Shown: positions 1 through 64,000 of the stretch, piece by piece
Layout of the letters: each line of letters starts with the position of its first letter
Position numbering within the stretch: the first letter of the stretch is position 1
NCBI GenBank assembly: GCA_016342755.1
Contig: JAEINS010000008.1
Location: forward strand, 1 to 64,000
Reading direction: 5' to 3'
Length of the DNA stretch: 64,000 bases
Source: Melioribacteraceae bacterium
Lineage (GTDB): Bacteria > Bacteroidota > Ignavibacteria > Ignavibacteriales > Melioribacteraceae
The notes under the pieces: model-generated
What the model was told of the DNA's origin: nothing
Databases searched by the model: none
The model's input: only the letters and a program-made list of their open reading frames with translations
Made by a program: the position numbers and the translations under genes

Positions 1-21
1 GCCGGGATTTTTTTATTTTAT

Positions 22-57
22 AACCCTCTTTCGCTTTGCGTCTGAGGGTTTTTTTTA
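22..57 (+). terminator. Rho-independent terminator
   Basis: The arms AACCCTC (22-28) and GAGGGTT (44-50) can pair and are followed by a run of T. It would end a transcript entering from the left. The first bases of the window (a CGGGA then T-run) look like the 3' half of another terminator. Confidence 0.8.
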
Positions 58-130
58 TCCCTTTGCTTTTTCTGATTTGATACGGGCGGTAATTTAGTTA
101 AATTTAAGTTTATTCTTTTGAGGAGTTTAT

Positions 131-1006
131 ATGATTTCTAGTATGACCGGATACGGAAAAGGAATTTACCAGGTTAATGATTTAATTGCAGAAGTTGAAA
201 TTAAAAGTTTGAATAGTAGATTTTTAGATTTATCTGTTAGATTTCCTAAAAGCCAGTCGCAAAACGAATTGAAGATTCGTGAAATCATTAAAAATAATAT
301 TAATAGAGGGAAAGTAACTGTTAATATTTTTATTAAGAAGGAAGGTTGTGGTGATAAATTTCTTGATATTGATACTAATGGTCTAAAAACTACCATTGAT
401 TTAATTAAAATTATAAAAGATAAGACCGGTGTTGGAGAAGAACTTAAATTTTCAGATATCCTGCAATTTCAAAACCTGTTTTTTACTGATACTTTTGATA
501 ATCCTGAAAAGGAATATGAATTAATAGTAGTAGCAATTGAAAATGCATTAAAGCAAATTAATAAAATGCGTTTGGTTGAAGGTGATGCATTAGTTGAAGA
601 CTTAAAAACCCGCGTTACTATTATTAGTGATAAACTTAATATTATAAAAGAAAAAATTACACCGACAATTAAAGATTATTATAAAAAACTTACCGATAGA
701 GCTTTACAGTTACTTGAAGATAGTGAAAAATTTGATGACCGCCTCAGAATGGAATTAGCACTTATTGCTGAAAAATATGATGTAACTGAGGAAATGGTAA
801 GATTAGACAGTCATATAAGTGTATTTAATAATACTTTAAATGGTGAAAAAGAAGTTGGTAAAAAGCTGAATTTCCTTTGCCAGGAAATGAATAGAGAAGC
901 AAATACAATAAATAGTAAATCTGTTTCAACAGAAATATCCTATTTAGCATTAGAGATAAAAGAAGAATTAGAAAGAATCCGTGAACAAATTCAAAATATA
1001 GAATAA
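131..1006 (+). CDS. yicC: YicC/YloC family endoribonuclease
   Basis: This 291-residue protein belongs to the YicC family, whose characterised members are endoribonucleases acting on RNA in the cytoplasm. The N-terminus has the family start MISSMTGYG. The last 80 residues form the highly conserved DUF1732 block (GKKLNFLCQEMNREANTINS). Full family length is present. The ATG follows a GAGGAG ribosome site. It opens a run with gmk, rpoZ and coaBC, an order common in bacteria, and its stop is two bases before the gmk start. Family assignment is firm; the RNA target is unknown. Confidence 0.93.
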   Translation: MISSMTGYGKGIYQVNDLIAEVEIKSLNSRFLDLSVRFPKSQSQNELKIREIIKNNINRGKVTVNIFIKKEGCGDKFLDIDTNGLKTTIDLIKIIKDKTGVGEELKFSDILQFQNLFFTDTFDNPEKEYELIVVAIENALKQINKMRLVEGDALVEDLKTRVTIISDKLNIIKEKITPTIKDYYKKLTDRALQLLEDSEKFDDRLRMELALIAEKYDVTEEMVRLDSHISVFNNTLNGEKEVGKKLNFLCQEMNREANTINSKSVSTEISYLALEIKEELERIREQIQNIE

Positions 1007-1008
1007 AC

Positions 1009-1578
1009 TTGACTAGTAAAGGTAAAATATTTGTTTTTACGGCACCAAGTGGAGCTGGCAAAACGTCAATTGCGAAAAGAATTTTAGAATCTTATCCTGA
1101 TTTTGTTTTTTCTATTTCTGCTACTACACGCAGACGAAGGAAAAATGAAACCGAAGGAAAGGATTATTTTTTTCTTTCTGAAAAGGAATTTTTATTAAAA
1201 CGTGATAATAATGAATTTATTGAATGGGAAGAGTTTTATGATTATTATTACGGTACTTTGAGAAGTTTTATTGATGAAAAATTAAATAATGGAAAAAATA
1301 TTGTTCTTGATATAGATGTAAAAGGAGCTTTAAATATAATAAGGAATTATCCTGAAGCGGTTTCATTTTTTATAAATCCTCCCAGTAAAGAGGTATTGAT
1401 TAAAAGACTGATTGGCAGGAATACAGAAACTGAGGATGATTTAAAGAAGCGTAAAGATAGAGCAAATATGGAATTATCATATTGCGATAAATTTCATTAT
1501 CAAATTATAAATGAAGATTTAGAAGTTGCTGTAAATGAAGTAAAAGTTAAAATAGATAAAGAACTAAATAAGGAGTAG
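1009..1578 (+). CDS. gmk: Guanylate kinase
   Basis: Guanylate kinase phosphorylates GMP to GDP with ATP in the cytosol. The P-loop APSGAGKT is at residues 12-19, followed by the GMP-binding region (SISATTRRRRKNETEGKDYFF). At 189 residues the length is typical. The start is a TTG directly after the yicC stop; no ATG or GTG gives the conserved N-terminus, so the TTG is likely genuine. It lies in the yicC-gmk-rpoZ-coaBC cluster and is followed by rpoZ after four bases. Confidence 0.95.
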   Translation: MTSKGKIFVFTAPSGAGKTSIAKRILESYPDFVFSISATTRRRRKNETEGKDYFFLSEKEFLLKRDNNEFIEWEEFYDYYYGTLRSFIDEKLNNGKNIVLDIDVKGALNIIRNYPEAVSFFINPPSKEVLIKRLIGRNTETEDDLKKRKDRANMELSYCDKFHYQIINEDLEVAVNEVKVKIDKELNKE

Positions 1579-1582
1579 CATC

Positions 1583-1882
1583 ATGGAAATTAATCCTATT
1601 TCGATGGCAAAGATTCATAAAAAAGCAGAAAATATTTATGAAGCAGTAATAGTTGCTTCTTTAAAAGCTAAAAAAATAAATGATGAGTATAGATTAGAAT
1701 ATAATACTCTTTTAAACTCTTTACCATCTGCCGGTATTGAAGATGAATTTGATGAAAAAGACAATGCTGATAAATTAGCGATCTCTCTAGAATTCGAAAA
1801 AAGAAAAAAAGCCCATTTAACTGCTCTTGAGCAATTAGTTGATGGTGAAATAGATTTCAGATATAAAGAAGAAAATGAATAA
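1583..1882 (+). CDS. rpoZ: DNA-directed RNA polymerase omega subunit
   Basis: A 99-residue protein resembling the omega subunit, which helps assemble and stabilise RNA polymerase. The segment KAENIYEAVIVASLKAKKIN matches the conserved omega helix, and the protein sits directly after gmk, the usual place of rpoZ. The acidic C-terminal half is poorly conserved, as in other FCB-group omegas. The end overlaps the coaBC start by eight bases, implying translational coupling. The call rests on the helix and the position. Confidence 0.85.
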   Translation: MEINPISMAKIHKKAENIYEAVIVASLKAKKINDEYRLEYNTLLNSLPSAGIEDEFDEKDNADKLAISLEFEKRKKAHLTALEQLVDGEIDFRYKEENE

Positions 1883-3095
1883 TTTTGTTTCAGATTCTTT
1901 TAAAAATAAAAATGTTTTATTAGGTATTACCGGTGGTATAGCAGCATATAAAGCATGTTTAATTATAAGAGAGTTAGTTACACGCGGTGCAGATGTTAAA
2001 GTTGTAATGACCCCGGCTGCATCAGAATTTATTACTCCGCTAACTCTTTCTACTTTATCTGGAAATGATGTAGTTGTTAAGTCATTTCCAGCTTCTCAAA
2101 AAGAAGGTGTATCTCTAAGAACCTGGCATATTGAAACCGCTTTATGGGCAGATATTATGCTAATTGCACCTTTAACAATAAATACTCTGGCTAAAATTTC
2201 ATGCGGTATGGCTGATAATGCCCTTACAACAATGGTTTCAGCTATAAGGTCTCCTTTAGTGCTAGCACCTGCTGCCGATCTTGATATGTATCAGAAACCT
2301 TCAACTTTAGAAAATATCAATAAACTTACTGATAGAGGTTCGTTTATTATTGATGCTGAAATAGGTTTTTTAGCCAGCGGTTTAACTGGTCCCGGAAGAA
2401 TGGCCTCGGTAGAAAAAATTATTGATGCAACCGAATTAGTTTTATCCGGCTATAAAAAAGATCTTGTTGGCAAACGAATTTTAATTACTGCAGGTCCAAC
2501 TTTGGAAGATATTGATCCGGTTCGTTTTATTGGAAATAGATCATCCGGTAAAATGGGATATAAACTGGCTAATTCAGCATTTTTAAGAGGAGCTGATGTA
2601 ACTCTGATTTCTGGACCAACTAATGAAAATACATACCCTGAAGTAAAGGTTATTTATGTTAGAAGTGCTGCTGAAATGAAAATAGCTGTTGAATATGAAC
2701 TTAAAAAAAATGATATCTTAATTAAAGCTGCAGCTGTTGCCGATTATAAACCTTCTGTTTTTAATGAGATAAAACTTAAAAAAGAAAATAAACTTAAAAG
2801 TATTGAACTTTCTGAAACTGAAGATATACTTGCCTCTATAAATAAAGAAAATAAAATTGTTGTCGGATTTGCATTAGAAACTGATAATGAAATTACTAAT
2901 GCTAAATCAAAACTTGATAAAAAAAATCTTGATATGATTGTTTTAAATTCACTTAAAGATTCCGGTGCAGGTTTTGAATCAGATACAAATAAAATTTCAA
3001 TTATAAAAAAAGACGGCAATAAAAAAGATTTTGATCTAAATACAAAATTTCAGATTGCAAATAATATTCTAACTGAATTAAAAACTATAAAATAA
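1875..3095 (+). CDS. coaBC: Bifunctional phosphopantothenoylcysteine decarboxylase/phosphopantothenate-cysteine ligase
   Basis: CoaBC performs two steps of coenzyme A synthesis: joining cysteine to 4'-phosphopantothenate (CoaB) and decarboxylating the product with FMN (CoaC). Residues 10-185 are the flavoprotein CoaC domain (GITGGIAAYK, active-site His in TWHIETALWADIM). From about residue 200 the CoaB domain follows (ITAGPTLEDIDPVRFIGNRS). The CoaC PXMNXXMW motif reads PAADLDMY here; to my knowledge FCB-group relatives often carry a similar DLDMY form, so I do not read it as inactivating. The start overlaps rpoZ. Confidence 0.95.
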   Translation: MNNFVSDSFKNKNVLLGITGGIAAYKACLIIRELVTRGADVKVVMTPAASEFITPLTLSTLSGNDVVVKSFPASQKEGVSLRTWHIETALWADIMLIAPLTINTLAKISCGMADNALTTMVSAIRSPLVLAPAADLDMYQKPSTLENINKLTDRGSFIIDAEIGFLASGLTGPGRMASVEKIIDATELVLSGYKKDLVGKRILITAGPTLEDIDPVRFIGNRSSGKMGYKLANSAFLRGADVTLISGPTNENTYPEVKVIYVRSAAEMKIAVEYELKKNDILIKAAAVADYKPSVFNEIKLKKENKLKSIELSETEDILASINKENKIVVGFALETDNEITNAKSKLDKKNLDMIVLNSLKDSGAGFESDTNKISIIKKDGNKKDFDLNTKFQIANNILTELKTIK

Positions 3096-3096
3096 A

Positions 3097-3867
3097 TTGA
3101 ACGAGCATTTAAAAAAATTACTGCTTGAATCTCTAAAAGACCAAAAAGAAATCTTTGGCGATTTGTTATTCGATAAATTAGAGGTTGAAACAGTTCCGGT
3201 AAAACCGCAAAAAATTTCTCTAAACGAGAAAGAACCTGCAAAGCCAAAGTTAGAAATAATTGAACAGAAAAATGATATTGTTATCCCGCCTGAGTTTTCC
3301 TCTTGTTCCACATTAGAGGAACTAAATTCTAAAATTTGTAATTGCGTAAAATGTGAACTTGGTAAAACCCGGAATAAATTTGTTTTTGGAGCCGGTAATC
3401 CAAATTCAGAGGTAATGTTAATTGGAGAAGCTCCCGGTGCCGATGAAGATAAACAGGGAATTCCTTTTGTAGGAAAAGCCGGTCAGCTTTTAACTGATAT
3501 TTTGAAAGCAATAAATTTTGAAAGAGATGATCTCTATATTGCAAATATTTTAAAATGCCGTCCGCCAAATAATAGAACACCGGTTCCGGCCGAAATGGAT
3601 ATTTGTATTCCTTATCTATGGAAACAAATTGAACTAATAAATCCAAAAGTTATATTGTGTTTGGGATTAACAGCAGCAACCGGATTATTAAAGCTTAAAC
3701 TAAGTTTAACCAAGATGCGCGGAAATATTTACGAGCTGAATGGAATTAAGACTATGGTTACTTATCATCCAGCCGCCTTATTAAGAAATCCTAACTGGAA
3801 AAGGGGATGCTGGGAAGATGTTCAGCAATTTAGAAAACTTTATGATGAATTAACGGAAAAGAATTAA
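3097..3867 (+). CDS. Family 4 uracil-DNA glycosylase (Fe-S)
   Basis: This enzyme excises uracil from DNA, starting base-excision repair. The family motif GEAPGADEDKQGIPFVGKAG lies after residue 105, and TYHPAALLRNPNWKR near the end is the second catalytic motif. Cysteines in CVKC, KCRPP and DICIP match the four [4Fe-4S] ligands of type 4 enzymes. About 85 charged residues precede the domain, an extension seen in many bacterial members. The TTG start is one base after the coaBC stop, and the stop directly abuts the dnaB ATG, so the three genes are probably cotranscribed. Confidence 0.92.
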   Translation: MNEHLKKLLLESLKDQKEIFGDLLFDKLEVETVPVKPQKISLNEKEPAKPKLEIIEQKNDIVIPPEFSSCSTLEELNSKICNCVKCELGKTRNKFVFGAGNPNSEVMLIGEAPGADEDKQGIPFVGKAGQLLTDILKAINFERDDLYIANILKCRPPNNRTPVPAEMDICIPYLWKQIELINPKVILCLGLTAATGLLKLKLSLTKMRGNIYELNGIKTMVTYHPAALLRNPNWKRGCWEDVQQFRKLYDELTEKN

Positions 3868-5313
3868 ATGCAAGAAACGGTATCTAATACAAATAATATT
3901 GATATGTTACGAAATTCAACTAATAAACCTCCGGCTGCCGTAGAAGTTGAATTTTCTGTTTTGGGAGCCATGGTTCTGGATAATAATGCTGTTCCCCGGG
4001 TAATGGAAATTTTAAGACCCGAATGTTTTTTTGACAAGCGTCATATGATGATATTTGAATGTATTACAGAACTATTCTCAAAAAATGAACCGATTGATAC
4101 TGTTTCACTTTACGAAGAATTAAAAAGAGCGGGAAATATTGAAGCTGTTGGCGGTGCCGCGTTTCTAAGCAGACTTTCACAGGACATATCTTCTGCTGCA
4201 AATATAGATTATCATTCACGAATTGTTTTAGAGAAATGGATTTTACGGGAACTTATCTCTACAACAATGGGAATTGCAAGTTCAGCCTATACCGGGACAG
4301 AAGATGTTTTTGATCTACTGGATGATGCTGAACAAAAGATTTTTTCCATTACAGAACAGGGATTAAAAGAATCTTATAAAGGTATGGAAAAAGCAGTTAA
4401 AGAAGCTATTGAACATATTGAAGCTATACATTCTCAGGATACATCAAGTTTTGCTGTTCCTTCAGGCATTGCCTCTCTTGATGAAATGATGGGTGGTTTT
4501 CAAAGAACTGATTTAATTATTTTAGCTGCCCGTCCTGCAATGGGTAAAACAGCATTTGCGCTTTCTATAGCAAGAAATGCTGCCGTTGATCATGATATAC
4601 CAATTGCAATATTTAGTCTCGAAATGGCTACTATTCAGCTTGTTACACGTTTAATTTGTGCTGAAGCCAGAATTAATGCGCATAGTGTTAGAACCGGAAA
4701 ATTTAAAGCGGAAGATGGTCCAAGAATTAGCCGTACCGCACATAAACTTAGCAAAGCTAAAATTTATGTTGATGATACACCTGCCCAGACTGTATTAGAA
4801 ATTCGTGCAAAATGCCGCCGGTTAAAAATGGAAAAAAAAATTGGAATGATAATAATAGATTACCTTCAGCTTATGGATGGTTCGGGCAGATCTGAAAGCA
4901 GGGAAAGAGAAATTTCCAATATTTCCAGATCGTTAAAAGCACTTGCTAAAGAATTAAATGTTCCGGTTATTGCGTTATCCCAGCTTAACCGTGCCGTTGA
5001 AAGCAGAAATGATAAAGTTCCTATGTTATCGGATCTTCGTGAATCCGGATCAATTGAACAGGATGCCGACGTTGTTATGTTTTTGAACAGACCTGAATAT
5101 TATGGTATTATGACTGACGCAGAAGGGAATTCAACAGAAGGACTTGGTGAAGTTATTATAGCTAAACAGAGAAATGGCCCGACTGGCACTGTAAAGGCGA
5201 GATTCATTAAAGAATATGCACGATATGAAAACCTTGATCCTTTCCATGATGGTATAAGCGCGTCAGCTCCCAAAGCTCCGGATATTCCATTTGATGGAGA
5301 TCTGCCAATTTAA
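3868..5313 (+). CDS. dnaB: Replicative DNA helicase DnaB
   Basis: DnaB is the hexameric ring helicase that unwinds DNA at the replication fork. The N-terminal helical domain (about residues 20-120) is followed by the RecA-type ATPase with Walker A ARPAMGKT near residue 222, the Walker B region MIIIDYLQLM, and the QLNRAVESR / SDLRESGSIEQDAD motifs. At 481 residues the length is normal and no intein interrupts it. The ATG abuts the stop of the glycosylase gene. A terminator follows at 5318. Confidence 0.96.
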   Translation: MQETVSNTNNIDMLRNSTNKPPAAVEVEFSVLGAMVLDNNAVPRVMEILRPECFFDKRHMMIFECITELFSKNEPIDTVSLYEELKRAGNIEAVGGAAFLSRLSQDISSAANIDYHSRIVLEKWILRELISTTMGIASSAYTGTEDVFDLLDDAEQKIFSITEQGLKESYKGMEKAVKEAIEHIEAIHSQDTSSFAVPSGIASLDEMMGGFQRTDLIILAARPAMGKTAFALSIARNAAVDHDIPIAIFSLEMATIQLVTRLICAEARINAHSVRTGKFKAEDGPRISRTAHKLSKAKIYVDDTPAQTVLEIRAKCRRLKMEKKIGMIIIDYLQLMDGSGRSESREREISNISRSLKALAKELNVPVIALSQLNRAVESRNDKVPMLSDLRESGSIEQDADVVMFLNRPEYYGIMTDAEGNSTEGLGEVIIAKQRNGPTGTVKARFIKEYARYENLDPFHDGISASAPKAPDIPFDGDLPI

Positions 5314-5317
5314 GTTT

Positions 5318-5342
5318 AACCCGGCAATCAGTCGGGTTTTTT
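5318..5342 (+). terminator. Rho-independent terminator after dnaB
   Basis: AACCCG pairs with CGGGTT around a short loop and is followed by a T run. It closes the yicC-dnaB transcription unit. Confidence 0.85.
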
Positions 5343-5438
5343 ATTATTTAATTTCATTTTAATATTTTTAGGCAATTAAATTATTTTATCCCTATTTTAA
5401 TCGGTAATTAGGTTATAAAATTATATTAAGGTCTCAAT

Positions 5439-6365
5439 ATGAATATTAATTTTTTTGAACCTCTCTCTAAAGCAATTAGCCGGATGACAATCTCTTTATT
5501 TAAACCCTTCGATATGTCAAAATGGTTTGTCTTCGGATTTACAGCTTTCCTTGCCGGTTTACTCGAAAGTCCCGGCGGCAACTATTCAAATGCTTTTAAC
5601 CATGATGATTATTCACGTTCTGATTTCTGGAATGGACCGCTTAACGCGTGGGAGTGGCTTAACGACAATCCATTCTGGTTTATAATGATAGGAATAGGAG
5701 TCTTAATTATTATTGCAATAATTATTGCATTAGTCTGGTTAAGCTCGCGCGGAGCTTTTATGTTTCTCGCTAATGTTGTAACCGACGAAACCGAAGTTTC
5801 CAGACCCTGGTACCAATATAAAAAAGAAGGAAATTCAGTTTTTATCTGGCGGTTAGTATTTGGCTTAATTACAACAATTATAATTTCGGTGTTTGTTGTT
5901 TTTGCACTTATAATAGTATTTAGTCTTTCCGCCGGTGATTTTACCGCACTGGCAACAATATCATCAATAATCCTGTTAGGAATTCCGTTTCTTATAGTAA
6001 TAGTTATATTTTCTTATATATCAATGTTCATGAACAATTTTGTAATTCCCATTATGTATAAAGAAAGAATAAGCGCGGTACATGCATGGGGAAGATTCAT
6101 GTATCTTTTCAAAAAGAATGCCGGTAGTTTTATACTTTACGGATTACTTTTGCTTTGTCTTAATATAGCAGTAGGAATAAGTATAATGATGATTGGATTA
6201 TTTACATGCTGTATTGGATTTATATTTTTAATTATTCCTTATATAAGTACTATAGTTTTATTGCCGGTTATTTATACTTACAGAGTATTTAGCTTAGAAT
6301 TTTTAGAACAGTTTGGAAATGAATACAAGTTATTGGCTGAAAAAGAAACTAACGAAAAATTGTGA
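5439..6365 (+). CDS. Multi-pass membrane protein of unknown function
   Basis: A 308-residue integral membrane protein with about five to six hydrophobic segments (roughly residues 78-105, 133-162, 168-195, 225-255, 258-285). The start reads FEPLSKAISRMTISLFKPFDMSKW, a layout seen in uncharacterised membrane proteins that also precede DUF2752 genes. There is no signal peptide, catalytic motif or haem site. Its last codons overlap the next gene by four bases (GTGA), so the two are translationally coupled. Function is not recognised. Confidence 0.75.
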   Translation: MNINFFEPLSKAISRMTISLFKPFDMSKWFVFGFTAFLAGLLESPGGNYSNAFNHDDYSRSDFWNGPLNAWEWLNDNPFWFIMIGIGVLIIIAIIIALVWLSSRGAFMFLANVVTDETEVSRPWYQYKKEGNSVFIWRLVFGLITTIIISVFVVFALIIVFSLSAGDFTALATISSIILLGIPFLIVIVIFSYISMFMNNFVIPIMYKERISAVHAWGRFMYLFKKNAGSFILYGLLLLCLNIAVGISIMMIGLFTCCIGFIFLIIPYISTIVLLPVIYTYRVFSLEFLEQFGNEYKLLAEKETNEKL

Positions 6366-6781
6366 TAAAATTTGAAACGACAAATATTAGCAGGAAAAAG
6401 ATTTTTGTAAATACCTTAGTAATTCTGTTGGTTACTATTTTAGTTATTCTTGCGAAAAATTATTCCGGCAGTTTGTTAAATATATCAGAGTGTAAATTCA
6501 AAGTAATTACCGGGCTTAGCTGTCCAACATGCGGAATGACACGGGCATTTTTAGCCTTTCTCGATTTAGATATATTTAGCTCATTAGGATATCATTTACT
6601 AGCACCATTTTTCTTTGCATTTGCTATATTTATAATTCTAAAGTATTTTGCTGAACTCTTAATATTTAAAGAAATTAATATTATTTCCAAATGGAACTTA
6701 AAACCCAAATTATTAATTTTAACATTTGTTTCCTTAATATCTTTTTGGATAATTAGAATTGTTAGCGAAGTAATAGGATAG
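6362..6781 (+). CDS. DUF2752 membrane protein
   Basis: A 139-residue protein with the DUF2752 signature CPTCGMTRAF near residues 52-61 and three to four membrane helices. The family is widespread and uncharacterised; the paired cysteines next to the membrane may be redox-active or metal-binding, but that is inference. The start is GTG, overlapping the stop of the upstream membrane-protein gene by four bases. The two probably work together. Confidence 0.82.
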   Translation: MIKFETTNISRKKIFVNTLVILLVTILVILAKNYSGSLLNISECKFKVITGLSCPTCGMTRAFLAFLDLDIFSSLGYHLLAPFFFAFAIFIILKYFAELLIFKEINIISKWNLKPKLLILTFVSLISFWIIRIVSEVIG

Positions 6782-6863
6782 AAATCTTAGGCTTGTTAAA
6801 TATTAACATTTGTAACAATTAAGGAGAAAATTGAAATTTGTAAATATTGTAAGTGAACAAAAC

Positions 6864-6877
6864 GTTTCAAATGAACC
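6864..6877 (+). promoter_or_regulatory. Candidate activator-binding palindrome (imperfect)
   Basis: GTTTCA, two bases, then TGAACC. It is an imperfect copy of the palindrome at 6951 and of the site at 12457, which lie upstream of the two cytochrome units. The position about 150 bases upstream of the candidate sigma-54 promoter suits an enhancer site. Confidence 0.5.
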
Positions 6878-6950
6878 GAATGGAACAAACTGTCTCACGA
6901 AGATTATAAGATAAAGTTTTGTAATAAGTTAACAAATGTATTTAACCAAT

Positions 6951-6970
6951 AGTGTTTCAAATGAAACACT
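6951..6970 (+). promoter_or_regulatory. Candidate activator-binding palindrome (perfect arms)
   Basis: AGTGTTTCAAATGAAACACT has 9-base arms that pair perfectly around AA. The same core GTTTCA-N2-TGAAAC recurs at 12457 before the second cytochrome unit. It lies about 50-70 bases upstream of the sigma-54-like element at 7018. Inference: it is an upstream activating site for the sigma-54 regulator encoded at 11115. Confidence 0.65.
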
Positions 6971-7017
6971 TACAAAACAGTTTAATTGCAGTTAAATGAG
7001 ATTTTAAGGTGATATTA

Positions 7018-7033
7018 TTGGCTTAATAATTGT
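7018..7033 (+). promoter_or_regulatory. Candidate sigma-54 promoter
   Basis: TTGGC, then TTGT, with ten bases between the -24 GG (7020-7021) and the -12 dinucleotide GT. The consensus has GG-N10-GC, so the -12 element departs by one base. It stands 50 bases before the c554-like gene. Supported by upstream palindromes and the sigma-54 activator in the same locus. Confidence 0.5.
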
Positions 7034-7083
7034 TATTAAAGATGTTTACTATTTAATTAGAAAATTGTGTTTATGGAGGCTAC

Positions 7084-7647
7084 ATGTTAAAAGGTAAAAT
7101 ATTTTCGATATTCACATTATGTGTGATTTTATTGCTTAGTTTTTCTAGCGATTCTTTTGCGCAAAAAGCTCACGAATTTGTTGGTGTAAAAACTTGTGGA
7201 ATGTGCCACAAAAAAGCCGAAGACGGCGAACAGCTTAAAATATGGGAAAAAAGTGCTCATGCTAATGCTTATAAAACATTAACTACCGCAAAAGCTGAAG
7301 AGGTAGCTAAAAAAGCTGGTATAAAAGGAAAAGCTTCAGAGGCAAAAGAATGTTTGATGTGCCATGCTACAGCTTATGATGTGGATAAAAAATTAATAGG
7401 CAAAAAATTTAAATTAGAAGAGGGTATTCAGTGCGAATCTTGCCACGGTGCCGGAAGTGATTACAAGAAAAAGAAAGTTATGCAAGATCATGCTAAAGCT
7501 GTAGCTACTGGTATGACAGAATATAAAGATGATGCAGCAATTGAAAAGCAATGTATAACTTGCCATAACGAAAAAAGCCCGACATTCAAAAAATTTGACT
7601 TTGCAAAAAGATGGGCCGAAATTAAACATCCTACACCAAAAAAATAA
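7084..7647 (+). CDS. Tetrahaem c554-like cytochrome c
   Basis: A 187-residue exported protein with a signal peptide ending near SFAQ and four CXXCH haem sites: CGMCH, CLMCH, CESCH and CITCH. The stretch from the first haem, with Q-x4-W-x2-SAHANAYKTL, is typical of the cytochrome c554 family, small periplasmic electron carriers. A GGAGG sits just before the ATG. It heads a cluster with an outer-membrane barrel and two larger cytochromes, which suggests it delivers periplasmic electrons to an outer-membrane conduit. The electron partner is inferred, not shown. Confidence 0.88.
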   Translation: MLKGKIFSIFTLCVILLLSFSSDSFAQKAHEFVGVKTCGMCHKKAEDGEQLKIWEKSAHANAYKTLTTAKAEEVAKKAGIKGKASEAKECLMCHATAYDVDKKLIGKKFKLEEGIQCESCHGAGSDYKKKKVMQDHAKAVATGMTEYKDDAAIEKQCITCHNEKSPTFKKFDFAKRWAEIKHPTPKK

Positions 7648-7662
7648 GTGTCTGAGTTAAAC

Positions 7663-8934
7663 ATGAAACGATTAATTTTTGTATTTATTCTATTAATTGG
7701 ATTTAGTTCAATTTCTACTGCGCAGAATCTAAATGGAAGATTTACTTCGGCAGTTTATTCGTATGAAAGAGCAACTTCTTTATACGAATCAGAAACAAAT
7801 CTCAGAAATTTCAATATTCTAAGTCTTAATGTTAATAAAGATCAGTTTTCTCTTAAAACAAGAATGAACTTTGAAACTGATCTTTCGGCATCTTACGATA
7901 ACGATCCCAGGTTGAGATTATATAATCTGTATCTTGAAGGGAGAAATCTCTTTAATATTGCAACTGTTAAGGTTGGCCGTCAGTCAATTATCAATTCATT
8001 TGGCGGATTGTACGATGGTGTTAATTTAAAATTTAAGTATAGTGATTATTCATTAACAACTTATTTTGGCGGCAATGTTCCAGCTTACCAAAAGTTTGAA
8101 TTAACAGACGATTTAAAAGAAGATTATATAATGGGCGCAAAGTTTTCAACATGGTTTATGGATGGTCTAAAACTTAATTTAAACTATGTGCGTAAAAACT
8201 TTAAACCTTTAGAATATGAAACTATGCGTTTGGATCAGGATTTTCATCCAATTACTTACTTAGTTAGAAAAAATTCGCAGCAGTATCAGTTTGTTTCTGC
8301 TGATGCACACTATTATCAGAAAAATGAATTTAACGTAGATGCAAAAATTGATTACGATTTGAACTTTAAAGTTTTATCTAAGTTTCAGATTGGCGGTAAA
8401 ATTTATGCAACTGATAAATTAGGTGTAAATTTATTCTATAATTACCGCGAACCAAGAATAGCTTACAATTCCATTTTTTCAGTTTTTAACTATGGAAACT
8501 CTCAGGAAATAGAAGCTGGTGTTGATTATAAAATCAATAAGCTTTTTACTGCTGTTTGTAAGTTTGCGAATGTTGAATATGAAGATGATAATTCGGCAAG
8601 ATTATATGCCGGATTAAATTCGAAATATGGTAACATAAGTTATAGAAAAACTTTTGGCGTTGCTGGTGAACTTGATGCGGTTTCTATTTATACTGCAAAA
8701 ACTTTGCTCGACGGAATGTTAACCCCTTCAGTTGGTATATCTTATACAAGTTATAAACTATCTGAGGATGAAGAAGATTCGAATAATCTAGTAAGTCTGC
8801 TTGCAGGTGTAAACATAAGACCTTGGAAAAAATTCTCTTTTGATTTACAAGGTCAATATACCGACAATGAGATTTATAAGAATGACTTTCGATTTTTACT
8901 AAAGATAAATCACTGGTTTAATACAAATTTTTAG
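7663..8934 (+). CDS. Outer-membrane beta-barrel protein of a porin-cytochrome cluster
   Basis: The ATG at 7663 begins a clean signal peptide (MKRLIFVFILLIGFSSISTAQ), so it is preferred to the in-frame GTG at 7648. The mature part, about 400 residues, shows alternating hydrophobic/polar strands, many Tyr and Phe, and a Phe at the C-terminus (WFNTNF), the usual barrel end. There is no haem motif. It sits between a periplasmic-type tetrahaem cytochrome and two larger cytochromes, the arrangement of porin-cytochrome conduits that carry electrons across the outer membrane. The conduit role is inferred from context. Confidence 0.78.
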   Translation: MKRLIFVFILLIGFSSISTAQNLNGRFTSAVYSYERATSLYESETNLRNFNILSLNVNKDQFSLKTRMNFETDLSASYDNDPRLRLYNLYLEGRNLFNIATVKVGRQSIINSFGGLYDGVNLKFKYSDYSLTTYFGGNVPAYQKFELTDDLKEDYIMGAKFSTWFMDGLKLNLNYVRKNFKPLEYETMRLDQDFHPITYLVRKNSQQYQFVSADAHYYQKNEFNVDAKIDYDLNFKVLSKFQIGGKIYATDKLGVNLFYNYREPRIAYNSIFSVFNYGNSQEIEAGVDYKINKLFTAVCKFANVEYEDDNSARLYAGLNSKYGNISYRKTFGVAGELDAVSIYTAKTLLDGMLTPSVGISYTSYKLSEDEEDSNNLVSLLAGVNIRPWKKFSFDLQGQYTDNEIYKNDFRFLLKINHWFNTNF

Positions 8935-8943
8935 TAGACTACT

Positions 8944-10143
8944 ATGAAATCAATTTATTATTATTTATCGATACTTGGAATTATTGGACTCTTTTTGTCA
9001 ACTACTGCTTTTACTCTTGAAGGGTCTGAAGAAGAAGTTTCGAATAAAAAGATCATTAAATTTTCTCATTCGCTTCATGCTGATGCAGCTGAATGCGCTG
9101 ATTGTCATACGTCCGTTTTAGACAGTGATGAACTTTCACGTTCATTACTTCCTGAAAAAGAAGCATGCGCTGAGTGCCATGATGTTGAGGATGATGAAAA
9201 CTGTGAAATGTGTCATTACGAAGATAATTATGAGGCTCTTGTTTATGAGCCGTCAAATCTGATGTTCAGTCATAAATTTCATAGCAGCAGTTATGAAGAA
9301 ATGACTTGTGCAAAATGCCATGTTGAAGAATCAAAATCAGAAGAAGAAGAGATAACAATTGTTAATCCCGAAATGATTAGCTGTTCTAGCTGTCATAGCG
9401 ATTCACAAGTTGCTTCGATGAACTGTGAAACCTGCCATACAACTACTGATAATCTTACTCCGGAAAATCATTTAACAAATGATTTTAAATCAATGCATTT
9501 TAATTATGCGGAAAATGACGGTGAAAATTGTGTGATGTGTCACTCAAATGATTTCTGCGAAGCTTGTCACGTTTCAGGCAGATTTGATGGTACAGAATCG
9601 GCTGATGCCAGCTTTGGTACTTTATATTCGCCACATAAGTTTCTTAATAATGCTAAAGAGCAAAAGCTATCCAGAGTTCATGAAATTGGTTACAGATTTA
9701 CACACGGTATTGATGCAAAAGGTAAATCAATGGAATGTTCAACCTGCCATCAGGCAGAAACATTTTGTGTTGAGTGCCATAGCGATGGCGGCGGTGAAGT
9801 TGCAATGAATATTGTACCGATGTCTCACATGGTAAGTGATTTTACCACAAAAGGTGTTGGAACAGGCGGCGGCGAACATGCTGTTTTAGCAAGACGTGAT
9901 ATTGAAAATTGTATGGTATGCCACGATGTTCAGGGCGCAGATCCTAACTGTATTATGTGCCATACTGATACTGATGGAATTAAAGGTACAAATCCAAAAA
10001 CACATGATAGTTCTATTTCTGATATAAGTGCGGTATTCCATGATGATGACGGCGCAGTCTGTTATACATGTCATATAACTGCTTCTGCAAGTACAGGACA
10101 AGCTGGAAATGGATTCTGTGGATACTGTCATGGATCTAAATAA
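8944..10143 (+). CDS. Multihaem cytochrome c, 14 CXXCH sites
   Basis: A 399-residue exported protein with 14 CXXCH motifs, about one haem per 27 residues: CADCH, CAECH, CEMCH, CAKCH, CSSCH, CETCH, CVMCH, CEACH, CSTCH, CVECH, CMVCH, CIMCH, CYTCH and CGYCH. Many extra His residues (for example KFSHSLH, FSHKFHSS, HMVSDF) could serve as distal ligands. The N-terminus is a signal peptide without a lipobox cysteine. The gene starts nine bases after the barrel gene. Haem density fits a long-range electron wire, either in the periplasm or within the barrel. No catalytic family was recognised. Confidence 0.88.
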   Translation: MKSIYYYLSILGIIGLFLSTTAFTLEGSEEEVSNKKIIKFSHSLHADAAECADCHTSVLDSDELSRSLLPEKEACAECHDVEDDENCEMCHYEDNYEALVYEPSNLMFSHKFHSSSYEEMTCAKCHVEESKSEEEEITIVNPEMISCSSCHSDSQVASMNCETCHTTTDNLTPENHLTNDFKSMHFNYAENDGENCVMCHSNDFCEACHVSGRFDGTESADASFGTLYSPHKFLNNAKEQKLSRVHEIGYRFTHGIDAKGKSMECSTCHQAETFCVECHSDGGGEVAMNIVPMSHMVSDFTTKGVGTGGGEHAVLARRDIENCMVCHDVQGADPNCIMCHTDTDGIKGTNPKTHDSSISDISAVFHDDDGAVCYTCHITASASTGQAGNGFCGYCHGSK

Positions 10144-10168
10144 TAATTTGAAATATAGGTTTTTAATC

Positions 10169-11032
10169 ATGAAAAAATTATTTGCATATACATTATTTAT
10201 CGGATCATTTTTGTTGGTATTATCTTCATGCAGCGAATTGAATGATGATATAACAGTTGAACCGACAAATATGGTTAGTGTTCATAAAGACGGCTTTGGT
10301 AAAATGTCATCAGAAAATTTCCATGGCAAAACTCTTGCAAAAAATAATTGGAATATCAAAGAATGCAGAAGTTGTCATGGATTCGATTATAGCGGTGGAA
10401 CAGCGGAAAGTAGCTGTAATACTTGTCATACTAATGGTCCTGATGAATGTAATACTTGTCATGGTAATTTTGCAAATCCAAAATCTATTGCACCGCCAAC
10501 CGATTTAGCGGGAAATATTGAAAGTACATATCCCGGAGTTGGAGCACACGTTGCACATGTTATGAACGAAGAAAGTGTTGGGCAAAATGTTGGGTGTTTT
10601 GATTGTCATCCATCTACTTCTACAAATGAAGAATTTGTCTTTGCTCATATAAACGAACTTCCAGCGGAAGTTAATATTAGAGGATTGGCCGCAGTTCAGG
10701 CTAACCCGGCAAGTTATGATTATACAGGCAATACATGTTCAAATGTATATTGTCATGGTCATTTTGAATTTAGTAAGGCTTCATCCAAAAATCAATGGGT
10801 TTATACTGCTGATAAAATGGAAGGAAATAAGTTTAATCCAAAATGGACTAAAGTTGATGACACACAAGGTGCGTGCGGAACTTGTCATGATCTTCCTCCT
10901 AAAGGACATGCGGCAGTTAGCGGTGGTTTAGCAAGCTGTACAACTTGCCATTGGGATGTTGTTGATAACGAAGGAAAAATTAAAGATAACTTAAAACACA
11001 TTAATGGTGAAATTAATGTGTATGGTAATTAG
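10169..11032 (+). CDS. Lipoprotein multihaem cytochrome with CX4CH motif
   Basis: The ATG at 10169 gives a lipoprotein signal peptide with lipobox VLSSC; a longer reading starting at 10109 would destroy it. The 287-residue protein has six CXXCH sites (CRSCH, two CNTCH, CFDCH, CGTCH, CTTCH) and one CX4CH (CSNVYCH). The CSNVYCHG...W...CGTCHDLPPKGH pair matches the CX4CH/CXXCH domain described in Geobacter-type cytochromes. Lipid anchoring and the neighbouring barrel suggest the outer face of a porin-cytochrome conduit. The seventh haem at the CX4CH site is probable but unproved. Confidence 0.85.
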   Translation: MKKLFAYTLFIGSFLLVLSSCSELNDDITVEPTNMVSVHKDGFGKMSSENFHGKTLAKNNWNIKECRSCHGFDYSGGTAESSCNTCHTNGPDECNTCHGNFANPKSIAPPTDLAGNIESTYPGVGAHVAHVMNEESVGQNVGCFDCHPSTSTNEEFVFAHINELPAEVNIRGLAAVQANPASYDYTGNTCSNVYCHGHFEFSKASSKNQWVYTADKMEGNKFNPKWTKVDDTQGACGTCHDLPPKGHAAVSGGLASCTTCHWDVVDNEGKIKDNLKHINGEINVYGN

Positions 11033-11114
11033 TTCACAATTATAAAAAGATTCAATTTTTATATTAGATTTCATGTCATAAATAATTAAATTGTAACAAA
11101 ATATTTGGTTATTT

Positions 11115-12443
11115 ATGGCTTTTAATAAAAACTTTACAGACGATATATTAGACTCCCTCGGTGAGGGAGTTTTTACTGTTGATAAAAACTTCAAAATAAA
11201 ATTCTTTAACAAGGCTGCAGAAAAAATAACAGGTCATAAACGTGATGAAGTTATTGGTAAATTCTGTAAGCACATCTTTCGGTCGGATCTTTGTTTTCAT
11301 GATTGTCCAATCGCAAAAGTTCTTCAGACAAAAAAGAACATTTATGATTTTGAAACAAACATTCAATCCAAAGCTAAAGATACAATTCCAATTAAACTTA
11401 ATTCAGCAGTTCTTTATAATGAAAATGAAGAACCTGTTGGCGGTGTTATTTCTTTTAAGGATTTGTGTGACGTAGAATCATTAAAATTCTCATTAAAGAA
11501 AGAAGCCGATTATCACGGTATTATTGGAAGAAGCAAGCAGATACGTGAAATATTTGATCTTATTGATGAAATTTCAGATTCCGATGCTTCAGTATTAATA
11601 CATGGTCAGTCCGGTACCGGAAAAGAACTTGTTGCAAATGCTATTCAGAAAACATGTCATAGAAAAGATAAGCCGTTTATCAAAATAAATTGTTCTGTAT
11701 TTCCAGATAATCTATTGGCAAGTGAATTATTTGGGCATGTAAAAGGAGCCTTTACAGATGCAGTTAAAGACAGACCGGGCAGATTTGAAATTGCTGACGG
11801 CGGAACCATCTTTTTAGATGAAGTTGCCGAAATGCCTTTGCAGATGCAGGTAAAATTACTTCGTGTTTTGCAGGAAGGAAGTTTTGAGCGGGTTGGAGAA
11901 TCAGTTACCAGAAAGGCCGATGTTAGAGTTATAGCCGCGACTAATATCGATATCCAGGAAGCTCTTAAGAATGGAACATTTAGAGAAGATCTATATTACA
12001 GATTAAATGTAATACCAATTGAAGTACCGCCTTTATCGGCAAGAATGGATGATCTAATCCCATTAATAAATCACTTTTTAAGTAAGTACTCAATTCTATA
12101 TAATAAAGAAATTAAAGAAGTTGACGAAGAAACAATTGAAACACTTAGTTCCTATGACTGGCCTGGTAATATTCGCGAGCTGGAAAACGTAATTGAATAT
12201 GCTTTTGTTAGAGCTAATAAAGAAAAGTCTATTTCAAAAGATAAACTTCCGCTAATTTTAAGGAACAATAAAGCTAAATTTGTCCCGCAAACGAACTTTA
12301 TTAGATCCTCTGATTTTGATAAAAATGAGATGATTGAAATTTTGAAAAGAAATAAATGGAATAAAACAGCAGTAGCAAAAGAACTTGGAATTGGCAGAAC
12401 AACACTTTGGCGAAAATTAAAAACACTGGGTCTGGTTGAGTAA
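11115..12443 (+). CDS. PAS-containing sigma-54-dependent transcriptional activator
   Basis: A 442-residue enhancer-binding protein. Residues 7-115 form a PAS domain containing three close cysteines (C-x8-C-x3-C, in FCKHIFRSDLCFHDC). Residues 133-360 form the AAA+ domain with Walker A GQSGTGKE near 164. The sigma-54 contact loop near residue 211 reads GAFTDA, not the consensus GAFTGA. The C-terminus is a Fis-type helix-turn-helix (NKTAVAKELGIGRTTLWRKL). There is no receiver domain, so the PAS/cysteine unit probably senses redox or a ligand directly. It sits between two cytochrome groups and likely controls both through the nearby palindromes. Confidence 0.92.
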   Translation: MAFNKNFTDDILDSLGEGVFTVDKNFKIKFFNKAAEKITGHKRDEVIGKFCKHIFRSDLCFHDCPIAKVLQTKKNIYDFETNIQSKAKDTIPIKLNSAVLYNENEEPVGGVISFKDLCDVESLKFSLKKEADYHGIIGRSKQIREIFDLIDEISDSDASVLIHGQSGTGKELVANAIQKTCHRKDKPFIKINCSVFPDNLLASELFGHVKGAFTDAVKDRPGRFEIADGGTIFLDEVAEMPLQMQVKLLRVLQEGSFERVGESVTRKADVRVIAATNIDIQEALKNGTFREDLYYRLNVIPIEVPPLSARMDDLIPLINHFLSKYSILYNKEIKEVDEETIETLSSYDWPGNIRELENVIEYAFVRANKEKSISKDKLPLILRNNKAKFVPQTNFIRSSDFDKNEMIEILKRNKWNKTAVAKELGIGRTTLWRKLKTLGLVE

Positions 12444-12456
12444 TCTGTTTCAAAAC

Positions 12457-12470
12457 GTTTCAAGTGAAAC
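12457..12470 (+). promoter_or_regulatory. Candidate activator-binding palindrome
   Basis: GTTTCA-AG-TGAAAC, the same core as the palindrome at 6951. Another GTTTCA half lies at 12448. It stands about 130 bases upstream of a sigma-54-like element at 12597, a normal enhancer distance. Inferred target of the activator encoded immediately upstream. Confidence 0.6.
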
Positions 12471-12541
12471 ATACTGTTCATAAGGTGTAACTTATTTAAT
12501 AATAATGTATTAAGATCGAATTGTCTTTGTTAACGGCAAAG

Positions 12542-12558
12542 TGAAACGCACCGTTTCA
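12542..12558 (+). promoter_or_regulatory. Inverted repeat with GTTTCA/TGAAAC halves in outward order
   Basis: TGAAACG and CGTTTCA flank CAC. The half sites are those of the palindromes at 6951 and 12457 but in the opposite arrangement. It may be a second, differently spaced activator site or a hairpin. Confidence 0.4.
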
Positions 12559-12596
12559 TATCCCCTTAGTTTAACTTCTTTTTTCAAACCTTTTTT

Positions 12597-12611
12597 TGGC
12601 ATTTTTTTTGG
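12597..12611 (+). promoter_or_regulatory. Candidate sigma-54 promoter
   Basis: TTGGC with ten bases between the -24 GG (12598-12599) and a GG at the -12 position (consensus GC). It precedes the 11-haem-site cytochrome gene by 37 bases. The match is one base short of consensus at -12, as at 7018, and the upstream palindromes support it. Confidence 0.5.
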
Positions 12612-12647
12612 ATAACTACATCTTTTATAATAAGCAGGTATTGTGAA

Positions 12648-14084
12648 ATGTCAAAAAAAACAGTCTTATTTTATCTTTTATCTCTTACCATAATATTTTT
12701 TATTGGTTGCGAAGAAGAGAAAAAAGATCCTGAAACAATAGCAGAACTTACCTTAAAAATGTCTGTTAATTCTTGTGAAGGATGCCACACAAATTATGAG
12801 CACTTAAAAACAGTTCATACTCCTGATCCTCCATCAACCGAGGCGGCCGGCTGTGGCGGTGAAGCACCTCATTTTGAACCTTATGACAGAGTATTTTTGG
12901 GCGGTGATGGTTTTACTCAATTTAAATCTGGTATTCATGGAAAACTGGATTGTGTAGCCTGTCATAATGGTGTTGATGGTACAGACGATAAAGTATTAGC
13001 ACATTCAGATAATTTTATTACTCATCCTTCGTTAGTTCCTGAAGAAAAATGTGCAAGCTGCCATCCTGACATTGTTCAAAGAACGCAAAATAGTATCCAT
13101 AGAGAAGGTTCTGGCCAGAAAAGTATGGTATCGCAAAGATACGGTGCCGGTAATGGTTTAGACGCATTCGAAAGTTTACCTCATGATTTAAAAGAAGGTT
13201 ATGACGCTAACTGTGCAAAATGTCATGGTACTTGTGGGGATTGCCATATAGTTAGACCTAAAGCCGGTGGCGGTGGTTTAAAAAGCGGTCATGCTTTTAT
13301 TCGTACTCCTGATATGGTAAATACATGCGTTACTTGTCATGTTAGTCGTGGCGGACATGCTTACTTAGGTGTTGCATCCGGAACTGTTCCTGATGTTCAT
13401 TTAACAAAAGCCGGATATAATTGTTTAGACTGCCACTCGCAAAATGAAGTTCATGGCGACGGAAAATATGTTGATCAAAGATATAAAATGTCGCTTAAAC
13501 CAGAATGTGAAGATTGTCATTCAAATTTAGAAGAAGCAAATAATTATCATAAGACTCACTTAAGTACTTTTAATTGCCAGACATGTCACTCGCAAGATTA
13601 TAATAACTGCGGCAGTTGTCATATACCTGGACTACCTGAAGAAGGTGCCTTAGCAAAAGTTTCTGGCGGTGTAGGAGCAAGAATTGCTTCATATCAAGGT
13701 TTCAAGATTGGTATGAATCCGCTGAAAACAACTTCAAAGCCACAATATAAGATGGCATTGTTAAGAAGATCTTTATCAGCACCTGACAGTTGGAGCGGAT
13801 ATGGTGTGGAAAACTTATCTAACTTCGATGTAGCACCTACATTTAAATATACAACACCTCATAACATTATTAAATGGACAACAAGAACCGGCTTCAAAAA
13901 TGATGAAGGTAACTGGGAAGGATATGCAAAATGTTATGATGGCTGTCATATTATTGCTGAAGGTGATTCGCTAAGAAATAAAGGATTATATCTATTTAAT
14001 GAAGATCTTGAAGATTGGGAATTAAATGCCGATAAAGATATTGTTGTTGACGGAAAACTTCCTGCATGGTGGGGAGTAAACTAA
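12648..14084 (+). CDS. Lipoprotein multihaem cytochrome, ten CXXCH plus one CX3CH
   Basis: A 478-residue exported cytochrome with lipobox FIGC after residue 18. Ten CXXCH motifs are present (CEGCH, CVACH, CASCH, CAKCH, CGDCH, CVTCH, CLDCH, CEDCH, CQTCH, CGSCH) and a late CYDGCH, a CX3CH variant that could hold an eleventh haem. CAKCH and CGDCH are separated by only two residues (CAKCHGTCGDCH). The last 140 residues are haem-poor apart from the CX3CH and could be a binding or catalytic region. No close enzyme family was recognised. It is followed by a rhodanese lipoprotein gene after 46 bases. Confidence 0.85.
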   Translation: MSKKTVLFYLLSLTIIFFIGCEEEKKDPETIAELTLKMSVNSCEGCHTNYEHLKTVHTPDPPSTEAAGCGGEAPHFEPYDRVFLGGDGFTQFKSGIHGKLDCVACHNGVDGTDDKVLAHSDNFITHPSLVPEEKCASCHPDIVQRTQNSIHREGSGQKSMVSQRYGAGNGLDAFESLPHDLKEGYDANCAKCHGTCGDCHIVRPKAGGGGLKSGHAFIRTPDMVNTCVTCHVSRGGHAYLGVASGTVPDVHLTKAGYNCLDCHSQNEVHGDGKYVDQRYKMSLKPECEDCHSNLEEANNYHKTHLSTFNCQTCHSQDYNNCGSCHIPGLPEEGALAKVSGGVGARIASYQGFKIGMNPLKTTSKPQYKMALLRRSLSAPDSWSGYGVENLSNFDVAPTFKYTTPHNIIKWTTRTGFKNDEGNWEGYAKCYDGCHIIAEGDSLRNKGLYLFNEDLEDWELNADKDIVVDGKLPAWWGVN

Positions 14085-14130
14085 ATTGCACACTAATTAA
14101 CTAACAAATATATAATAATAGGAGTAACAA

Positions 14131-15114
14131 ATGAATTTAAGAAAGCTGTTTTATTTAATGTTGATAATTCCCATACTGTTTTTGAATACAGCATGTAGCG
14201 ATGATGATGGCGACGATCCGGTTGAAGTTAATGAAGCTGAGGTATTAGTTAAATATTTAGAAGCTGGTGATGATTTCTTAAATACTGCTGCACCTGCAAT
14301 GATTAAATCTTCAGATGTATTACCTAATGTTGATAATACAAACTGGACAATTATTGACATTAGAAGTGCTTCTGATTTTGCAAACGGACACATTAAAAAT
14401 GCGGTTAATAAAACTACTGGCGAATTATTAAGTTATTATGAAACTAATAATCTTTCAAGTAAAGAAAAAGTTGTAATAGCTTGTTATACAGGGCAAACTG
14501 CTGGTTGGGCAACTTCTCTATTAAGAATCATGGGGTATGCTAATGTTTATGATTTAAAATGGGGTATGAGTAGCTGGAATCCTGCAACAAAAGGCAGCTG
14601 GGTAAATACAGTTGCTGGTGGAAATGGAAAAGCCGGTCAGTTAGTAACTGCTGCAACAGCTAAAGCAGCTAAAGGTGATCTACCAAAATTAAAAACTGGT
14701 GAAACAGAAGCTGAAGATATTTTAAGAGCAAGAGTTGAAGCTGTATTTGCAGAAGGATTTGGCGCGGCAGCGGTTGGTAATGGAGATGTATTTGGCGCGT
14801 TAAGCAACTATTATATAGTTAACTATTGGTCTGAAGATCATTATAATATGATGCATATTCCCGGTGCTGTTCAATATACACCAAAGGCTGCACTAAAATT
14901 AGATGCAGATCTTAAAACTTTACCAACTGATAAACCTGTTGCAGTTTATTGCTATACCGGACAAACATCAGCACACGTTGCAGCAATATTAAAAGTTATT
15001 GGTTACGACGCAAAATCAATTAAATTTGGTGTTAACGCAATGAGTTATGATGCAATGCCAGGAACCAGATTTATTGAATCTACAGATGTTCATGATTACG
15101 CATTAGTAAAGTAA
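14131..15114 (+). CDS. Tandem-rhodanese lipoprotein (copy 1)
   Basis: A 327-residue lipoprotein (lipobox LNTAC) with two rhodanese-like domains, about residues 45-160 and 185-325. Both carry an active-site loop beginning with cysteine: CYTGQTAGWA and CYTGQTSAHVA. Rhodaneses carry sulfane sulfur, or in some cases bind selenium or other oxyanion products, on this cysteine. Lipid anchoring puts it at the envelope next to the cytochromes. The gene is closely similar to the one at 15867, so they are duplicates. In Geobacter, as I recall, some outer-membrane conduit clusters also contain rhodanese-like lipoproteins. Confidence 0.88.
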   Translation: MNLRKLFYLMLIIPILFLNTACSDDDGDDPVEVNEAEVLVKYLEAGDDFLNTAAPAMIKSSDVLPNVDNTNWTIIDIRSASDFANGHIKNAVNKTTGELLSYYETNNLSSKEKVVIACYTGQTAGWATSLLRIMGYANVYDLKWGMSSWNPATKGSWVNTVAGGNGKAGQLVTAATAKAAKGDLPKLKTGETEAEDILRARVEAVFAEGFGAAAVGNGDVFGALSNYYIVNYWSEDHYNMMHIPGAVQYTPKAALKLDADLKTLPTDKPVAVYCYTGQTSAHVAAILKVIGYDAKSIKFGVNAMSYDAMPGTRFIESTDVHDYALVK

Positions 15115-15125
15115 AAATATATTTT

Positions 15126-15154
15126 AAAGCTCCTTAAATAAGGAGCTTTTTTTT
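15126..15154 (+). terminator. Rho-independent terminator
   Basis: AAAGCTCCTT and AAGGAGCTTT pair around a four-base loop, then a T run. It closes the unit that ends with the first rhodanese gene. Confidence 0.9.
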
Positions 15155-15203
15155 GAAATTATACTTTACGTTTATAAAATTATTAAATTCAAAGGGCAGT
15201 AAA

Positions 15204-15674
15204 ATGAGCGAGATGCTTGGAAATCAATATTTTATGGCGAGAAAATTTTCTGAGGCCGAAAAGGAACTTGAAGAATGTTCTATTTCAAATCCTAAAAATA
15301 AGTTAATTAAAAAGAAATTAATAATTTGTTATGTTGAAACCGGGAAATTAATAAATGCCATCGAACTTTTTATTTCATTAATCAGAGAAGATATTGATAT
15401 TATTATTAATACTCATCCGATAGATGATGACTGTCCATGCCCTGAACTTATATATAATTATGAGAACTCACTGGATCTTAATAACCAGGGGGAAAAGGAT
15501 TTGCTGATTCTTGGTATTCTTTGGCTTTACTGCGATTTTAATAAATCGATGGAAAAATTTGAAGAGGCTGTTCAAAAAAAATCAAGTGATATTGAGGCTA
15601 AAACTATTTTAAGAATAATGAAAGCCAAAGAATTAGAGCTTAAACAGAAGGACAATAATCCATATATATCATAA
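15204..15674 (+). CDS. Small TPR-like protein
   Basis: A 156-residue helical protein. The ATG at 15204 has an AAAGGG ribosome site; an upstream TTG at 15153 lies in the terminator tail and is rejected. Residues 5-60 and 95-140 look like degenerate tetratricopeptide repeats (LGNQYFMARKFSEAEKELEE; CDFNKSMEKFEEAVQKK). A central DDDCPCPEL motif has two close cysteines. No signal peptide is present, so it should be cytoplasmic. It lies between the two rhodanese paralogues; a role in assembling or maturing cytochromes is possible but only suggested by position. Confidence 0.65.
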   Translation: MSEMLGNQYFMARKFSEAEKELEECSISNPKNKLIKKKLIICYVETGKLINAIELFISLIREDIDIIINTHPIDDDCPCPELIYNYENSLDLNNQGEKDLLILGILWLYCDFNKSMEKFEEAVQKKSSDIEAKTILRIMKAKELELKQKDNNPYIS

Positions 15675-15699
15675 CCTATTATGCTTAATTGGAGAAGAA

Positions 15700-15765
15700 A
15701 TGAGAAGTAAAATCTTCATTTTAATTTGTTCAACTTTAACTGCAATATATGTTAGACAACCTTAA
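15700..15765 (+). pseudogene. Short signal-peptide-like ORF, possible gene remnant
   Basis: A GGAGAAG site is followed by an ATG and 21 codons (MRSKIFILICSTLTAIYVRQP) ending in TAA. The start looks like the beginning of an exported protein, but nothing recognisable continues in any frame before the next gene. It may be the decayed 5' end of a lost gene or a leader peptide. Low certainty. Confidence 0.3.
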
Positions 15766-15866
15766 AACCCCAGTATATCTAATTAAACTAAGATTTGAAC
15801 TAATTACTAGTTTGATATATGGATAAATATTTTAAGAAAATAAATTTTACAATCATCAGGAGCAAA

Positions 15867-16847
15867 ATGAACTACAAAAAGCTTTTTTACTTAATGCTGA
15901 TTCTTCCAATTTTATTTTTAAATACTGCCTGCAGCGATGATTCTGTCACTCCGGATGATGTTGATGAAACGGAAGTTCTAATAAAATATTTAGAAGCAAA
16001 TGGAGATTTTTTAAATTCAACGGCTTGTCCTGCTATTATAAAAGCTGATGCTGTTAATACAAATATTTTGACAGGTGTTGATCAGGTTGTTATTGATATT
16101 AGAACAGCAGTGGATTATAATATTGGTCATATTAAAGGTGCGGTAAATGTTGTTGCCAACGATATATTAAGCTATTACGAAACAAATAATCTTTCGAATA
16201 AAACGGTTGTAGTTATAGCTTGTTATACTGGACAGGGTGCCGGATGGGCAACCAGTCTTTTAAGAATAATGGGATACAACAATGTTTTTGATTTGAAGTG
16301 GGGAATGTGCAGTTGGAATGCTTCAACAAATAATCATTGGGTTACAAATACTTCGAATGCAAAGGCTTCTCAATTTGTAAATACAGTTACAGAAAAACCA
16401 GCAGTTGGAGATTTACCAAAAATAGAAACTGGTAAAACAGAAGGTTCAGATATTTTACGCGCCAGAGTAGAAGCAATATTTGCAGAAGGTGTTGGTCTGG
16501 TTAAAATTGCCAACAGTGATGTTTTTGCCGTCCCGAATAAATATTTTGTTGCTAACTACTGGTCTGAAGATCATTATAAATTGATGCATATTCCCGGTGC
16601 TGTTCAATATTCTCCGGGAACTTCTTTAAAATCAGACAATGATCTTAAAACTTTGCCAACAGATAAAATAGTTGCTGTTTATTGTTATACTGGTCAGACT
16701 TCAGCACAGGTTGCCGCAGTTTTAAGAGTTATCGGTTATGATGCAAAATCTATTTTATACGGCGTTAATGGCATGAGCTATGATGCAATGCCAGGTACAA
16801 GATTTATCGAATTAAATGATGTTCACGATTATGAATTAGTAAAATAA
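15867..16847 (+). CDS. Tandem-rhodanese lipoprotein (copy 2)
   Basis: The ATG at 15867 follows CAGGAG and yields a lipoprotein signal peptide with lipobox LNTAC; upstream in-frame codons from 15819 are not supported. The 326-residue product has two rhodanese domains with active loops CYTGQGAGWA and CYTGQTSAQVA. It matches the protein encoded at 14131 along its whole length, with nearly the same signal peptide, so the pair arose by duplication. The differences include an extra cysteine in the N-terminal region (STACPAIIK) and CSWNAS in place of SSWNPA. An envelope sulfur-transfer or oxyanion-binding role is inferred. Confidence 0.87.
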   Translation: MNYKKLFYLMLILPILFLNTACSDDSVTPDDVDETEVLIKYLEANGDFLNSTACPAIIKADAVNTNILTGVDQVVIDIRTAVDYNIGHIKGAVNVVANDILSYYETNNLSNKTVVVIACYTGQGAGWATSLLRIMGYNNVFDLKWGMCSWNASTNNHWVTNTSNAKASQFVNTVTEKPAVGDLPKIETGKTEGSDILRARVEAIFAEGVGLVKIANSDVFAVPNKYFVANYWSEDHYKLMHIPGAVQYSPGTSLKSDNDLKTLPTDKIVAVYCYTGQTSAQVAAVLRVIGYDAKSILYGVNGMSYDAMPGTRFIELNDVHDYELVK

Positions 16848-16858
16848 TTATTAATTAT

Positions 16859-16883
16859 ACTCTCGTTATTCGGGAGTTTTTTT
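16859..16883 (+). terminator. Rho-independent terminator
   Basis: ACTCTCG pairs with CGGGAGT (one G-T pair) and is followed by T7. It separates the second rhodanese gene from the 24-haem cytochrome. Confidence 0.8.
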
Positions 16884-16918
16884 GTTAAATTTTAATTCAC
16901 TACTTAATAGGAGGAACA

Positions 16919-19900
16919 ATGAGAAAAATAGTTTTACTTTTTGCTTTGTTCATTTTTTTCCTCAACATAAGCGAAATAATCGCGCAGCCGCAACATTTTT
17001 CTACAAGTATCCACAAGACAAGAATTGGAAAAGCTACATTTTATGATAAGGAAAATGGCGGCTTTGAAACTCTTACAAATGTACCTATAGAAGATATGGG
17101 CTGTATTGATTGTCATGCTCCTACAAATGCTCTGGGAATTGCTTACGACGAATCTAATCCATGGACTGGTATGACATGTTTAGATTGTCATAATGGTTCA
17201 CCTGCAGAAGGAAATGTTTCGCAGGATCAATGTCTGGCTTGTCATGGCCGTCAGGCTGCGGAAATAGGACCAATGAATTTATCTGATGTACACAGAACAG
17301 CCGGCTTTAAATGCTGGGATTGTCACGGTACAGAAGATATGCATGGCGATGGCACCGTGTATGAATCGATGCTTGCTGATGGAGCCACTGATGCTGATTG
17401 TGCTGATTGTCATACAGCAGAATCAATTCCTGATCACACTGCTTATGATCCGCATGGTGGAAAGCTGCACTGTACAACCTGTCATGCTGAAACAGTTATT
17501 ACTTGCTATAACTGTCATCTTGAAAGTCAGGTTGAGCATCATGTAAAAAGAGCGAAACAAAAAGTGAAAGGTTTCATGATTTTAGTTAATCGTGAAAAAG
17601 ACGGAAAAGTTTATCCGGCAACATTCCAGTCATTATCACACGATGGAAACAGCTGGATTGCAATGGGACCTTATACATCCCACTCAATTAAATCGGAAGG
17701 AAGAACATGCGAAGATTGTCATAATTCTGAAAATGTTCAAAACCTTGTTAATACTGGCGAATTAAAATTTGCTACATGGAGTGACACTGATAGTTCTTTA
17801 TCAACGCTTACCGGCATTGTTCCATTACCCGAAGATTACGCAACCAATTTTAAAATGGATTTCATAAAGTATGATGGTAACACATCCGATCCGGCAGCTG
17901 CTTCTAAAAACTGGTCTAAGATTGGAAAAGATGTTGCTGATGGTTTCCAGTTAAAATATGCAACTGCATTAACTTCTAAGCAGATTAAAGCTTTAAACAC
18001 TAACATGGATATGGTTGCTAACTTTGAAACCAGTATTCATAAAACAAGAGCCGGAAAACCTTATTGGTATGATAAAGAAAATGGCGGTTTCGAAACTCTG
18101 ACCGGGGTTCCTATTGAAGAAATGGGTTGTGTAGAATGTCATTCAACCACCGATGCAAACGGAGTTGCTTATGACGAATCAAATCCATTTGTAGAAATGA
18201 GTTGTAAAGATTGTCATGCTAACAATGAATTTAGTGCCGAGAGTGTTTCTCAGGAACATTGTTTAACATGTCATGGTCGTCAGGCTGCAGAAATGGGACC
18301 AATGAATTTAACTGATGTTCATAGAACTGCCGGATTTGTTTGCTGGGATTGTCATACTTCTGAAGATATGCACGGTGACGGAACAGTTTATAGTTCTATG
18401 TTAGAAGATGGCGCAATTGATGCCGATTGTTCTACATGCCATACAGAGGAGTCATTGCCTGCCGGTCACTCAGACAGCGATCCGCACGATGGAAAACTTC
18501 ACTGTACAACTTGTCATGCTGAAACAGTTATTACTTGCTATAACTGTCATCTTGAAAGTCAGGTTGAGCATCATGTAAAACGTGCAAAGGCAAAAGTAAA
18601 AGGATTCATGATATTAGTTAATCGTGAAAAAGATAATAAAGTTTACCCTGCTACATTCCAGTCATTATCGCATGATGGAAACAGTTGGATAGCTATGGGT
18701 CCTTATACATCGCACTCAATTCAATCTGAAGGAAGAGTTTGTGCTGATTGTCACGGCAGCGAAAATGTAACGGCTTACAAAACTAATGGCGAGTTAAAAT
18801 TTGCTACATGGAATGAGGCTGATAGTTCACTTGCAACTTTAACTGGAATAATTCCATTACCGAAAGATTATGCAACCAAATTCAAAATGGATTTCATAAA
18901 ATATGATGGCAATACTTCTGATCCGGCTGGTCCTTCTAATAATTGGTCTAAAATTGGGAAAGATGTTGCTGATGGATTCCAGCTTGATTTTGCAACACCG
19001 TTAACTGATGGTCAGATTACTGCTTTGAGTATTGCAATGGACGAACAGAGTAAGAATTTTGCTACATCTCTTCATGGAACAAGAGCCGGCAAACCGACTT
19101 GGTATGATAAAGAGAATGGCGGCTTTGAAACTCTTACAAATGTACCGATTGAAGAAATGGGTTGTGTTGAATGCCATGCTCCAACCGATGCAAATGGGGA
19201 TATAGTGGTAAGTGCAGATTATGAACCTGGCTGCATAGATTGTCATGCTACCAAAACAGATTTCTCAGTTAATCAGGAAACATGTTTAAGTTGTCATGGT
19301 CGTCAATCAGCGGAAGTATCCATGGGACTCAGTAACGTTCACATGGCTGCGGATATGAAGTGCTGGGACTGCCATTCATCAACAGATATTCATGGTGATG
19401 GAAATGAGTATGAATCAATGCTTGCAGATGGTGCAATGACAGCAGATTGTGAATCTTGTCATATTGATGGCAATACGGATTTCCCAAATGCACCAGCGCC
19501 TAAGCATAATGGTACAATAACAATGCATCTCGATAAAGTACATTGTTTATCGTGCCATGCAGAAACTGTAATTACATGTTACAACTGTCATCTTGAAAGT
19601 CAAGTTGAACATCATGTTAAACGGGCAAAAACAAAACTAAAAGATTTTATGATATTAGTTAATCGTGAAAAAGATGGTAAAGTTTACCCGGCTTCATTCC
19701 AGTCAGCAACCTATCAGGGAAATGCCTGGATTGCGATGGGACCGTTTACACCTCATACTGTTTCAAATGAGCCTAGAGCATGTAACGAATGTCATCAAAA
19801 CTTTGGCGGCGATATAGAAGCTATAAAAGAATATAATGAAACCGGTGAAATCACTTTTGCAACATGGAGTGATACCGATAGTTCTTTAGTTTCTAAAAAA

Positions 19901-20410
19901 GGAATTATTCCTTTACCAACCGATTATGAACGCGCATGGAAAATGTCTTACATAAAATATGACGGAAACACTTCTGATCCTGCTGCGCCTTCTAATAATT
20001 GGTCAAGCATAGGAAAAGATAAAGCAGACGGATTCCAGTTATTGTATGCAACTGCATTAACTAAAGTACAGATGGCAAAACTTGGTTATGATACTACAAA
20101 AACTGTTACTTCTGTTGATGATGAGTTAGAGAAGGTTCTTCCAAATGATTTTGAATTGGAACAGAATTATCCTAATCCATTTAATCCTACTACAACTATT
20201 AGTTATCAGGTTCCTTCTAAATCTAGGATTACTATTAGGATTTATGATGCTTTAGGTGAACTTGTTGGAACTTTGGTTGATGAAGAAAAAGCTGCTGGCA
20301 GATATTCAGTTATATTTAATGCAGGAGATCTTGCGAGTGGAATTTATTTCTACAAATTAGAAACAACTACAGGATTTGAAGCTACTAAAAAGCTTATGCT
20401 GCTTAAATAG
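16919..20410 (+). CDS. 24-haem cytochrome of three octahaem repeats with T9SS sorting domain
   Basis: A 1163-residue exported protein (signal peptide ending IIAQ; AGGAGG ribosome site). Three homologous units of about 350 residues start near residues 25, 365 and 712. Each has eight CXXCH sites in the same order, giving 24. Each unit contains CLxCHGRQ, CWDCH, CHAETVITCYNCHLESQVEHH and a haem-free FMILVNREKD...VYPA block. Residues about 1080-1163 (NYPNPFNPTTTI to ATKKLMLLK) are a type A T9SS sorting domain. The protein is therefore predicted to cross the outer membrane by T9SS and sit at or leave the cell surface, as an extracellular electron wire or reductase. The catalytic role is unknown. 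Confidence 0.92.
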   Translation: MRKIVLLFALFIFFLNISEIIAQPQHFSTSIHKTRIGKATFYDKENGGFETLTNVPIEDMGCIDCHAPTNALGIAYDESNPWTGMTCLDCHNGSPAEGNVSQDQCLACHGRQAAEIGPMNLSDVHRTAGFKCWDCHGTEDMHGDGTVYESMLADGATDADCADCHTAESIPDHTAYDPHGGKLHCTTCHAETVITCYNCHLESQVEHHVKRAKQKVKGFMILVNREKDGKVYPATFQSLSHDGNSWIAMGPYTSHSIKSEGRTCEDCHNSENVQNLVNTGELKFATWSDTDSSLSTLTGIVPLPEDYATNFKMDFIKYDGNTSDPAAASKNWSKIGKDVADGFQLKYATALTSKQIKALNTNMDMVANFETSIHKTRAGKPYWYDKENGGFETLTGVPIEEMGCVECHSTTDANGVAYDESNPFVEMSCKDCHANNEFSAESVSQEHCLTCHGRQAAEMGPMNLTDVHRTAGFVCWDCHTSEDMHGDGTVYSSMLEDGAIDADCSTCHTEESLPAGHSDSDPHDGKLHCTTCHAETVITCYNCHLESQVEHHVKRAKAKVKGFMILVNREKDNKVYPATFQSLSHDGNSWIAMGPYTSHSIQSEGRVCADCHGSENVTAYKTNGELKFATWNEADSSLATLTGIIPLPKDYATKFKMDFIKYDGNTSDPAGPSNNWSKIGKDVADGFQLDFATPLTDGQITALSIAMDEQSKNFATSLHGTRAGKPTWYDKENGGFETLTNVPIEEMGCVECHAPTDANGDIVVSADYEPGCIDCHATKTDFSVNQETCLSCHGRQSAEVSMGLSNVHMAADMKCWDCHSSTDIHGDGNEYESMLADGAMTADCESCHIDGNTDFPNAPAPKHNGTITMHLDKVHCLSCHAETVITCYNCHLESQVEHHVKRAKTKLKDFMILVNREKDGKVYPASFQSATYQGNAWIAMGPFTPHTVSNEPRACNECHQNFGGDIEAIKEYNETGEITFATWSDTDSSLVSKKGIIPLPTDYERAWKMSYIKYDGNTSDPAAPSNNWSSIGKDKADGFQLLYATALTKVQMAKLGYDTTKTVTSVDDELEKVLPNDFELEQNYPNPFNPTTTISYQVPSKSRITIRIYDALGELVGTLVDEEKAAGRYSVIFNAGDLASGIYFYKLETTTGFEATKKLMLLK
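16994..20090 (+). repeat. Three tandem octahaem-encoding repeats inside one gene
   Basis: Approximate units are 16994-18014, 18015-19050 and 19051-20090. Units 1 and 2 are closest: 17481-17548 and 18513-18580 are identical over 68 bases, while the third unit has many synonymous changes there. This suggests an older first duplication and a later duplication or gene conversion between units 1 and 2. Confidence 0.88.
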
Positions 20411-20436
20411 TTTTAAGTTCTTATCTAAATATTAAG

Positions 20437-20468
20437 ATCCCGATTTTTAATTAAGTCGGGATTTTTTT
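20437..20468 (+). terminator. Rho-independent terminator, possibly bidirectional
   Basis: ATCCCGA (20437-20443) pairs with TCGGGAT (20456-20462) and T7 follows. It lies between the convergent 24-haem gene and the response-regulator gene. Confidence 0.85.
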
Positions 20469-20515
20469 ATTTTCATTTGTTTGTCTTTCGAATTTACAAC
20501 AGCAAGAGGGTAGTT

Positions 20516-21880
20516 TTATTTCTTGTTCAGCCTTTCTAATCTGCTTCTTAAGTGTCTTTCAGTAATACCCAAAATCCGCGCGGCAGCACTCTTATTTCCG
20601 TTCGATGTATCGAGCGCGGTACTTATAAGTTCACTTTCAAAGGAGTGCATTTTATTTTCATAACTGTCATCAAGATCATGCGGATTTAGAATCTGTTTTT
20701 CTCTAACTAATTTTGTTTGAATTGGTAAGTCAGCTAATAATAAGTATTCATCGCGTGCTAATACAACAGCCCGCTGAATTATATTTTCTAATTCTCTAAT
20801 ATTGCCGGGATAATTATATTTAACCAGCTGATCTAATGCTTCTTTAGAAATGCCCGATATATTCTTATTATTTTCAATTCCATACTTTTTTATAAAGTGA
20901 TCTATAAGCATTGGGACATCATTTTTCCTGTTTCTTAAAGGAGGAATACAAATAGTAACAACATTTAATCTATAAAATAAATCTTCTCTAAACTCTCCGT
21001 TCGAAATCATTTCTTCCAGATTTCTATTTGTAGCAGCTAAAATTCTTACATCAACATTTTTTGTCTCGTTACTTCCCAGTCGCTGTACTTCACCAAATTG
21101 AATTGTACGCAGAAGCTTTACCTGAATGTTCATCGGTATATCGCCAACCTCATCAATAAAAATAGTACCAGTATCGGCTTCCTCAAATCTTCCAATTCTT
21201 TGATTTACAGCTCCGGTAAATGCGCCTTTTTCATGTCCAAACAATTCACTTTCCAAAAGATTTTCTGAGAGCGAGGCAACGTTAACAGTAACAAAAGGTT
21301 TTTCGGCTCTGGGACTGGCGTAATGAACGGCGTTTGCTATTAGCTCTTTACCTGTGCCGCTTTCTCCGCGTATTATTACAGAAGCTTTACTATCCGAAAT
21401 TCTTGCCGCAGTATTAAGGACTTCATCCATCTCACTGCTCTGGGTAATTATTTTATCGAACTTAAACCTTTCTCTAAGTTTTGTTTTTAAGATTTGGTTT
21501 TCTGATACCAGATGCCGCTTTTCAATAATGCGATGGAGCAGATTTTCAAGTTCATCAAGATCAATTGGTTTGGTAAGATAATCGTATGCACCAGCTTTCA
21601 TTATAGTTACAGCTTCATCAACATTGCCAAAGGCAGTTATAATAACTATATCTATTGTCGGATTAAGCTTTTTAACATTCTCCAAAACCTCCAATCCGGT
21701 CCACTCGGGCATTCTATAATCGGTTAAGATTATATCAACATTATTCTCCATTACAATTTCAAATCCCAGCTTACCGTTTTCTGCTGTAAGAACATTATAA
21801 TTTCTTCTTTCCAGAAAACTTTTAAGTGAAGTTCTCTGACTCTCTTCATCATCAATTAATAGTATTGTTAAATTCTGCAT
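20516..21880 (-). CDS. NtrC-family response regulator
   Basis: A 454-residue two-component regulator. Residues 1-120 are a receiver domain with the phospho-acceptor Asp54 (ILTDYRMPEW). Residues about 140-370 are the sigma-54 AAA+ domain with GESGTGKE and the consensus GAFTGA loop. A Fis-like helix-turn-helix ends the protein (NKSAAARILGITERHLRSRL). Its start lies one base after the stop of the histidine kinase gene, so the two form a cognate pair. Placement beside the cytochrome cluster hints at control of that cluster, but the palindromes could also belong to the regulator at 11115. Confidence 0.93.
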   Translation of the reverse strand: MQNLTILLIDDEESQRTSLKSFLERRNYNVLTAENGKLGFEIVMENNVDIILTDYRMPEWTGLEVLENVKKLNPTIDIVIITAFGNVDEAVTIMKAGAYDYLTKPIDLDELENLLHRIIEKRHLVSENQILKTKLRERFKFDKIITQSSEMDEVLNTAARISDSKASVIIRGESGTGKELIANAVHYASPRAEKPFVTVNVASLSENLLESELFGHEKGAFTGAVNQRIGRFEEADTGTIFIDEVGDIPMNIQVKLLRTIQFGEVQRLGSNETKNVDVRILAATNRNLEEMISNGEFREDLFYRLNVVTICIPPLRNRKNDVPMLIDHFIKKYGIENNKNISGISKEALDQLVKYNYPGNIRELENIIQRAVVLARDEYLLLADLPIQTKLVREKQILNPHDLDDSYENKMHSFESELISTALDTSNGNKSAAARILGITERHLRSRLERLNKK

Positions 21881-21881
21881 A

Positions 21882-23891
21882 TTAAATTTTTTCTTTTGGT
21901 AATCTTATAAAAAATGTTGTACCTATATCAGTACTACTCTCAACAGTTATTTGTCCGCCATGTTCGTGAATTATCTTCTGTACAATGCTTAATCCAATTC
22001 CGCTTCCTTTGGCTTTTGTAGTATAATAAAGATTAAATATATGATTTAATTTTTCTTCAGCAATTCCGGTTCCATCATCAGAAAACTTAATTATGAAATT
22101 TTTATCCGCGTTCAAAATATCAAGCGTTATCTTCCCTACTTCCGAAAGGGCATCAACAGAGTTTTGAATTAAATTAATTAGAACCTGTTTAATTTGATTC
22201 TTATCTATGAAAACAGTTTCATCTAATTCATTGTGAACTTTGAAATCAATTTTAGCATCCGCAAATATTGTTGAGAACTGCATCTTCATCTGATCAATAA
22301 TATCATTAAGATCGACTTTGGATGGAAAGATAGCAAGCGGTTTTGCGAAGTGAAGAAAATTTTGAACGGTTTCATTAATTCTTTTTACTTCTTTATAAAC
22401 TACATCTGTCAGCTGGGAAAATTCTTCTTTATTGTTTTCCGGTATAAAATCTTTTTTCAGTTGCTGAACTATTGTGCCAATGGCATTTAGAGGATTACGT
22501 ACTTCGTGCGCGACTCCGGAGGCTAGTTCGCCCATTGCAACTAGCTTTTCTTTCTTATTTATCTGATCTTCAAGCTGCTTCTGTTTTGTAAAATCTTTGA
22601 TTACAAGGATATAGTTTTGCTGATCATTTTCATCCGTAAAACTATTTTTAGAAATCAGCAAAAATAGATTCTGATTATTTATATCAATGTTAAAATATTC
22701 GAGATCAAAATTTTCGTTTTTTAATTTCTCATTAGTATCATTGTTAAATATATCTGTTAAGTTAGCATCTGGTATTTCTGGTAATTGAAAAAGTTTTTTT
22801 GCGGATTCATTTAGTAAACTTATTTGTCCATTCTTTTTATAAACTATAATTGCGTTATTAACAGACTGTATAATGCTATTAGAAAACGTTTCAATTGAAT
22901 CGTATTGTTTCTCAAGTATTTTATAATTCTGCCTTGAAAATACCAGTGATAATAGTACTGAGCCAAATATGATTAAAAATAATCCACTTATAACTGATCT
23001 TAAGATTATGTTGTTCAGTACATTGTTATATGTTTCTGCGTTTAATCCAATTTTTATAATTCCTTCAAAATCATTTTGGTGAAAAAATGAACTTGAAGCT
23101 TCATATATATCAAGCGAATCAGTTTCTATAAATTGTGAACTGAAAGAATCTATTTGTTTTATCTCATCGGAGACAGTGTTAGCCGAATCATTCTTAATAT
23201 AGTTAGCCAAACTGCCGACTGTTATTCTGTTTTCATCATTTTGCAAAACTATATATTCTATTGCCGGACTTTTAACAACTTCACTAAATAATGCTTCGAT
23301 ACCAATATTTTTTTTGAATTGTTGAAGTTCACTAGCTTCTAAATTAAGTGAAATAGCAGAATTATCATTTGCGGCTACAGCAACTACAAATCTGTAGTTC
23401 CTGTTCCAGCCAGATGATCTTAAGCCAATTACAACGCTCTTTTTCTTACCGTTAAAAATATCCTGCATATATAGCCGCGGCGGATTACCGGATCCCCGTC
23501 CTCTTTGTTTACCGGGAGCGTCATTGCTGAAAAGTCTTTTCCCGTTTTTATCATAAATATTTATTCTAAACAGATTATTTTCATCGGCTATTTTGTTTAA
23601 TAATCCGTTATCAATTTTACCGTCGTTGTATAAATTTTTTATGAAGTTTGCATTATTCAGTAAACGTTTTTCTATTGATTTTTCTATCATCTCATCAGAA
23701 AGTCTCGCGTTATTTGAGGCCGACTTTAATGTGGATAAAAAAGCTTTTGCGTGAGTTTCAAGCAAATCGGAAATTTCATTTTTACTTTTTATATAATCGA
23801 AAACTGATGATGAAAAAATGAGTGTTGTTATTACAATAAAAATTATGAAGAGTGTTTGAGATGAAATATTCAGCTGTTTTTTATATGGCAT
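21882..23891 (-). CDS. Membrane sensor histidine kinase (NtrB/ZraS type)
   Basis: A 669-residue kinase. A transmembrane segment near residues 12-32 and another near 295-315 flank a large extracytoplasmic sensor region without haem or cysteine motifs. A PAS-like domain (about 335-445) precedes the HisKA box GVAHEVRNPLNAIG and the ATP-binding domain (NLIQNSVDAL; DDGTGI; GSGIGLSI). It is cotranscribed with the NtrC-type regulator downstream and perhaps with the barrel gene upstream. The signal sensed is unknown; the loop GKQRGRGSGNPPR is basic and Gly-rich. Confidence 0.92.
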   Translation of the reverse strand: MPYKKQLNISSQTLFIIFIVITTLIFSSSVFDYIKSKNEISDLLETHAKAFLSTLKSASNNARLSDEMIEKSIEKRLLNNANFIKNLYNDGKIDNGLLNKIADENNLFRINIYDKNGKRLFSNDAPGKQRGRGSGNPPRLYMQDIFNGKKKSVVIGLRSSGWNRNYRFVVAVAANDNSAISLNLEASELQQFKKNIGIEALFSEVVKSPAIEYIVLQNDENRITVGSLANYIKNDSANTVSDEIKQIDSFSSQFIETDSLDIYEASSSFFHQNDFEGIIKIGLNAETYNNVLNNIILRSVISGLFLIIFGSVLLSLVFSRQNYKILEKQYDSIETFSNSIIQSVNNAIIVYKKNGQISLLNESAKKLFQLPEIPDANLTDIFNNDTNEKLKNENFDLEYFNIDINNQNLFLLISKNSFTDENDQQNYILVIKDFTKQKQLEDQINKKEKLVAMGELASGVAHEVRNPLNAIGTIVQQLKKDFIPENNKEEFSQLTDVVYKEVKRINETVQNFLHFAKPLAIFPSKVDLNDIIDQMKMQFSTIFADAKIDFKVHNELDETVFIDKNQIKQVLINLIQNSVDALSEVGKITLDILNADKNFIIKFSDDGTGIAEEKLNHIFNLYYTTKAKGSGIGLSIVQKIIHEHGGQITVESSTDIGTTFFIRLPKEKI

Positions 23892-23954
23892 TTTATAATC
23901 TGCTGTTTTTATCTGTATAAGATATAGAATTTATAAGAATAATAAAACTTAGGT

Positions 23955-25046
23955 TTACAAATTAAAATTGAGACTTACAGACGTAGCTGAGTTAGAATAG
24001 TTAAACCAATAACTATTAGAATTATTATTTATGTACTGATAGTTAAACGAAATATCGAATTCATTAAAGAACAAAAAACCGGATTCAACAGTTTTGCTAA
24101 TCTGGAAATAAAACATATTGGAAAAATCTGTTCTCAACTTTTCTATACTAAATTCTTCTTCATTTATATATGTTCCCTGCGTTTTATAATCTTTATGATT
24201 GTAATAATATCCGCTTTTCAGCTTTATATTGTTTTCAAGAACTTTTGTTAATTCTATACCAATTGAATTTAAATTGTAGCTTGTTGGCGAATCGAATATT
24301 TCCGCATCGTCTCCAATCGCAAATTTTATAACATCATCCAAAGGTTTAACGTCATTTAAGACAATTCGTTTTGAACCGACTAAAGCCAGTCCCACACTTT
24401 CTGAAACCGATTGCGCAATTCGTAAAGATGTATTTAATTGAAAAATATCATTGTTGTTTTCATGAGTTCCAAGTGAATCGGTTATAGAAATATTTTCGGA
24501 GTATCTTTTATAATTAATCTCTGTACCTAAGAATATTGTAGTTTTTGTATTGTAACTTTTCGATAATCTAAATCCGCCGGAAAACAAATTATGATTTAGC
24601 GATTTGTATTCCTTAAAATCGGTAATATTATAATTGAAACTTAAAAGTGTACTAATTCCGGATAGATCAAACTTATATCGGTAAAAAGTAATTATGTCTG
24701 AATAATCTAAATATTTATAATCATCCTTGTTAATCCGCTGTTCAATATATCCACCCCACATTGAGTTTTCGCTAAAATCCCAATAACCAAATTGGTGCTG
24801 AAACGAGCTTCTTTCGGATATTGAATTTAAGTAATTGTAATTTCCGTAATAACCTAAATTTAGAAGTGAATCGCCATAACTAACTCCGCTAAAAATATTT
24901 GTCACAAGTGAACTTACGGGATCAATATAACCAACCGGATTTGAATGGTATTCTTGATCAACACTAAGTTTTACTCCAATTTGGGCTTGTAGAAAGCTGC
25001 TTAGCAAAATGATAATTATTGATATTTGTGTTATTCTAATTTTCAT
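23955..25046 (-). CDS. Predicted outer-membrane beta-barrel protein
   Basis: A 363-residue exported protein with a signal peptide ending FLQAQ. The rest alternates polar and hydrophobic residues with many Tyr, Asn and Ser, and ends in a strand (SVSLNFNL), typical of an outer-membrane barrel. No known family was recognised. The gene precedes the histidine kinase by 63 bases on the same strand, so it may be part of that operon, possibly as a sensing or transport partner. Confidence 0.65.
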   Translation of the reverse strand: MKIRITQISIIIILLSSFLQAQIGVKLSVDQEYHSNPVGYIDPVSSLVTNIFSGVSYGDSLLNLGYYGNYNYLNSISERSSFQHQFGYWDFSENSMWGGYIEQRINKDDYKYLDYSDIITFYRYKFDLSGISTLLSFNYNITDFKEYKSLNHNLFSGGFRLSKSYNTKTTIFLGTEINYKRYSENISITDSLGTHENNNDIFQLNTSLRIAQSVSESVGLALVGSKRIVLNDVKPLDDVIKFAIGDDAEIFDSPTSYNLNSIGIELTKVLENNIKLKSGYYYNHKDYKTQGTYINEEEFSIEKLRTDFSNMFYFQISKTVESGFLFFNEFDISFNYQYINNNSNSYWFNYSNSATSVSLNFNL

Positions 25047-25065
25047 ATTTTATTCGTTTATATAA

Positions 25066-25094
25066 AAAAGGATCTGAAGAATTCAGATCCTTTT
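25066..25094 (-). terminator. Rho-independent terminator
   Basis: A 13-base perfect hairpin (AAAAGGATCTGAA / TTCAGATCCTTTT) with a three-base loop lies just after the stop of the small secreted protein gene on the minus strand. Because it precedes the barrel gene, it separates the two transcripts. Confidence 0.88.
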
Positions 25095-25116
25095 AGATTC
25101 ATAATTTTATTAAATA

Positions 25117-25509
25117 TTATTTGCCGCCTTTTTTGTTGCCTTTGCTCTGTGATTTTGAAGCAGTACCTTTTGGTCCGGTTCCGTCGCAAACACCAGTTCC
25201 AGCCTGATTAGAAATACATGTTCCATTTCCCATACCTCTGTTACCTTTACCGGCTTTTTTTGCGCCAAATCCGGTTCCGTCTTTTGGTCTTAATGGATTT
25301 CCAGAACCATCTTTTTTTCCGTATCCTTTACCTTGCTTGTTAACACCTTGTTTCTCTGTACCAACATTGTCGCAAACGCCATCACCGTCAGCATCAACCC
25401 AGTTTGGATTATTTGCCGGTGGAGTTACAGGCTGTTCTTGTGCAAACGAATTAGTTGTAAATGCTAAAAAAGCAATTAACATGGCTGATAAAATTACTGA
25501 TTTTTTCAT
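25117..25509 (-). CDS. Small secreted Asp/Gly/Lys-rich protein
   Basis: A 130-residue exported protein; the start MKKSVILSAML at 25509 is chosen because it begins the signal peptide (ending NSFAQ). The mature part has DADGDGVCD, a calcium-loop-like motif, then low-complexity Gly/Lys segments (GKGYGKKDGSGN) and three more Asp/Gly stretches. Three cysteines are present in the mature part. I know no function. It could be a metal-binding or surface-coating protein. It has its own terminator, so it is likely expressed independently and possibly strongly. Confidence 0.7.
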   Translation of the reverse strand: MKKSVILSAMLIAFLAFTTNSFAQEQPVTPPANNPNWVDADGDGVCDNVGTEKQGVNKQGKGYGKKDGSGNPLRPKDGTGFGAKKAGKGNRGMGNGTCISNQAGTGVCDGTGPKGTASKSQSKGNKKGGK

Positions 25510-25678
25510 CTTGTGCTTCCTTATTTTAAGTTTGTGATTTAATTTCTCCCAGATAATAGAATAAACCATGCCAATATTAAAATGCCCGATTTCTGCCGTT
25601 TTTAAGTGTTTTGTGAAATTCGAAAATATTTGGAGAGAACAATTTGGGCGATTGTTCGACTATCCGGGCGAATAGTCT

Positions 25679-26158
25679 TTAAAAAGGGAACCCAAATAAA
25701 AACTTAAGTGATTCTGCGCCAGGGTTGTATTTACTAAGCCGGCTATTTGAATAATGATTTAGCGCAATGCCAAATAAATGTTTTTTATAGAAATCAATAA
25801 AAAGACCAAGCTGCGAACGGAATTCTATTTTATGTCCTAATTTTATACCGCCTCTGTCGTAATACAATCCGGGACCAATACTAAATTGTGCTGTAAATCT
25901 TTTTAAAAAAGAAAATTTAAAATATGCACCGCCGCCAAAATACCGCTCAAGTTTTGCAATATCAGCACCTGCCCACAACCCACAAAAATCGTATACAAAC
26001 TGATGTCTGATTTCGAACGATGCAAAAAGTCTATTGGTATCATCAAATATTTCTCCGGTAGCGGCTCCGTATAAAATATATCCGTTTGCTTTCCCCGACT
26101 GGGCATAAACAGAAGTTGATAACAGTATAATGAAAATAATCAGTTTAAGTCTAATCAT
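25679..26158 (-). CDS. PagL-like lipid A 3-O-deacylase
   Basis: A 159-residue exported protein with signal peptide (ending VYAQ) and a small barrel ending in FGFPF. The segment NHYSNSRLSKYNPGAE carries His, Ser two residues later and Glu twelve after the Ser, which matches the catalytic His/Ser/Glu spacing known for PagL. PagL removes a fatty acid from position 3 of lipid A in the outer membrane. Overall similarity is low apart from this segment, so the family call is good but not certain. Confidence 0.72.
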   Translation of the reverse strand: MIRLKLIIFIILLSTSVYAQSGKANGYILYGAATGEIFDDTNRLFASFEIRHQFVYDFCGLWAGADIAKLERYFGGGAYFKFSFLKRFTAQFSIGPGLYYDRGGIKLGHKIEFRSQLGLFIDFYKKHLFGIALNHYSNSRLSKYNPGAESLKFLFGFPF

Positions 26159-26631
26159 AATTGTATAGAATTTTCCGAAAACTAAATTTAATGATTTCCT
26201 AGTATTTTGATAAGAATAAAATTATCATTTATATACTTTTTGAGAATAGTTTTATCAATTTAATAAAAATAAGTAAATCAGTATTTGTTAAGGCGCAATT
26301 TTTAAGGAATAATTGATCTTTTTGATAATTACCTTTTAGGTACGTTATTTGCTTCTTAACGTTTGTGAATAAAAAAAGTTCTTAATGGAACTCCTAAGTT
26401 ATTGATCCGGGTGTTGTGAGTCACCCGGATCATATTTTTCTAATCCTGCCAAATATGATGTTTTTCTTAGCTTTTTGAATTTTCTGCTGATATAATTTCT
26501 TGTCCGGTTCATGATAAATCTTTTAATTCGAAAATTGAAACAATATTTTTAAACAATAACATTATCAATTTAATAACACCAATATCTTAATCTTATAACC
26601 CGGTAAAATATTTATTTTGAAATTCTGATTA
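26159..26631. other. Gene-free AT-rich region with a hairpin
   Basis: These 473 bases hold no credible protein gene. They carry small hairpins (ACCT/AGGT near 26328 and AGTTC/GGAACT near 26380) and a strong GATCCGGGTG/CACCCGGATC hairpin at 26404-26431. A small RNA reading rightward is conceivable. They also include the upstream region of the PagL-like gene. Confidence 0.4.
26404..26431 (+). terminator. Strong hairpin, terminator-like
   Basis: Ten-base perfect arms GATCCGGGTG and CACCCGGATC around an eight-base loop, followed by ATATTTTTC. No gene runs into it from the left, so it could end an unrecognised small RNA, or act on the minus strand after the lipoprotein gene at 26632. Confidence 0.55.
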
Positions 26632-27225
26632 TTACCATATACCATCTAAAACTCTGCCCGAGTCCGCGTTTATTCTAATATTAAAAGATTCATTATCTTT
26701 TTCATACAGCACATCCCAGATAGGAAATGAATTTGGAATACAAGGTTCTGAAAGTGATATTGATATATTAACGTTTTGGAATCTTTTTCTAAATTTTTCA
26801 CCACCGTTTTCTTCAGCAATTTTTAATGCAAAATCACTGTTCATCCATTGTTCTCTAATTACCGAAGCACCGTCTCTTATTTCAGCCGGGTCAGTAATTA
26901 TTATAGCATCATAATTCCTGATAATCTTAATTATATTCATTTTATTTGGACAAATAAATTCATATTCCCAGTAAGCTGAACATCCATCCAGATCAACCTT
27001 ATTACTTTGAACACTTATTAATTTTGCTTCTTTATCCAATTGCTGTGCTTCAAGCTTCATGAAATCATACAATAATAAAGCTGTTTGCTTTTTGGAACCT
27101 TCCCATTCGTCATTTTCAACTGGATTTTTTTCATGCTGACAAGAGAGTATAAATATACTTATTAGAGATATTAAAATTACAGTGGGGAATTGTTTTAAAT
27201 TAATTTGTGGTGTAACTAATTTCAT
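26632..27225 (-). CDS. Hypothetical lipoprotein
   Basis: A 197-residue protein with a long N-terminal hydrophobic segment and lipobox FILSC. The C-terminus (WDVLYEKDNESFNIRINADSGRVL) resembles the end of PepSY-like domains, in which a strand pair and a DxxTG-like turn are common, but the match is weak. Four further cysteines lie in the mature part. It is transcribed alone, with the chemoreceptor gene upstream on the same strand. Function unknown. Confidence 0.6.
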   Translation of the reverse strand: MKLVTPQINLKQFPTVILISLISIFILSCQHEKNPVENDEWEGSKKQTALLLYDFMKLEAQQLDKEAKLISVQSNKVDLDGCSAYWEYEFICPNKMNIIKIIRNYDAIIITDPAEIRDGASVIREQWMNSDFALKIAEENGGEKFRKRFQNVNISISLSEPCIPNSFPIWDVLYEKDNESFNIRINADSGRVLDGIW

Positions 27226-27327
27226 AATTGCGCATTCCTATTGTAGAAAACAATAATAAAATAGTTGTATGAATAATGATTCTCAAGAGTTTTTTTTAGG
27301 TAAAAAAAGAATCCACAAAAAATGCAG

Positions 27328-27365
27328 GGAACGGGTTATTTACAGTTTGTAAACACGCCCGTTCC
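27328..27365 (-). terminator. Terminator of the chemoreceptor gene
   Basis: GGAACGGG and CCCGTTCC pair, with an inner TTTACA/TGTAAA stem, just after the stop on the minus strand. A T-rich stretch follows in that direction. Confidence 0.75.
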
Positions 27366-27377
27366 GCCACAATTATT

Positions 27378-29249
27378 TTATATTTTAAACTGATTTGTTA
27401 AATTTTTAAGATTTTCTGTCATTTGTGCAAGGTCGTCTGCAGCTCTCGAAATTTGCTGAATTCCAATTGCGGATTCATTCGATACTTTATTTATCAGCTC
27501 AATACTTCTTGAGATTTCTTCAGCAGTTGAAGACTGTTCCTCGCTGGCAGTGGCAACTTGCGAAACAGTATCACTTACTTTATCAGACGCGGAAATAATT
27601 TGTTCTAAAGATTTACCGGCTTTCATTGCCGATTCTTTTCCGGTTTTAGTTTTTTCGGCACCTTCATGTATAGAGGTAACAGTGCTTTTAGTTCCTTCTT
27701 GAATATTTTTTATCATTCCGGCAATTTCTTTAGTTGCCTTAGTTGTTCTTTCAGCAAGCTTTCTCACTTCATCCGCAACAACAGCAAAACCTCTTCCCTG
27801 TTCGCCGGCCCGCGCCGCTTCAATTGCAGCATTTAACGCAAGCAAATTTGTCTGATCAGCAATGTCATCAATCACCTGTGTAATTTCACCAATCTGGTCA
27901 GAATTTTTTCCAAGTTCCTGAACTTTCTCAGAAGCATTAGCAACTATTGCCGCTATTTCATTTATTCCCTGAATTGTTTCTTCAACAATTTTACCGCCGC
28001 TGTTTGCAATATCGCCGGCTTCTTTTGCATTTTCGGCTGCCGAAAAAGTATTCTGACTAGTTTCAACTATTGTGGCTGTCATTTCCTCCATTGCACCCGC
28101 AACGTCAGTTATCTGGTTTACCTGCTCCTGAGCTCCGTGTGCCAAAGCTTCGGTATTCGAAGAAATTTCTGTACTAGCACTTGCTGAAGCTTCTACAAGC
28201 TCATTTACTTCTGAAATCATCTGCCGCATTTTTGATACAACTATATTAAATCCCGCGAATAATCTTCCTATATCATCATCCTTATTTTCTATTTCAACAT
28301 GAGTAGTTAGATCACCATTCATAAATTCTTTCATTTTAGAAAGTAATATTGCTGCTTTTTCGGAAAGATAATTTTTTTGGTCATCAGCAATTTTCTGGGC
28401 TGCAACTGCTTTAGATGCCGAGTCTTCAGCCTGTCTGCTTTTTTCCTCTACTTGGCTAATTGAATTATTGATATTTTCTATCATACTATTAAAAGATTTT
28501 GCAAGTTTTCCAATTTCATCTTTTGAATCAATATCGGCCCGTATTAAATTATCACCCTCAGAAAATTTTGTGGCAGCCTGTTCTAATACATTTAAAGGTT
28601 TCGAAATTCCTTTTCCTAACAAGAAAATTAAACCGGTAACAAAGAGTATTGCAATAAGTAGTGCTGTATAAACTCTGCTTTTAAATTCACTAATATTTTC
28701 TTCAACATCGTCAATATACAGACCGGTTCCTATAAACCAGTTCCAGGCTTTAAATAATTTTACATACGATAATTTTGGAGAAGGTTCGGTCTCTCCAAGT
28801 TTCGGATAATAATAAGTTAAAAACCCTTTCTCAGATTTTGCAACATCAATCATATTCTGTACAATTTTATTTCCCCTTTTATCAACTAAATCAATTCTAT
28901 TAGTTCCTATCTTTGAGGGATCAGATCCAAGTATGCGTGTTGTACCTTCAAGATCATAAGAAAAAAAATATTCGCTTTCGTCATATCTTAATTTATTTAT
29001 TTCCGTTGTAGCAAATTTCTGGGCAGTTTCCATATCAAATTCACCCTCTAAATATTTGCCGTGATAGCTGTTCATAATTCCATGAGCTACTTCAACAACA
29101 TTTCTTATTTTTATTTTTTTCTCTTCCATAAATTTATCGGAAGCATCGGGAATTATTTTTATAATAAGAATAAATAATATTGGAAGTAATGTTAAAACAG
29201 CAAACAATATTAATTTGATAAAAATAGACAAATCCTTAAATTTTTTCAT
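27378..29249 (-). CDS. Methyl-accepting chemotaxis protein
   Basis: A 623-residue chemoreceptor that relays ligand binding to CheA. A transmembrane helix (about 13-33) is followed by a periplasmic Cache-type sensor (about 35-185, with [19 protein letters not shown] and [13 protein letters not shown]), a second helix (190-210), a HAMP domain (211-265), and the signalling domain with the conserved hairpin tip [23 protein letters not shown]. Similar Cache units in other receptors sense small organic acids; the ligand here is unknown. It is transcribed alone, divergently from the DUF2279 gene. Confidence 0.93.
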
Positions 29250-29399
29250 CTTGTCTCCAATTGAGTTATTTTGATTTTTAATAGATGTTAAATTATCGGA
29301 TACAAATCGTTTTTTTTTATAGTATTTAATAAAACTTTAGTTTGATATAAATTCTTATCTGAGCAGATTCATTTTAAATGTTTTTGTATTTTAACTCTT

Positions 29400-30248
29400 A
29401 TGGCGATAAAAAATATATTTTTAGTTGTTATTTTTATTGCGACAAATATATTTTGTCAGAATGAAATTAACAACGACAGTTTAAGTATTAATTACAAAAG
29501 GGCTGCTTTAATTGGCGGAGTTACGGCAGCAGCATTTGTTTATGGATATGGAATTCAAAACAATATGTGGTGGAAAGGTGAAAAGTCAGATTTCCATTTT
29601 AACTGGAAAAATGACTGGAACTATGCACGCGGGGCAGATAAGATTGGGCACTGCTATTTTGGGTATTTAGTTTCCAGCATTTACAATGATGCTTTTACTT
29701 GGAGCGGAATTGAGAAAGATAAATCTGCTTTATACTCGGGTATATTTACTCTTTCGTATCAGACATTTTTGGAAGTGAGAGACGGATTTTCAAAAAAATA
29801 TGGATTTAGCTGGGGCGATTTTACCGCAAATTTACTGGGTTCATTTTTTATGATAATGAAATCGGGAAATAAATTCTTAAATGATTTTGATGTTAAAGTG
29901 AGTTATTATCCGTCTCAAAAATTTAAAGACGGTTCTAACAAATATATAATTGATGATTACGAAAGCACTTATAACTGGTTCTCTGTAAATGTTAAAAATC
30001 TGCTTCCAGTAAATACAAAAAAATATTTTCCGTCTTTTGTAAACTTGGCACTTGGTCATGGAGTAAAAAGAATTGATGAATCAGATAGCTATCATGAACT
30101 CTTTTTTTCGCTCGACTGGAATTTAGAATTTATAAAATCAGAGAACTGGCTCATTAAAATTTTAAAATATATAAATAAGTATTATCATTTTCCGGCTCCG
30201 GCAATTAAAGTTTATCCGGATGTAGTCTGGTACGGAATTAAATTCTAA
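29400..30248 (+). CDS. DUF2279 protein
   Basis: A 282-residue exported protein with signal peptide (ending IFCQ). Residues 70-165 contain the DUF2279 features: ARGADKIGHCYFGYLVSS, EVRDGFSKKYGFSWGDFTANLLGS. The family is uncharacterised and found in envelopes of FCB bacteria. A hydrophobic GGVTAAAFVYGYG segment after residue 38 may be a membrane strand or helix. It is transcribed away from the chemoreceptor gene. No function is assigned. Confidence 0.75.
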   Translation: MAIKNIFLVVIFIATNIFCQNEINNDSLSINYKRAALIGGVTAAAFVYGYGIQNNMWWKGEKSDFHFNWKNDWNYARGADKIGHCYFGYLVSSIYNDAFTWSGIEKDKSALYSGIFTLSYQTFLEVRDGFSKKYGFSWGDFTANLLGSFFMIMKSGNKFLNDFDVKVSYYPSQKFKDGSNKYIIDDYESTYNWFSVNVKNLLPVNTKKYFPSFVNLALGHGVKRIDESDSYHELFFSLDWNLEFIKSENWLIKILKYINKYYHFPAPAIKVYPDVVWYGIKF

Positions 30249-30317
30249 AACTAGATGTTTATAATCTATAATGTTAAATTTGCGTTTCTAATATTTTAAT
30301 GTGAAACGGAAGATAAA

Positions 30318-32009
30318 ATGACAGATTTAAATCCCTTTATTTGGGAAACACACGGAATACATATTGGCACCGGAAATGACCATGTTAAACATGGTGTTGA
30401 TGATGTTGAGAAAATTGTAAATCTTGCGATTGAAAAAGGACATCCGTCTATAACATTTATAATTCACACTCCCAGACTTACCCGGATCAGGTACAAAGCT
30501 GAACGGGAAACTGATATAAAATTTATTCGTGGCGATAATGCTTATTTCGAATATCCCGAGAGAATTGAAAATCTAAAGAAAAAATATAATGATAAGATTG
30601 ATATAAAATACGGAATTGAACTTGAATGGCTTGGCGGCGGATTAGGACTTCAGTGGAATCGCGCAAAAGTTTTCCAGGCAAAAGAAGCTGATTTTGTAAT
30701 TGGCTCTGTTCATTTTTCGAAAGAGGGAATTCCTTACGACGGCAGTAAAGAAGAAACTAATGAACTGCTTGAGCTTAGAGGAAGTCTCGAAAATTATTGG
30801 GCCGGGTATATTGAAGAAGTAATTGAAATGATAGACTCTTCATGGGATATGATTCATGTTGTAGGACATTTAGATTTGCCAAAATTATACGTTCCCGTTC
30901 CAGAACCATTGGTGCAGTTAAATACTTCATCCCATTTTCTTGCCAGAAGAATGCGTGTGCTTTTAGAAATGATAAGTGATCACAATCTTGCTTTAGATGT
31001 AAATATGGCCGGACTTAAAAAAGGCTGCGGAGTTTATCCGGGTGAAAAAATTCTTGAGAGAGCAGCAAGTCTAAATATACCTGTTACTATTGGAACCGAT
31101 ACACATGCTCCTTCCGAGCTTGGAGATAAATATAAAGAAGGTATAGATTACCTTCACGAAAACGGATTTAAAAATTATGTAAGTTATTCGAAATCAATTC
31201 CCGAACAAAGACCTTTAATAAATTCCAATATTGAAGATGCAAAATATAAAGTGTTAAACTTAGGAATTGAAATACTAAATCGCCGTTTCAGTAACGAAAA
31301 AAGAAAAGCCGTCCCTCAGTTTGCCTTTGGAGCCAGTTATAGAACACTCTTAACAAGTTATAACAATTCAACATCCCTTGGAAGCTACGATGCAATACGA
31401 GTTCGCAAGGGGAAAAAATCTGTAACAATTGGAAAAGAGCCGCAGCCGCTGCAAACAAAAAATCAGAAAAGTATTTTTTCTTATCATGTAGATAAACCGG
31501 GCATTCTATCACGTTTATTCAATACGCTGGCTTCAGAAGAGATAAATGTTGAGACTGCATTTTTAAACTCAAATGCTGATGGAACCGCGACTGCATTTTT
31601 AACTGTTTCCGGCAATGATGATATGATTAGTGAAGCCTTAGAGTTTATTAAAGGAACTACCGGAGGAAGATTTCTGGAATTAAAATATGGAGAGGATCTT
31701 GAAACCCCTTCATTTAAGGAAGCCGGGAACTATCTCCTTGAAATTGATGGTGTAGATCTTCCAATTCCTATTTCTAAACAAATGATAATTTCAGTTCATA
31801 AAAATAGTGCGGGTGTTCTTTTAATCCTTTTGTCAGCATTAGCATCCGCAAATATTAATGTAAAAGATCTGCAGCTTGGTGAGCGGGGAGGAAAAGGTTA
31901 TGCCGCAATTGGTGTTGAAGCTGATGAGAAAATTATTCAGAATCTTCTTACCCAGTTAGGCCCGCAGTTCTACGAGGTTTCTCATTTAGTTTTGAATAAT
32001 ATAGAATAG
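30318..32009 (+). CDS. PHP-family phosphatase fused to two ACT domains
   Basis: A 563-residue protein. Residues 1-300 form a PHP (histidinol-phosphatase-like) metal hydrolase, with metal ligands in THGIH, GIELEWL, GSVHF, VVGHLDLPK and IGTDTHAPSE. A linker of about 90 residues follows. Two ACT domains close the protein (about 395-470, FSYHVDKPGILSRLFNTL; and 485-560, ISVHKNSAGVLLILLSAL). ACT domains bind amino acids to regulate biosynthesis, and their sequences resemble those of phosphoglycerate dehydrogenase. It may be an amino-acid-regulated phosphatase for histidinol phosphate or phosphoserine; this is inference. Confidence 0.82.
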   Translation: MTDLNPFIWETHGIHIGTGNDHVKHGVDDVEKIVNLAIEKGHPSITFIIHTPRLTRIRYKAERETDIKFIRGDNAYFEYPERIENLKKKYNDKIDIKYGIELEWLGGGLGLQWNRAKVFQAKEADFVIGSVHFSKEGIPYDGSKEETNELLELRGSLENYWAGYIEEVIEMIDSSWDMIHVVGHLDLPKLYVPVPEPLVQLNTSSHFLARRMRVLLEMISDHNLALDVNMAGLKKGCGVYPGEKILERAASLNIPVTIGTDTHAPSELGDKYKEGIDYLHENGFKNYVSYSKSIPEQRPLINSNIEDAKYKVLNLGIEILNRRFSNEKRKAVPQFAFGASYRTLLTSYNNSTSLGSYDAIRVRKGKKSVTIGKEPQPLQTKNQKSIFSYHVDKPGILSRLFNTLASEEINVETAFLNSNADGTATAFLTVSGNDDMISEALEFIKGTTGGRFLELKYGEDLETPSFKEAGNYLLEIDGVDLPIPISKQMIISVHKNSAGVLLILLSALASANINVKDLQLGERGGKGYAAIGVEADEKIIQNLLTQLGPQFYEVSHLVLNNIE

Positions 32010-32052
32010 TTTTTAATTTAACACACTTTGAATTGCATATTATAAGTTCTTA

Positions 32053-32163
32053 AATTTTATAATCTCCGAGCTTGATGTCTAAAGGTTTTACCTAAGAATA
32101 AAAGCCGTTTGGGCTAATTGGGAAACTGATTAACCTCCCGGGAATCAATTAAGATTCTAATTT
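32053..32163 (+). ncRNA. Probable molybdenum-cofactor (Moco) riboswitch
   Basis: The 165-base leader of moaA has a compact conserved pattern: CTCCGAGC near 32064, AAAAGCCGTTTGGGCTAA near 32100, GGGAAAC near 32120 and CCTCCCGGGAA at 32134-32144. An outer stem can form between AAATTTTATAATC (32053) and GATTCTAATTT (32153). The AGCC...TGGGC element resembles the E. coli moaA leader. Moco RNAs sense the cofactor and control such operons. A covariance model was not run. Confidence 0.68.
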
Positions 32164-32174
32164 GGAAAGGAGTA

Positions 32175-33185
32175 ATGCAGAATATAGATCAACAAATATC
32201 ATCCGGAAAGTGTCCGCCAAAATTAACAGATAGTTTTGGAAGACAAATTAAGTACTTGAGAATATCGGTTACAGACCGATGTAATCTAAGATGTACTTAC
32301 TGTATGCCGTCTGAAGGTATTACCACAATCCCTCATAATAAGATTTTACGATTTGAAGAAATTGAAAGATTGATAGATATCTTTACAAGCTTTGGTATTG
32401 AGAAAGTAAGGTTTACTGGCGGCGAACCATTTGTACGTAAAGGTTTTGTAGGATTACTAGATAAAGTATCGCGGAATGAAAATCTTAAATCGGTTAACAT
32501 TACAACTAATGGTGTTCTGCTTACAAAGCATGCCGCTCAATTAGAAAAACTTAATATAGAAAATATTAATCTAAGTCTGGATTCTTTGGACGAATATAAT
32601 TTTGAAAAAATAACAAGAAAAAATAATTTAAAAGATGTTCTTGATTCATTAGACTGGCTTTTAAAAAGTAATATTAAAACGAAAATAAATTGTGTAGTTC
32701 AAGCTGATATATATAAAGAGCAAATCAAAAATTTATCGGAATTAACTATTAACAATGATGTTGAAGTCAGATTCATTGAGCAGATGCCGTTTAATGGCAG
32801 CGGTGCCAATAATGTTTTTACAAGCAAGGATACATTGGCGTATATAAAAAATATTTATTCTGAAGTTCAGGAAATTCAGACGAAAAGAAATACCGCTGTG
32901 AACTATAAAATAAAGGGCGCAAAAGGTACTATAGGTCTAATCAGTAGTTACGAAAGGAGTTTCTGTGATTCATGCAACCGCCTTAGAATTACTTCTATCG
33001 GGATGATGAAAAACTGCCTATACGATAATGGTGTACTGGATTTAAGAGAGCTTTTAAGAAGTGAAAAATCGGATGATGAAATAAGAGCTTTGATAATTAA
33101 TTCTGTTGGAAAGAAGTTAAAAGATGGTCATGAAGCAGAGAAATATTTGAACAAATTTGATTCTATGTCTTCCATCGGCGGATAA
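32175..33185 (+). CDS. moaA: GTP 3',8-cyclase MoaA
   Basis: MoaA is the radical-SAM enzyme that starts molybdenum-cofactor synthesis from GTP. The SAM cluster CNLRCTYC has Cys36, Cys40 and Cys43. The second cluster is formed by CDSCNRLRITSIGMMKNC near the end. The C-terminus ends in Gly-Gly (SSIGG), needed for activity in known MoaA. The ATG follows GGAAAGGAG. It is first in the moaA-moaCB-moeA-MOSC operon under the leader described above. Length 336 is typical. Confidence 0.95.
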   Translation: MQNIDQQISSGKCPPKLTDSFGRQIKYLRISVTDRCNLRCTYCMPSEGITTIPHNKILRFEEIERLIDIFTSFGIEKVRFTGGEPFVRKGFVGLLDKVSRNENLKSVNITTNGVLLTKHAAQLEKLNIENINLSLDSLDEYNFEKITRKNNLKDVLDSLDWLLKSNIKTKINCVVQADIYKEQIKNLSELTINNDVEVRFIEQMPFNGSGANNVFTSKDTLAYIKNIYSEVQEIQTKRNTAVNYKIKGAKGTIGLISSYERSFCDSCNRLRITSIGMMKNCLYDNGVLDLRELLRSEKSDDEIRALIINSVGKKLKDGHEAEKYLNKFDSMSSIGG

Positions 33186-33249
33186 TCAAGTCTCAATACG
33201 TTTCCGGCAAGTCTGTAACACCGTAGCGACAATTATAATAGGAGATATA

Positions 33250-34188
33250 ATGATTGATGTAAGTCATAAGTTTAATACTTTAAGATATGCAAAGGCAGAA
33301 GGCGTTTATAAATCTACACCAGATATAATTGAAAAAATTAAAAACAAGCGGGTTCCTAAAGGCGATGTTTTAGAAATTGCCAGAGGTGCCGGAATATCAG
33401 CTGCCAAACGTACATCTGATTGGATTGTCTTTTGTCATCCAATACCAATGGACTATATAAACCTATCGTATGAAATTGGCGAAACTGAAATTGTTGTATC
33501 AGCCGAAGCAAAAACTGTTTGGAAGACCGGTGTTGAAATGGAAGCTATGACGGCAGTTTCAGCAGCATTATTAAATATGTACGATATGACTAAACCTCTT
33601 ACAGATGATATAACAATTGGTGAAATTAAGCTAGTGAAGAAAAAGGGAGGCAAAAGTGATTTCAAGGATAAATTTGAAAAAAATATTACCGCTGCTGTGT
33701 TGGTAATTTCTGATTCAACTTTTGAAGGGAAACGTGAAGATAAATCAGGTAAAGTAATTAAAGAGTTTTTAGATAAACAGCTTGTTGATGTTAAGGTCTA
33801 TGATATTCTCCCGGACAGTAAAGAAAAAATTACTTCAAGAATTAAAGCTCTTGTAGATGATGAAAATATTCAGCTTGTAATTACAACTGGGGGCACAGGG
33901 CTTGGACCAAAAGATATAACTCCCGATGTAACAGCAGAATTGATTGATAAAAGAATTCCCGGTATAGAAGAAGCGATTAGAAAACATGGTAAAGACAGAA
34001 CTCCGTTTGCAATGTTGTCTAGAGAATTAGCCGGTTTAAGAGGCAAGTCGATTATAATTAATTTACCGGGAAGTTCAAGAGGTGTAAAAGAAAGTATGGA
34101 TGCACTCTTTCCGGGATTGCTTCATGGATTCCCAATGATATGGGGTGGCGGACATGAACACGGGAATAAAAAAACTAAAGAACAATAA
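33250..34188 (+). CDS. moaCB: MoaC-MoaB fusion for molybdenum-cofactor synthesis
   Basis: The ATG at 33250, after GGAGATATA, gives the canonical MoaC N-terminus (MIDVSHKF); the reading continues upstream to 33157 but overlaps moaA and is rejected. The 312-residue product joins MoaC (about 1-145: HPIPMDYINL, VWKTGVEMEAMTAVSAALLN, YDMTK) to a MogA/MoaB-type molybdopterin adenylyltransferase (about 160-305: ITTGGTGLGPKDITPD, LPGSSRGVKE). MoaC makes cyclic pyranopterin monophosphate; the second domain adenylylates molybdopterin. Fused forms are known in other bacteria. Confidence 0.93.
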   Translation: MIDVSHKFNTLRYAKAEGVYKSTPDIIEKIKNKRVPKGDVLEIARGAGISAAKRTSDWIVFCHPIPMDYINLSYEIGETEIVVSAEAKTVWKTGVEMEAMTAVSAALLNMYDMTKPLTDDITIGEIKLVKKKGGKSDFKDKFEKNITAAVLVISDSTFEGKREDKSGKVIKEFLDKQLVDVKVYDILPDSKEKITSRIKALVDDENIQLVITTGGTGLGPKDITPDVTAELIDKRIPGIEEAIRKHGKDRTPFAMLSRELAGLRGKSIIINLPGSSRGVKESMDALFPGLLHGFPMIWGGGHEHGNKKTKEQ

Positions 34189-34196
34189 GAGATAAA

Positions 34197-35399
34197 ATGA
34201 TAACCGTTGCTGAAGCAAAAAATATAATTGATAATAATAAAATCAGTTCAAGAATTGAAAATATAACAGTTGAAAATTCTTTAGAACGAATTTTAGCTGA
34301 GAATATTTTTTCCCCTTTATCATCTCCATTGTTTACAAACAGTGCTATGGATGGTTTTGCTGTTAAATGGAGTGATGTTGAAGATTTTGGTTTAAATTCA
34401 ATTGAACTAAGAGTGTGTGGTGAAAGCAGAGCAGGATCACAATTTAAAGGAACTCTAAATAGTGGTGAGGCTATAAAAATTAGTACTGGTGCTATGTTGC
34501 CAAGTTCGGCTGATACAATTATTCCGGTTGAAGATACAGAAACTGAATCTAATAAAGTAATTGTTAAGTATGCAAAAGCTAAAAACCAGCATGTCAGATT
34601 TAAGGGGGAAGAGTTTGAAACTGGCAAGTTATTATTAGAGAAAGGTTCAAAAATTGATCCTCCTAAATTGGCTTTATTAGTTTCAATGGGAATTGAGAAT
34701 GTAAAAGTATTTTCAAAAATTAGAGTTGCAATAATTACTACCGGAACAGAATTAATTAAATTGGGCAAAAAAAAGGAAGAGTCTCAGATTTATGATTCAA
34801 ATACAATCATGCTAAAATCGGCTGTTAAATTATCAGGTGGAATTACAGACTATTGTTTAAGCGCTAAAGACAATCTGGAAGAAACCGTAGAGGCTATTTT
34901 AGAAATTAGAGATAAGGTTGATATAATTTTATTTTCCGGCGGTGTTTCAGTTGGTCCACACGATCATGTAAAAGATGCTGCGGATAAAGCAGGTTTCAAA
35001 AAACTGTTTTGGAAAGTTCATCAGAAGCCTGGTAAACCTTTGTTCATGGCTATAAGAGGGAATACACTTTTATTTGGTCTGCCTGGCAACCCGGTTTCAG
35101 CCTTAATGTGTTATACATTTTATGTTCATCCTGTTATAATAGGATTTGAAAATAATGCCGGACTCTTAAAAACTATGAATGTAAGAAGTAAAGATCCCGT
35201 GAATAATGAAGTTCCGCGTGATCATTTTATGAGAGTTAAACTGATTGATGAAAAAAAATATTTTGAACTATTAGAAAAGCAGGGTTCAAATATGCTTACC
35301 TCGATGTCTGAAGCAGATGGATTTATTTTATTAAGAGAAAATGAAAGTCTGGAAAAAGATAAAAAATATAAAGTTTACTTATTTCCGTGGAGCTATTAA
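34197..35399 (+). CDS. moeA: Molybdopterin molybdenumtransferase MoeA
   Basis: MoeA inserts molybdate into adenylylated molybdopterin. Signature segments are TNSAMDGFAV (near residue 47), ISTGAMLPSSADTIIPVEDT, IITTGTELI, SGGVSVGPHDHVKDA and GLPGNPVSALMCY. At 400 residues the length is typical. It starts eight bases after moaCB, and its TAA stop shares a base with the next ATG, so the operon is tightly coupled. Confidence 0.95.
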   Translation: MITVAEAKNIIDNNKISSRIENITVENSLERILAENIFSPLSSPLFTNSAMDGFAVKWSDVEDFGLNSIELRVCGESRAGSQFKGTLNSGEAIKISTGAMLPSSADTIIPVEDTETESNKVIVKYAKAKNQHVRFKGEEFETGKLLLEKGSKIDPPKLALLVSMGIENVKVFSKIRVAIITTGTELIKLGKKKEESQIYDSNTIMLKSAVKLSGGITDYCLSAKDNLEETVEAILEIRDKVDIILFSGGVSVGPHDHVKDAADKAGFKKLFWKVHQKPGKPLFMAIRGNTLLFGLPGNPVSALMCYTFYVHPVIIGFENNAGLLKTMNVRSKDPVNNEVPRDHFMRVKLIDEKKYFELLEKQGSNMLTSMSEADGFILLRENESLEKDKKYKVYLFPWSY

Positions 35400-35833
35400 T
35401 GGGTTATATAGAAGCAATTTGCATTAGTGAAAAAAAAGGTGTTCCTAAAAAGGAAATCTCTAAAGCAGAATTAAAAGCTGACTGGGGTATTGTTAATGAT
35501 GCACATGCGGGAAACTGGCACAGACAAGTGTCTTTGCTTGCCGGCGAAAGTATTGACAAAGTTAAAGAATTGATTCCCGATCTTGAAAAGGGAGCTTTTG
35601 CAGAGAACATTATTACGCGTGGAATAAATCTGATGGAAATAACAATTGGTGAAAAAATTTCTATTGCCGATGAAATTATTCTGGAAATAACCCAGATAGG
35701 AAAAGAGTGTCATTCAGGCTGTGCAATTCAAAAAATAAACGGTGATTGTATTATGCCAAAAGAAGGTATATTTGCCAAAGTTATAAAGGGCGGTGTAATT
35801 GAAACTAATTCAAAAGTTGTAGTAAACTCATAA
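35399..35833 (+). CDS. MOSC-domain protein
   Basis: A 144-residue MOSC protein; the ATG overlaps the moeA stop (TAATG). Seen: HAGNWHRQVSLLAGESI, GAFAENIITRGINL, and ECHSGCAIQKI with the conserved cysteine. MOSC domains bind sulfur-carrying pterin cofactors or transfer sulfur in molybdoenzyme maturation. Small stand-alone MOSC proteins commonly close Moco operons and handle finishing of the cofactor; the exact step is unproved. Confidence 0.88.
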   Translation: MGYIEAICISEKKGVPKKEISKAELKADWGIVNDAHAGNWHRQVSLLAGESIDKVKELIPDLEKGAFAENIITRGINLMEITIGEKISIADEIILEITQIGKECHSGCAIQKINGDCIMPKEGIFAKVIKGGVIETNSKVVVNS

Positions 35834-35914
35834 ATTTTAATATATACCGCCAATAAGTTTAATAATTTAAAGAATTAAAATTTCTGGAATCCTCTTATAT
35901 CCTGCAGCATCATA

Positions 35915-35943
35915 TTGACAGTAAAATTTTTATTTGATATATA
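35915..35943 (+). promoter_or_regulatory. Candidate sigma-70-type promoter for the octahaem operon
   Basis: TTGACA (35915-35920), a 17-base spacer and TATATA (35938-35943). It leaves a leader of about 160 bases before the octahaem cytochrome gene. The match to the general consensus is good, though promoters in this group are not well known to me. Confidence 0.5.
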
Positions 35944-36110
35944 AGAACACTTATATATATTTGGTCAAAGAATATTTTATGTTGTAAAACAAGTTATGTA
36001 AGTCTTAATATCTATAATGTGTATTTATGAAAAAAACATAATTTCCGCAAAGAAAATCACTTAAGATCAAATTATTTAAAAACTAAAACAAATTAGTAGA
36101 GCTATAATTA

Positions 36111-37703
36111 ATGAGAACTAAAAAAAACATTTTTGTTACGATGATTCTGGTCATTTTTGTTCTTATTCTTGTAAATGTTTTTCATGACAAAGATAATTAC
36201 AATCTTAGATTGGAAAAACTTAGACAGGAATATGCAATTCCCAAAGAGTCATCAATCGACCATTCCAAACTTCCTGTACTTCAAAAAACTTTTAAAACTC
36301 CGCAAGAAGTAACTGAAACATGTATTGCCTGTCACACAGAAAGACACAAAGAAGTTATGGCTTCTTCTCACTGGAACTGGGAAAGAACCTCATACATTTC
36401 CGGTCGGGGTTTAACCTCAACAGGTAAAAAAAATGTACTTAACAATTTTTGTATTGGTGCCAGCAGTAACGAAGATGCTTGCGCTAAATGCCATATTGGT
36501 TATGGTGCCATAAACAATGATGAATACGATTTAACCAATGCTAGTAATGTTGATTGTATGGTTTGTCATGATAATAGCACAGAATACTTAAAGGGATCCG
36601 CAATGGCGGGGTATCCTGACAGAACTGTGAATTTAAATAAAGTTGCGCAAAGTGTTGGAAGACCTAAAAAAGATAATTGCGGTTCATGTCATTTTTACAG
36701 CGGCGGCGGAAACAATGTAAAACATGGCGATCTTGAAGAATCCATATTATCGGCAACAAAAGATGTTGATGTTCATATGGCGGCAAATGGAATGGACATG
36801 GTTTGTGTTGATTGCCATACTGCTGAAAATCATAAGCTAAAAGGAAAACTTTATTCAATTTCATCTACAAATAGTGATAGATCAAACTGTGAAGACTGCC
36901 ATACAAATCTGCCTCACTTTGATGAAATGTTAAATAGACACACTGCAAAAATTGCGTGTCAGACTTGTCATATCCCCGAATATGCAAAAGTTAATGCAAC
37001 TAAGATGGCCTGGAAATGGTCTGATGCCGGAAAATTAAAAGACGGTCAGCCATATCATGAAGAAGATGAAGATGGCAATCATACTTATCTTTCAATGAAG
37101 GGTTCATTTGACTGGCAGAAAAATGTAACGCCAGATTATGTATGGTTTAATGGAACGGCAGATCATTATGTATTAGGTGATACAATTAAATCAGTTCCTG
37201 TACAAATGAATACATTGTTTGGATCGGCAACTGACGGAAAATCGAAAATAATTCCGGTTAAAATTCATAAAGGTGATCAGATATATGATAAAAAATATAA
37301 TAATCTGATTCAGCCAAAAGTATTTGCTAAAGAAGTAGGTGACAGTGCTTACTGGAAAGACTTCGATTGGAATCTTGCGGCGGCTGCTGGTATGAAAAAA
37401 ATCGGGTTGCCTTATAGCGGTGAGTATGGATTTGTTGAAACCGAAATGTACTGGCCTGTAAATCACATGGTAAGTCCAAAAGAAAAATCACTTATGTGTG
37501 TCGACTGCCATGTAAGAGAAAATGGAAGACTTCAAAATTTAACCGGATTCTATTTACCGGGAAGAGATAAAAATGATATTCTAGATTCGCTGGGAACTAT
37601 AATGATAATACTGGCAATGGTTGGTGTACTAGCACACGGTTCTATTAGGTTTATTATGGCCATAAGAAAAGAAGAATACGAAACTGAAATAATTAATAAA
37701 TAA
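36111..37703 (+). CDS. Octahaem cytochrome c, tetrathionate-reductase family
   Basis: A 530-residue protein with eight CXXCH sites: CIACH, CAKCH, CMVCH, CGSCH, CVDCH, CEDCH, CQTCH and CVDCH. Haem spacing, with six clustered then a long haem-free stretch before the last, fits the octahaem tetrathionate reductase family, whose characterised member reduces tetrathionate, nitrite and hydroxylamine. An N-terminal signal anchor (residues 7-22) and a C-terminal transmembrane helix (about 495-515) tether it to the inner membrane. It heads an operon with a cytochrome b and a split YeeE transporter, pointing to sulfur substrates. The in vivo substrate is not proved. Confidence 0.88.
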   Translation: MRTKKNIFVTMILVIFVLILVNVFHDKDNYNLRLEKLRQEYAIPKESSIDHSKLPVLQKTFKTPQEVTETCIACHTERHKEVMASSHWNWERTSYISGRGLTSTGKKNVLNNFCIGASSNEDACAKCHIGYGAINNDEYDLTNASNVDCMVCHDNSTEYLKGSAMAGYPDRTVNLNKVAQSVGRPKKDNCGSCHFYSGGGNNVKHGDLEESILSATKDVDVHMAANGMDMVCVDCHTAENHKLKGKLYSISSTNSDRSNCEDCHTNLPHFDEMLNRHTAKIACQTCHIPEYAKVNATKMAWKWSDAGKLKDGQPYHEEDEDGNHTYLSMKGSFDWQKNVTPDYVWFNGTADHYVLGDTIKSVPVQMNTLFGSATDGKSKIIPVKIHKGDQIYDKKYNNLIQPKVFAKEVGDSAYWKDFDWNLAAAAGMKKIGLPYSGEYGFVETEMYWPVNHMVSPKEKSLMCVDCHVRENGRLQNLTGFYLPGRDKNDILDSLGTIMIILAMVGVLAHGSIRFIMAIRKEEYETEIINK

Positions 37704-37714
37704 GAGAAAATAGA

Positions 37715-38362
37715 ATGAAAGAAGTTTTAATATATACAAGGTTCGAAAGGTTTTGGCATTGGTCACAGGCTTCTCTGATTATGTTTTTGGCAGTTACCGG
37801 ATTTGAGGTTCATGGTTCGTTTGAGATGTTTGGTTTTGAAAAAGCAGTAATGTTTCACAGAGCTGCTTCTTATGCATTGCTTGGACTAATAGTTTTTGCA
37901 ATATTCTGGCATCTGACAACTGGTCAATGGCGACAGTATTTTCCAACAACAAAAAATCTTTTTGCACAAATTAGATATTATATGTTTGGTATGTTTAAAG
38001 GCGAAGATCATCCTACTCATAAAACTGAGATCAGTAAATTAAATCCGCTACAAAGATTAGTTTACATACAATTTAAGCTGATATTAATTCCTATTGTAGT
38101 AATTTCCGGTATCTTCTATCTGTTTAATAAATCGATTGATAAAAACAATATCATAGTTATAAGTGAATTTAAACTTGAAACAATTGCTGACTGGCACGTA
38201 CAGGGCGCGTTTTTATTGATCGTGTTTCTAATTATTCATGTATACATGACTACAACCGGTACAAGTATTACTTCTAATATTAAAGCTATGATTACCGGAC
38301 TTGAAGAACTTGAAAGTGAAAATAAAAATGATAAAAAAGGCGAGGCAAAAAATGAAGGCTAA
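37715..38362 (+). CDS. Di-haem cytochrome b, membrane subunit
   Basis: A 215-residue membrane protein with four hydrophobic helices and histidines placed for b-type haem: RFWHWSQASL, VMFHRAASYA, FWHLTTGQWR and LIIHVYMTTTG. It resembles the cytochrome b561/hydrogenase b-subunit fold, which passes electrons between the quinone pool and periplasmic haem proteins. It starts 11 bases after the octahaem gene, so it is the probable quinone-linked partner. Its tail is charged and overlaps the next gene by 11 bases. Confidence 0.88.
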   Translation: MKEVLIYTRFERFWHWSQASLIMFLAVTGFEVHGSFEMFGFEKAVMFHRAASYALLGLIVFAIFWHLTTGQWRQYFPTTKNLFAQIRYYMFGMFKGEDHPTHKTEISKLNPLQRLVYIQFKLILIPIVVISGIFYLFNKSIDKNNIIVISEFKLETIADWHVQGAFLLIVFLIIHVYMTTTGTSITSNIKAMITGLEELESENKNDKKGEAKNEG

Positions 38363-38873
38363 ACCATATATGAATCCTTACTTGGCCGGAGTTTTACTTG
38401 GCTTAGTATTATTGTTAACAGTCTATTTAACCGGAAGGGGACTTGGAGCGAGCGGTGCTATTAAAAGTATTGTTATAGAAACTGTTCAAACTGTAACTCC
38501 GGAACATGCTGAGAATACTGCGTACTACAGCAGTTTCAAGGCAACTCATCCTGAAGGCCCGTTACGTTCGTGGCTGGTGTTTGAAGTACTTGGTGTATTA
38601 ATCGGAGCTTTTCTTTCTGGTGTTATTTCGGATAGAGTTTCACTTAAATTGGAAAAAGGACCGCAGACTACAAAAAAAGTTAGAATTCTTGCTGCCATAG
38701 CCGGCGGAATGTTCTTTGGATTTGGATCTCAGCTTGCACGAGGCTGTACAAGCGGTGCTGCGTTAAGCGGTATGAGTGTTATGTCTTTTGGCGGTATTAT
38801 AACAATGATGGCAATTTTTGGATCAGCATATGCGGTTGCTTATTTTTTTAGAAAACTATGGATTCGAGGATAG
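38352..38873 (+). CDS. YeeE/YedE family protein, N-terminal half of a split transporter
   Basis: A 173-residue membrane protein; the ATG at 38352, after GGCGAGG, is preferred over upstream codons inside the cytochrome b gene. It carries the YeeE signature ARGCTSGAALSG in the third quarter and about four helices. Characterised YeeE proteins import thiosulfate using conserved cysteines. Here the usual single polypeptide is divided with the next gene. The two halves probably assemble. Confidence 0.88.
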   Translation: MKAKPYMNPYLAGVLLGLVLLLTVYLTGRGLGASGAIKSIVIETVQTVTPEHAENTAYYSSFKATHPEGPLRSWLVFEVLGVLIGAFLSGVISDRVSLKLEKGPQTTKKVRILAAIAGGMFFGFGSQLARGCTSGAALSGMSVMSFGGIITMMAIFGSAYAVAYFFRKLWIRG

Positions 38874-38876
38874 ATT

Positions 38877-40070
38877 ATGGGACCTTTAGTGCCTGATATT
38901 ATTGGGAATGAATTTGATTTAGTTATAGCTTTGATTTTGGGAATTGGCTTCGGCTTTATTCTTGAACAAGCTGGATTTTCAACTACAAAAAAATTAGTCG
39001 GACTTTTTTACGGTTACGACTTTACAGTATTAAGAGTGTTTTTTACCGCTGGTGTAACTGCCATGATAGGTATATTAGTTCTTGGTCATTTTAACCTGCT
39101 CGATCTGAGTTTGTTATTTATAAATCCAACATTTTTATATGCCGCGTTAGTTGGCGGAGCAATAATGGGAGTAGGATTTATACTTGGCGGATTTTGTCCC
39201 GGGACAAGTGTTTGCGCGGCGGCAGTAGGTAAAATAGACGCAATGGCGTTTTTGCTGGGATCGTTCCTTGGAATAGTTCTATTTATTGAAGGATTTTCAA
39301 TTTGGGGAGATCTTTTTATAATGGAAAGTATGGGTGATTTAAAGATGAATGAAGTTTTTGGTTTATCGCCTGAACTTTTTGCAGTAATTATTACATTGGT
39401 TGCAATTGGCGCTTTTGTAATGGTAACGAGAATAGAAGATAAAGTAAATGGACGAAAGTCATCTTATTCAACAAAAAAGATGGCAACAACATTTTCTTAT
39501 GCAATTGCACCGGTTCTAATTATTGGTATTCTTTCTTTTACATCAAATCATACGGAATCTGTGAAGAGCGATGTTGCTGAAAAATTATCAAATAATACTA
39601 AGATAAATGAAATTGCTGCGGATGAATTTTCTTCAAAACTAATTGAAAGTTATTATGATTTTAATGTAATTGATATTCGTTCAAAAGAGGAATATAAAAA
39701 ATCGCACTTACCATTGGCTATAAATATACCAGTTGATAGTCTGATGAATAAAGAGTGGGGAAATTATTTTACTCAGAATCATAAAGCAAATGTTTTTTAT
39801 GGTGATGATTTTAATAATGTTAAAAGAGCATATTTTACTGCCGAAAACATTGGGAAAGCAGAAAACTACGGTTTAATAGAATCCCACAATGAATTTAAGG
39901 CTTTATATTACAATCTTGAACAGCCTGATAAAGATAAAAGAAAAGAACTTGATGTTTATAAGTTTCGTAAAAAAATGGGTGCTGATTTAACTAAGCTTGA
40001 AGATGCAATGATGAAATTTTCGCAGCCGGTTAAGAAAAAGGCCACAAAAGCAAAAGGCGGCTGTGCCTAA
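38877..40070 (+). CDS. YeeE/YedE C-terminal half fused to a rhodanese-like domain
   Basis: A 397-residue protein starting three bases after the first YeeE half. Residues 1-180 are the second YeeE half, with the conserved GGFCPGTSVCAAAVG cysteines. After another helix (about 205-222), residues 245-345 form a rhodanese-like domain (FNVIDIRSKEEYKKSHLPLAINIPVDSL). The loop that should hold the catalytic cysteine reads NVFYGDDFNNVKRA and has none. The C-terminus ends GGCA, so a mobile cysteine may replace it. Sulfur uptake or sulfur hand-over to the octahaem cytochrome is a reasonable inference. Confidence 0.88.
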   Translation: MGPLVPDIIGNEFDLVIALILGIGFGFILEQAGFSTTKKLVGLFYGYDFTVLRVFFTAGVTAMIGILVLGHFNLLDLSLLFINPTFLYAALVGGAIMGVGFILGGFCPGTSVCAAAVGKIDAMAFLLGSFLGIVLFIEGFSIWGDLFIMESMGDLKMNEVFGLSPELFAVIITLVAIGAFVMVTRIEDKVNGRKSSYSTKKMATTFSYAIAPVLIIGILSFTSNHTESVKSDVAEKLSNNTKINEIAADEFSSKLIESYYDFNVIDIRSKEEYKKSHLPLAINIPVDSLMNKEWGNYFTQNHKANVFYGDDFNNVKRAYFTAENIGKAENYGLIESHNEFKALYYNLEQPDKDKRKELDVYKFRKKMGADLTKLEDAMMKFSQPVKKKATKAKGGCA

Positions 40071-40087
40071 ATAAATAGTTTTATGTG

Positions 40088-40123
40088 AAAGTCCGTTCTC
40101 TATTTGAGGCGGACTTTTTTTTT
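40088..40123 (+). terminator. Rho-independent terminator of the octahaem operon
   Basis: AAAGTCCG pairs with CGGACTTT, followed by T9. It ends the four-gene operon. Confidence 0.9.
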
Positions 40124-40195
40124 ATCTGAATGATTTTCTTTTATCAATAACATATATTTGATGAAAATTATTTTTTTACAATTAATAATACTTTC

Positions 40196-40813
40196 ATGTA
40201 TTCAAATATAACTGCTGTAATACTTTCCGGGGGCAAAAGCTCACGAATGGGTGAAAACAAAGCTCTCTTAAAAATTGGTGAAAAAACTGTTATTCAAATA
40301 ATACATGATTGCCTTGCAAAGATATTTGAGAACATAATTTTAATTTCCAACTCACCGGATGAATATCCCTTTTTAGCATGTCCAATATTTAAAGATTTAT
40401 ATCCCGGTTTTGGCCCGGCATCGGGAATTCATGCGGGACTTATTAATACAGCTACCGAAAAAAACTTTTTCATTTCTTGCGACATGCCGTTATTTAATAT
40501 TGAAATGATAAAATATATTGTAGAATATAAGACTGCCAAAAATGTTGTTCTCCCAGAATGGGAGAATAGAATTGAAAGATTATTCGGAGTATATTCAAAA
40601 AATAATTTACCGGTATTTGAACAGGTGTTTATAGGAAATGATAGAAATATTACTGATAAAAACGATAAAAGATATAAGCTGTATTCTATAATAGAAAAGC
40701 TGAATGCGGAAATTTTAAAAGTTGATGATCTTCCTTTTTTTAGGCATGATATGTTTTTTAATATGAACGATAAAGAAGAGTTAAATTATGTAAAATCTGT
40801 ATTCAATAAATAA
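40196..40813 (+). CDS. mobA: Molybdenum cofactor guanylyltransferase MobA
   Basis: MobA adds GMP to molybdenum cofactor, making the guanine-dinucleotide form used by DMSO-reductase-family enzymes. The nucleotide-binding motif LSGGKSSRMGENKALL is at residues 10-25, with GPASGIHAGL and SCDMPLF following. At 205 residues the length is normal. It is a single gene between terminators, 4.4 kb after the other Moco genes. Its presence implies a molybdopterin-guanine-dinucleotide enzyme elsewhere in the genome, since none is in the window. Confidence 0.92.
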   Translation: MYSNITAVILSGGKSSRMGENKALLKIGEKTVIQIIHDCLAKIFENIILISNSPDEYPFLACPIFKDLYPGFGPASGIHAGLINTATEKNFFISCDMPLFNIEMIKYIVEYKTAKNVVLPEWENRIERLFGVYSKNNLPVFEQVFIGNDRNITDKNDKRYKLYSIIEKLNAEILKVDDLPFFRHDMFFNMNDKEELNYVKSVFNK

Positions 40814-40856
40814 TTTGTTTCCTTGTAAAGCTATTTATTGATTAGAGCGGATAATA

Positions 40857-40890
40857 AAAAAGGTCTTCCATTAAATGAAAGACCTTTTCT
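40857..40890. terminator. Bidirectional terminator between mobA and mdh
   Basis: AAAAGGTCTTcCATT and AATGaAAGACCTTTT pair and give a T run on each strand. It separates the converging mobA and mdh genes. Confidence 0.85.
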
Positions 40891-40911
40891 AAAACTTATG
40901 TTAAGAAAAAA

Positions 40912-41910
<999 letters not shown>

Positions 41911-42012
41911 TTAAAACATCTGAGAAAAATTTCTCGATTATAAAATTTAGAATAGTAATATATCAAATTTAGTCTTAAAAAAGAAAGGAAATTAGGATGC
42001 GGATAAAAAAAA

Positions 42013-42423
42013 TTATTTTGCTATTATCAAAATTGCTTCAGTTCCGTCATCGGTAAAATTATATTTAAGATCATCTAAAAATGTATTCATTATATGAATA
42101 CCACGCCCGTTTTCTTTTAAAATATTTTCTGGAATTGTGGGATCGGGAACATCTTCAACTATAAAACCGGTTCCTTCATCTTTAAATATAATTTCATACT
42201 TATCATCATGAATATTAAAAGTAATTTTAATTTTTTTATTTTTATCCATTTTATTGCCGTGAAGAATTGAATTAGAACTGGCTTCGGCTACTGCTAGAGC
42301 CAGGTTATCAAGCTGGTCTTCTTTAATACCGGCTTTACGGGCAATTTCAATTACAAATTCTTCAATCTCAGGTAATAACTCAGGATTTGAAGGATATTGT
42401 TTTGTGTATGTTTCCAGAATCAA
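42013..42423 (-). CDS. RsbW-like anti-sigma factor / serine-protein kinase
   Basis: A 136-residue protein of the GHKL ATPase type: the N-box NLALAVAEASSNSILHGNK, then DEGTGF, and GRGIHIMNTFLDDL as the lid. RsbW-like proteins bind a sigma factor or phosphorylate an anti-sigma antagonist. No sigma-factor or antagonist gene lies beside it, so its partner is unknown. It follows a barrel gene and the AI-2E transporter on the same strand. Confidence 0.88.
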   Translation of the reverse strand: MILETYTKQYPSNPELLPEIEEFVIEIARKAGIKEDQLDNLALAVAEASSNSILHGNKMDKNKKIKITFNIHDDKYEIIFKDEGTGFIVEDVPDPTIPENILKENGRGIHIMNTFLDDLKYNFTDDGTEAILIIAK

Positions 42424-42484
42424 TTATACTCCGATACTCTGTCACTTAAGACTTAAATTTAATAAAATAATTCAAAATAAAAAA

Positions 42485-44389
42485 TTACAAGAACCAATTC
42501 ATCCTAAGTGTTAAATTGGCCGATTCCCGTTCTCTGTTGTCTGTAGATATAAAGCTATACCAGCCATTAAAATAGACTTCAAGTTTCGAATTTAATCTGT
42601 ACCTTATATTTGAAACCGGGCCGCGGGATTTATATTCACTTGCTTTTTGTTTCACATTATTTTTATTGTAACCATAAGTAGTTAAACCGAAATATCTAAA
42701 TCCAACGCCCAAAGTTAAAGCTCTAAAATTATACACTAATCTTGGCTCAAGTAATAACTCAGTTAAATAACGCACTGGTTTATTCTTAAATTGACCCCAT
42801 GCAAAATCGCCCTGTTCAGAAAATTTAGCACTGCCATAAAAGGTTAAAGCGGTTTTTTGAGTTAATCTAAATCTGGATGAATCTTTTAAAGTTAACTGTC
42901 TGAAGGAAAAGCTTTTGTAATTTGGATTTATATCTTCAAAATCGTAAACAGTATAATTAGCCGATACTTCGGCAGAATTAGTAGATGTTAATTTTGTTGA
43001 TCTATAAGTTCCGCCGCTCGAAAGTTTTATTAACCGGCGAATATTATTATTAGAACTGCGTTCCGAAAAAATATAAACAATATGGTTTATACTTCCTTCA
43101 AGATTAACAAACAGATTAAAAAACTTTGAAAATTTGTGATCATAATTAATTCTGACAATAGATAGCAATTCATCCCGGTCATCATAATTAGTTTCACTCG
43201 GTGTATCGTAAGTCATTTTTCTATGATAGAAACTTGCGGTTAAAACATCTTTACCGGAAAGGTTATAGGCACCATTTAATGAGAGTGTAATAAGCTGCGC
43301 GCTATTGTTTTTTTCAGCCTCATTATCTTTACGCTGCTCAACAAATATCTGATTTAGATCACCTAAATTTTTTGGCCGATATTTTTCTTCAAGCTCTGCA
43401 AACGAAAGTTTGAACATTGTATAAAGCCGGTCAGTTTTGTATCTGGCCGAAGCATCAAAGTTTATTTTAAATTCTTCAATCTGTGAATCATAGTTTGTAG
43501 AATTAGTAAGTGAGGGAACACGATATCTGGTATTCCGGTCAATTTTTCTCCACCCGACTTTACCAAGAAAATTCAGATCAATTTTATTATCACCCGAGCT
43601 ATAATTAATATTATCGTACAAATGGTAATTTACCTCTGAGCGGCTTTGAATATTGTTTTGAACATTAAAAAGACTGCTGGTCATAGAATCGGCTTCAAAA
43701 TAAAAATCTTTTCTAACTTCAGAAAAATGTGCGTTTATATTATTCTGAAATTGCTGTTCAAATTTATTGTTTAAGTTTAAAGTAACATTTCTAATTGTAT
43801 TTTTTCTTGGAGAAATATCTTCGTTCTGAAATCTTAAAAATGAATTGATGGTGAAATCTTCGAACTTATATTTATCAACCAAAATCTCCGAACCATAGAT
43901 ATAACCTTTATCATACTCTCCAATCTGTTTATTAACCGCAAATCCGGCGTATGGAGTTAATTTAATTTCATTGCTAATAACCCATTTCCCATAAAAGGAT
44001 GAATAAACCCTTGCCGCATTATTTATTGCTAATTTTCTATCATCCGAATAAATATCATTCTTAAACTGCAAACCTATTTTTAAGGAATTATTTAAATCGT
44101 ATTCGCCAAGTGCCGATAAATAATGCTCATCCTTAATATTCTTCGAAATTGAATTTACAACTGTTGAGAAAAATGTTTCGCTTAATCCTATAAACAGTTT
44201 TTCATTCTGGATGTTATATTTAAATCCGGCATTAAAATTTGAAGTGTTTAGATCTTTTATAAAAGAAGTATTAAGGGATTTGTTTTCAAAATGCACTTTA
44301 TATAAATCTAAACTGTCACTAGAAATTTGTGCATTAATTATATTACTAAAAATGAAAATGAACGCTATATTAAGAAGAATCTTTTTCAA
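42485..44389 (-). CDS. Predicted large outer-membrane beta-barrel protein
   Basis: A 634-residue exported protein with signal peptide (ending IINAQ). The rest is rich in alternating amphipathic strands and Tyr, Asn and Ser, ending in NLTLRMNWFL, a strong barrel end. No plug domain or TonB box was seen. The family was not recognised. It lies between the AI-2E transporter and the anti-sigma-like gene; the spacing of 14 bases to the AI-2E gene suggests one operon. Confidence 0.72.
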   Translation of the reverse strand: MKKILLNIAFIFIFSNIINAQISSDSLDLYKVHFENKSLNTSFIKDLNTSNFNAGFKYNIQNEKLFIGLSETFFSTVVNSISKNIKDEHYLSALGEYDLNNSLKIGLQFKNDIYSDDRKLAINNAARVYSSFYGKWVISNEIKLTPYAGFAVNKQIGEYDKGYIYGSEILVDKYKFEDFTINSFLRFQNEDISPRKNTIRNVTLNLNNKFEQQFQNNINAHFSEVRKDFYFEADSMTSSLFNVQNNIQSRSEVNYHLYDNINYSSGDNKIDLNFLGKVGWRKIDRNTRYRVPSLTNSTNYDSQIEEFKINFDASARYKTDRLYTMFKLSFAELEEKYRPKNLGDLNQIFVEQRKDNEAEKNNSAQLITLSLNGAYNLSGKDVLTASFYHRKMTYDTPSETNYDDRDELLSIVRINYDHKFSKFFNLFVNLEGSINHIVYIFSERSSNNNIRRLIKLSSGGTYRSTKLTSTNSAEVSANYTVYDFEDINPNYKSFSFRQLTLKDSSRFRLTQKTALTFYGSAKFSEQGDFAWGQFKNKPVRYLTELLLEPRLVYNFRALTLGVGFRYFGLTTYGYNKNNVKQKASEYKSRGPVSNIRYRLNSKLEVYFNGWYSFISTDNRERESANLTLRMNWFL

Positions 44390-44403
44390 TAGTGATAAAA
44401 TAT

Positions 44404-45465
44404 TTATGAAGTCTTTATGATTTTATAGTTTTTGTATCCGACATATATTTCTTTAGTTGCCGATTTTACTACAGTTGCAACAGGTACCGCTAATAACATA
44501 CCGATAACACCTAATATTTTGCTGCCGATAAGAATTAATAAAATTATCAGTAAAGGATGCATATCAGTAGTTTTAGAAAAAATATTCGGCTGAATAAAAC
44601 CGTTATCGAAAGTGTATATAATTAGAAACATTATTAATATTTGCGGAAACATCGAGAAGTCGCCAAACTGCATAAGGCTTATTATTATTGCCGGTAATCC
44701 GCCTATAAGTGGTCCAAAGTAGGGAATTAAATGCCCGACTCCTGCTATTAAACCTATAGAAATTGAATTATCAATTCCTAAAATTGTTAATCCTGCCGCG
44801 CTTAAAAAGCCGACTAGAAAAGCATCGAATATCCATCCGCGAACAAATCGGCCTAAACCATAAATAATTTTTTGAACAACCGAATACGACATTTCAAAAT
44901 ATCTGTTTGGCATTATGTTAATTATACCATTAATTATTTTTTTGTTATCCTTTAGCAAAAAGAAGGTCATAAAAGGAACTATAATTGAAATGGATAATAC
45001 AGAAAAAATACTTGAAATTATTTGTGTAAAGTTATCGATTGATGTAAAAAACAGTGAGCTAATAAATTGACTTAGCTGACTAGTAAAATTTGAAGTGTTA
45101 ATAAACGGAAGATAAGCGTTTATTTCTGCTTCAAGCTGTGTTATAGAACCTGCTACAGTTTCCTGGTTAAATGTTTTTGAGAGAGTGTTAAACTGTCTTA
45201 TTATTTTAGGAATTAAAACAGAGAAACCAAGAACAACACTAACTATACTTACACCAAATGCAATTAACACAGAGTAAATTCTTTTAATACCAAGTTTATC
45301 AATTTGGTTAACAAATGGGTTAAATATTAAAGCAATTAATATTGAAATTGAGAGCATTAAAATTATATCTAAAAAAATATATGAAAAATAGAATGCCGCA
45401 ATAATACCTGTTAATAGGGCAGTAATTTGATATAATCTCTTAAAAGAATAATCAGATAAAGGCAT
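44404..45465 (-). CDS. AI-2E family transporter
   Basis: A 353-residue membrane protein of the AI-2E (TqsA/PerM) family, with about eight helices and the conserved block GVGHLIPYFGPLIGGLPAIIISL followed by IYTFDNGFIQPNIF. Members export small molecules or sodium in different species, so the substrate is open. Transcribed divergently from pta and probably with the downstream barrel gene. Confidence 0.88.
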   Translation of the reverse strand: MPLSDYSFKRLYQITALLTGIIAAFYFSYIFLDIILMLSISILIALIFNPFVNQIDKLGIKRIYSVLIAFGVSIVSVVLGFSVLIPKIIRQFNTLSKTFNQETVAGSITQLEAEINAYLPFINTSNFTSQLSQFISSLFFTSIDNFTQIISSIFSVLSISIIVPFMTFFLLKDNKKIINGIINIMPNRYFEMSYSVVQKIIYGLGRFVRGWIFDAFLVGFLSAAGLTILGIDNSISIGLIAGVGHLIPYFGPLIGGLPAIIISLMQFGDFSMFPQILIMFLIIYTFDNGFIQPNIFSKTTDMHPLLIILLILIGSKILGVIGMLLAVPVATVVKSATKEIYVGYKNYKIIKTS

Positions 45466-45623
45466 TTCAAAACCTGTAATGTTAGAAGATCAGCAAAGCT
45501 AATATTTTCAATTAATTTAATTTAATCAAATTAAATTTGAATTTTATGATATAATAATTCATTTTTAAATGAAAGTGCTTAATTTTGTATAACTAATTAT
45601 AATAATTCATAACAAGGTGAAAA

Positions 45624-46607
45624 ATGACCAGCATACCATTAATGGAAGTAATTAAAAAGAATGCTTCCGCTAGAAAAAAGACTATAGTATTACCTGAATC
45701 TCATGATGAAAGAGTATTAAAAGCCGCGGAAATTTTAGTTAAAGAAAATATTGCTTCAGTAATAACAATAGGTAATGAAGAAAAGATTCGTGAAACTGCT
45801 GTAGAATTAAATGTTGATTTACAGGGTGTTAGAATTTATGATCCTGAAAAATCGGATAAGCTTAGTGACTTTGCAAACATTTTCTATAACATGAGAAAAC
45901 ACAAAGGTCTTACCATTGAAGAAGCCCGTGAGATAATGAAAAAAGATTTATTTTTTGGCGCAATGATGGTTAAAGAAGGAATGGCTGATGGTTTTGTTGC
46001 CGGTTCAACAGCTTCTACCGGCGATGTACTTCGTGCCGCAATTCAATGTGTAGGAATGCCTGAAGGATGCTCAATAGTATCAAGTTTCTTTTTAATGATA
46101 TTCCCGGAACAGGTTTTCAGTTTTGCTGACTGTGCAGTTGTTCCAAATCCGGATGCGCAGCAATTAGCCGATATAGCTATCTCTACTGCTGATAACCATA
46201 AAAAACTTACCGGCGAAGAACCTTATGTTGCAATGTTATCCTTTTCTTCTAAAGGCAGCGCAAAACATGAATTAGTTGATAAAGTAATTGAAGCAACAAC
46301 TATTGCTAAAACTAAAAGACCAGATCTTAAAATTGACGGGGAACTTCAATTTGATGCGGCTATTATTGAATCGATTGGAAAGAAAAAATGTCCGGACAGT
46401 GATGTTGCCGGTAGAGCTAACGTGTTAGTTTTTCCTGATCTGCAAGCCGGAAATATAGGATATAAAATTGCACAGAGATTAGGCAATGCAGAAGCTGTTG
46501 GTCCGGTTGTACAAGGATTAAAAAAACCTTTGTTCGATCTTAGTCGAGGCTGCAGTGTTAATGATATTGTTAATACATCAGCTATTTCAGCTTTAATGGC
46601 CGATTAA
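45624..46607 (+). CDS. pta: Phosphate acetyltransferase
   Basis: A 327-residue enzyme interconverting acetyl-CoA and acetyl-phosphate, used in acetate production or activation. Recognised segments: IVLPESHDERVLKAAE, DGFVAGSTASTGDVLRAAIQ, SSFFLMIF, FPDLQAGNIGYKIAQRLG and GPVVQGLKKPLFDLSRGC. The short form lacks the N-terminal DRTGG region. AAGGTG precedes the ATG. No ackA lies beside it. Confidence 0.93.
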   Translation: MTSIPLMEVIKKNASARKKTIVLPESHDERVLKAAEILVKENIASVITIGNEEKIRETAVELNVDLQGVRIYDPEKSDKLSDFANIFYNMRKHKGLTIEEAREIMKKDLFFGAMMVKEGMADGFVAGSTASTGDVLRAAIQCVGMPEGCSIVSSFFLMIFPEQVFSFADCAVVPNPDAQQLADIAISTADNHKKLTGEEPYVAMLSFSSKGSAKHELVDKVIEATTIAKTKRPDLKIDGELQFDAAIIESIGKKKCPDSDVAGRANVLVFPDLQAGNIGYKIAQRLGNAEAVGPVVQGLKKPLFDLSRGCSVNDIVNTSAISALMAD

Positions 46608-46622
46608 TAAAAATCGCATAAA

Positions 46623-46659
46623 GTTGGTTAACACAAAGTCTATCTTGGTGTTAGCCAAC
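46623..46659 (+). terminator. Imperfect hairpin after pta
   Basis: GTTGGtTAACAC can pair with GTGTTAgCCAAC. The following T-tract is short (TCATTTTC). It probably ends pta transcription. Confidence 0.55.
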
Positions 46660-46752
46660 ATCATTTTCAAAGGGTAAAAATCTGGTTGTAAAAACATTTT
46701 AGAAATTTAAATATTATCTTATGAAACAAAAATTATCAATACTGGAACTTTA

Positions 46753-48237
46753 ATGCATTTCAAAAATTATTTAATCGTATCCATAATTTTTTTGTTTGGA
46801 TATTTAGTTACAAATTGCACAGATTCTTTAGTAATTCCACCAGAGGAATTAAACAATCTCCCTAAAACCACCATTGGCATTGCAAATAGCAGTAGTAAGG
46901 TTTTTGCCCCATCAGATACAGTGGGAATATTTTGCAGAGTTACCGATAAAGATCCTATTGATACATTGTTTAGTTTTAATTGGGAAAGTGAGTTTGGAAC
47001 ATTTCTTAAAACAAGTGCTGAAAATGAAAAAATTGATACAACCGAATGGATTGCTCCCGGTGAAGACGGTGTTTATGATATTAGAGTTTTAGTTTCTGAT
47101 GGAATTTCGGAAGTTGCAGATACATTAACAGTTATTGTTCAAACCGATCCTGAAAAACCTGCGCAGCCTTACAATCCTAAACCTGCAAACCATTCAGCCA
47201 ATTTAGGTATTTACCAGATATTAAAATGGGAATTAATAACTTCTACTGTAGGAATTACTTATGATCTCTATTTTGGTGTTGATGAACAGCCTGCTTTATA
47301 TGATAATAATTTGACTACGCTTAGAGATACAATGGATAATCTTGAGTATAACACACAATACTTTTGGAAAGTTGTTGCAAAAAGAGATGATACAACATTT
47401 ACCCCGGGCAGTATCTGGACCTTTACTACAAGAAGAGAATTAGAAGGCGGAGATGCTTCTAAGTTTGAATTTGTTGATGTTGCCGCCGGTGAATTTACAA
47501 GCAGAGAGAAAGATTCTTTGGAAACCAAAGTAATAGATTATTCATATAAAATTATGAAATATGAAGTTACCAATTCTGAGTATAAGGCTTTTTTAGACGA
47601 AGTAATTTCAGATTCACTTATAAAAAATAAAGAGAATAAATTATACGGCTATTTTGATGGCAATGATTTTATAGATGCCGGATCATATTTATTGATTAAT
47701 ATGGATTCGAAAAAATCGAGATTAAAGTTTGATGGAAGTACTGTTTCAATTGAAGCCGGATTTGAAGAACATCCTGTAACAATGGTAACCTGGTTTGGAG
47801 CCAGACTATTTGCAAAATATTATAATTGCAAATTACCAACTTTTGATGAATGGGAAAAAGCTGCCCGTGGTAATACCGGGTTTGATTATCCATGGGGTGA
47901 TGAAATTAGTTTGAGCAATTGTAATTATATTGATTCGTTAGGACGAGGTGTTAATGGCACATTACCGGTCGGCTCATATAACGGAGCCTCATTTACGTAT
48001 AATAATGGTGATAAAGATACAACTATAATAACCGTGGATAGTCCGTCACAATTTAACTGTTACGATATGGCGGGTAATGCCTGGGAATGGACTGCCACAA
48101 ATTCGGCGAAATCTTTTGAAGTTGCCGGCGGCAGTTGGTATATGCCATATTACGCCCAGTATAGCTGGCAAACCTACGCATACGATGCCGAAGTAACTTT
48201 ATCGTATATTGGATTTAGAATTATAAAAAAAGATTAG
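46753..48237 (+). CDS. Exported SUMF1-fold (FGE-sulfatase-like) protein
   Basis: A 494-residue protein with a signal peptide; a cysteine (LVTNC) follows, though Asn at -1 is unusual for a lipobox. Ig/FN3-like strands fill residues 40-225, then a formylglycine-generating-enzyme-like fold (about 235-494: YKIMKYEVTNSEYKAFL, LPTFDEWEKAARG, YPWGDE, YDMAGNAWEWT, GGSWY). The late segment that holds the catalytic cysteines in true formylglycine enzymes (after GGSW) has no cysteine here, so it is likely structural or binding. Transcribed alone. Confidence 0.85.
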   Translation: MHFKNYLIVSIIFLFGYLVTNCTDSLVIPPEELNNLPKTTIGIANSSSKVFAPSDTVGIFCRVTDKDPIDTLFSFNWESEFGTFLKTSAENEKIDTTEWIAPGEDGVYDIRVLVSDGISEVADTLTVIVQTDPEKPAQPYNPKPANHSANLGIYQILKWELITSTVGITYDLYFGVDEQPALYDNNLTTLRDTMDNLEYNTQYFWKVVAKRDDTTFTPGSIWTFTTRRELEGGDASKFEFVDVAAGEFTSREKDSLETKVIDYSYKIMKYEVTNSEYKAFLDEVISDSLIKNKENKLYGYFDGNDFIDAGSYLLINMDSKKSRLKFDGSTVSIEAGFEEHPVTMVTWFGARLFAKYYNCKLPTFDEWEKAARGNTGFDYPWGDEISLSNCNYIDSLGRGVNGTLPVGSYNGASFTYNNGDKDTTIITVDSPSQFNCYDMAGNAWEWTATNSAKSFEVAGGSWYMPYYAQYSWQTYAYDAEVTLSYIGFRIIKKD

Positions 48238-48248
48238 AACTTAAATAT

Positions 48249-48277
48249 AAAAGGAATTCTGCAGTGGAATTCCTTTT
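48249..48277. terminator. Bidirectional terminator
   Basis: AAAAGGAATTC and GAATTCCTTTT form an 11-base perfect stem between the convergent SUMF1-like and TerB-like genes. It touches the stop codon of the latter. Confidence 0.87.
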
Positions 48278-48737
48278 ATAACCCCATTTCTTCTTTAACC
48301 ATAATCTTAGCAGTAATTAAATCTTTATGATCCATATTAAGATTTTTAGTAATAATCCTTAAAAAATACTCTTCATGAGCGTCAAGAATTTCATCAATTA
48401 AAATTACTCTCCACAAGTTTTTAATTATCTCAAATTTTTCATCATTGTTAAAGTTTTTATTGATGATTTCTGTAAACTCATAAAAACTAACACTTTTATT
48501 AATCTGTTTCTGCGAAAGTTCAATCAACTCCTTAACTTCATTTTCTTCAAGACTGAATGTTTTAATCATCAGGTCAATAATTGTCCGTAGTTCAATACCC
48601 GAAAATTCATCATCCGCATTAGCTATTTCTATGAAAAGTGAACAAGTAGCAATCTGGATCTTCTTTTCCAGAGTAATTTTTATTGAATCATCTTTATCAA
48701 AATTGCTCATTAGTATATTTTTTAAGTATTTAATCAT
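48276..48737 (-). CDS. TerB-like protein
   Basis: A 153-residue helical protein with a TerB-like metal-associated fold: FIEIANADDEFSGIELRTIIDLMIKTF and IDEILDAHEEYFLRIITKNLNM. TerB-like proteins occur in stress and tellurite-associated systems, but no ter operon is here, so no function is given. The ATG at 48737 is chosen because AGGA lies eight bases upstream; a farther ATG at 48764 would sit inside a hairpin. Confidence 0.7.
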   Translation of the reverse strand: MIKYLKNILMSNFDKDDSIKITLEKKIQIATCSLFIEIANADDEFSGIELRTIIDLMIKTFSLEENEVKELIELSQKQINKSVSFYEFTEIINKNFNNDEKFEIIKNLWRVILIDEILDAHEEYFLRIITKNLNMDHKDLITAKIMVKEEMGL

Positions 48738-48757
48738 ATTGCACATCCTAAAAGAAA

Positions 48758-48782
48758 TCCCCATGGTTAGGGGATTTTGTAA
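48758..48782 (-). terminator. Hairpin between malQ and the TerB-like gene
   Basis: On the minus strand AATCCCC and GGGGATT pair around a short loop and are followed by TCTTTT, just upstream of the TerB ribosome site. It may end malQ transcripts or attenuate read-through into the TerB-like gene. Confidence 0.6.
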
Positions 48783-48792
48783 TTTTATAGAA

Positions 48793-48826
48793 ATTCCGGT
48801 ATTCTTAAATAATATAAAACCGGAAT
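48793..48826 (-). terminator. Second hairpin after malQ
   Basis: ATTCCGGT and ACCGGAAT form an eight-base stem around 18 bases, directly after the malQ stop on the minus strand. The following T-tract is poor. Confidence 0.5.
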
Positions 48827-48841
48827 ATCTTTTAAAATTGG

Positions 48842-50371
48842 TTATTTATCTTCAACTTCAATTTCTGCTATTTCTTCTTCTTTCGGCGGTCTGTCAAAAA
48901 GTTCTGACATAGTTTTATATTTGAAAGCCAAACCTTCATAAACCTGTTCCCATGTAAATCTCCAGCCCCAGTTACCGCCAAGTTTTCCCGGAAAGTTCAT
49001 TCTGGCATCGCTTCCAAGACTTAACATATCCTGCATCGGGATTATTACTATATCGGCTACTGATGAATAAGCTGCTTTAATTACTTCGGAACAAAGATCG
49101 TTTCCATAGTAATCTAAATATTTTTGAGCATGCTGATAAACTTCAGAGTTACTTTCACGTTCTTTATCGAAGAATCCTCTGGTTGTATCGTTATCATGCG
49201 ATCCTGAGTAAACAACAGTATTAGTTTCAAAGTTATGAGGTAAAAATCTTTTTTCCCCTTCGCTTCCAAATGCAAACTGAATAATCCTCATTCCCGGGAA
49301 ATTAAATTTTTCTCTAAGCGCGGTTACTTCTTTAGTAATTATCCCAAGATCTTCTGCTATAATTGGTACATTTCCTAAATGTTCATTAATTGATTGGAAA
49401 AGTTTTTCGCCCGGAGCTTTAATCCATTTGCCGGTTTGTGCAGTAAGGGCATCGCCGGGAATTTCCCAAAATGCGTCAAATCCTCTAAAATGATCAATTC
49501 TAACTATATCTACAAGTTCAAACATTTTAGTAAATCTTTTTTTCCACCAGGCAAAATCATCCTTTTCCATAACATCCCATCGGTAAAGAGGATTTCCCCA
49601 CAACTGTCCCGTTGGACTAAAATAATCTGGCGGAACTCCTGCAACAGTTTCAAGCTTTCCTTTTTTATCAACAGTAAACAGAGATCTATTTGCCCAAAGG
49701 TCAGAGCTGTCATAAGCAATAAAAATAGGCAGATCACCAACTACTTCAATTCCTTTGGAATTAGCATATTGCTTTATATTACTCCATTGTTTATTAAAAG
49801 TGTCTTGTAAAAAGAGTTGAAATTCAACATCATTAGATAATTTTTCTTTCCATTTTGCAACTGCACCTTCTTCTCTAAACGCAATATCCTCAGACCATTC
49901 AGTCCATAGGCATCCGCCATGATGTTGTTTAACAGCCATGAAAATTGAATAATCTTCTAACCAGTATTTATTTTTATTGTAGAAGTCTTCAGATATTTTT
50001 TTGCCCTGAGCTTTAAAGTTGCTGAAAGCTTTTTTTAGCAGATCATTTTTATAGTTTATAACGGCACCATAATCTATGTTGTGGGCATTTCCCCGCGGTG
50101 CCGAATTCAGGTCAGCCAGGCTTAATAAATCCTCTTCAGCTAATAAATCGGGACTTATTAATAGCGGATTGCCTGCAAAGGCAGAAAAACACTGGTATGG
50201 GGAATCTCCGTAACCTGTTGGTCCAAGTGGAAAAACCTGCCAAAGGTTTTGTCCGGCTGATTCTAAAAAATTAATAAAGTTATATGCTTCATGTCCAAGA
50301 TCGCCTATTCCATATTTTCCGGGAAGTGATGTTGGATGTAAAAGTGTACCTGCTGAACGCTTAAATTTCAT
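48842..50371 (-). CDS. malQ: 4-alpha-glucanotransferase
   Basis: A 509-residue amylomaltase, which moves glucan chains between maltodextrins in glycogen or maltose metabolism. Signatures: HPTSLPGKYGIGDLGHEAY, VFPLGPTGYGDSPYQCFSAF, GDLPIFIAYDSSDLW, VRIDHFRGFDAFWEIPG (with the nucleophile Asp) and GSHDNDTTRGF. A C-terminal acidic tail (PPKEEEIAEIEVEDK) is extra. Transcribed as a single gene. Confidence 0.95.
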   Translation of the reverse strand: MKFKRSAGTLLHPTSLPGKYGIGDLGHEAYNFINFLESAGQNLWQVFPLGPTGYGDSPYQCFSAFAGNPLLISPDLLAEEDLLSLADLNSAPRGNAHNIDYGAVINYKNDLLKKAFSNFKAQGKKISEDFYNKNKYWLEDYSIFMAVKQHHGGCLWTEWSEDIAFREEGAVAKWKEKLSNDVEFQLFLQDTFNKQWSNIKQYANSKGIEVVGDLPIFIAYDSSDLWANRSLFTVDKKGKLETVAGVPPDYFSPTGQLWGNPLYRWDVMEKDDFAWWKKRFTKMFELVDIVRIDHFRGFDAFWEIPGDALTAQTGKWIKAPGEKLFQSINEHLGNVPIIAEDLGIITKEVTALREKFNFPGMRIIQFAFGSEGEKRFLPHNFETNTVVYSGSHDNDTTRGFFDKERESNSEVYQHAQKYLDYYGNDLCSEVIKAAYSSVADIVIIPMQDMLSLGSDARMNFPGKLGGNWGWRFTWEQVYEGLAFKYKTMSELFDRPPKEEEIAEIEVEDK

Positions 50372-50678
50372 AAAAAACTCCTATACATAAATAAAAATTA
50401 ACTGAGATAAATTTATGAAAAAAAATCAAGATTTAAATGAAAAATTAATTACTTATATTTGTTATACCAAAACTGTAAAAATTAAGCAATTGTATTATTT
50501 TTTAAAACTTTTCTTGACTATTTAAATATATTGCTTTAATATTTAAGTTACTTATTCAAGGTTCAAGTACAAAATTTAGGCTTTAAGTTACTCATAAATT
50601 GTTAGCCAAGTTCAATTTTTGAGACACTTAGGGTTGTTTTATCTAATCAAATTATAGATATAGATTTAGGGGTATTGC
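50372..50678. other. Regulatory intergenic region upstream of nrdJ
   Basis: No gene in these 307 bases. They contain a sigma-70-like promoter (50514-50542) and a direct repeat TTTAAGTTACTTAT (50542-50555) / TTTAAGTTACTCAT (50582-50595). No cobalamin riboswitch pattern was seen. Confidence 0.5.
50514..50542 (+). promoter_or_regulatory. Candidate promoter for nrdJ
   Basis: TTGACT (50514-50519), a 17-base spacer and TAATAT (50537-50542). It would give a leader of about 130 bases. The first copy of the 14-base direct repeat overlaps the end of the -10 region. Confidence 0.45.
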
Positions 50679-53600
50679 ATGAGAGTAAATCGCTACTATA
50701 CAAATGCAGGAGAGGATCCGTTATCCTCAATTGAGTTTGTAAAAAGAACTTCCGAAATTAAAAATCCAGATGGCTCCGTTGTTTTCAGAATGGATGATGT
50801 GTCAGTTCCAAAATCGTGGTCACAAGTTGCCACAGATATTATTGCACAAAAGTATTTTAGAAAAGCCGGTGTTCCAAGACTTCTTAAAAAGAAAAGTTTT
50901 AAAGGAGTACCCAAATGGCTACAGCCAACGGTTGCGGATGAAGAACGATTATCAGAGTTACCCGAAAAGGAAAGATTTTCATCGGAAACCGATTCGAGAC
51001 AAGTCTTTCATAGATTGGCCGGTTGCTGGACTTACTGGGGCTGGAAGGCAAATTATTTTAGTAGCGAAGATGATGCAAAAACTTTTTATGATGAACTAGT
51101 TTATATGCTGGCCAGCCAGTATTGTGCTCCTAATTCGCCGCAGTGGTTTAATACCGGATTAAATTGGGCTTATGGAGTTAATGGACCCGCGCAGGGACAT
51201 TATTATGTAGATTATAAAACCGGAGTAAACACAGTCTCGGAAGATGCTTATACTCATCCGCAACCTCATGCATGTTTTATACAATCAATTGGCGACGATC
51301 TTGTAAACGAAGGCGGTATCATGGATCTTTGGGTTCGTGAAGCAAGGTTATTTAAGTATGGTTCAGGAACAGGAACAAACTTCTCAAATATTAGAGGAGA
51401 TCAGGAACCATTAAGTGGCGGTGGTAAATCTTCTGGTTTAATGTCGTTTCTAAAAATTGGCGACAGGTCTGCCGGTGCTATTAAATCTGGCGGTACAACA
51501 AGACGTGCGGCTAAAATGGTTACTCTTGATGTTGATCATCCTGATATAGAAGAATATATAAATTGGAAAGTTACTGAAGAACAAAAAGTTGCCGCACTGG
51601 TAACCGGTTCCCAAATTTGTAACTATCATTTAAATAATATAATGAAGGCATGTTACGAAGAGCATCCTGAAAATGAGAGATTTAATCCTAAATCAAATCA
51701 GAAACTTAAAGATGCAATTAAAGAAGCAAGAGCAAACAGGATTCCGGAAAATTATGTTCAGAGAGTAGTGCATTATGCTAAACTGGGTTTTAGAAGCATA
51801 GATTTCCCTGTATACGATACTGACTGGACTTCTGAAGCTTACGCAACCGTTTCTGGCCAGAATTCTAATAACTCAGTTAGAGTTAATAATGAATTTATGA
51901 CAGCAGTTACAAATGATACTGATTGGAATTTATATTTTAGAACAGAATTAAAGAAAGCTAAGAAAGAAGATAGAAAGCCTGTTTCATTTAAATCTTTAAG
52001 AGCCAGAGATCTTTGGGAAGATATTTCGTATGCTGCATGGGCTTGTGCCGATCCCGGATTACAGTTCCACACAACAATAAATCAGTGGCATACATGTCCT
52101 GAAAACGGCGAAATAAAAGCATCAAATCCTTGTTCGGAATATATGTTTCTTGATGATACTGCTTGTAACCTGGCTTCGTTGAACTTAGTTAAATTTTATA
52201 ATGCAAAAACACAATCATTCGATATAAAAAGTTTCCGTCATGCAACAACTATCTGGACTATGGTTCTAGAAATTAGTGTTATGATGGCTCAATATCCAAG
52301 TGAAAAAATAGCCCAGTTAAGTTACGACTTTAGAACTTTAGGATTAGGATATGCTAACTTAGGTTCTTTATTAATGCAGCAGGGTATAGCTTATGACAGT
52401 AAAGAAGCACATGCAATTTGCGGCGCAATAACAAGTATAATGCACATGCGCAGTTATGCAACTTCGGCTGAAATGGCAAAAGAATTAGGCACATTCAGCC
52501 AGTATGAATTAAATAAAGATCATATGTTAAGAGTTTTAAGAAATCATAAAAGAGCCGCTTATAATGTTCCTAAAGAAGAGTATGAAGGATTATCTATTTA
52601 CCCGACCGGCATAAATCCTGAATACTGTCCTTCTGACTTATTGGAAGCTGCCAGAGAAGATTCTGACAGAGCTTTAGAACTTGGTAATAAACATGGATTC
52701 AGAAATGCACAGGTAACGGTTCTTGCTCCAACCGGAACAATAGGTTTGGTAATGGATTGTGATACAACTGGTATTGAACCTGATTTCGCTTTAGTTAAAT
52801 TCAAAAAATTAGCCGGCGGCGGTTATTTCAAGATTATAAATCAGTCAATTCCGCCTGCACTAGAAAGATTAGGCTATAATAAAGAACAAATAAATGAAAT
52901 TGTAAAATATGCAAAAGGTGCCGGTACTTTAGACGGATGTTCTCACTTAAATTATGAAGCCCTTAAATCAAAAGGTTTTTCAGACGATGTAATTACAAGA
53001 ATTGAAGAAGTTCTTCCAACCGCGTTTGAACTTAAATTTGCTTTCAATAAATATACTCTTGGTGATGATTTTTGTAAAAATCATCTTGGCTTTACAGACG
53101 ATCAGTTAAATGATTATACATTCGATATTCTTGAAGCTTTAGGATTTACCAAAGAAGAAATTGCAAGTGCAAACGATTATGTTTGCGGAACAATGACAGT
53201 TGAAGGAGCTCCGTTCCTTAGACATGAACATTATCCGGTATTCGATTGCGCAAATAAGTGTGGTAAAAAAGGTTCAAGATATATTCAGCCTGGTGCGCAT
53301 ATAAAAATGATGGCATCTGCGCAGCCGTTTATTTCTGGTGCAATTTCTAAAACAATAAATTTCCCTAATGATGCTGGCATTGATGAAATTAAAAGTGCGT
53401 ATATGCAGTCGTGGAAATTAGGGCTTAAAGCAAACGCCTTATATCGTGATGGTTCAAAACTTTCCCAGCCGCTAAATACAGTTTCTAACGAAGATTTGGA
53501 TGAAATTGTTGAGAAGAAAGATGAAAATGATATAATAAAAATTGCAGAAAAGATTATACATAGATATATAGCAAAAAGAAGAAAACTCCCAGATAGAAGA

Positions 53601-54242
53601 ACCGGTTATACTCAGAAGGCTAAAATTAATGGTCAGTCGGTTTATTTAAGAACTGGTGAATACGATAACGGTCAGATTGGTGAAATCTTTATTGATATGC
53701 ATAAAGAAGGTGCCGCGTTTAGAAGTCTGATGAACAGCTTTGCAATTGCAATCTCACTTGGTTTGCAGCATGGTGTTCCGTTAGAAGAGTTTGTTGATGC
53801 ATTTGTATTTACACGTTTTGAACCGAGTGGTCCTGTATTTGGCCATAAAAGAATTAAGATGGCTACATCAGTAATAGATTATATCTTTAGAGAACTGGCA
53901 GTTGCCTACTTAGGACGAAACGATCTTTCGCATGTTGAAGAAGATGAAATAACACAATCATCAACATCAGATTTCAAAGCTATAGTTGAACCTGAGTTTG
54001 TGAGTGAAGAACTTATTAGTGAAAAGACAGTTAATCTTGATAGTAGAAAACATAAAATTTCACTTAATCTATCAAGTGGACAAAGAGCAAAGGCGCTTGG
54101 TTCTCAAATGCTGAAAATAACTGATGCAAAAAACAGAGGTTATACTGGCGATATATGTCCCGAATGTCAGAGTATGACAATGGTTCGTAACGGAACCTGT
54201 CTTAAATGTGTAACCTGCGGATCAACAACAGGCTGCAGTTAA
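50679..54242 (+). CDS. nrdJ: Adenosylcobalamin-dependent ribonucleoside-diphosphate reductase
   Basis: A 1187-residue class II ribonucleotide reductase, making deoxyribonucleotides with a B12 radical and so working with or without oxygen. Recognised: [24 protein letters not shown], the [20 protein letters not shown] catalytic segment, [21 protein letters not shown], and a C-terminal thiol/zinc ribbon ([22 protein letters not shown]). It is transcribed alone and closed by a strong terminator. No cobalamin riboswitch pattern was seen upstream. Confidence 0.95.
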
Positions 54243-54256
54243 TAAATATTTTAGAA

Positions 54257-54287
54257 GAAAGAGGGACTTTTGTCCCTCTTTCTTTTT
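54257..54287 (+). terminator. Rho-independent terminator after nrdJ
   Basis: GAAAGAGGGAC and GTCCCTCTTTC, a perfect 11-base stem with a TTTT loop, then T5. Confidence 0.92.
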
Positions 54288-54360
54288 ATAGAGAATTAAA
54301 ATTATTGAATTGATTTTTTTTAGTAAAAACGATAAGTTCACCTCTTAACTTAAATTTGTT

Positions 54361-55041
54361 ATGATCAACGAAAATCATAGTTATATAGAAAAAGAAATTT
54401 CTGCAGCTTGTGAAAAGCATAATATTAATCGAAGTAAAATTAATTTAGTTGCAGTTTCTAAATATAACCCCGTAAGTTCAATTATAGAAGCCTACGAGGA
54501 TGGTCTTATACATTTTGGCGAGAGCAGAGCTCAGGAATTAAAGGATAAAGCCGAACAGATTTCATTAGATATACAATGGCATTTTATTGGACATCTTCAA
54601 ACCAATAAAGTAAAAATTGTTGTTGAAAATTCTGATTTCATTCATTCTGTTGATTCAATAAAATTGGCTGCGGAAATTCAAAAGCGGGCAGCTAATATTG
54701 ATAAGATCCAGAATATATTTATTGAAGTTAAAACATCCGGTGAAGATTCAAAATTTGGAGTCTCAGAGTTTAAGGATGCTTATGAACTTGCGGATTATTG
54801 TACTGAGGCTAAGAATATTGAAGTAATTGGTTTAATGACAATGGCGCCGTACACAGATGATGAAAAAGTTATTAGGAATTGTTTTTCAACTTTAAGAAAT
54901 CTTAAAGATCAGCTGAACAAGAAAAACAGCAGTATAACTGAGCTTTCGATGGGCATGACAAACGATTTTAAGATTGCCATTGAAGAAGGCGCGACTTATT
55001 TAAGAATTGGTTCGGCAATTTTTGGCGAAAGAAATTATTAA
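54361..55041 (+). CDS. yggS: YggS family pyridoxal-phosphate-binding protein
   Basis: A 226-residue PLP-homeostasis protein of the YggS/PROSC family, a barrel fold that binds PLP without known catalysis. The PLP lysine is in LVAVSKYNP; FGESRAQEL, WHFIGHLQTNK, GLMTMAPY, LSMGMTNDFKIAIEEGATYLRIGSAIFG complete the pattern. It begins the run yggS-divIVA-punA-...-rluD and is followed by the DivIVA gene after 15 bases. Confidence 0.93.
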   Translation: MINENHSYIEKEISAACEKHNINRSKINLVAVSKYNPVSSIIEAYEDGLIHFGESRAQELKDKAEQISLDIQWHFIGHLQTNKVKIVVENSDFIHSVDSIKLAAEIQKRAANIDKIQNIFIEVKTSGEDSKFGVSEFKDAYELADYCTEAKNIEVIGLMTMAPYTDDEKVIRNCFSTLRNLKDQLNKKNSSITELSMGMTNDFKIAIEEGATYLRIGSAIFGERNY

Positions 55042-55056
55042 TAAACTGGTAATATT

Positions 55057-55596
55057 ATGAAGTTTACTCCGTATAGTATAAAATCGCAAGAGTTTAATAA
55101 AAACATGCGCGGTTATGATATTGAGGAAGTAACAATATTTCTCGAGAGTCTTTCTGATGAGGTTGAAAAACTTCAGGCAGAAAATGAGAGTTTTAAAAAT
55201 GAGCTCGAGAAAAAGAATACTCGTTTAGAAGATTTTAAGAAGATTGAAAAAACTCTTCAGAATACTTTGCTTAATGCTCAGGAGTCTACAACAAAAACCG
55301 TTGAGACAACTAAGCGTCAGACAGCCTTACTTATAAAGGAAGCTGAATTAAAAGCGAGTCAGATAATTAATACAGCCAAAGATGAAGCTGATACGTACAG
55401 AAGTACAATATTAAAATTGAGAGAAGAGAAAAGCCTTTTAATAGCACAGATTAGAGCGGTTGTAGATTCACAAGCGGAGTTATTATTAAGGAGTTCGGGT
55501 GCTGTTAAAACTGAAAGACCGCAGATAAAAAGAGAAGAACCAAAAGAACCTAAAACAGATGTAAATGTTGATGGCATATTGGAGAGATTATTATGA
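55057..55596 (+). CDS. divIVA: DivIVA-domain protein
   Basis: A 179-residue coiled-coil protein. Residues 1-35 match the DivIVA membrane-curvature-binding N-terminus (FTPYSIKSQEFNKNMRGYDIEEVTIFLE). A coiled coil covers 35-150, then a charged Pro/Lys tail. DivIVA proteins mark poles or division sites in the cell. The stop overlaps the next ATG by four bases, coupling it to the nucleoside phosphorylase gene. Role in this organism is inferred from the domain only. Confidence 0.87.
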   Translation: MKFTPYSIKSQEFNKNMRGYDIEEVTIFLESLSDEVEKLQAENESFKNELEKKNTRLEDFKKIEKTLQNTLLNAQESTTKTVETTKRQTALLIKEAELKASQIINTAKDEADTYRSTILKLREEKSLLIAQIRAVVDSQAELLLRSSGAVKTERPQIKREEPKEPKTDVNVDGILERLL

Positions 55597-56414
55597 GTGA
55601 ACTAATAAAAAAAATTAAAGAAACAATTGAAGTAATAAAACAGCATACTTCTGAAACTTATGAAGTAGGAATTGTTTTAGGTACCGGATTAGGCGGATTA
55701 GTAAAAGACATAGAAATTGAGCATGAATTAGATTACAGCGAACTTCCGTATTTCCCTTTGTCTACTGTGGAATCGCACCAGGGAAAATTAATCTTTGGTA
55801 AGATTGGCGGAAAAAATGTTGTTGCAATGCAGGGACGCTTTCATTATTACGAAGGTTACACAATGCAGCAAATAACATATCCTATTCGCGTAATGAAATT
55901 TTTAGGAGTTAAAACTCTTTTAGTTTCAAATGCTTGCGGCGGAATGAATCCGATTTACAGCCGTGGTGATGTAATGATTATGGAAGATCATATAAATTTA
56001 CTTGGTGATAATCCGCTGATAGGGAAAAATGAAGATGAATTAGGTCCGCGTTTCCCAGATATGAGTGAGCCTTATGATAAAGAGTTAATTAAGCTTGCGG
56101 AAGAAGTTGCTCTCGAAAATAAAGTAAAAGTTCAGAAAGGTGTTTATGTAGCTGTATCTGGACCAAACCTGGAAACAAAAGCTGAGTATAGATTTTTAAG
56201 ATTGATTGGTGCCGATGTTGTTGGCATGTCAACAATTCCGGAAAACATAGTTGCAAATCATATGGGAATTAAAGTTCTTGGATTAAGCATTATTACTGAT
56301 GAATGTTTCCCTGACAGCTTAAAAGCAGTTGATGTAAATGAAATTATTGAAACAGCAATGAAAGCAGAACCTAAAATGACATTGATTATGAAAGAGGTAA
56401 TTAAAAAACTGTGA
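55593..56414 (+). CDS. punA: Purine nucleoside phosphorylase
   Basis: A 273-residue trimeric-type purine nucleoside phosphorylase, cleaving purine nucleosides with phosphate in salvage. Signatures: GIVLGTGLGGLV, STVESHQGKLIFG, MQGRFHYYEGY, SNACGGMNP, MEDHINLLGDNPL, SGPNLETKAEYRFLRLIGADVVGMSTIPE. Overlaps the DivIVA gene by four bases and shares its TGA with the next ATG. The symbol is the family's usual name. Confidence 0.93.
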   Translation: MSELIKKIKETIEVIKQHTSETYEVGIVLGTGLGGLVKDIEIEHELDYSELPYFPLSTVESHQGKLIFGKIGGKNVVAMQGRFHYYEGYTMQQITYPIRVMKFLGVKTLLVSNACGGMNPIYSRGDVMIMEDHINLLGDNPLIGKNEDELGPRFPDMSEPYDKELIKLAEEVALENKVKVQKGVYVAVSGPNLETKAEYRFLRLIGADVVGMSTIPENIVANHMGIKVLGLSIITDECFPDSLKAVDVNEIIETAMKAEPKMTLIMKEVIKKL

Positions 56415-57034
56415 TGGATCAAAAAAAATATTATTACGCAACTCCCGGAGTTTTATCGGCTATAATTCTGTCATCAAATTTTTTGAGCGCAAATATATTT
56501 TCATTTGGATTTGAATCATTCACAGTATGGTTTGTTCTTTCACTTTTATGTTTTGCCTGCGGATGGTTAATAAATAAAACTCTTGGCTGGGTAATAGGCG
56601 GCAGATTAGTTTTTGCTGTTATTGTTGCATCAGCTTTAGTTAGTTTATTTTTAGTCTCATTTTTTAATAATTATTTCCAGTTAGATAATCTATTAACTGA
56701 GAATTTAGTTCTTTATACTTTACGTGATATAACACTCGGTGTTATGGCATTATTTGGTATGACGGTTTCTGAGGTTTTTGTTTTACAAAATCAGAACACT
56801 GAACTTACTTGCCAAAACAAATCACTAGAAGAAAATAAAAATGATGCTGAACGCAGAGTAGCGTTAATTATTGACGAGGCAAAGTTAAAAGCTGATAGGT
56901 TAGTTTTTGAAGCGGAGAAAAAAGCTAAATCAATTATAGATGCAAAAAATACTGCTGAAATTAAAATTAAAGAACTCATTCAGATTGAAAGAGAACTATT
57001 AAAAAAATACGAAGAAGAAGATAATTTAGAATAA
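56414..57034 (+). CDS. Membrane protein with C-terminal coiled coil, unknown
   Basis: A 206-residue protein; the ATG at 56414 shares a base with the preceding stop. About four hydrophobic segments (near 12-30, 36-55, 64-85, 98-120) are followed by a long Lys/Glu/Ala coiled coil (about 125-200). The coiled coil resembles a stalk facing the cytoplasm. Its place between purine nucleoside phosphorylase and ileS, two genes after divIVA, suggests a link with cell-pole or division machinery, but no family was recognised. Confidence 0.65.
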   Translation: MDQKKYYYATPGVLSAIILSSNFLSANIFSFGFESFTVWFVLSLLCFACGWLINKTLGWVIGGRLVFAVIVASALVSLFLVSFFNNYFQLDNLLTENLVLYTLRDITLGVMALFGMTVSEVFVLQNQNTELTCQNKSLEENKNDAERRVALIIDEAKLKADRLVFEAEKKAKSIIDAKNTAEIKIKELIQIERELLKKYEEEDNLE

Positions 57035-57048
57035 AAGTATAAGAGATA

Positions 57049-60000
57049 ATGATGTTTAAACAATATGACGGGAAGGTTAATTATCCCGAGATAGAAGAGA
57101 ACGTATTAAAGCAATGGAAAAACAACGAGATATTTGAGAAAAGTATATCGACACGAAGCGAACAGAAACCATTTACATTTTTTGAAGGACCTCCGACAGC
57201 AAACGGAAAACCCGGTATTCATCATGTAATGGCACGTACTTTAAAAGATCTTGTTTGCAGATACAAAACTTTACAAGGTTATAGAGTTAATAGAAAAGCC
57301 GGTTGGGATACACACGGTCTTCCGGTTGAGATTGAAGTAGAAAAACAGTTAGGTATTCAAAGTAAAAGTGAAATACCTGAATACGGTGTAGATAAATATA
57401 ATAAGGTTTGCCGCGATTCTGTTTTTACATACAAAGATTTGTGGGAAAAAATGACTGACAGAATGGGTTATTTCATTAACATGGACGATCCATATGTAAC
57501 CTGTACAAACGAATATATTGAATCTGTCTGGTGGTCGTTAAAAACTTTATTTGATAAAGGATTAATTTATCAGGATTATAAAATTGTTCCGCAGTGTCCA
57601 AAGTCAGAAACTGTGTTATCATCGCACGAATTGGCTCTTGGCTACAAAGATACAAAAGATCCTTCTGTTTATGTAATGTTTAAGCTGGAAGAATCTGAAT
57701 ATACAAAAGATGGCGAAACTTTTTTCTTGGTATGGACAACAACTCCATGGACACTTATTTCTAACGTTGCAGTAGCTGTTGGTCCTGATATAGACTATGT
57801 TAAAATTAAAACAGATGACAGATATTTAATCTTAGCAAAACAAAGATTATCAGTTATTAAAAATGATTATGAAATAGTTTCTGAAATGAAAGGAAGCGAT
57901 TTAGCCGGACAAAGTTACGAGCAGATGTTTAAATATTGCGAAGTTGATAAAAAAGCTTTTTATGCAATAGAAGCTGATTTTGTAAGTACACAGGATGGTT
58001 CCGGTATTGTTCATATAGCTCCTGCTTTTGGTGCCGATGACTATGAAATTTCTAAGAAAAACAATCTCCCTTTTTTACAGCCTGTTACAAGAGGCGGTTT
58101 ATTTACAGAGGAAATAACTGATCATAAAGGTAAATTTGTTAAAGATGCTGATAATGATATTATTTATCAGTTAAAACAAATGAAGCAGCTTTACAGAAAA
58201 GAAACCATAACTCACTCCTATCCGTTTAGCTGGAGATTTGATGATGTGCCGGTTATATATTATGCACGCGAATCATGGTTTATTAGAACTACTTCTGTTG
58301 CTGATAGAATGGTTGAACTTAATAAAACAATTAACTGGAATCCGAAAGAAGTTGGAAGCGGCAGATTTGGAAACTGGTTAGAAGATAATAAGGACTGGGC
58401 TTTATCGCGCGATAGATTCTGGGCAACACCTTTGCCAATCTGGGTTTCTGAAGACGGCGAAGATATGTTTGCCGTTGGCAGTATTGAAGATCTTAAAAAA
58501 GGTTTTATGCTTAAAGACGGCGTAAAAATTTCCGTAAGCGAAGTTGATGATATAGATCTTCACAAGCCATTTGTTGACGATGTATTTTTTGAAAAAGACG
58601 GCAAGGTTTACAAACGTACTCCTGAATTAATTGACGTTTGGTACGACTCTGGTGCAATGCCTTTTGCCCAGTATCACTATCCGTTTGAGAATAAAGAATT
58701 TTTCGAAAAGAATTTCCCGTCCGATTTTATCTGTGAAGGTATTGATCAGACACGCGGATGGTTCTATACAATGCATGCAATTTCAACTATGTTATTTGAT
58801 AGTGTAGCGTACAAAAATTTAATTGTTAATGAACTTATCCTCGATAAAAACGGCATGAAAATGTCAAAATCAAAAGGCAATACAGTAAATCCTTTTGAAT
58901 TATTTGATAAATATGGTGCTGATGCAACAAGATGGTATTTGGTTACAACATCTCCGCCCTGGAGACCGACTTTATTTGATGAAGACGGAATAATTGAAGT
59001 TCAGAGAAAGTTCTTTGGAACACTTATGAACACGTACAATTTCTTTGCTCTGTATGCTAATCTTGACGGCTTTAATTTCAGCGAAGATGCAGTTCCGTAT
59101 AAAAACAGACCGGAAATTGACAGGTGGATAATTTCGAAACTAAATACTTTAGTTAAAGAATATGAAGAACTAATGGATGGCTACGATCCGACTAAAGCAG
59201 CCAGAGCAGTTTCCAGCTTTACAATAGATCAGCTTTCCAATTGGTATGTAAGAAGATGCAGAAGAAGATTCTGGAAGTCTGATATGAATGAAAATAAACT
59301 TTCTGCTTATCAGACACTTTATGAATGTTTAGAAAAAGTTGCAATTCTTTCAGCTCCGTTTGCTCCGTTTACTGCTGAAGAATTATTCCAAAATTTAACT
59401 AACGCAACTGGTAAAAAAGAAGCTGAATCAGTTCACTTAGTAGAGTTTCCAAAAGTTGATTTCATTGATACAGAACTTGAAGAAAAAATGGATATTGCTC
59501 AAAAGGTAGTTTATATAACCCGTTCAATGAGAGCAAAGTCCGATCTGAAAGTCCGACAGCCGTTAGCAAAAATTATGATTGCGGTTGATGCATCCAAACG
59601 TGAAGCTGTAAAGAGTATGGAAGACGTAATTCTTGATGAAGTTAATATTAAGGACCTTGTAATTCTTGAAGATGATGCCGGTATAGTTAGCAAATCAGCA
59701 AAAGCAAACTTTAAGGTTATTGGACCAAAGTATGGTAAAATGGTTAAAAAACTGGCGGCTAGAATTGCTCAGTTAAATAAAGAAGAAATTGAAACATTAG
59801 AAAAAGAAAATAAACTAACCTTAGCTATTGATGAGGAACAAGTTGAAATATCATCTGCCGATGTTGAAATAATAAGTACTGAAATTGAAGGCTGGGTTGT
59901 TGAAACTGAAGAAGGTGTTACAGTTGCTATTGATAGTGAACTTAACGAAGATTTAATAGCTGAAGGACTTGCCAGAGAGACTGTTAACCGAATTCAGAAT

Positions 60001-60216
60001 ATGCGTAAAGACTCTGGTTTTGAGATTATGGATAGGATTAATATTAGTTTCTTTAGTGATGAAAAATTTGTAAACTATGTAAAACAATTTGAAGAGTACA
60101 TTTCTACAGAAACTCTTGCTGATACGATGAATTATAATAGTAATCAGGACGGAATTAAACAAGAGTTTGAAATTGGCGAGTATAACTGTAGTATCAGTAT
60201 TACTAAAAGTTTATAA
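57049..60216 (+). CDS. ileS: Isoleucyl-tRNA synthetase with altered HIGH motif
   Basis: A 1055-residue class I synthetase charging tRNA-Ile. The HIGH signature at residues 56-59 reads GIHH (PGIHHVMARTLKD), that is, the first and third positions are exchanged. The KMSKS loop is normal (KMSKSKGN near 604). The editing domain and the C-terminal anticodon domain are present, and the length fits IleRS type 2. Type 2 enzymes with a GXHH motif are known to resist mupirocin strongly. Followed closely by a dksA-like gene. Confidence 0.95.
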   Translation: MMFKQYDGKVNYPEIEENVLKQWKNNEIFEKSISTRSEQKPFTFFEGPPTANGKPGIHHVMARTLKDLVCRYKTLQGYRVNRKAGWDTHGLPVEIEVEKQLGIQSKSEIPEYGVDKYNKVCRDSVFTYKDLWEKMTDRMGYFINMDDPYVTCTNEYIESVWWSLKTLFDKGLIYQDYKIVPQCPKSETVLSSHELALGYKDTKDPSVYVMFKLEESEYTKDGETFFLVWTTTPWTLISNVAVAVGPDIDYVKIKTDDRYLILAKQRLSVIKNDYEIVSEMKGSDLAGQSYEQMFKYCEVDKKAFYAIEADFVSTQDGSGIVHIAPAFGADDYEISKKNNLPFLQPVTRGGLFTEEITDHKGKFVKDADNDIIYQLKQMKQLYRKETITHSYPFSWRFDDVPVIYYARESWFIRTTSVADRMVELNKTINWNPKEVGSGRFGNWLEDNKDWALSRDRFWATPLPIWVSEDGEDMFAVGSIEDLKKGFMLKDGVKISVSEVDDIDLHKPFVDDVFFEKDGKVYKRTPELIDVWYDSGAMPFAQYHYPFENKEFFEKNFPSDFICEGIDQTRGWFYTMHAISTMLFDSVAYKNLIVNELILDKNGMKMSKSKGNTVNPFELFDKYGADATRWYLVTTSPPWRPTLFDEDGIIEVQRKFFGTLMNTYNFFALYANLDGFNFSEDAVPYKNRPEIDRWIISKLNTLVKEYEELMDGYDPTKAARAVSSFTIDQLSNWYVRRCRRRFWKSDMNENKLSAYQTLYECLEKVAILSAPFAPFTAEELFQNLTNATGKKEAESVHLVEFPKVDFIDTELEEKMDIAQKVVYITRSMRAKSDLKVRQPLAKIMIAVDASKREAVKSMEDVILDEVNIKDLVILEDDAGIVSKSAKANFKVIGPKYGKMVKKLAARIAQLNKEEIETLEKENKLTLAIDEEQVEISSADVEIISTEIEGWVVETEEGVTVAIDSELNEDLIAEGLARETVNRIQNMRKDSGFEIMDRINISFFSDEKFVNYVKQFEEYISTETLADTMNYNSNQDGIKQEFEIGEYNCSISITKSL

Positions 60217-60244
60217 TAGGAAGGAAGCCGTTTGGAGGTGTAAT

Positions 60245-60712
60245 ATGGCAAAAAAAGAAGATACAAACAGATTGGTTGAGGTAACAACTCCTTCTAAAAC
60301 AAGGAAGAAAGTTAAAGGTTATCTTAAGAAGGATTTAAATGCCTTCAAAGAAGTAATACTTGCAAAATGTGAAGAAATAATTGAACAGCTTCAAAACCTA
60401 AAGGATCAGATGATGGATCCTACAACCGGACAGTATGTTAATGAAAATTCTCCTTATTCACTTCATATGGCAGAGCAGGGAACTGATGCCATGGAAAGAG
60501 AAAAACTGTACCTATGGGCGCAGAGAGAGAATAAATTTTTAGGTTATCTTGAAGATGCTCTTCAGAGAATTGATAACGGAACTTATGGTATTTGTGTTGC
60601 AAGTTTTGATGATGCCGAGCCTCATTTAGTTCCGAAAGAACGTTTGATGGCTGTTCCTCACACTCAGCTTTGTGTTGCATGTAAAGAGAAACAAGACAAA
60701 AAAAGAAGATAA
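60245..60712 (+). CDS. DksA/TraR-family protein
   Basis: A 155-residue protein beginning at the ATG after GGAGGTG (60245); codons further upstream overlap ileS and are rejected. The coiled-coil middle is followed by the TraR/DksA C-terminal region (NGTYGICVASFDDAEPHLVPKERLMAVPHTQLCVACKE). The first half of the zinc motif is CVAS, so only three of four cysteines remain. DksA relatives bind RNA polymerase secondary channel and tune stress transcription. Encoded between ileS and lspA. Confidence 0.85.
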   Translation: MAKKEDTNRLVEVTTPSKTRKKVKGYLKKDLNAFKEVILAKCEEIIEQLQNLKDQMMDPTTGQYVNENSPYSLHMAEQGTDAMEREKLYLWAQRENKFLGYLEDALQRIDNGTYGICVASFDDAEPHLVPKERLMAVPHTQLCVACKEKQDKKRR

Positions 60713-60731
60713 TTAAGTAGGCTGAGTTAGT

Positions 60732-61349
60732 TTGAGAGTATTATATTTTTCGTTTATTGTTGTTCTGTTAGATCAGATAACTAAAGTTGTTGTTAAGGGT
60801 ATATCAATTCCTTTTTTAGGAATTGAGTTAAAAGGAATGAAATATGCCCACAGTATAAATGTGATTGGTGATTTTTTTAAAATTACTTTTGTCGAAAATC
60901 CGGGCATGGCATTTGGCTTGGATTTTGGACCTATCGCAAAATTTTTCCTTTCTTTATTTTCTATCATTGCAAGTATTGGGCTGATAATTTATATCTATAA
61001 ATCTTTAGATAAAAGATTTATATTCAGATTTGCCCTTGCCCTAATACTTGGCGGAGCAGTTGGTAATTTAATTGATCGTGTTTTTTACGGTCTTATTTAC
61101 GATTACGCTCCATTAATGTATGGAAAGGTTGTTGATTTTTTGAATGTCGACTTCTGGGATTTCACACTTTTTGGGCATACATACGACAGATGGCCAATTT
61201 TTAATATTGCCGATGCTTCTGTTTCAATTGGTGTTGTTCTGCTGGTTTTGTTTAACAGAGATACTGATGAGACTGTTGAAAAAGCCAAAGATGAAGAAGA
61301 GATTGAAAATTATCAAAAATTAAAAGAACTTGATTCAAGTATTAGCTAA
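60732..61349 (+). CDS. lspA: Signal peptidase II
   Basis: LspA removes signal peptides of lipoproteins at the inner membrane. The start is a TTG; it gives the standard N-terminus with LDQITK. Catalytic aspartates lie in VVDFLN and NIADASVSIG, and VENPGMAFG and GGAVGNLIDR are present. Four membrane helices. At 205 residues it is longer than usual, with an acidic tail. It serves the lipoproteins found across this window. Its stop overlaps the rluD ATG. Confidence 0.93.
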   Translation: MRVLYFSFIVVLLDQITKVVVKGISIPFLGIELKGMKYAHSINVIGDFFKITFVENPGMAFGLDFGPIAKFFLSLFSIIASIGLIIYIYKSLDKRFIFRFALALILGGAVGNLIDRVFYGLIYDYAPLMYGKVVDFLNVDFWDFTLFGHTYDRWPIFNIADASVSIGVVLLVLFNRDTDETVEKAKDEEEIENYQKLKELDSSIS

Positions 61350-62338
61350 TGGCAAATATTATTACAGAGAGATTATTTGAATATGATCTCTCGGAAGGCG
61401 AGAAGAAAAAACGCATTGATATTTATTTAGCTAATGTTGTTGAGTATGCCAGCCGTTCAAGAATTCAGCATTTAATTAAACACGAACTTGTTACTATTAA
61501 TGGCAAAGTTGCAAAAGCCAATAGTAAAGTTGTTGCCGGCGATAAAATAGTTCTAAGAATTCCATGTCACCCAAGACCCGATGTAATTGAAGCTGAGGAA
61601 ATTCCACTTGATATTATTTATGAAGATGAAAGTTTTCTATTAGTTAATAAAGCTGCCGGAATGGTTGTGCATCCTGCATTTGGTAATCATACAGGAACAA
61701 TGGTTCACGCATTACTTCATCATGTTAAAGATTTAAGTAATATGAATGATGATCCCGCGCGTCCCGGAATTGTTCACCGTATTGATAAAGAAACCAGCGG
61801 ACTTCTTGTTGTTGCAAAAGATGAATGGACACATGCACAGCTTGCGTATCAGTTTCAAGATCACTCAATTGAGCGTGAATACTGGGCAATTGTATGGGGG
61901 CACTTCAAAGAGCCTAAAGGCGAAATAATTGGAAATATTACCAGAAGTAAAAAAGACCGTAAAGTTTTTACGGTAAGTGAAACTGAAGGTAAACACGCTC
62001 ACACTTTTTACGAAGTTATAGAAGAATTTGAGTTTCTTACTCTTGTAAAACTTCATCTTAAAACCGGAAGAACACACCAAATCCGTGTTCACATGAATCA
62101 TATAAACCATCCGGTATTTGGCGACCCAGTTTATAACGGAAGAGCAATTCGTTATGGTTCAGATCTGCCAAAAGTAAAAGCTAGGGTGGAAAATTTATTG
62201 AAAATAATGAATAGACAGGCACTACACGCAAAAACTCTTGGTTTTATTCATCCCAAATCTAAAGAAAAAGTTTTTTTTGAATCTGAACTTCCTGATGATA
62301 TGAAAGAGGTTTTAGAGAAAATTAAGATTACAGAATAG
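61349..62338 (+). CDS. rluD: RluD-family 23S rRNA pseudouridine synthase
   Basis: A 329-residue RluA/RluD-family enzyme. An N-terminal S4 domain (about 15-80) precedes the catalytic domain with HRIDKETSGLLVVAK, whose aspartate (about residue 146) performs uridine isomerisation. GRTHQIRVHM is the conserved basic segment. RluD modifies 23S rRNA helix 69; sequence similarity does not separate it from other RluA-family members with certainty. Last gene of this run. Confidence 0.9.
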   Translation: MANIITERLFEYDLSEGEKKKRIDIYLANVVEYASRSRIQHLIKHELVTINGKVAKANSKVVAGDKIVLRIPCHPRPDVIEAEEIPLDIIYEDESFLLVNKAAGMVVHPAFGNHTGTMVHALLHHVKDLSNMNDDPARPGIVHRIDKETSGLLVVAKDEWTHAQLAYQFQDHSIEREYWAIVWGHFKEPKGEIIGNITRSKKDRKVFTVSETEGKHAHTFYEVIEEFEFLTLVKLHLKTGRTHQIRVHMNHINHPVFGDPVYNGRAIRYGSDLPKVKARVENLLKIMNRQALHAKTLGFIHPKSKEKVFFESELPDDMKEVLEKIKITE

Positions 62339-62772
62339 ATTTAACTCTTGCTAGTAAACGCTCCCCATCTGAAAACAGATTTTCTAAACTTATTTATTAA
62401 TTTTGTACTGTATTCGGGTAACAAAATATAAATGTTGTATCTAAATAAGTTAATGTGTTTTGTAAATAAAATATTCTGTAGTTTAATAATATGTTGGTGT
62501 ATGAATATAAATTAGATAAAGTTTTTCATCAAAACTTCCATTTCCAATACCAAAACGAATTTTAATCTTTCCTTAAACAAGTCCCTTTTTTGTCAACTTA
62601 TTTTAAGACGAGACAGTTTGTCAAAGAGCAAAATTTCTTGACAAGTACTCTTAATTCTTTATAAACATATACGAATTCTCATTCATTCTATGCACTTTCA
62701 AATACTTCCTAAAACCAAAATTTTAATTTACTAATTTATAGATTGAAATTAGTAATAATCTGGGAGTAAAGA
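62339..62772. other. Gene-free region before the OmpA-type gene
   Basis: No protein gene over 434 AT-rich bases. The only signal seen is a sigma-70-type promoter near the right end, listed separately. Confidence 0.5.
62638..62665 (+). promoter_or_regulatory. Candidate sigma-70-type promoter
   Basis: TTGACA (62638-62643), a 16-base spacer and TATAAA (62660-62665), about 110 bases upstream of the OmpA-type gene. Confidence 0.5.
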
Positions 62773-64000
62773 ATGATACAAAAGATAGTTTTTACAGTAA
62801 TCTTGTTTTTGTTTGTGAATATCACATTTCTAAATGCACAGTTTTTTAATCCAACCAAAATAATTAAAAATACAGTTGAGGAGAAGCTAGAAGAAAAGCT
62901 AGAAGAAGGTGTGAGTAATTCTATTGATGATGCTTTTGAAGGGAAAAAAAGAAAAAGTAATAAAAATGATGGGAAACAAACTGAATCTGATTCTGATTTC
63001 TATCCTCCGGATGGAGCAACAGACATATCAATTCCGGTAACTTTTAAGTGGAATATAGAATGTCCGGATATTGATCAATATGGTCATGAATTTTATCTTC
63101 ATACAACGTCAGATTATGGGGCTCACATGGTAGGCGGACCGATTAAAAATGAATTCACCTATTCTGAGTTAGAACCAAACACAACATATTATTGGAAAGT
63201 TGTTGCGGCTGGAAATAAGGGATATATGCCTGGACCAAGTGGAAGTTTTACAACTGGTGATGGAAGTAATGATGAATCAGCAGAGCAAGAACCTAAAATG
63301 AATGTACAGTGGAGCAAGTTCGATTTTGTACCTGGTGATGAAGTTATTTTTGAAGATGCACCAGATATTATGGAAGAAAATGGTGAATTTCCTAGTCGCT
63401 GGGATTTAGTTAAAGGTCAAGTTGAAATTGCAAACGTAAATGGTGAAAACGTTATTATGTTTATTGATGGTAGTCCATCCATTATACCATTTCTTGAAAA
63501 CTCTAAGGAAGATTATCTGCCAGAAGTTTTTACAGTTGAATTTGACATGTACAGACCGGGAAACGGAAATAGATTTCAACTTTATTTGAGTGATATGAAA
63601 AATCAAACTGCTATGGATAATCAAGAGTTTGAGATTACATATAATCGAATTACAACCCCAGATGGTATTGCAGTTGAACATCCAAATGTAGATTCGGACA
63701 TGCTATCAAAGGGTAGATGGATTCATATATCGTTAGCATATACAAAAGGAAAACTTAAAGTATATATGGATGATTCTAGATTGATAAATATTCCAAGATA
63801 TGCTAAAAATCCTACTGGGGTAACAATTCAGGCTTATTTTGCTGATCTAAGTGAAAATAAAGCTTTCTATCTTAAGAATTTTAGAATTGCCAAAGGTGGT
63901 GTTAAGTATTATGACAGAGTTTTAACTGATGGGAAAATTATTTGTAACGGAATTCGTTTTGATGTGAATAAAACAACGCTAAAACCAGAGAGTATAGGTC
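62773..64000 (+). CDS. OmpA-family exported protein (partial, cut by window end)
   Basis: The open frame begins at the ATG after GGGAGTAAAGA and runs to the window edge (409 codons) without a stop. A signal peptide ends LNAQ, then comes an acidic coiled stretch (VEEKLEEKLEEG). Residues about 75-160 form an FN3-like unit (FYPPDGATDISIPVTFKW to TYYWKVVAAG), and the following part is a beta-sandwich-like region. The last residues (ICNGIRFDVNKTTLKPESIG) match the start of an OmpA peptidoglycan-binding domain, so the gene should continue with it. Confidence 0.85.
   Translation, partial: MIQKIVFTVILFLFVNITFLNAQFFNPTKIIKNTVEEKLEEKLEEGVSNSIDDAFEGKKRKSNKNDGKQTESDSDFYPPDGATDISIPVTFKWNIECPDIDQYGHEFYLHTTSDYGAHMVGGPIKNEFTYSELEPNTTYYWKVVAAGNKGYMPGPSGSFTTGDGSNDESAEQEPKMNVQWSKFDFVPGDEVIFEDAPDIMEENGEFPSRWDLVKGQVEIANVNGENVIMFIDGSPSIIPFLENSKEDYLPEVFTVEFDMYRPGNGNRFQLYLSDMKNQTAMDNQEFEITYNRITTPDGIAVEHPNVDSDMLSKGRWIHISLAYTKGKLKVYMDDSRLINIPRYAKNPTGVTIQAYFADLSENKAFYLKNFRIAKGGVKYYDRVLTDGKIICNGIRFDVNKTTLKPESIG

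What the first reader, a model, noticed from the sequence alone, without database searches (positions are those of the whole stretch)
7084..11032. Putative porin-cytochrome conduit with c554, barrel, 14-haem and lipoprotein cytochromes
Four adjacent genes supply the parts of an outer-membrane electron conduit. The order (small carrier, barrel, 14-haem, lipid-anchored CX4CH cytochrome) does not match the Mtr or OmcB clusters as I remember them. With the T9SS 24-haem protein downstream it might be a complete extracellular electron path in a group where few are described.
Basis: partly seen in the sequence, partly recalled or inferred. Interest (0 to 1): 0.78.

Follow-up and report, generated by a model that had tools for sequence, protein, structure and literature searches.

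The report
Ignavibacterial outer-membrane electron conduit
Four neighbouring genes make a protein wire that very probably carries respiratory electrons through the outer membrane; it is a real and complete set, but the same gene set was already described in the related bacterium Ignavibacterium album, and most of its relatives carry it.

Summary
Window 7084-11032 encodes a 4-haem c554-type cytochrome, a 22-stranded barrel (AlphaFold2, strand pLDDT mostly above 90), a 14-haem cytochrome and a lipoprotein cytochrome (six CXXCH plus one CX4CH), tightly packed on one strand. The barrel is found in 136 of 164 genomes of the order. In 40 order neighbourhoods read, cytS lies before the barrel in 38, the 14-haem gene follows in 40 and the lipoprotein in 39. 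The set persists in other families of the class.

The interpretation as a porin-cytochrome (Pcc) conduit is supported; the suggested novelty is not. Shi et al. 2014 (PMC4245776) list the pcc cluster of Ignavibacterium album as IALB_1840 (periplasmic cytochrome), 1839 (porin), 1838 (400 aa, 14 haems) and 1837 (outer-membrane cytochrome with atypical motif): the same order and features.

New here: order-wide conservation; a constant 14-haem wire against a surface cytochrome of 5 to 28 CXXCH; and a CbcL-like multihaem/b561 protein just upstream in many relatives, co-occurring order-wide and encoded elsewhere in this genome. The 24-haem T9SS protein is an accessory (26 of 164 genomes). Membrane insertion, direction of flow and substrate remain inferred.

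The parts
7084..7647 (+). cytS: periplasmic 4-haem cytochrome of the c554 family, likely shuttle from the inner membrane to the conduit
   Evidence: PF13435 E=3.7e-20; 4 CXXCH; just upstream of the barrel in 38 of 40 order neighbourhoods (one of the two exceptions is a contig start)
7648..8934 (+). Barrel: outer-membrane beta-barrel sheath (signal peptide from ATG 7663)
   Evidence: 22 strands, strand pLDDT mostly above 90; VIA Z 18 to barrels of TonB receptors over the whole barrel; in 136 of 164 genomes of the order
8944..10143 (+). cyt14: 14-haem wire cytochrome, signal peptide, no lipobox
   Evidence: 14 CXXCH; 40 of 41 order members have 14, with 12 further invariant His; N-terminal half related to multihaem c7-type cytochromes in the PDB, 3ov0 E=2.5e-24
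10169..11032 (+). lipo7: lipid-anchored multihaem cytochrome, 6 CXXCH + 1 CX4CH; likely surface partner
   Evidence: TIGR01904 E=5.3e-10; lipobox LSS-C; 5 to 28 CXXCH in relatives
11115..12443 (+). PAS-sigma54 activator with Fis-type HTH, possible regulator
   Evidence: Pfam PAS, Sigma54_activat, HTH_8; next to the conduit in many Melioribacteraceae
12648..14084 (+). cyt10: lipoprotein cytochrome with 10 CXXCH, accessory
   Evidence: in 10 of 40 order neighbourhoods directly after the sigma54 gene
14131..15114 (+). Double-rhodanese lipoprotein A, accessory
   Evidence: PF00581 two stretches; travels with cyt10
15153..15674 (+). TPR protein, accessory
   Evidence: weak TPR match, E=3.1e-4; travels with cyt10 and rhodanese
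15819..16847 (+). Double-rhodanese lipoprotein B, 67% identical to A
16919..20410 (+). 24-haem T9SS-sorted cytochrome: an 8-haem unit in three copies
   Evidence: 24 CXXCH; Por_Secre_tail E=1.7e-10; units 60-77% identical; relatives in only 26 of 164 genomes

Best explanation
This is the Ignavibacteriales type of porin-cytochrome (Pcc) conduit. Quinol is oxidised in the inner membrane, probably by a CbcL-like multihaem/cytochrome b561 fusion encoded elsewhere in this genome. The c554-type cytochrome carries electrons across the periplasm. The 14-haem cytochrome sits in the 22-strand barrel and passes them through the outer membrane. The lipid-anchored cytochrome at the surface hands them to the final acceptor or to loose surface cytochromes such as the 24-haem T9SS protein. 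Shown: the genes, their conservation, the predicted barrel fold, the haem counts and the co-occurrence with the quinol-oxidase-like protein. Inferred: insertion of cyt14 in the barrel, surface exposure of the lipoprotein, outward direction, and the acceptor (Fe(III) or another extracellular acceptor).
For: Gene order kept across the order and, more loosely, in other families of the class. Barrel in 136 of 164 genomes. 22 strands, no plug, within the 18-22 range published for Pcc porins. 14-haem count constant while the lipoprotein varies from 5 to 28, as expected of a fixed wire and a variable surface end. A 16- or 18-haem gene of the CbcL-like kind upstream of the cluster in about half the order neighbourhoods; barrel and CbcL-like co-occur: 127 genomes both, 9 and 8 one only, 20 neither. 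NapC-like, Rieske, cytochrome b and 11-haem genes upstream in class relatives. Same order and features published for I. album.
Against: No structure shows cyt14 inside the barrel: the joint model gave mostly low pLDDT for cyt14 (below 50 over its C-terminal half) and the model of cyt14 alone is weak. The CbcL-like gene is not next to the cluster in this genome. The co-occurrence table is not corrected for shared ancestry or for incomplete genomes. I. album, which has this cluster, is described as not reducing solid Fe(III) or Mn(IV) oxides, so the acceptor is open.
Confidence: 0.85

Rival explanations
1. A conduit of the same build whose main acceptor is a soluble sulfur or selenium oxyanion at the surface, with the double-rhodanese lipoproteins as part of it, as the ext selenite/tellurite cluster of Geobacter has a rhodanese (ExtH) beside a porin (ExtI).
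For: Two double-rhodanese lipoproteins and an extra lipoprotein cytochrome follow the cluster; the 24-haem and cyt10 proteins match ExtM weakly; ExtI cluster described in PMC5877670.
Against: The rhodanese module is in only a minority of the neighbourhoods while the four-gene core is nearly constant; ExtM scores far below its cut-off (29 and 99 against 800 bits); no ExtH or ExtI model was matched.
Confidence: 0.12
2. The conduit works inward, taking electrons from Fe(II), minerals or partner cells.
For: Mto/Pio conduits of the same build run inward (established knowledge; cited in PMC4245776). The sequence does not show direction.
Against: The linked quinol-oxidase-like proteins resemble CbcL, known for outward flow in Geobacter; a surface lipoprotein cytochrome is present, and Fe(II)-oxidising clusters often lack one; M. 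roseus reduces Fe(III) (PMC6137239).
Confidence: 0.1
3. The barrel is an ordinary transporter that happens to lie among cytochrome genes.
For: Fold matches are to TonB receptors and Occ porins; no Pfam match.
Against: Gene order with cyt14 kept in 40 of 40 order neighbourhoods and in other families of the class; no TonB plug in the model.
Confidence: 0.03

Closest known systems
pcc cluster of Ignavibacterium album, IALB_1840-1837 (Shi et al. 2014, PMC4245776)
   Same: Periplasmic cytochrome, porin, 14-haem cytochrome of 400 aa, outer-membrane cytochrome with atypical haem motif, in the same numbered order
   Different: Compared by published description only; the I. album sequences were not at hand by name
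OmbB-OmaB-OmcB (Pcc) of Geobacter sulfurreducens
   Same: Barrel, periplasmic multihaem cytochrome, lipoprotein cytochrome, a regulator gene beside it
   Different: 8-haem and 12-haem partners in place of 14 and 7; no c554 gene in the core; Shi et al. place the I. album porin and 14-haem protein outside their five groups
MtrCAB of Shewanella
   Same: Barrel with a multihaem wire and a surface cytochrome
   Different: MtrB is larger (28 predicted strands; PF11854) and this genome has no PF11854 match; 10-haem MtrA and MtrC
ext clusters of Geobacter (extABCD, extHIJKLMNOPQS)
   Same: Porin-like protein among multihaem cytochromes; ExtH is rhodanese-like
   Different: No NCBIfam Ext model reaches its cut-off here; different gene order

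Membership tests
Porin-cytochrome (Pcc) conduits | Porin-like outer-membrane barrel, 18 to 22 strands | tested here: met
   22 strands in the AlphaFold2 model; range from PMC4245776
Porin-cytochrome (Pcc) conduits | Adjacent gene for a periplasmic multihaem cytochrome of 5 to 14 haems | tested here: met
   cyt14, 14 CXXCH, signal peptide without lipobox
Porin-cytochrome (Pcc) conduits | Adjacent gene for an outer-membrane, usually lipid-anchored, cytochrome | tested here: met
   lipo7 with lipobox, 6 CXXCH + CX4CH; surface exposure not tested
Porin-cytochrome (Pcc) conduits | The three proteins form a complex that moves electrons across the membrane | not testable with these tools
   needs purification and proteoliposome assay
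I. album type pcc cluster | Order: periplasmic cytochrome, porin, about 400-aa 14-haem cytochrome, outer cytochrome with atypical motif | tested here: met
   by description, not by sequence of the I. album genes
OmbB-type porins of Geobacter | Sequence homology of the barrel to OmbB | not tested
   no OmbB sequence was at hand; PMC6137239 and PMC7399161 report Geobacter-like (OmbB-like) porins in Ignavibacteria
MtrB/PioB | PF11854 match | tested here: not met
   no match for the barrel or anywhere in the genome
ext selenite/tellurite cluster | NCBIfam Ext models over cut-off | tested here: not met
   ExtM weak, 29 and 99 of 800 bits; no ExtH or ExtI model matched

The most novel reading that the evidence does not exclude
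A deep, mostly vertically kept lineage of Pcc conduit in the Ignavibacteria and related families, in which a fixed c554/barrel/14-haem core is combined with exchangeable surface parts (lipoprotein cytochromes of 5 to 28 haems, cyt10, double rhodaneses, T9SS-secreted repeat cytochromes), so that the lineage has a standard socket with acceptor-specific ends.
Probability: 0.3. Interest if true: 0.45.

Novelty: new member of a known kind. Interest (0 to 1): 0.25.

Why it matters
It shows that a trans-outer-membrane electron conduit is close to a core trait of a whole order of sediment and bioreactor bacteria, not an oddity of two type strains. It also ties the conduit to a candidate quinol oxidase, which gives a testable full path from quinone pool to surface. 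The finding itself is ordinary for this group.

Tried and rejected
Joint AlphaFold2 model of barrel and cyt14, read through the stop codons (the two genes share a frame): the barrel was good, cyt14 was poor (pLDDT mostly 60-77 in its N-terminal part, below 50 after that), so its place in the barrel is not tested. Model of cyt14 alone with 53 sequences: only the N-terminal half is passable; Foldseek gave only three weak matches, to cytochrome subunits of alternative complex III, and MtrA was not listed. Foldseek and VIA for the barrel gave generic outer-membrane barrels; MtrB was not among the rows shown, which excludes nothing. PDB sequence search with the barrel profile: chance matches only. 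PF11854 in the order: full-length MtrB-like matches in two genomes, short or weak ones in others. Promoter and terminator scans found no more sites than shuffles, so they say nothing about cotranscription; a search for a sigma54-type -24/-12 site in 6701-20500 found none.

Full report
Observation. The four genes are present as stated. cytS (7084-7647) has 4 CXXCH and is a c554-family protein (PF13435, E=3.7e-20). The barrel gene follows without a gap, the 14-haem gene starts 9 bases after it, and the lipoprotein gene (true start 10169) 25 bases later. The barrel has no Pfam or NCBIfam match. cyt14 has 14 CXXCH. The lipoprotein has a lipobox, six CXXCH and one CX4CH and matches the Geobacter CxxxxCH/CxxCH domain. 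The tight packing suggests an operon; promoter and terminator scans are at the level of shuffles.

Where it comes from. The one named relative found is a Melioribacteraceae MAG (59% identical barrel). The window genome has 4.73 Mb and one copy of the barrel.

Conservation. The barrel is found in 136 of 164 genomes of the order, nearly always once (second rows are mostly pieces of a gene split between contigs), at 39 to 61% identity for near-complete copies. I fetched 40 neighbourhoods. cytS precedes the barrel in 38 (one exception is a contig start), cyt14 follows in 40 of 40, the lipoprotein in 39. In a phylum sample of 395 genomes 57 have the barrel: the order plus other families of the same class. 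In 20 of these class members the same order is mostly kept; cyt14 has 12 or 14 haems in the 18 cases where it was called, and in the other two a long antisense ORF stands in its place in my gene calling.

Anatomy. AlphaFold2 gives a 22-stranded barrel over residues 22-422 with strand pLDDT mostly above 90. Its best structural matches are barrels of TonB receptors (Z 18, 341 to 349 residues aligned), which from established knowledge also have 22 strands; no plug is present. A shared barrel fold shows no function. In 41 order sequences cyt14 has 14 CXXCH in all but one, and 12 other histidines are invariant, enough for bis-His ligation of 12 of 14 haems; the ligands of the other two are open. 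Its N-terminal half is related to c7-type multihaem cytochromes of the PDB (3ov0, E=2.5e-24). The lipoprotein varies from 5 to 28 CXXCH. I read this contrast as a fixed wire and a variable surface end. Most lipoproteins start C-S-(D/E) with more acidic residues nearby, like the surface export signals of Bacteroidetes (SDDDD in B. fragilis; PMC5080379), but they do not match the minimal Capnocytophaga motif, so surface exposure is only suggested.

Path to the quinone pool. In about half of the 40 order neighbourhoods the gene upstream of cytS encodes a protein of about 640 to 890 aa with 16 or 18 haems; the one scanned (L037:1634-4063) has c7-type domains and a C-terminal cytochrome b561. That is the plan of CbcL, nine haems plus a b-type membrane part (PMC6295460). 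The window genome has a 692-aa relative with 11 CXXCH on contig C11. Across the order 127 genomes have both barrel and CbcL-like protein, 9 only the barrel, 8 only the CbcL-like and 20 neither (Fisher p = 8e-13); this ignores shared ancestry and genome completeness. In class relatives NapC-like, Rieske, cytochrome b and 11-haem genes lie upstream instead. In many Melioribacteraceae haem-biosynthesis-like genes and a cytochrome c assembly gene follow the cluster (the haem-biosynthesis names are my reading of the sequences, not a database result).

The accessory genes. Downstream lie a PAS-sigma54 activator, a 10-haem lipoprotein, two double-rhodanese lipoproteins (67% identical), a TPR protein and the 24-haem T9SS protein. 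The sigma54, cyt10, rhodanese, TPR block recurs in 10 of 40 order neighbourhoods. The 24-haem protein is three copies of an 8-haem unit, 60 to 77% identical, with relatives in 26 of 164 genomes. It may be a terminal surface reductase or surface wire, but it is not a constant partner of the conduit.

Comparison with the known. Shi et al. 2014 (PMC4245776) describe the pcc cluster of I. album: IALB_1840 periplasmic cytochrome, IALB_1839 porin, IALB_1838 with 400 aa and 14 haems, the largest Pcc periplasmic cytochrome then known, and IALB_1837 outer-membrane cytochrome with an atypical motif. Locus numbers, lengths and features give the order seen here, and three loci of family f2 (L056, L057, L060) have a cyt14 of exactly 400 aa. 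Shi et al. found this porin and cytochrome distant from their five groups. Later papers report Pcc porins in Ignavibacteria and M. roseus (PMC7399161, PMC6137239). So the cluster is a new member of a known kind. MtrB-type barrels are absent here and full-length in only two genomes of the order. The ext clusters share a rhodanese and a porin but no Ext model reaches its cut-off.

What remains inferred. That cyt14 sits inside the barrel, that flow is outward, and what the acceptor is. I. album carries the cluster but is described as not reducing solid Fe(III) or Mn(IV) oxides, while M. roseus reduces Fe(III). The rhodanese block leaves room for sulfur or selenium acceptors in this branch.

Noticed in passing
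window 36111-40070: Octahaem cytochrome (PF11783, 8 CXXCH), a cytochrome b561 and a sulfur-transport protein (PF04143) lie together, after molybdenum-cofactor genes; possibly a tetrathionate- or sulfur-related reductase.
   Followed up: no
window 16919-20410: The 24-haem protein is a three-fold repeat of an 8-haem unit; relatives with open frames of about 460-500 aa, the size of one unit plus tail, exist in other genomes of the order.
   Followed up: partly
window 14131-15114 and 15819-16847: Two double-rhodanese lipoproteins 67% identical to each other, split by a TPR gene; looks like a local duplication.
   Followed up: partly
L036 (lipoprotein after cyt14, 874 aa): Lipoprotein cytochrome with 28 CXXCH at the place of the 6-CXXCH one.
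   Followed up: no
L110:5488-9656 (own genome, contig C12): Cytochrome b-like gene, a probable Rieske gene and an 8-CXXCH, 763-aa protein in a row, a second possible quinol-oxidising module.
   Followed up: no
window 8944-10143, alignment A2: Only 12 invariant non-motif histidines for 14 haems; two haems may have another distal ligand.
   Followed up: partly
L088-L090: Class relatives with a 12-haem form that lacks the last two haems and the matching histidines.
   Followed up: no

Follow-up and report, generated by a model that had tools for sequence, protein, structure and literature searches.

In the periplasm, SoxY carries a GGC motif on a flexible C-terminal arm. Transfer of sulfur from SoxYZ to SoxT has been proposed (PMC11582611, discussion), and the same article describes PmpA and PmpB as two half transporters for sulfur import, with cysteines matching Cys91 (PmpB) and Cys293 (PmpA) of TsuA. 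The route by which periplasmic sulfur reaches YeeE-type importers is considered open even in the Sox systems that have been studied (PMC11582611, section 11). A cysteine S-thiosulfonate is reported in tetrathionate reduction (PMC5146829), and in lucinid symbionts soxY is reported to adjoin otr, with SoxY having a mutated arm (PMC11237559).

The locus described here lies in a window of 64,000 nt, by which we mean the whole stretch of DNA analysed. An ORF reading of the window recovered all four genes exactly where an earlier note on this DNA had placed them. They form one tight unit on the + strand, in the order octahaem cytochrome, cytochrome b561, yeeA and yeeB-rhod: the first two genes lie 11 nt apart, yeeA overlaps the cytochrome b561 gene by 11 nt, and 3 nt separate yeeA from yeeB-rhod. 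That note had also called them tightly spaced. The features are as follows (evidence in brackets).

36111..37703, + strand: octahaem c-type cytochrome of the OTR family, with a hydrophobic anchor at either end (TIGR04315, CxxCH motifs, 1sp3, hydrophobic segments)
37715..38362, + strand: cytochrome b561, quinol dehydrogenase type (PF01292, 88.6 bits)
38352..38873, + strand: yeeA, PmpA-like, corresponding to the C-terminal half of a YeeE/YedE transporter (PF04143 positions 177-308)
38877..40070, + strand: yeeB-rhod, N-terminal half of YeeE (PmpB-like) with a periplasmic rhodanese-like domain and a C-terminal GGC arm (PF04143 positions 3-190, PF00581, alignments, AF2 model)
39195..39197, + strand: Cys107, within the membrane half of yeeB, motif GGFCPGT (invariant in 28/28 alignment rows)
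39594..39911, + strand: rhodanese-like domain spanning residues 240-345, with Gly in place of the catalytic Cys (pLDDT about 85-95, Foldseek, catalytic column)
40008..40067, + strand: flexible basic C-terminal arm, residues 378-397, ending GGC-A (GGC invariant 28/28; residues 387-397 with pLDDT <50)
40087..40118, + strand: probable intrinsic terminator at the end of the unit (folding)

The four-gene order is not due to chance, as the full set is found in the same order and strand in 25 of the 40 octahaem loci of a phylum sample, across many families. The probable terminator is a hairpin followed by a T-run (-17 kcal/mol; none of 200 shuffled sequences does as well, z -4.97), which was detected by folding and missed by a pattern-based scan, probably owing to the scan's loop limit. 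As it closes the unit, mobA (start 40196) lies outside. Promoter scanning gave 24 matches against 21.2 expected, which is chance level. Our preferred reading, to which we give a probability of about one half, is that the unit encodes a membrane complex in which electrons from quinol reduce an oxidised sulfur compound, and a covalent carrier links this reduction to the uptake of sulfur.

The octahaem cytochrome (530 aa, eight CxxCH) scores 580 bits against TIGR04315, for which the cut-off is 375, and matches PDB 1sp3 with an E value of 2e-128, so its earlier assignment to the tetrathionate-reductase family stands. It had also been called membrane-anchored, and hydrophobic segments are indeed present at residues 7-25 and 490-508; the C-terminal anchor occurs in all 35 octahaems encoded beside a cytochrome b gene and in none of 10 others. 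The active-site positions Asn61, Cys64 and Lys153 of the Shewanella enzyme OTR are conserved, with C114 and K204 of the window protein at the Cys64 and Lys153 positions, both of which are kept in 29/29 four-gene enzymes. The Asp150 position is occupied by Asn in all 29, and therefore the substrate of the four-gene enzyme may differ from that of Shewanella OTR; Asp150, near the active haem, is a feature of the Shewanella enzyme and does not define the TIGR04315 family. Identity as an NrfA-type pentahaem nitrite reductase was rejected, since all eight haem sites are CxxCH and none is CxxCK. The octahaem enzyme probably reduces sulfur compounds. The NCBIfam model nearest to its cytochrome b561 partner is thiosulfate reductase cytochrome b, at 102 bits, below the cut-off of 204. 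At one locus (L087) the octahaem-linked cytochrome b is fused to PAS domains.

The divided YeeE transporter of the earlier note is confirmed, as the two halves of PF04143 are matched by two neighbouring genes. In 63 of 65 cases yeeA lies immediately 5' of yeeB, the exceptions being one contig start and one over-extended ORF call. In an alignment to 8j4c, the RGC cysteine of yeeA falls on Cys293 of TsuA from S. thermophila, and an equivalent cysteine is present in 65/65. A search with yeeB listed rhodaneses and not TsuA; its invariant Cys107 is a candidate counterpart of TsuA Cys91. When plasmids were searched, the yeeB protein gave two weak matches and the octahaem five records, four from Paracoccus and one, unannotated, from Photobacterium; the one Paracoccus neighbourhood read (H1) contains SUF and cysteine desulfurase genes, with no split YeeE annotated.

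The soluble half of yeeB-rhod had been taken for a sulfur-binding rhodanese tail. Its fold is supported by PF00581, the AF2 model and Foldseek (3o3w_C, E 2.1e-4, TMt 0.73), but it does not have a working rhodanese site: Cys at the catalytic column is found in 0/30 fused and 2/36 separate rhodanese-like domains (L140 and L141), and the window protein has Gly. What holds is a cysteine among the last residues of the protein. A terminal Cys occurs in 30/30 fused and 34/36 separate versions (background 13/884 ORFs); of the two that lack it, L088 is at a contig end and L139 has a broken frame, the next frame ending KKKKREGC. The 36 separate cases were defined by a 200-bit filter, which excluded L150-L152, whose YeeE matches score at most 82 bits. 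Across 28 alignment rows, only G326 and GGC are invariant in the soluble half, and Cys396 is the sole cysteine of the window protein beyond the membrane half. The arm is predicted to be disordered in the AF2 model, the membrane part of which is of low confidence. Thus the fused rhodanese domain no longer has its catalytic Cys, and conservation lies in a tail that is predicted to be disordered and has GGC at its end. We found neither a GGC-tailed dead rhodanese nor this four-gene unit described in the open-licence literature searched.

Each separate domain in a hand-picked subset (22 of the 36) has a single hydrophobic segment near its N-terminus, preceded by 1-9 Lys/Arg, and a related tailed protein (L087 8411) carries, by eye, a lipoprotein-type signal, which together place the rhodanese domain and tail outside the cytoplasm. 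Six loci that have two or more GGC-tailed rhodaneses supplied 15 hand-picked proteins, whose tails are alike within a locus (0.62, against 0.37 between loci; permutation p 0.0005) and whose domains are not (0.29 against 0.33). Near-identical tails on unlike domains would fit recognition by a common partner, and the tail is basic, so the terminal Cys could instead be an anchor or docking point, through a disulfide, a lipid link or a partner-recognised peptide, and not a sulfur carrier. We regard this as unlikely, as the proteins are already held by transmembrane helices or lipoprotein signals, the partners seen perform sulfur chemistry, and the GG ahead of the terminal Cys resembles the SoxY arm.

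The transporter and its arm form a module in their own right. The fused yeeB adjoins an octahaem gene in 29/30 cases. Of 30 further loci, 21 have the transporter-plus-arm trio behind PsrABC, and one PsrA so linked matches Thermus 2vpw, a 'thiosulfate reductase', with an E value of 8e-188. In the yeeB tree, 29/30 octahaem-linked copies form one clade (support 99/95) among Psr-linked copies, and L071 is a second, separate octahaem link; L088 and L090 are absent from this tree, and its Psr labels for L083-L089 come from gene sizes and N-termini, L085 alone being Pfam-checked. At seven loci, of which two are close to a contig end, neither reductase is in view; by eye, a sulfurtransferase gene lies in front of the module in four and a cysteine-desulfurase-like gene behind it in two, so uptake need not be respiratory. 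Sampling covered one phylum and 80 genomes of the phylum of L078, in which the module was found in 1/80, the genome of L078 itself.

The earlier note had taken the unit for one device of sulfur respiration. Sulfur chemistry linked to quinol, and a stable association of the reductase with the transporter, are supported by the four-gene order, by the C-terminal anchor of the octahaems beside cytochrome b and by the trio behind PsrABC, but the transporter is separable. Part of the separability that the note had set against its own idea is therefore seen: the transporter occurs mostly with PsrABC, or with neither reductase, and octahaem loci have the octahaem alone in 8/40 and cytochrome b only in 6/40 (the 40 exclude five over-cut-off hits not fetched, and L075 and L077, with a weak or broken octahaem). 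The 14/40 octahaem loci in which the transporter is missing would also suit an octahaem that reduces, or detoxifies, nitrite or hydroxylamine, beside an ordinary sulfur uptake system in a neighbourhood inherited and not functional. Shewanella OTR reduces both compounds in vitro (Atkinson 2007, cited in PMC4911364), and NrfA is lacking above cut-off in this genome. However, this is improbable given the order fixed across many families, the near-constant place of the fused yeeB beside the octahaem with a separate second link at L071, and a sulfur enzyme (PsrA) as the module's other partner.

A role of the unit in providing sulfur for biosynthesis (of molybdenum cofactor, Fe-S or cysteine), and not for respiration, is more doubtful still. 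In the window, moaA-moaCB-moeA-MOSC lie upstream and mobA downstream of the unit, a full moa set also adjoins the Psr-linked copy L135, and two loci have the cysteine-desulfurase-like neighbours mentioned above. Against this, a full moa set is near only 1/83 other loci examined and mobA near 8/83, for which reason the molybdenum-cofactor link was dropped as a functional clue; the terminator parts mobA from the unit, and the genome has one PF00384 match above cut-off. Least probable is a sensor relaying a sulfur signal to a regulator instead of bulk sulfur, as SoxT1B is described to do in Hyphomicrobium (PMC11582611) and as the PAS fusion at L087 might suggest, since the conserved set has no regulator gene, proximity to a catalytic reductase suggests bulk flux, and the fusion was noticed in one locus only.

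In the preferred reading of quinol-fed reduction coupled to uptake, cytochrome b561 would oxidise menaquinol and pass electrons to the octahaem in the periplasm, which might cleave, for example, tetrathionate or a protein-bound thiosulfonate. As a periplasmic scaffold, and not as an enzyme, the rhodanese-like domain would bear the GGC arm, which, like the swinging arm of SoxY, would form a Cys adduct with a thiosulfate or sulfane group. The loaded arm may then present the sulfur group to the mouth of the yeeA-yeeB channel, where the two conserved cysteines would relay it to the inside, in the way suggested for SoxYZ with SoxT. Transporter plus arm would be reusable and also serve PsrABC. By this analogy, there are about even odds for a SoxY-like periplasmic arm that binds sulfur covalently, is tethered to an importer of the PmpAB/SoxT type and works with interchangeable sulfur reductases fed by quinol; the adduct, substrate and direction in this scheme are inferred. 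Several observations count against the mechanism: the SoxY fold differs, the SoxY encoded beside otr has a mutated arm, the octahaem has Asn at the Asp150 position, six cytochrome-b-linked octahaems lack the module, seven module loci show neither reductase, and L140 and L141 keep a catalytic-column Cys.

More tentatively, and at somewhat less than even odds, the module may represent a new class of periplasmic sulfur carrier, in which a dead rhodanese scaffold with a SoxY-like terminal-Cys arm, tethered to or encoded beside a split YeeE, has been joined to unrelated reductases (PsrABC, OTR) by different lineages. If so, it would be a general device for passing sulfur from respiratory reduction to import without release. 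A carrier fused to its transporter and common to two unrelated reductases would be compact and genetically tractable, with one cysteine at the protein's end, and would help to show what the octahaem family does, its physiological substrate being unsettled. A dead rhodanese with terminal GC or GGC after a split YeeE would serve as a sequence mark by which more could be found.

Among known systems, Shewanella oneidensis OTR (1SP3) shares the family, the eight CxxCH and the Asn61, Cys64 and Lys153 positions with the window-type enzyme, which differs in its two membrane anchors, cytochrome b partner, transporter operon and Asn at the Asp150 position. An octahaem OTR likewise adjoins a membrane cytochrome b in Thermosulfurimonas dismutans (TDIS_1882/1883; PMC4911364), where the passages on this pair mention no split YeeE or armed rhodanese. 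For the PsrABC of Desulfurivibrio dismutans, a periplasmic reductase, external sulfurtransferases and YeeE transporters are likewise proposed to act together; its secreted rhodaneses are described as sulfurtransferases, in an account that gives them no cysteine tail, unlike the window arm (PMC12142623).

The window transporter resembles PmpAB and SoxT in that it consists of two half genes with conserved cysteines and would import sulfur. However, PmpA and PmpB are given as about 130 residues with four helices each, which leaves no rhodanese domain or GGC arm, unlike yeeB-rhod, and the partners of SoxT are Sox carriers, whereas the window transporter is beside a quinol-fed reductase (PMC11582611). 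SoxZ is absent among the annotated neighbours in the window. The likeness to SoxY lies in the flexible C-terminal GGC arm, and SoxY too is proposed to hand sulfur to a YeeE-like importer; unlike in SoxY, the window arm is carried on a rhodanese-like fold and tethered to its own transporter.

The octahaem cytochrome of the window stands first in a unit of four genes, flanked by a molybdenum-cofactor run upstream and mobA downstream:

32175, moaA (named by eye)
33253, moaC-moaB
34197, moeA
35402, MOSC
36111-37703, forward strand, octahaem cytochrome
37715-38362, forward strand, cytochrome b561
38352-38873, forward strand, half YeeE (yeeA)
38877-40070, forward strand, half YeeE with a fused rhodanese-like domain (yeeB-rhod)
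40087-40118, hairpin and T-run at the end of the unit
40196, mobA

Within the unit the genes are separated, in order, by a gap of 11 nt, an overlap of 11 nt and a gap of 3 nt. The window is part of contig C52 of a 4.73 Mb genome, in which PF04143 is found only in this half-YeeE pair and a single Mo-oxidoreductase reaches the PF00384 cut-off. In this genome, therefore, no partner of the transporter other than the octahaem is visible.

By its sequence the window enzyme is a clear member of the OTR family: it has eight CxxCH motifs and scores 580 bits against TIGR04315, and the one solved structure found among its relatives is 1sp3 (E 2e-128). It keeps the positions of Asn61, Cys64 and Lys153 of Shewanella OTR, which we take to be active-site residues. 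The Asp150 position is Asn in all 29 octahaems of four-gene sets and Asp in five of six accompanied by cytochrome b only. A C-terminal hydrophobic anchor is present in all 35 octahaems adjoining a cytochrome b gene (peak Kyte-Doolittle 1.75-2.58), and in none of the remaining 10 (0.44 or less). A second octahaem of the source genome (contig C37, locus L007, 7536-8930) lacks an anchor, and neither cytochrome b nor transporter adjoins it. Given family and anchor, electrons would flow from menaquinol through cytochrome b561 to the octahaem. The octahaem may instead have a nitrite or hydroxylamine role; an NrfA profile search of the source genome gave no match over the cut-off.

Across the phylum sample an octahaem exceeded the cut-off in 41 of 296 genomes (45 matches), and the surroundings of 40 matches were read. 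All four genes occur in one order and strand at 25 of these loci, including L052, where yeeB is in two ORFs; octahaem and cytochrome b stand alone at six, octahaem-yeeA-yeeB lacks cytochrome b at one, and the octahaem is solitary at eight. When named genomes were scanned separately with yeeB of the window, 13 loci were obtained. The four-gene set is present at four of these, including one from a genome of Zixibacteriota; the other named relatives of the unit are from Bacteroidota.

The yeeA-yeeB-rhodanese module also occurs at another type of reductase locus. Among 30 further YeeE-match loci of the phylum search, 21 have the order psrA-psrB-psrC-yeeA-yeeB-rhodanese, one of them (L126) with yeeB and rhodanese fused, and a similar arrangement was seen, within reach of their contigs, at seven loci of named genomes (L083-L089). 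PsrA of L085 matches the Thermus thiosulfate reductase 2vpw (E 8e-188) and its PsrC is NrfD. At L087 an octahaem and a cytochrome b lie immediately upstream of the Psr set; this cytochrome b (736-2283) carries C-terminal PAS domains and is possibly a redox sensor. At L135 a Psr-linked copy precedes a moaA-moaCB-moeA-MOSC-mobA set, the genes that also surround the window unit. By eye, four loci (L131, L132, L134, L136) have a sulfurtransferase, yeeA, yeeB and a dead rhodanese ending RMGC with no reductase in view, followed in two of them (L132 and L136) by a gene resembling a cysteine desulfurase.

A maximum-likelihood tree was built from the membrane half of yeeB. Of its 30 octahaem-linked rows, 29 group in a single clade (99/95) among Psr-linked rows; the thirtieth, L071, sits on a long branch elsewhere. 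Judged by this tree and the Psr-linked loci, the four-gene set is a single lineage within the wider module. The L126 fusion is distant from the octahaem-linked fusions, and thus more than one fusion event occurred. Because the tree lacks an outgroup, any order of recruitment taken from it is an interpretation and not a result.

The rhodanese-like domain lacks the catalytic Cys but ends in another. Cys occupies the catalytic column in none of 30 domains fused to yeeB and in two of 36 encoded separately after it; the window domain has Gly. A Cys is the last or next-to-last residue in 30/30 fused and 34/36 separate domains, against a background of 13 of 884 for the remaining ORFs of these loci that reach 150 aa. 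The two exceptions are truncated by a contig end (L088) or broken in frame (L139, where the following frame ends KKKKREGC). Aligning 28 fused sequences (27-53% identity to the window protein) showed a poorly conserved soluble half, with only Gly326 and the terminal Gly-Gly-Cys invariant, and the tail Cys (Cys396) is the sole Cys of the window protein beyond the membrane half. In an AF2 model from 28 sequences, a rhodanese domain (240-345, pLDDT about 85-95; Foldseek best match 3o3w_C) is followed by a helix (355-377) and a disordered tail (pLDDT <50 at 387-397); the membrane half was of low confidence and nothing was drawn from it.

The tail appears to be read by something. Tails and domains were compared across 15 proteins from six loci that each have at least two tailed rhodaneses. 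Identity over the nine residues preceding GGC is 0.62 within and 0.37 between loci, and for the domains 0.29 and 0.33 (permutation p 0.0005). These residues are identical in three proteins of unlike make-up at L087; L084 is the exception, with tails unlike each other. At L083, L086, L087, L089 and L125, rhodanese proteins that otherwise differ carry near-identical Cys tails within each locus. It is as if the tails of a locus were read by a common partner, or had been made alike by gene conversion.

The 22 separate domains examined, of 36, have a single N-terminal hydrophobic segment preceded by 1-9 Lys/Arg and 0-2 acidic residues, a pattern that points to an N-in, C-out orientation. A related tailed domain (L087, 8411) starts, by eye, with a lipoprotein-type signal. 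Four double-rhodanese proteins (two at L084, one each at L087 and L089), whose N-termini are of lipoprotein type and whose CxxG loops are of the working type, also bear the tail; 10 other proteins with such loops lack it. From these N-terminal segments, charges and lipoprotein-type starts, domain and tail are most likely periplasmic. The window holds a second multihaem and rhodanese cluster (8944-20410), which includes a sigma-54 regulator gene:

8944 and 10109, multihaem genes
12648-14084, ten-CxxCH cytochrome distantly similar to the octahaem
14131 and 15819, two double-rhodanese lipoprotein-like genes with CYTGQ loops
16919, 1163-aa multihaem protein with a secretion tail

Its pairing of decahaem and double rhodanese was found again at L128.

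The octahaem family and the split transporter are already known, and so is the concept of a sulfur arm. We found no description, in the open-licence literature searched, of a dead rhodanese whose terminal-Cys arm is part of the transporter and is common to PsrABC and OTR. Two papers describe tetrathionate reduction by TsdA via a Cys S-thiosulfonate (PMC5146829), and DsrE3A and TusA as carriers that accept thiosulfate from tetrathionate on Cys, as an adduct (PMC4175335). By analogy, the GGC arm would take up a thiosulfate group in the periplasm as a Cys adduct and hand it to the YeeE pair, much as PMC11582611 proposes for delivery from SoxYZ to SoxT. The same paper gives PmpA/PmpB, a known split YeeE pair, one conserved Cys each and TsuA three; it is a guess that the arm substitutes for the third. 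According to PMC11237559, soxY-S3 and soxZ adjoin otr in lucinid symbionts, which would parallel the arm beside the octahaem, although the arm of that SoxY is mutated.
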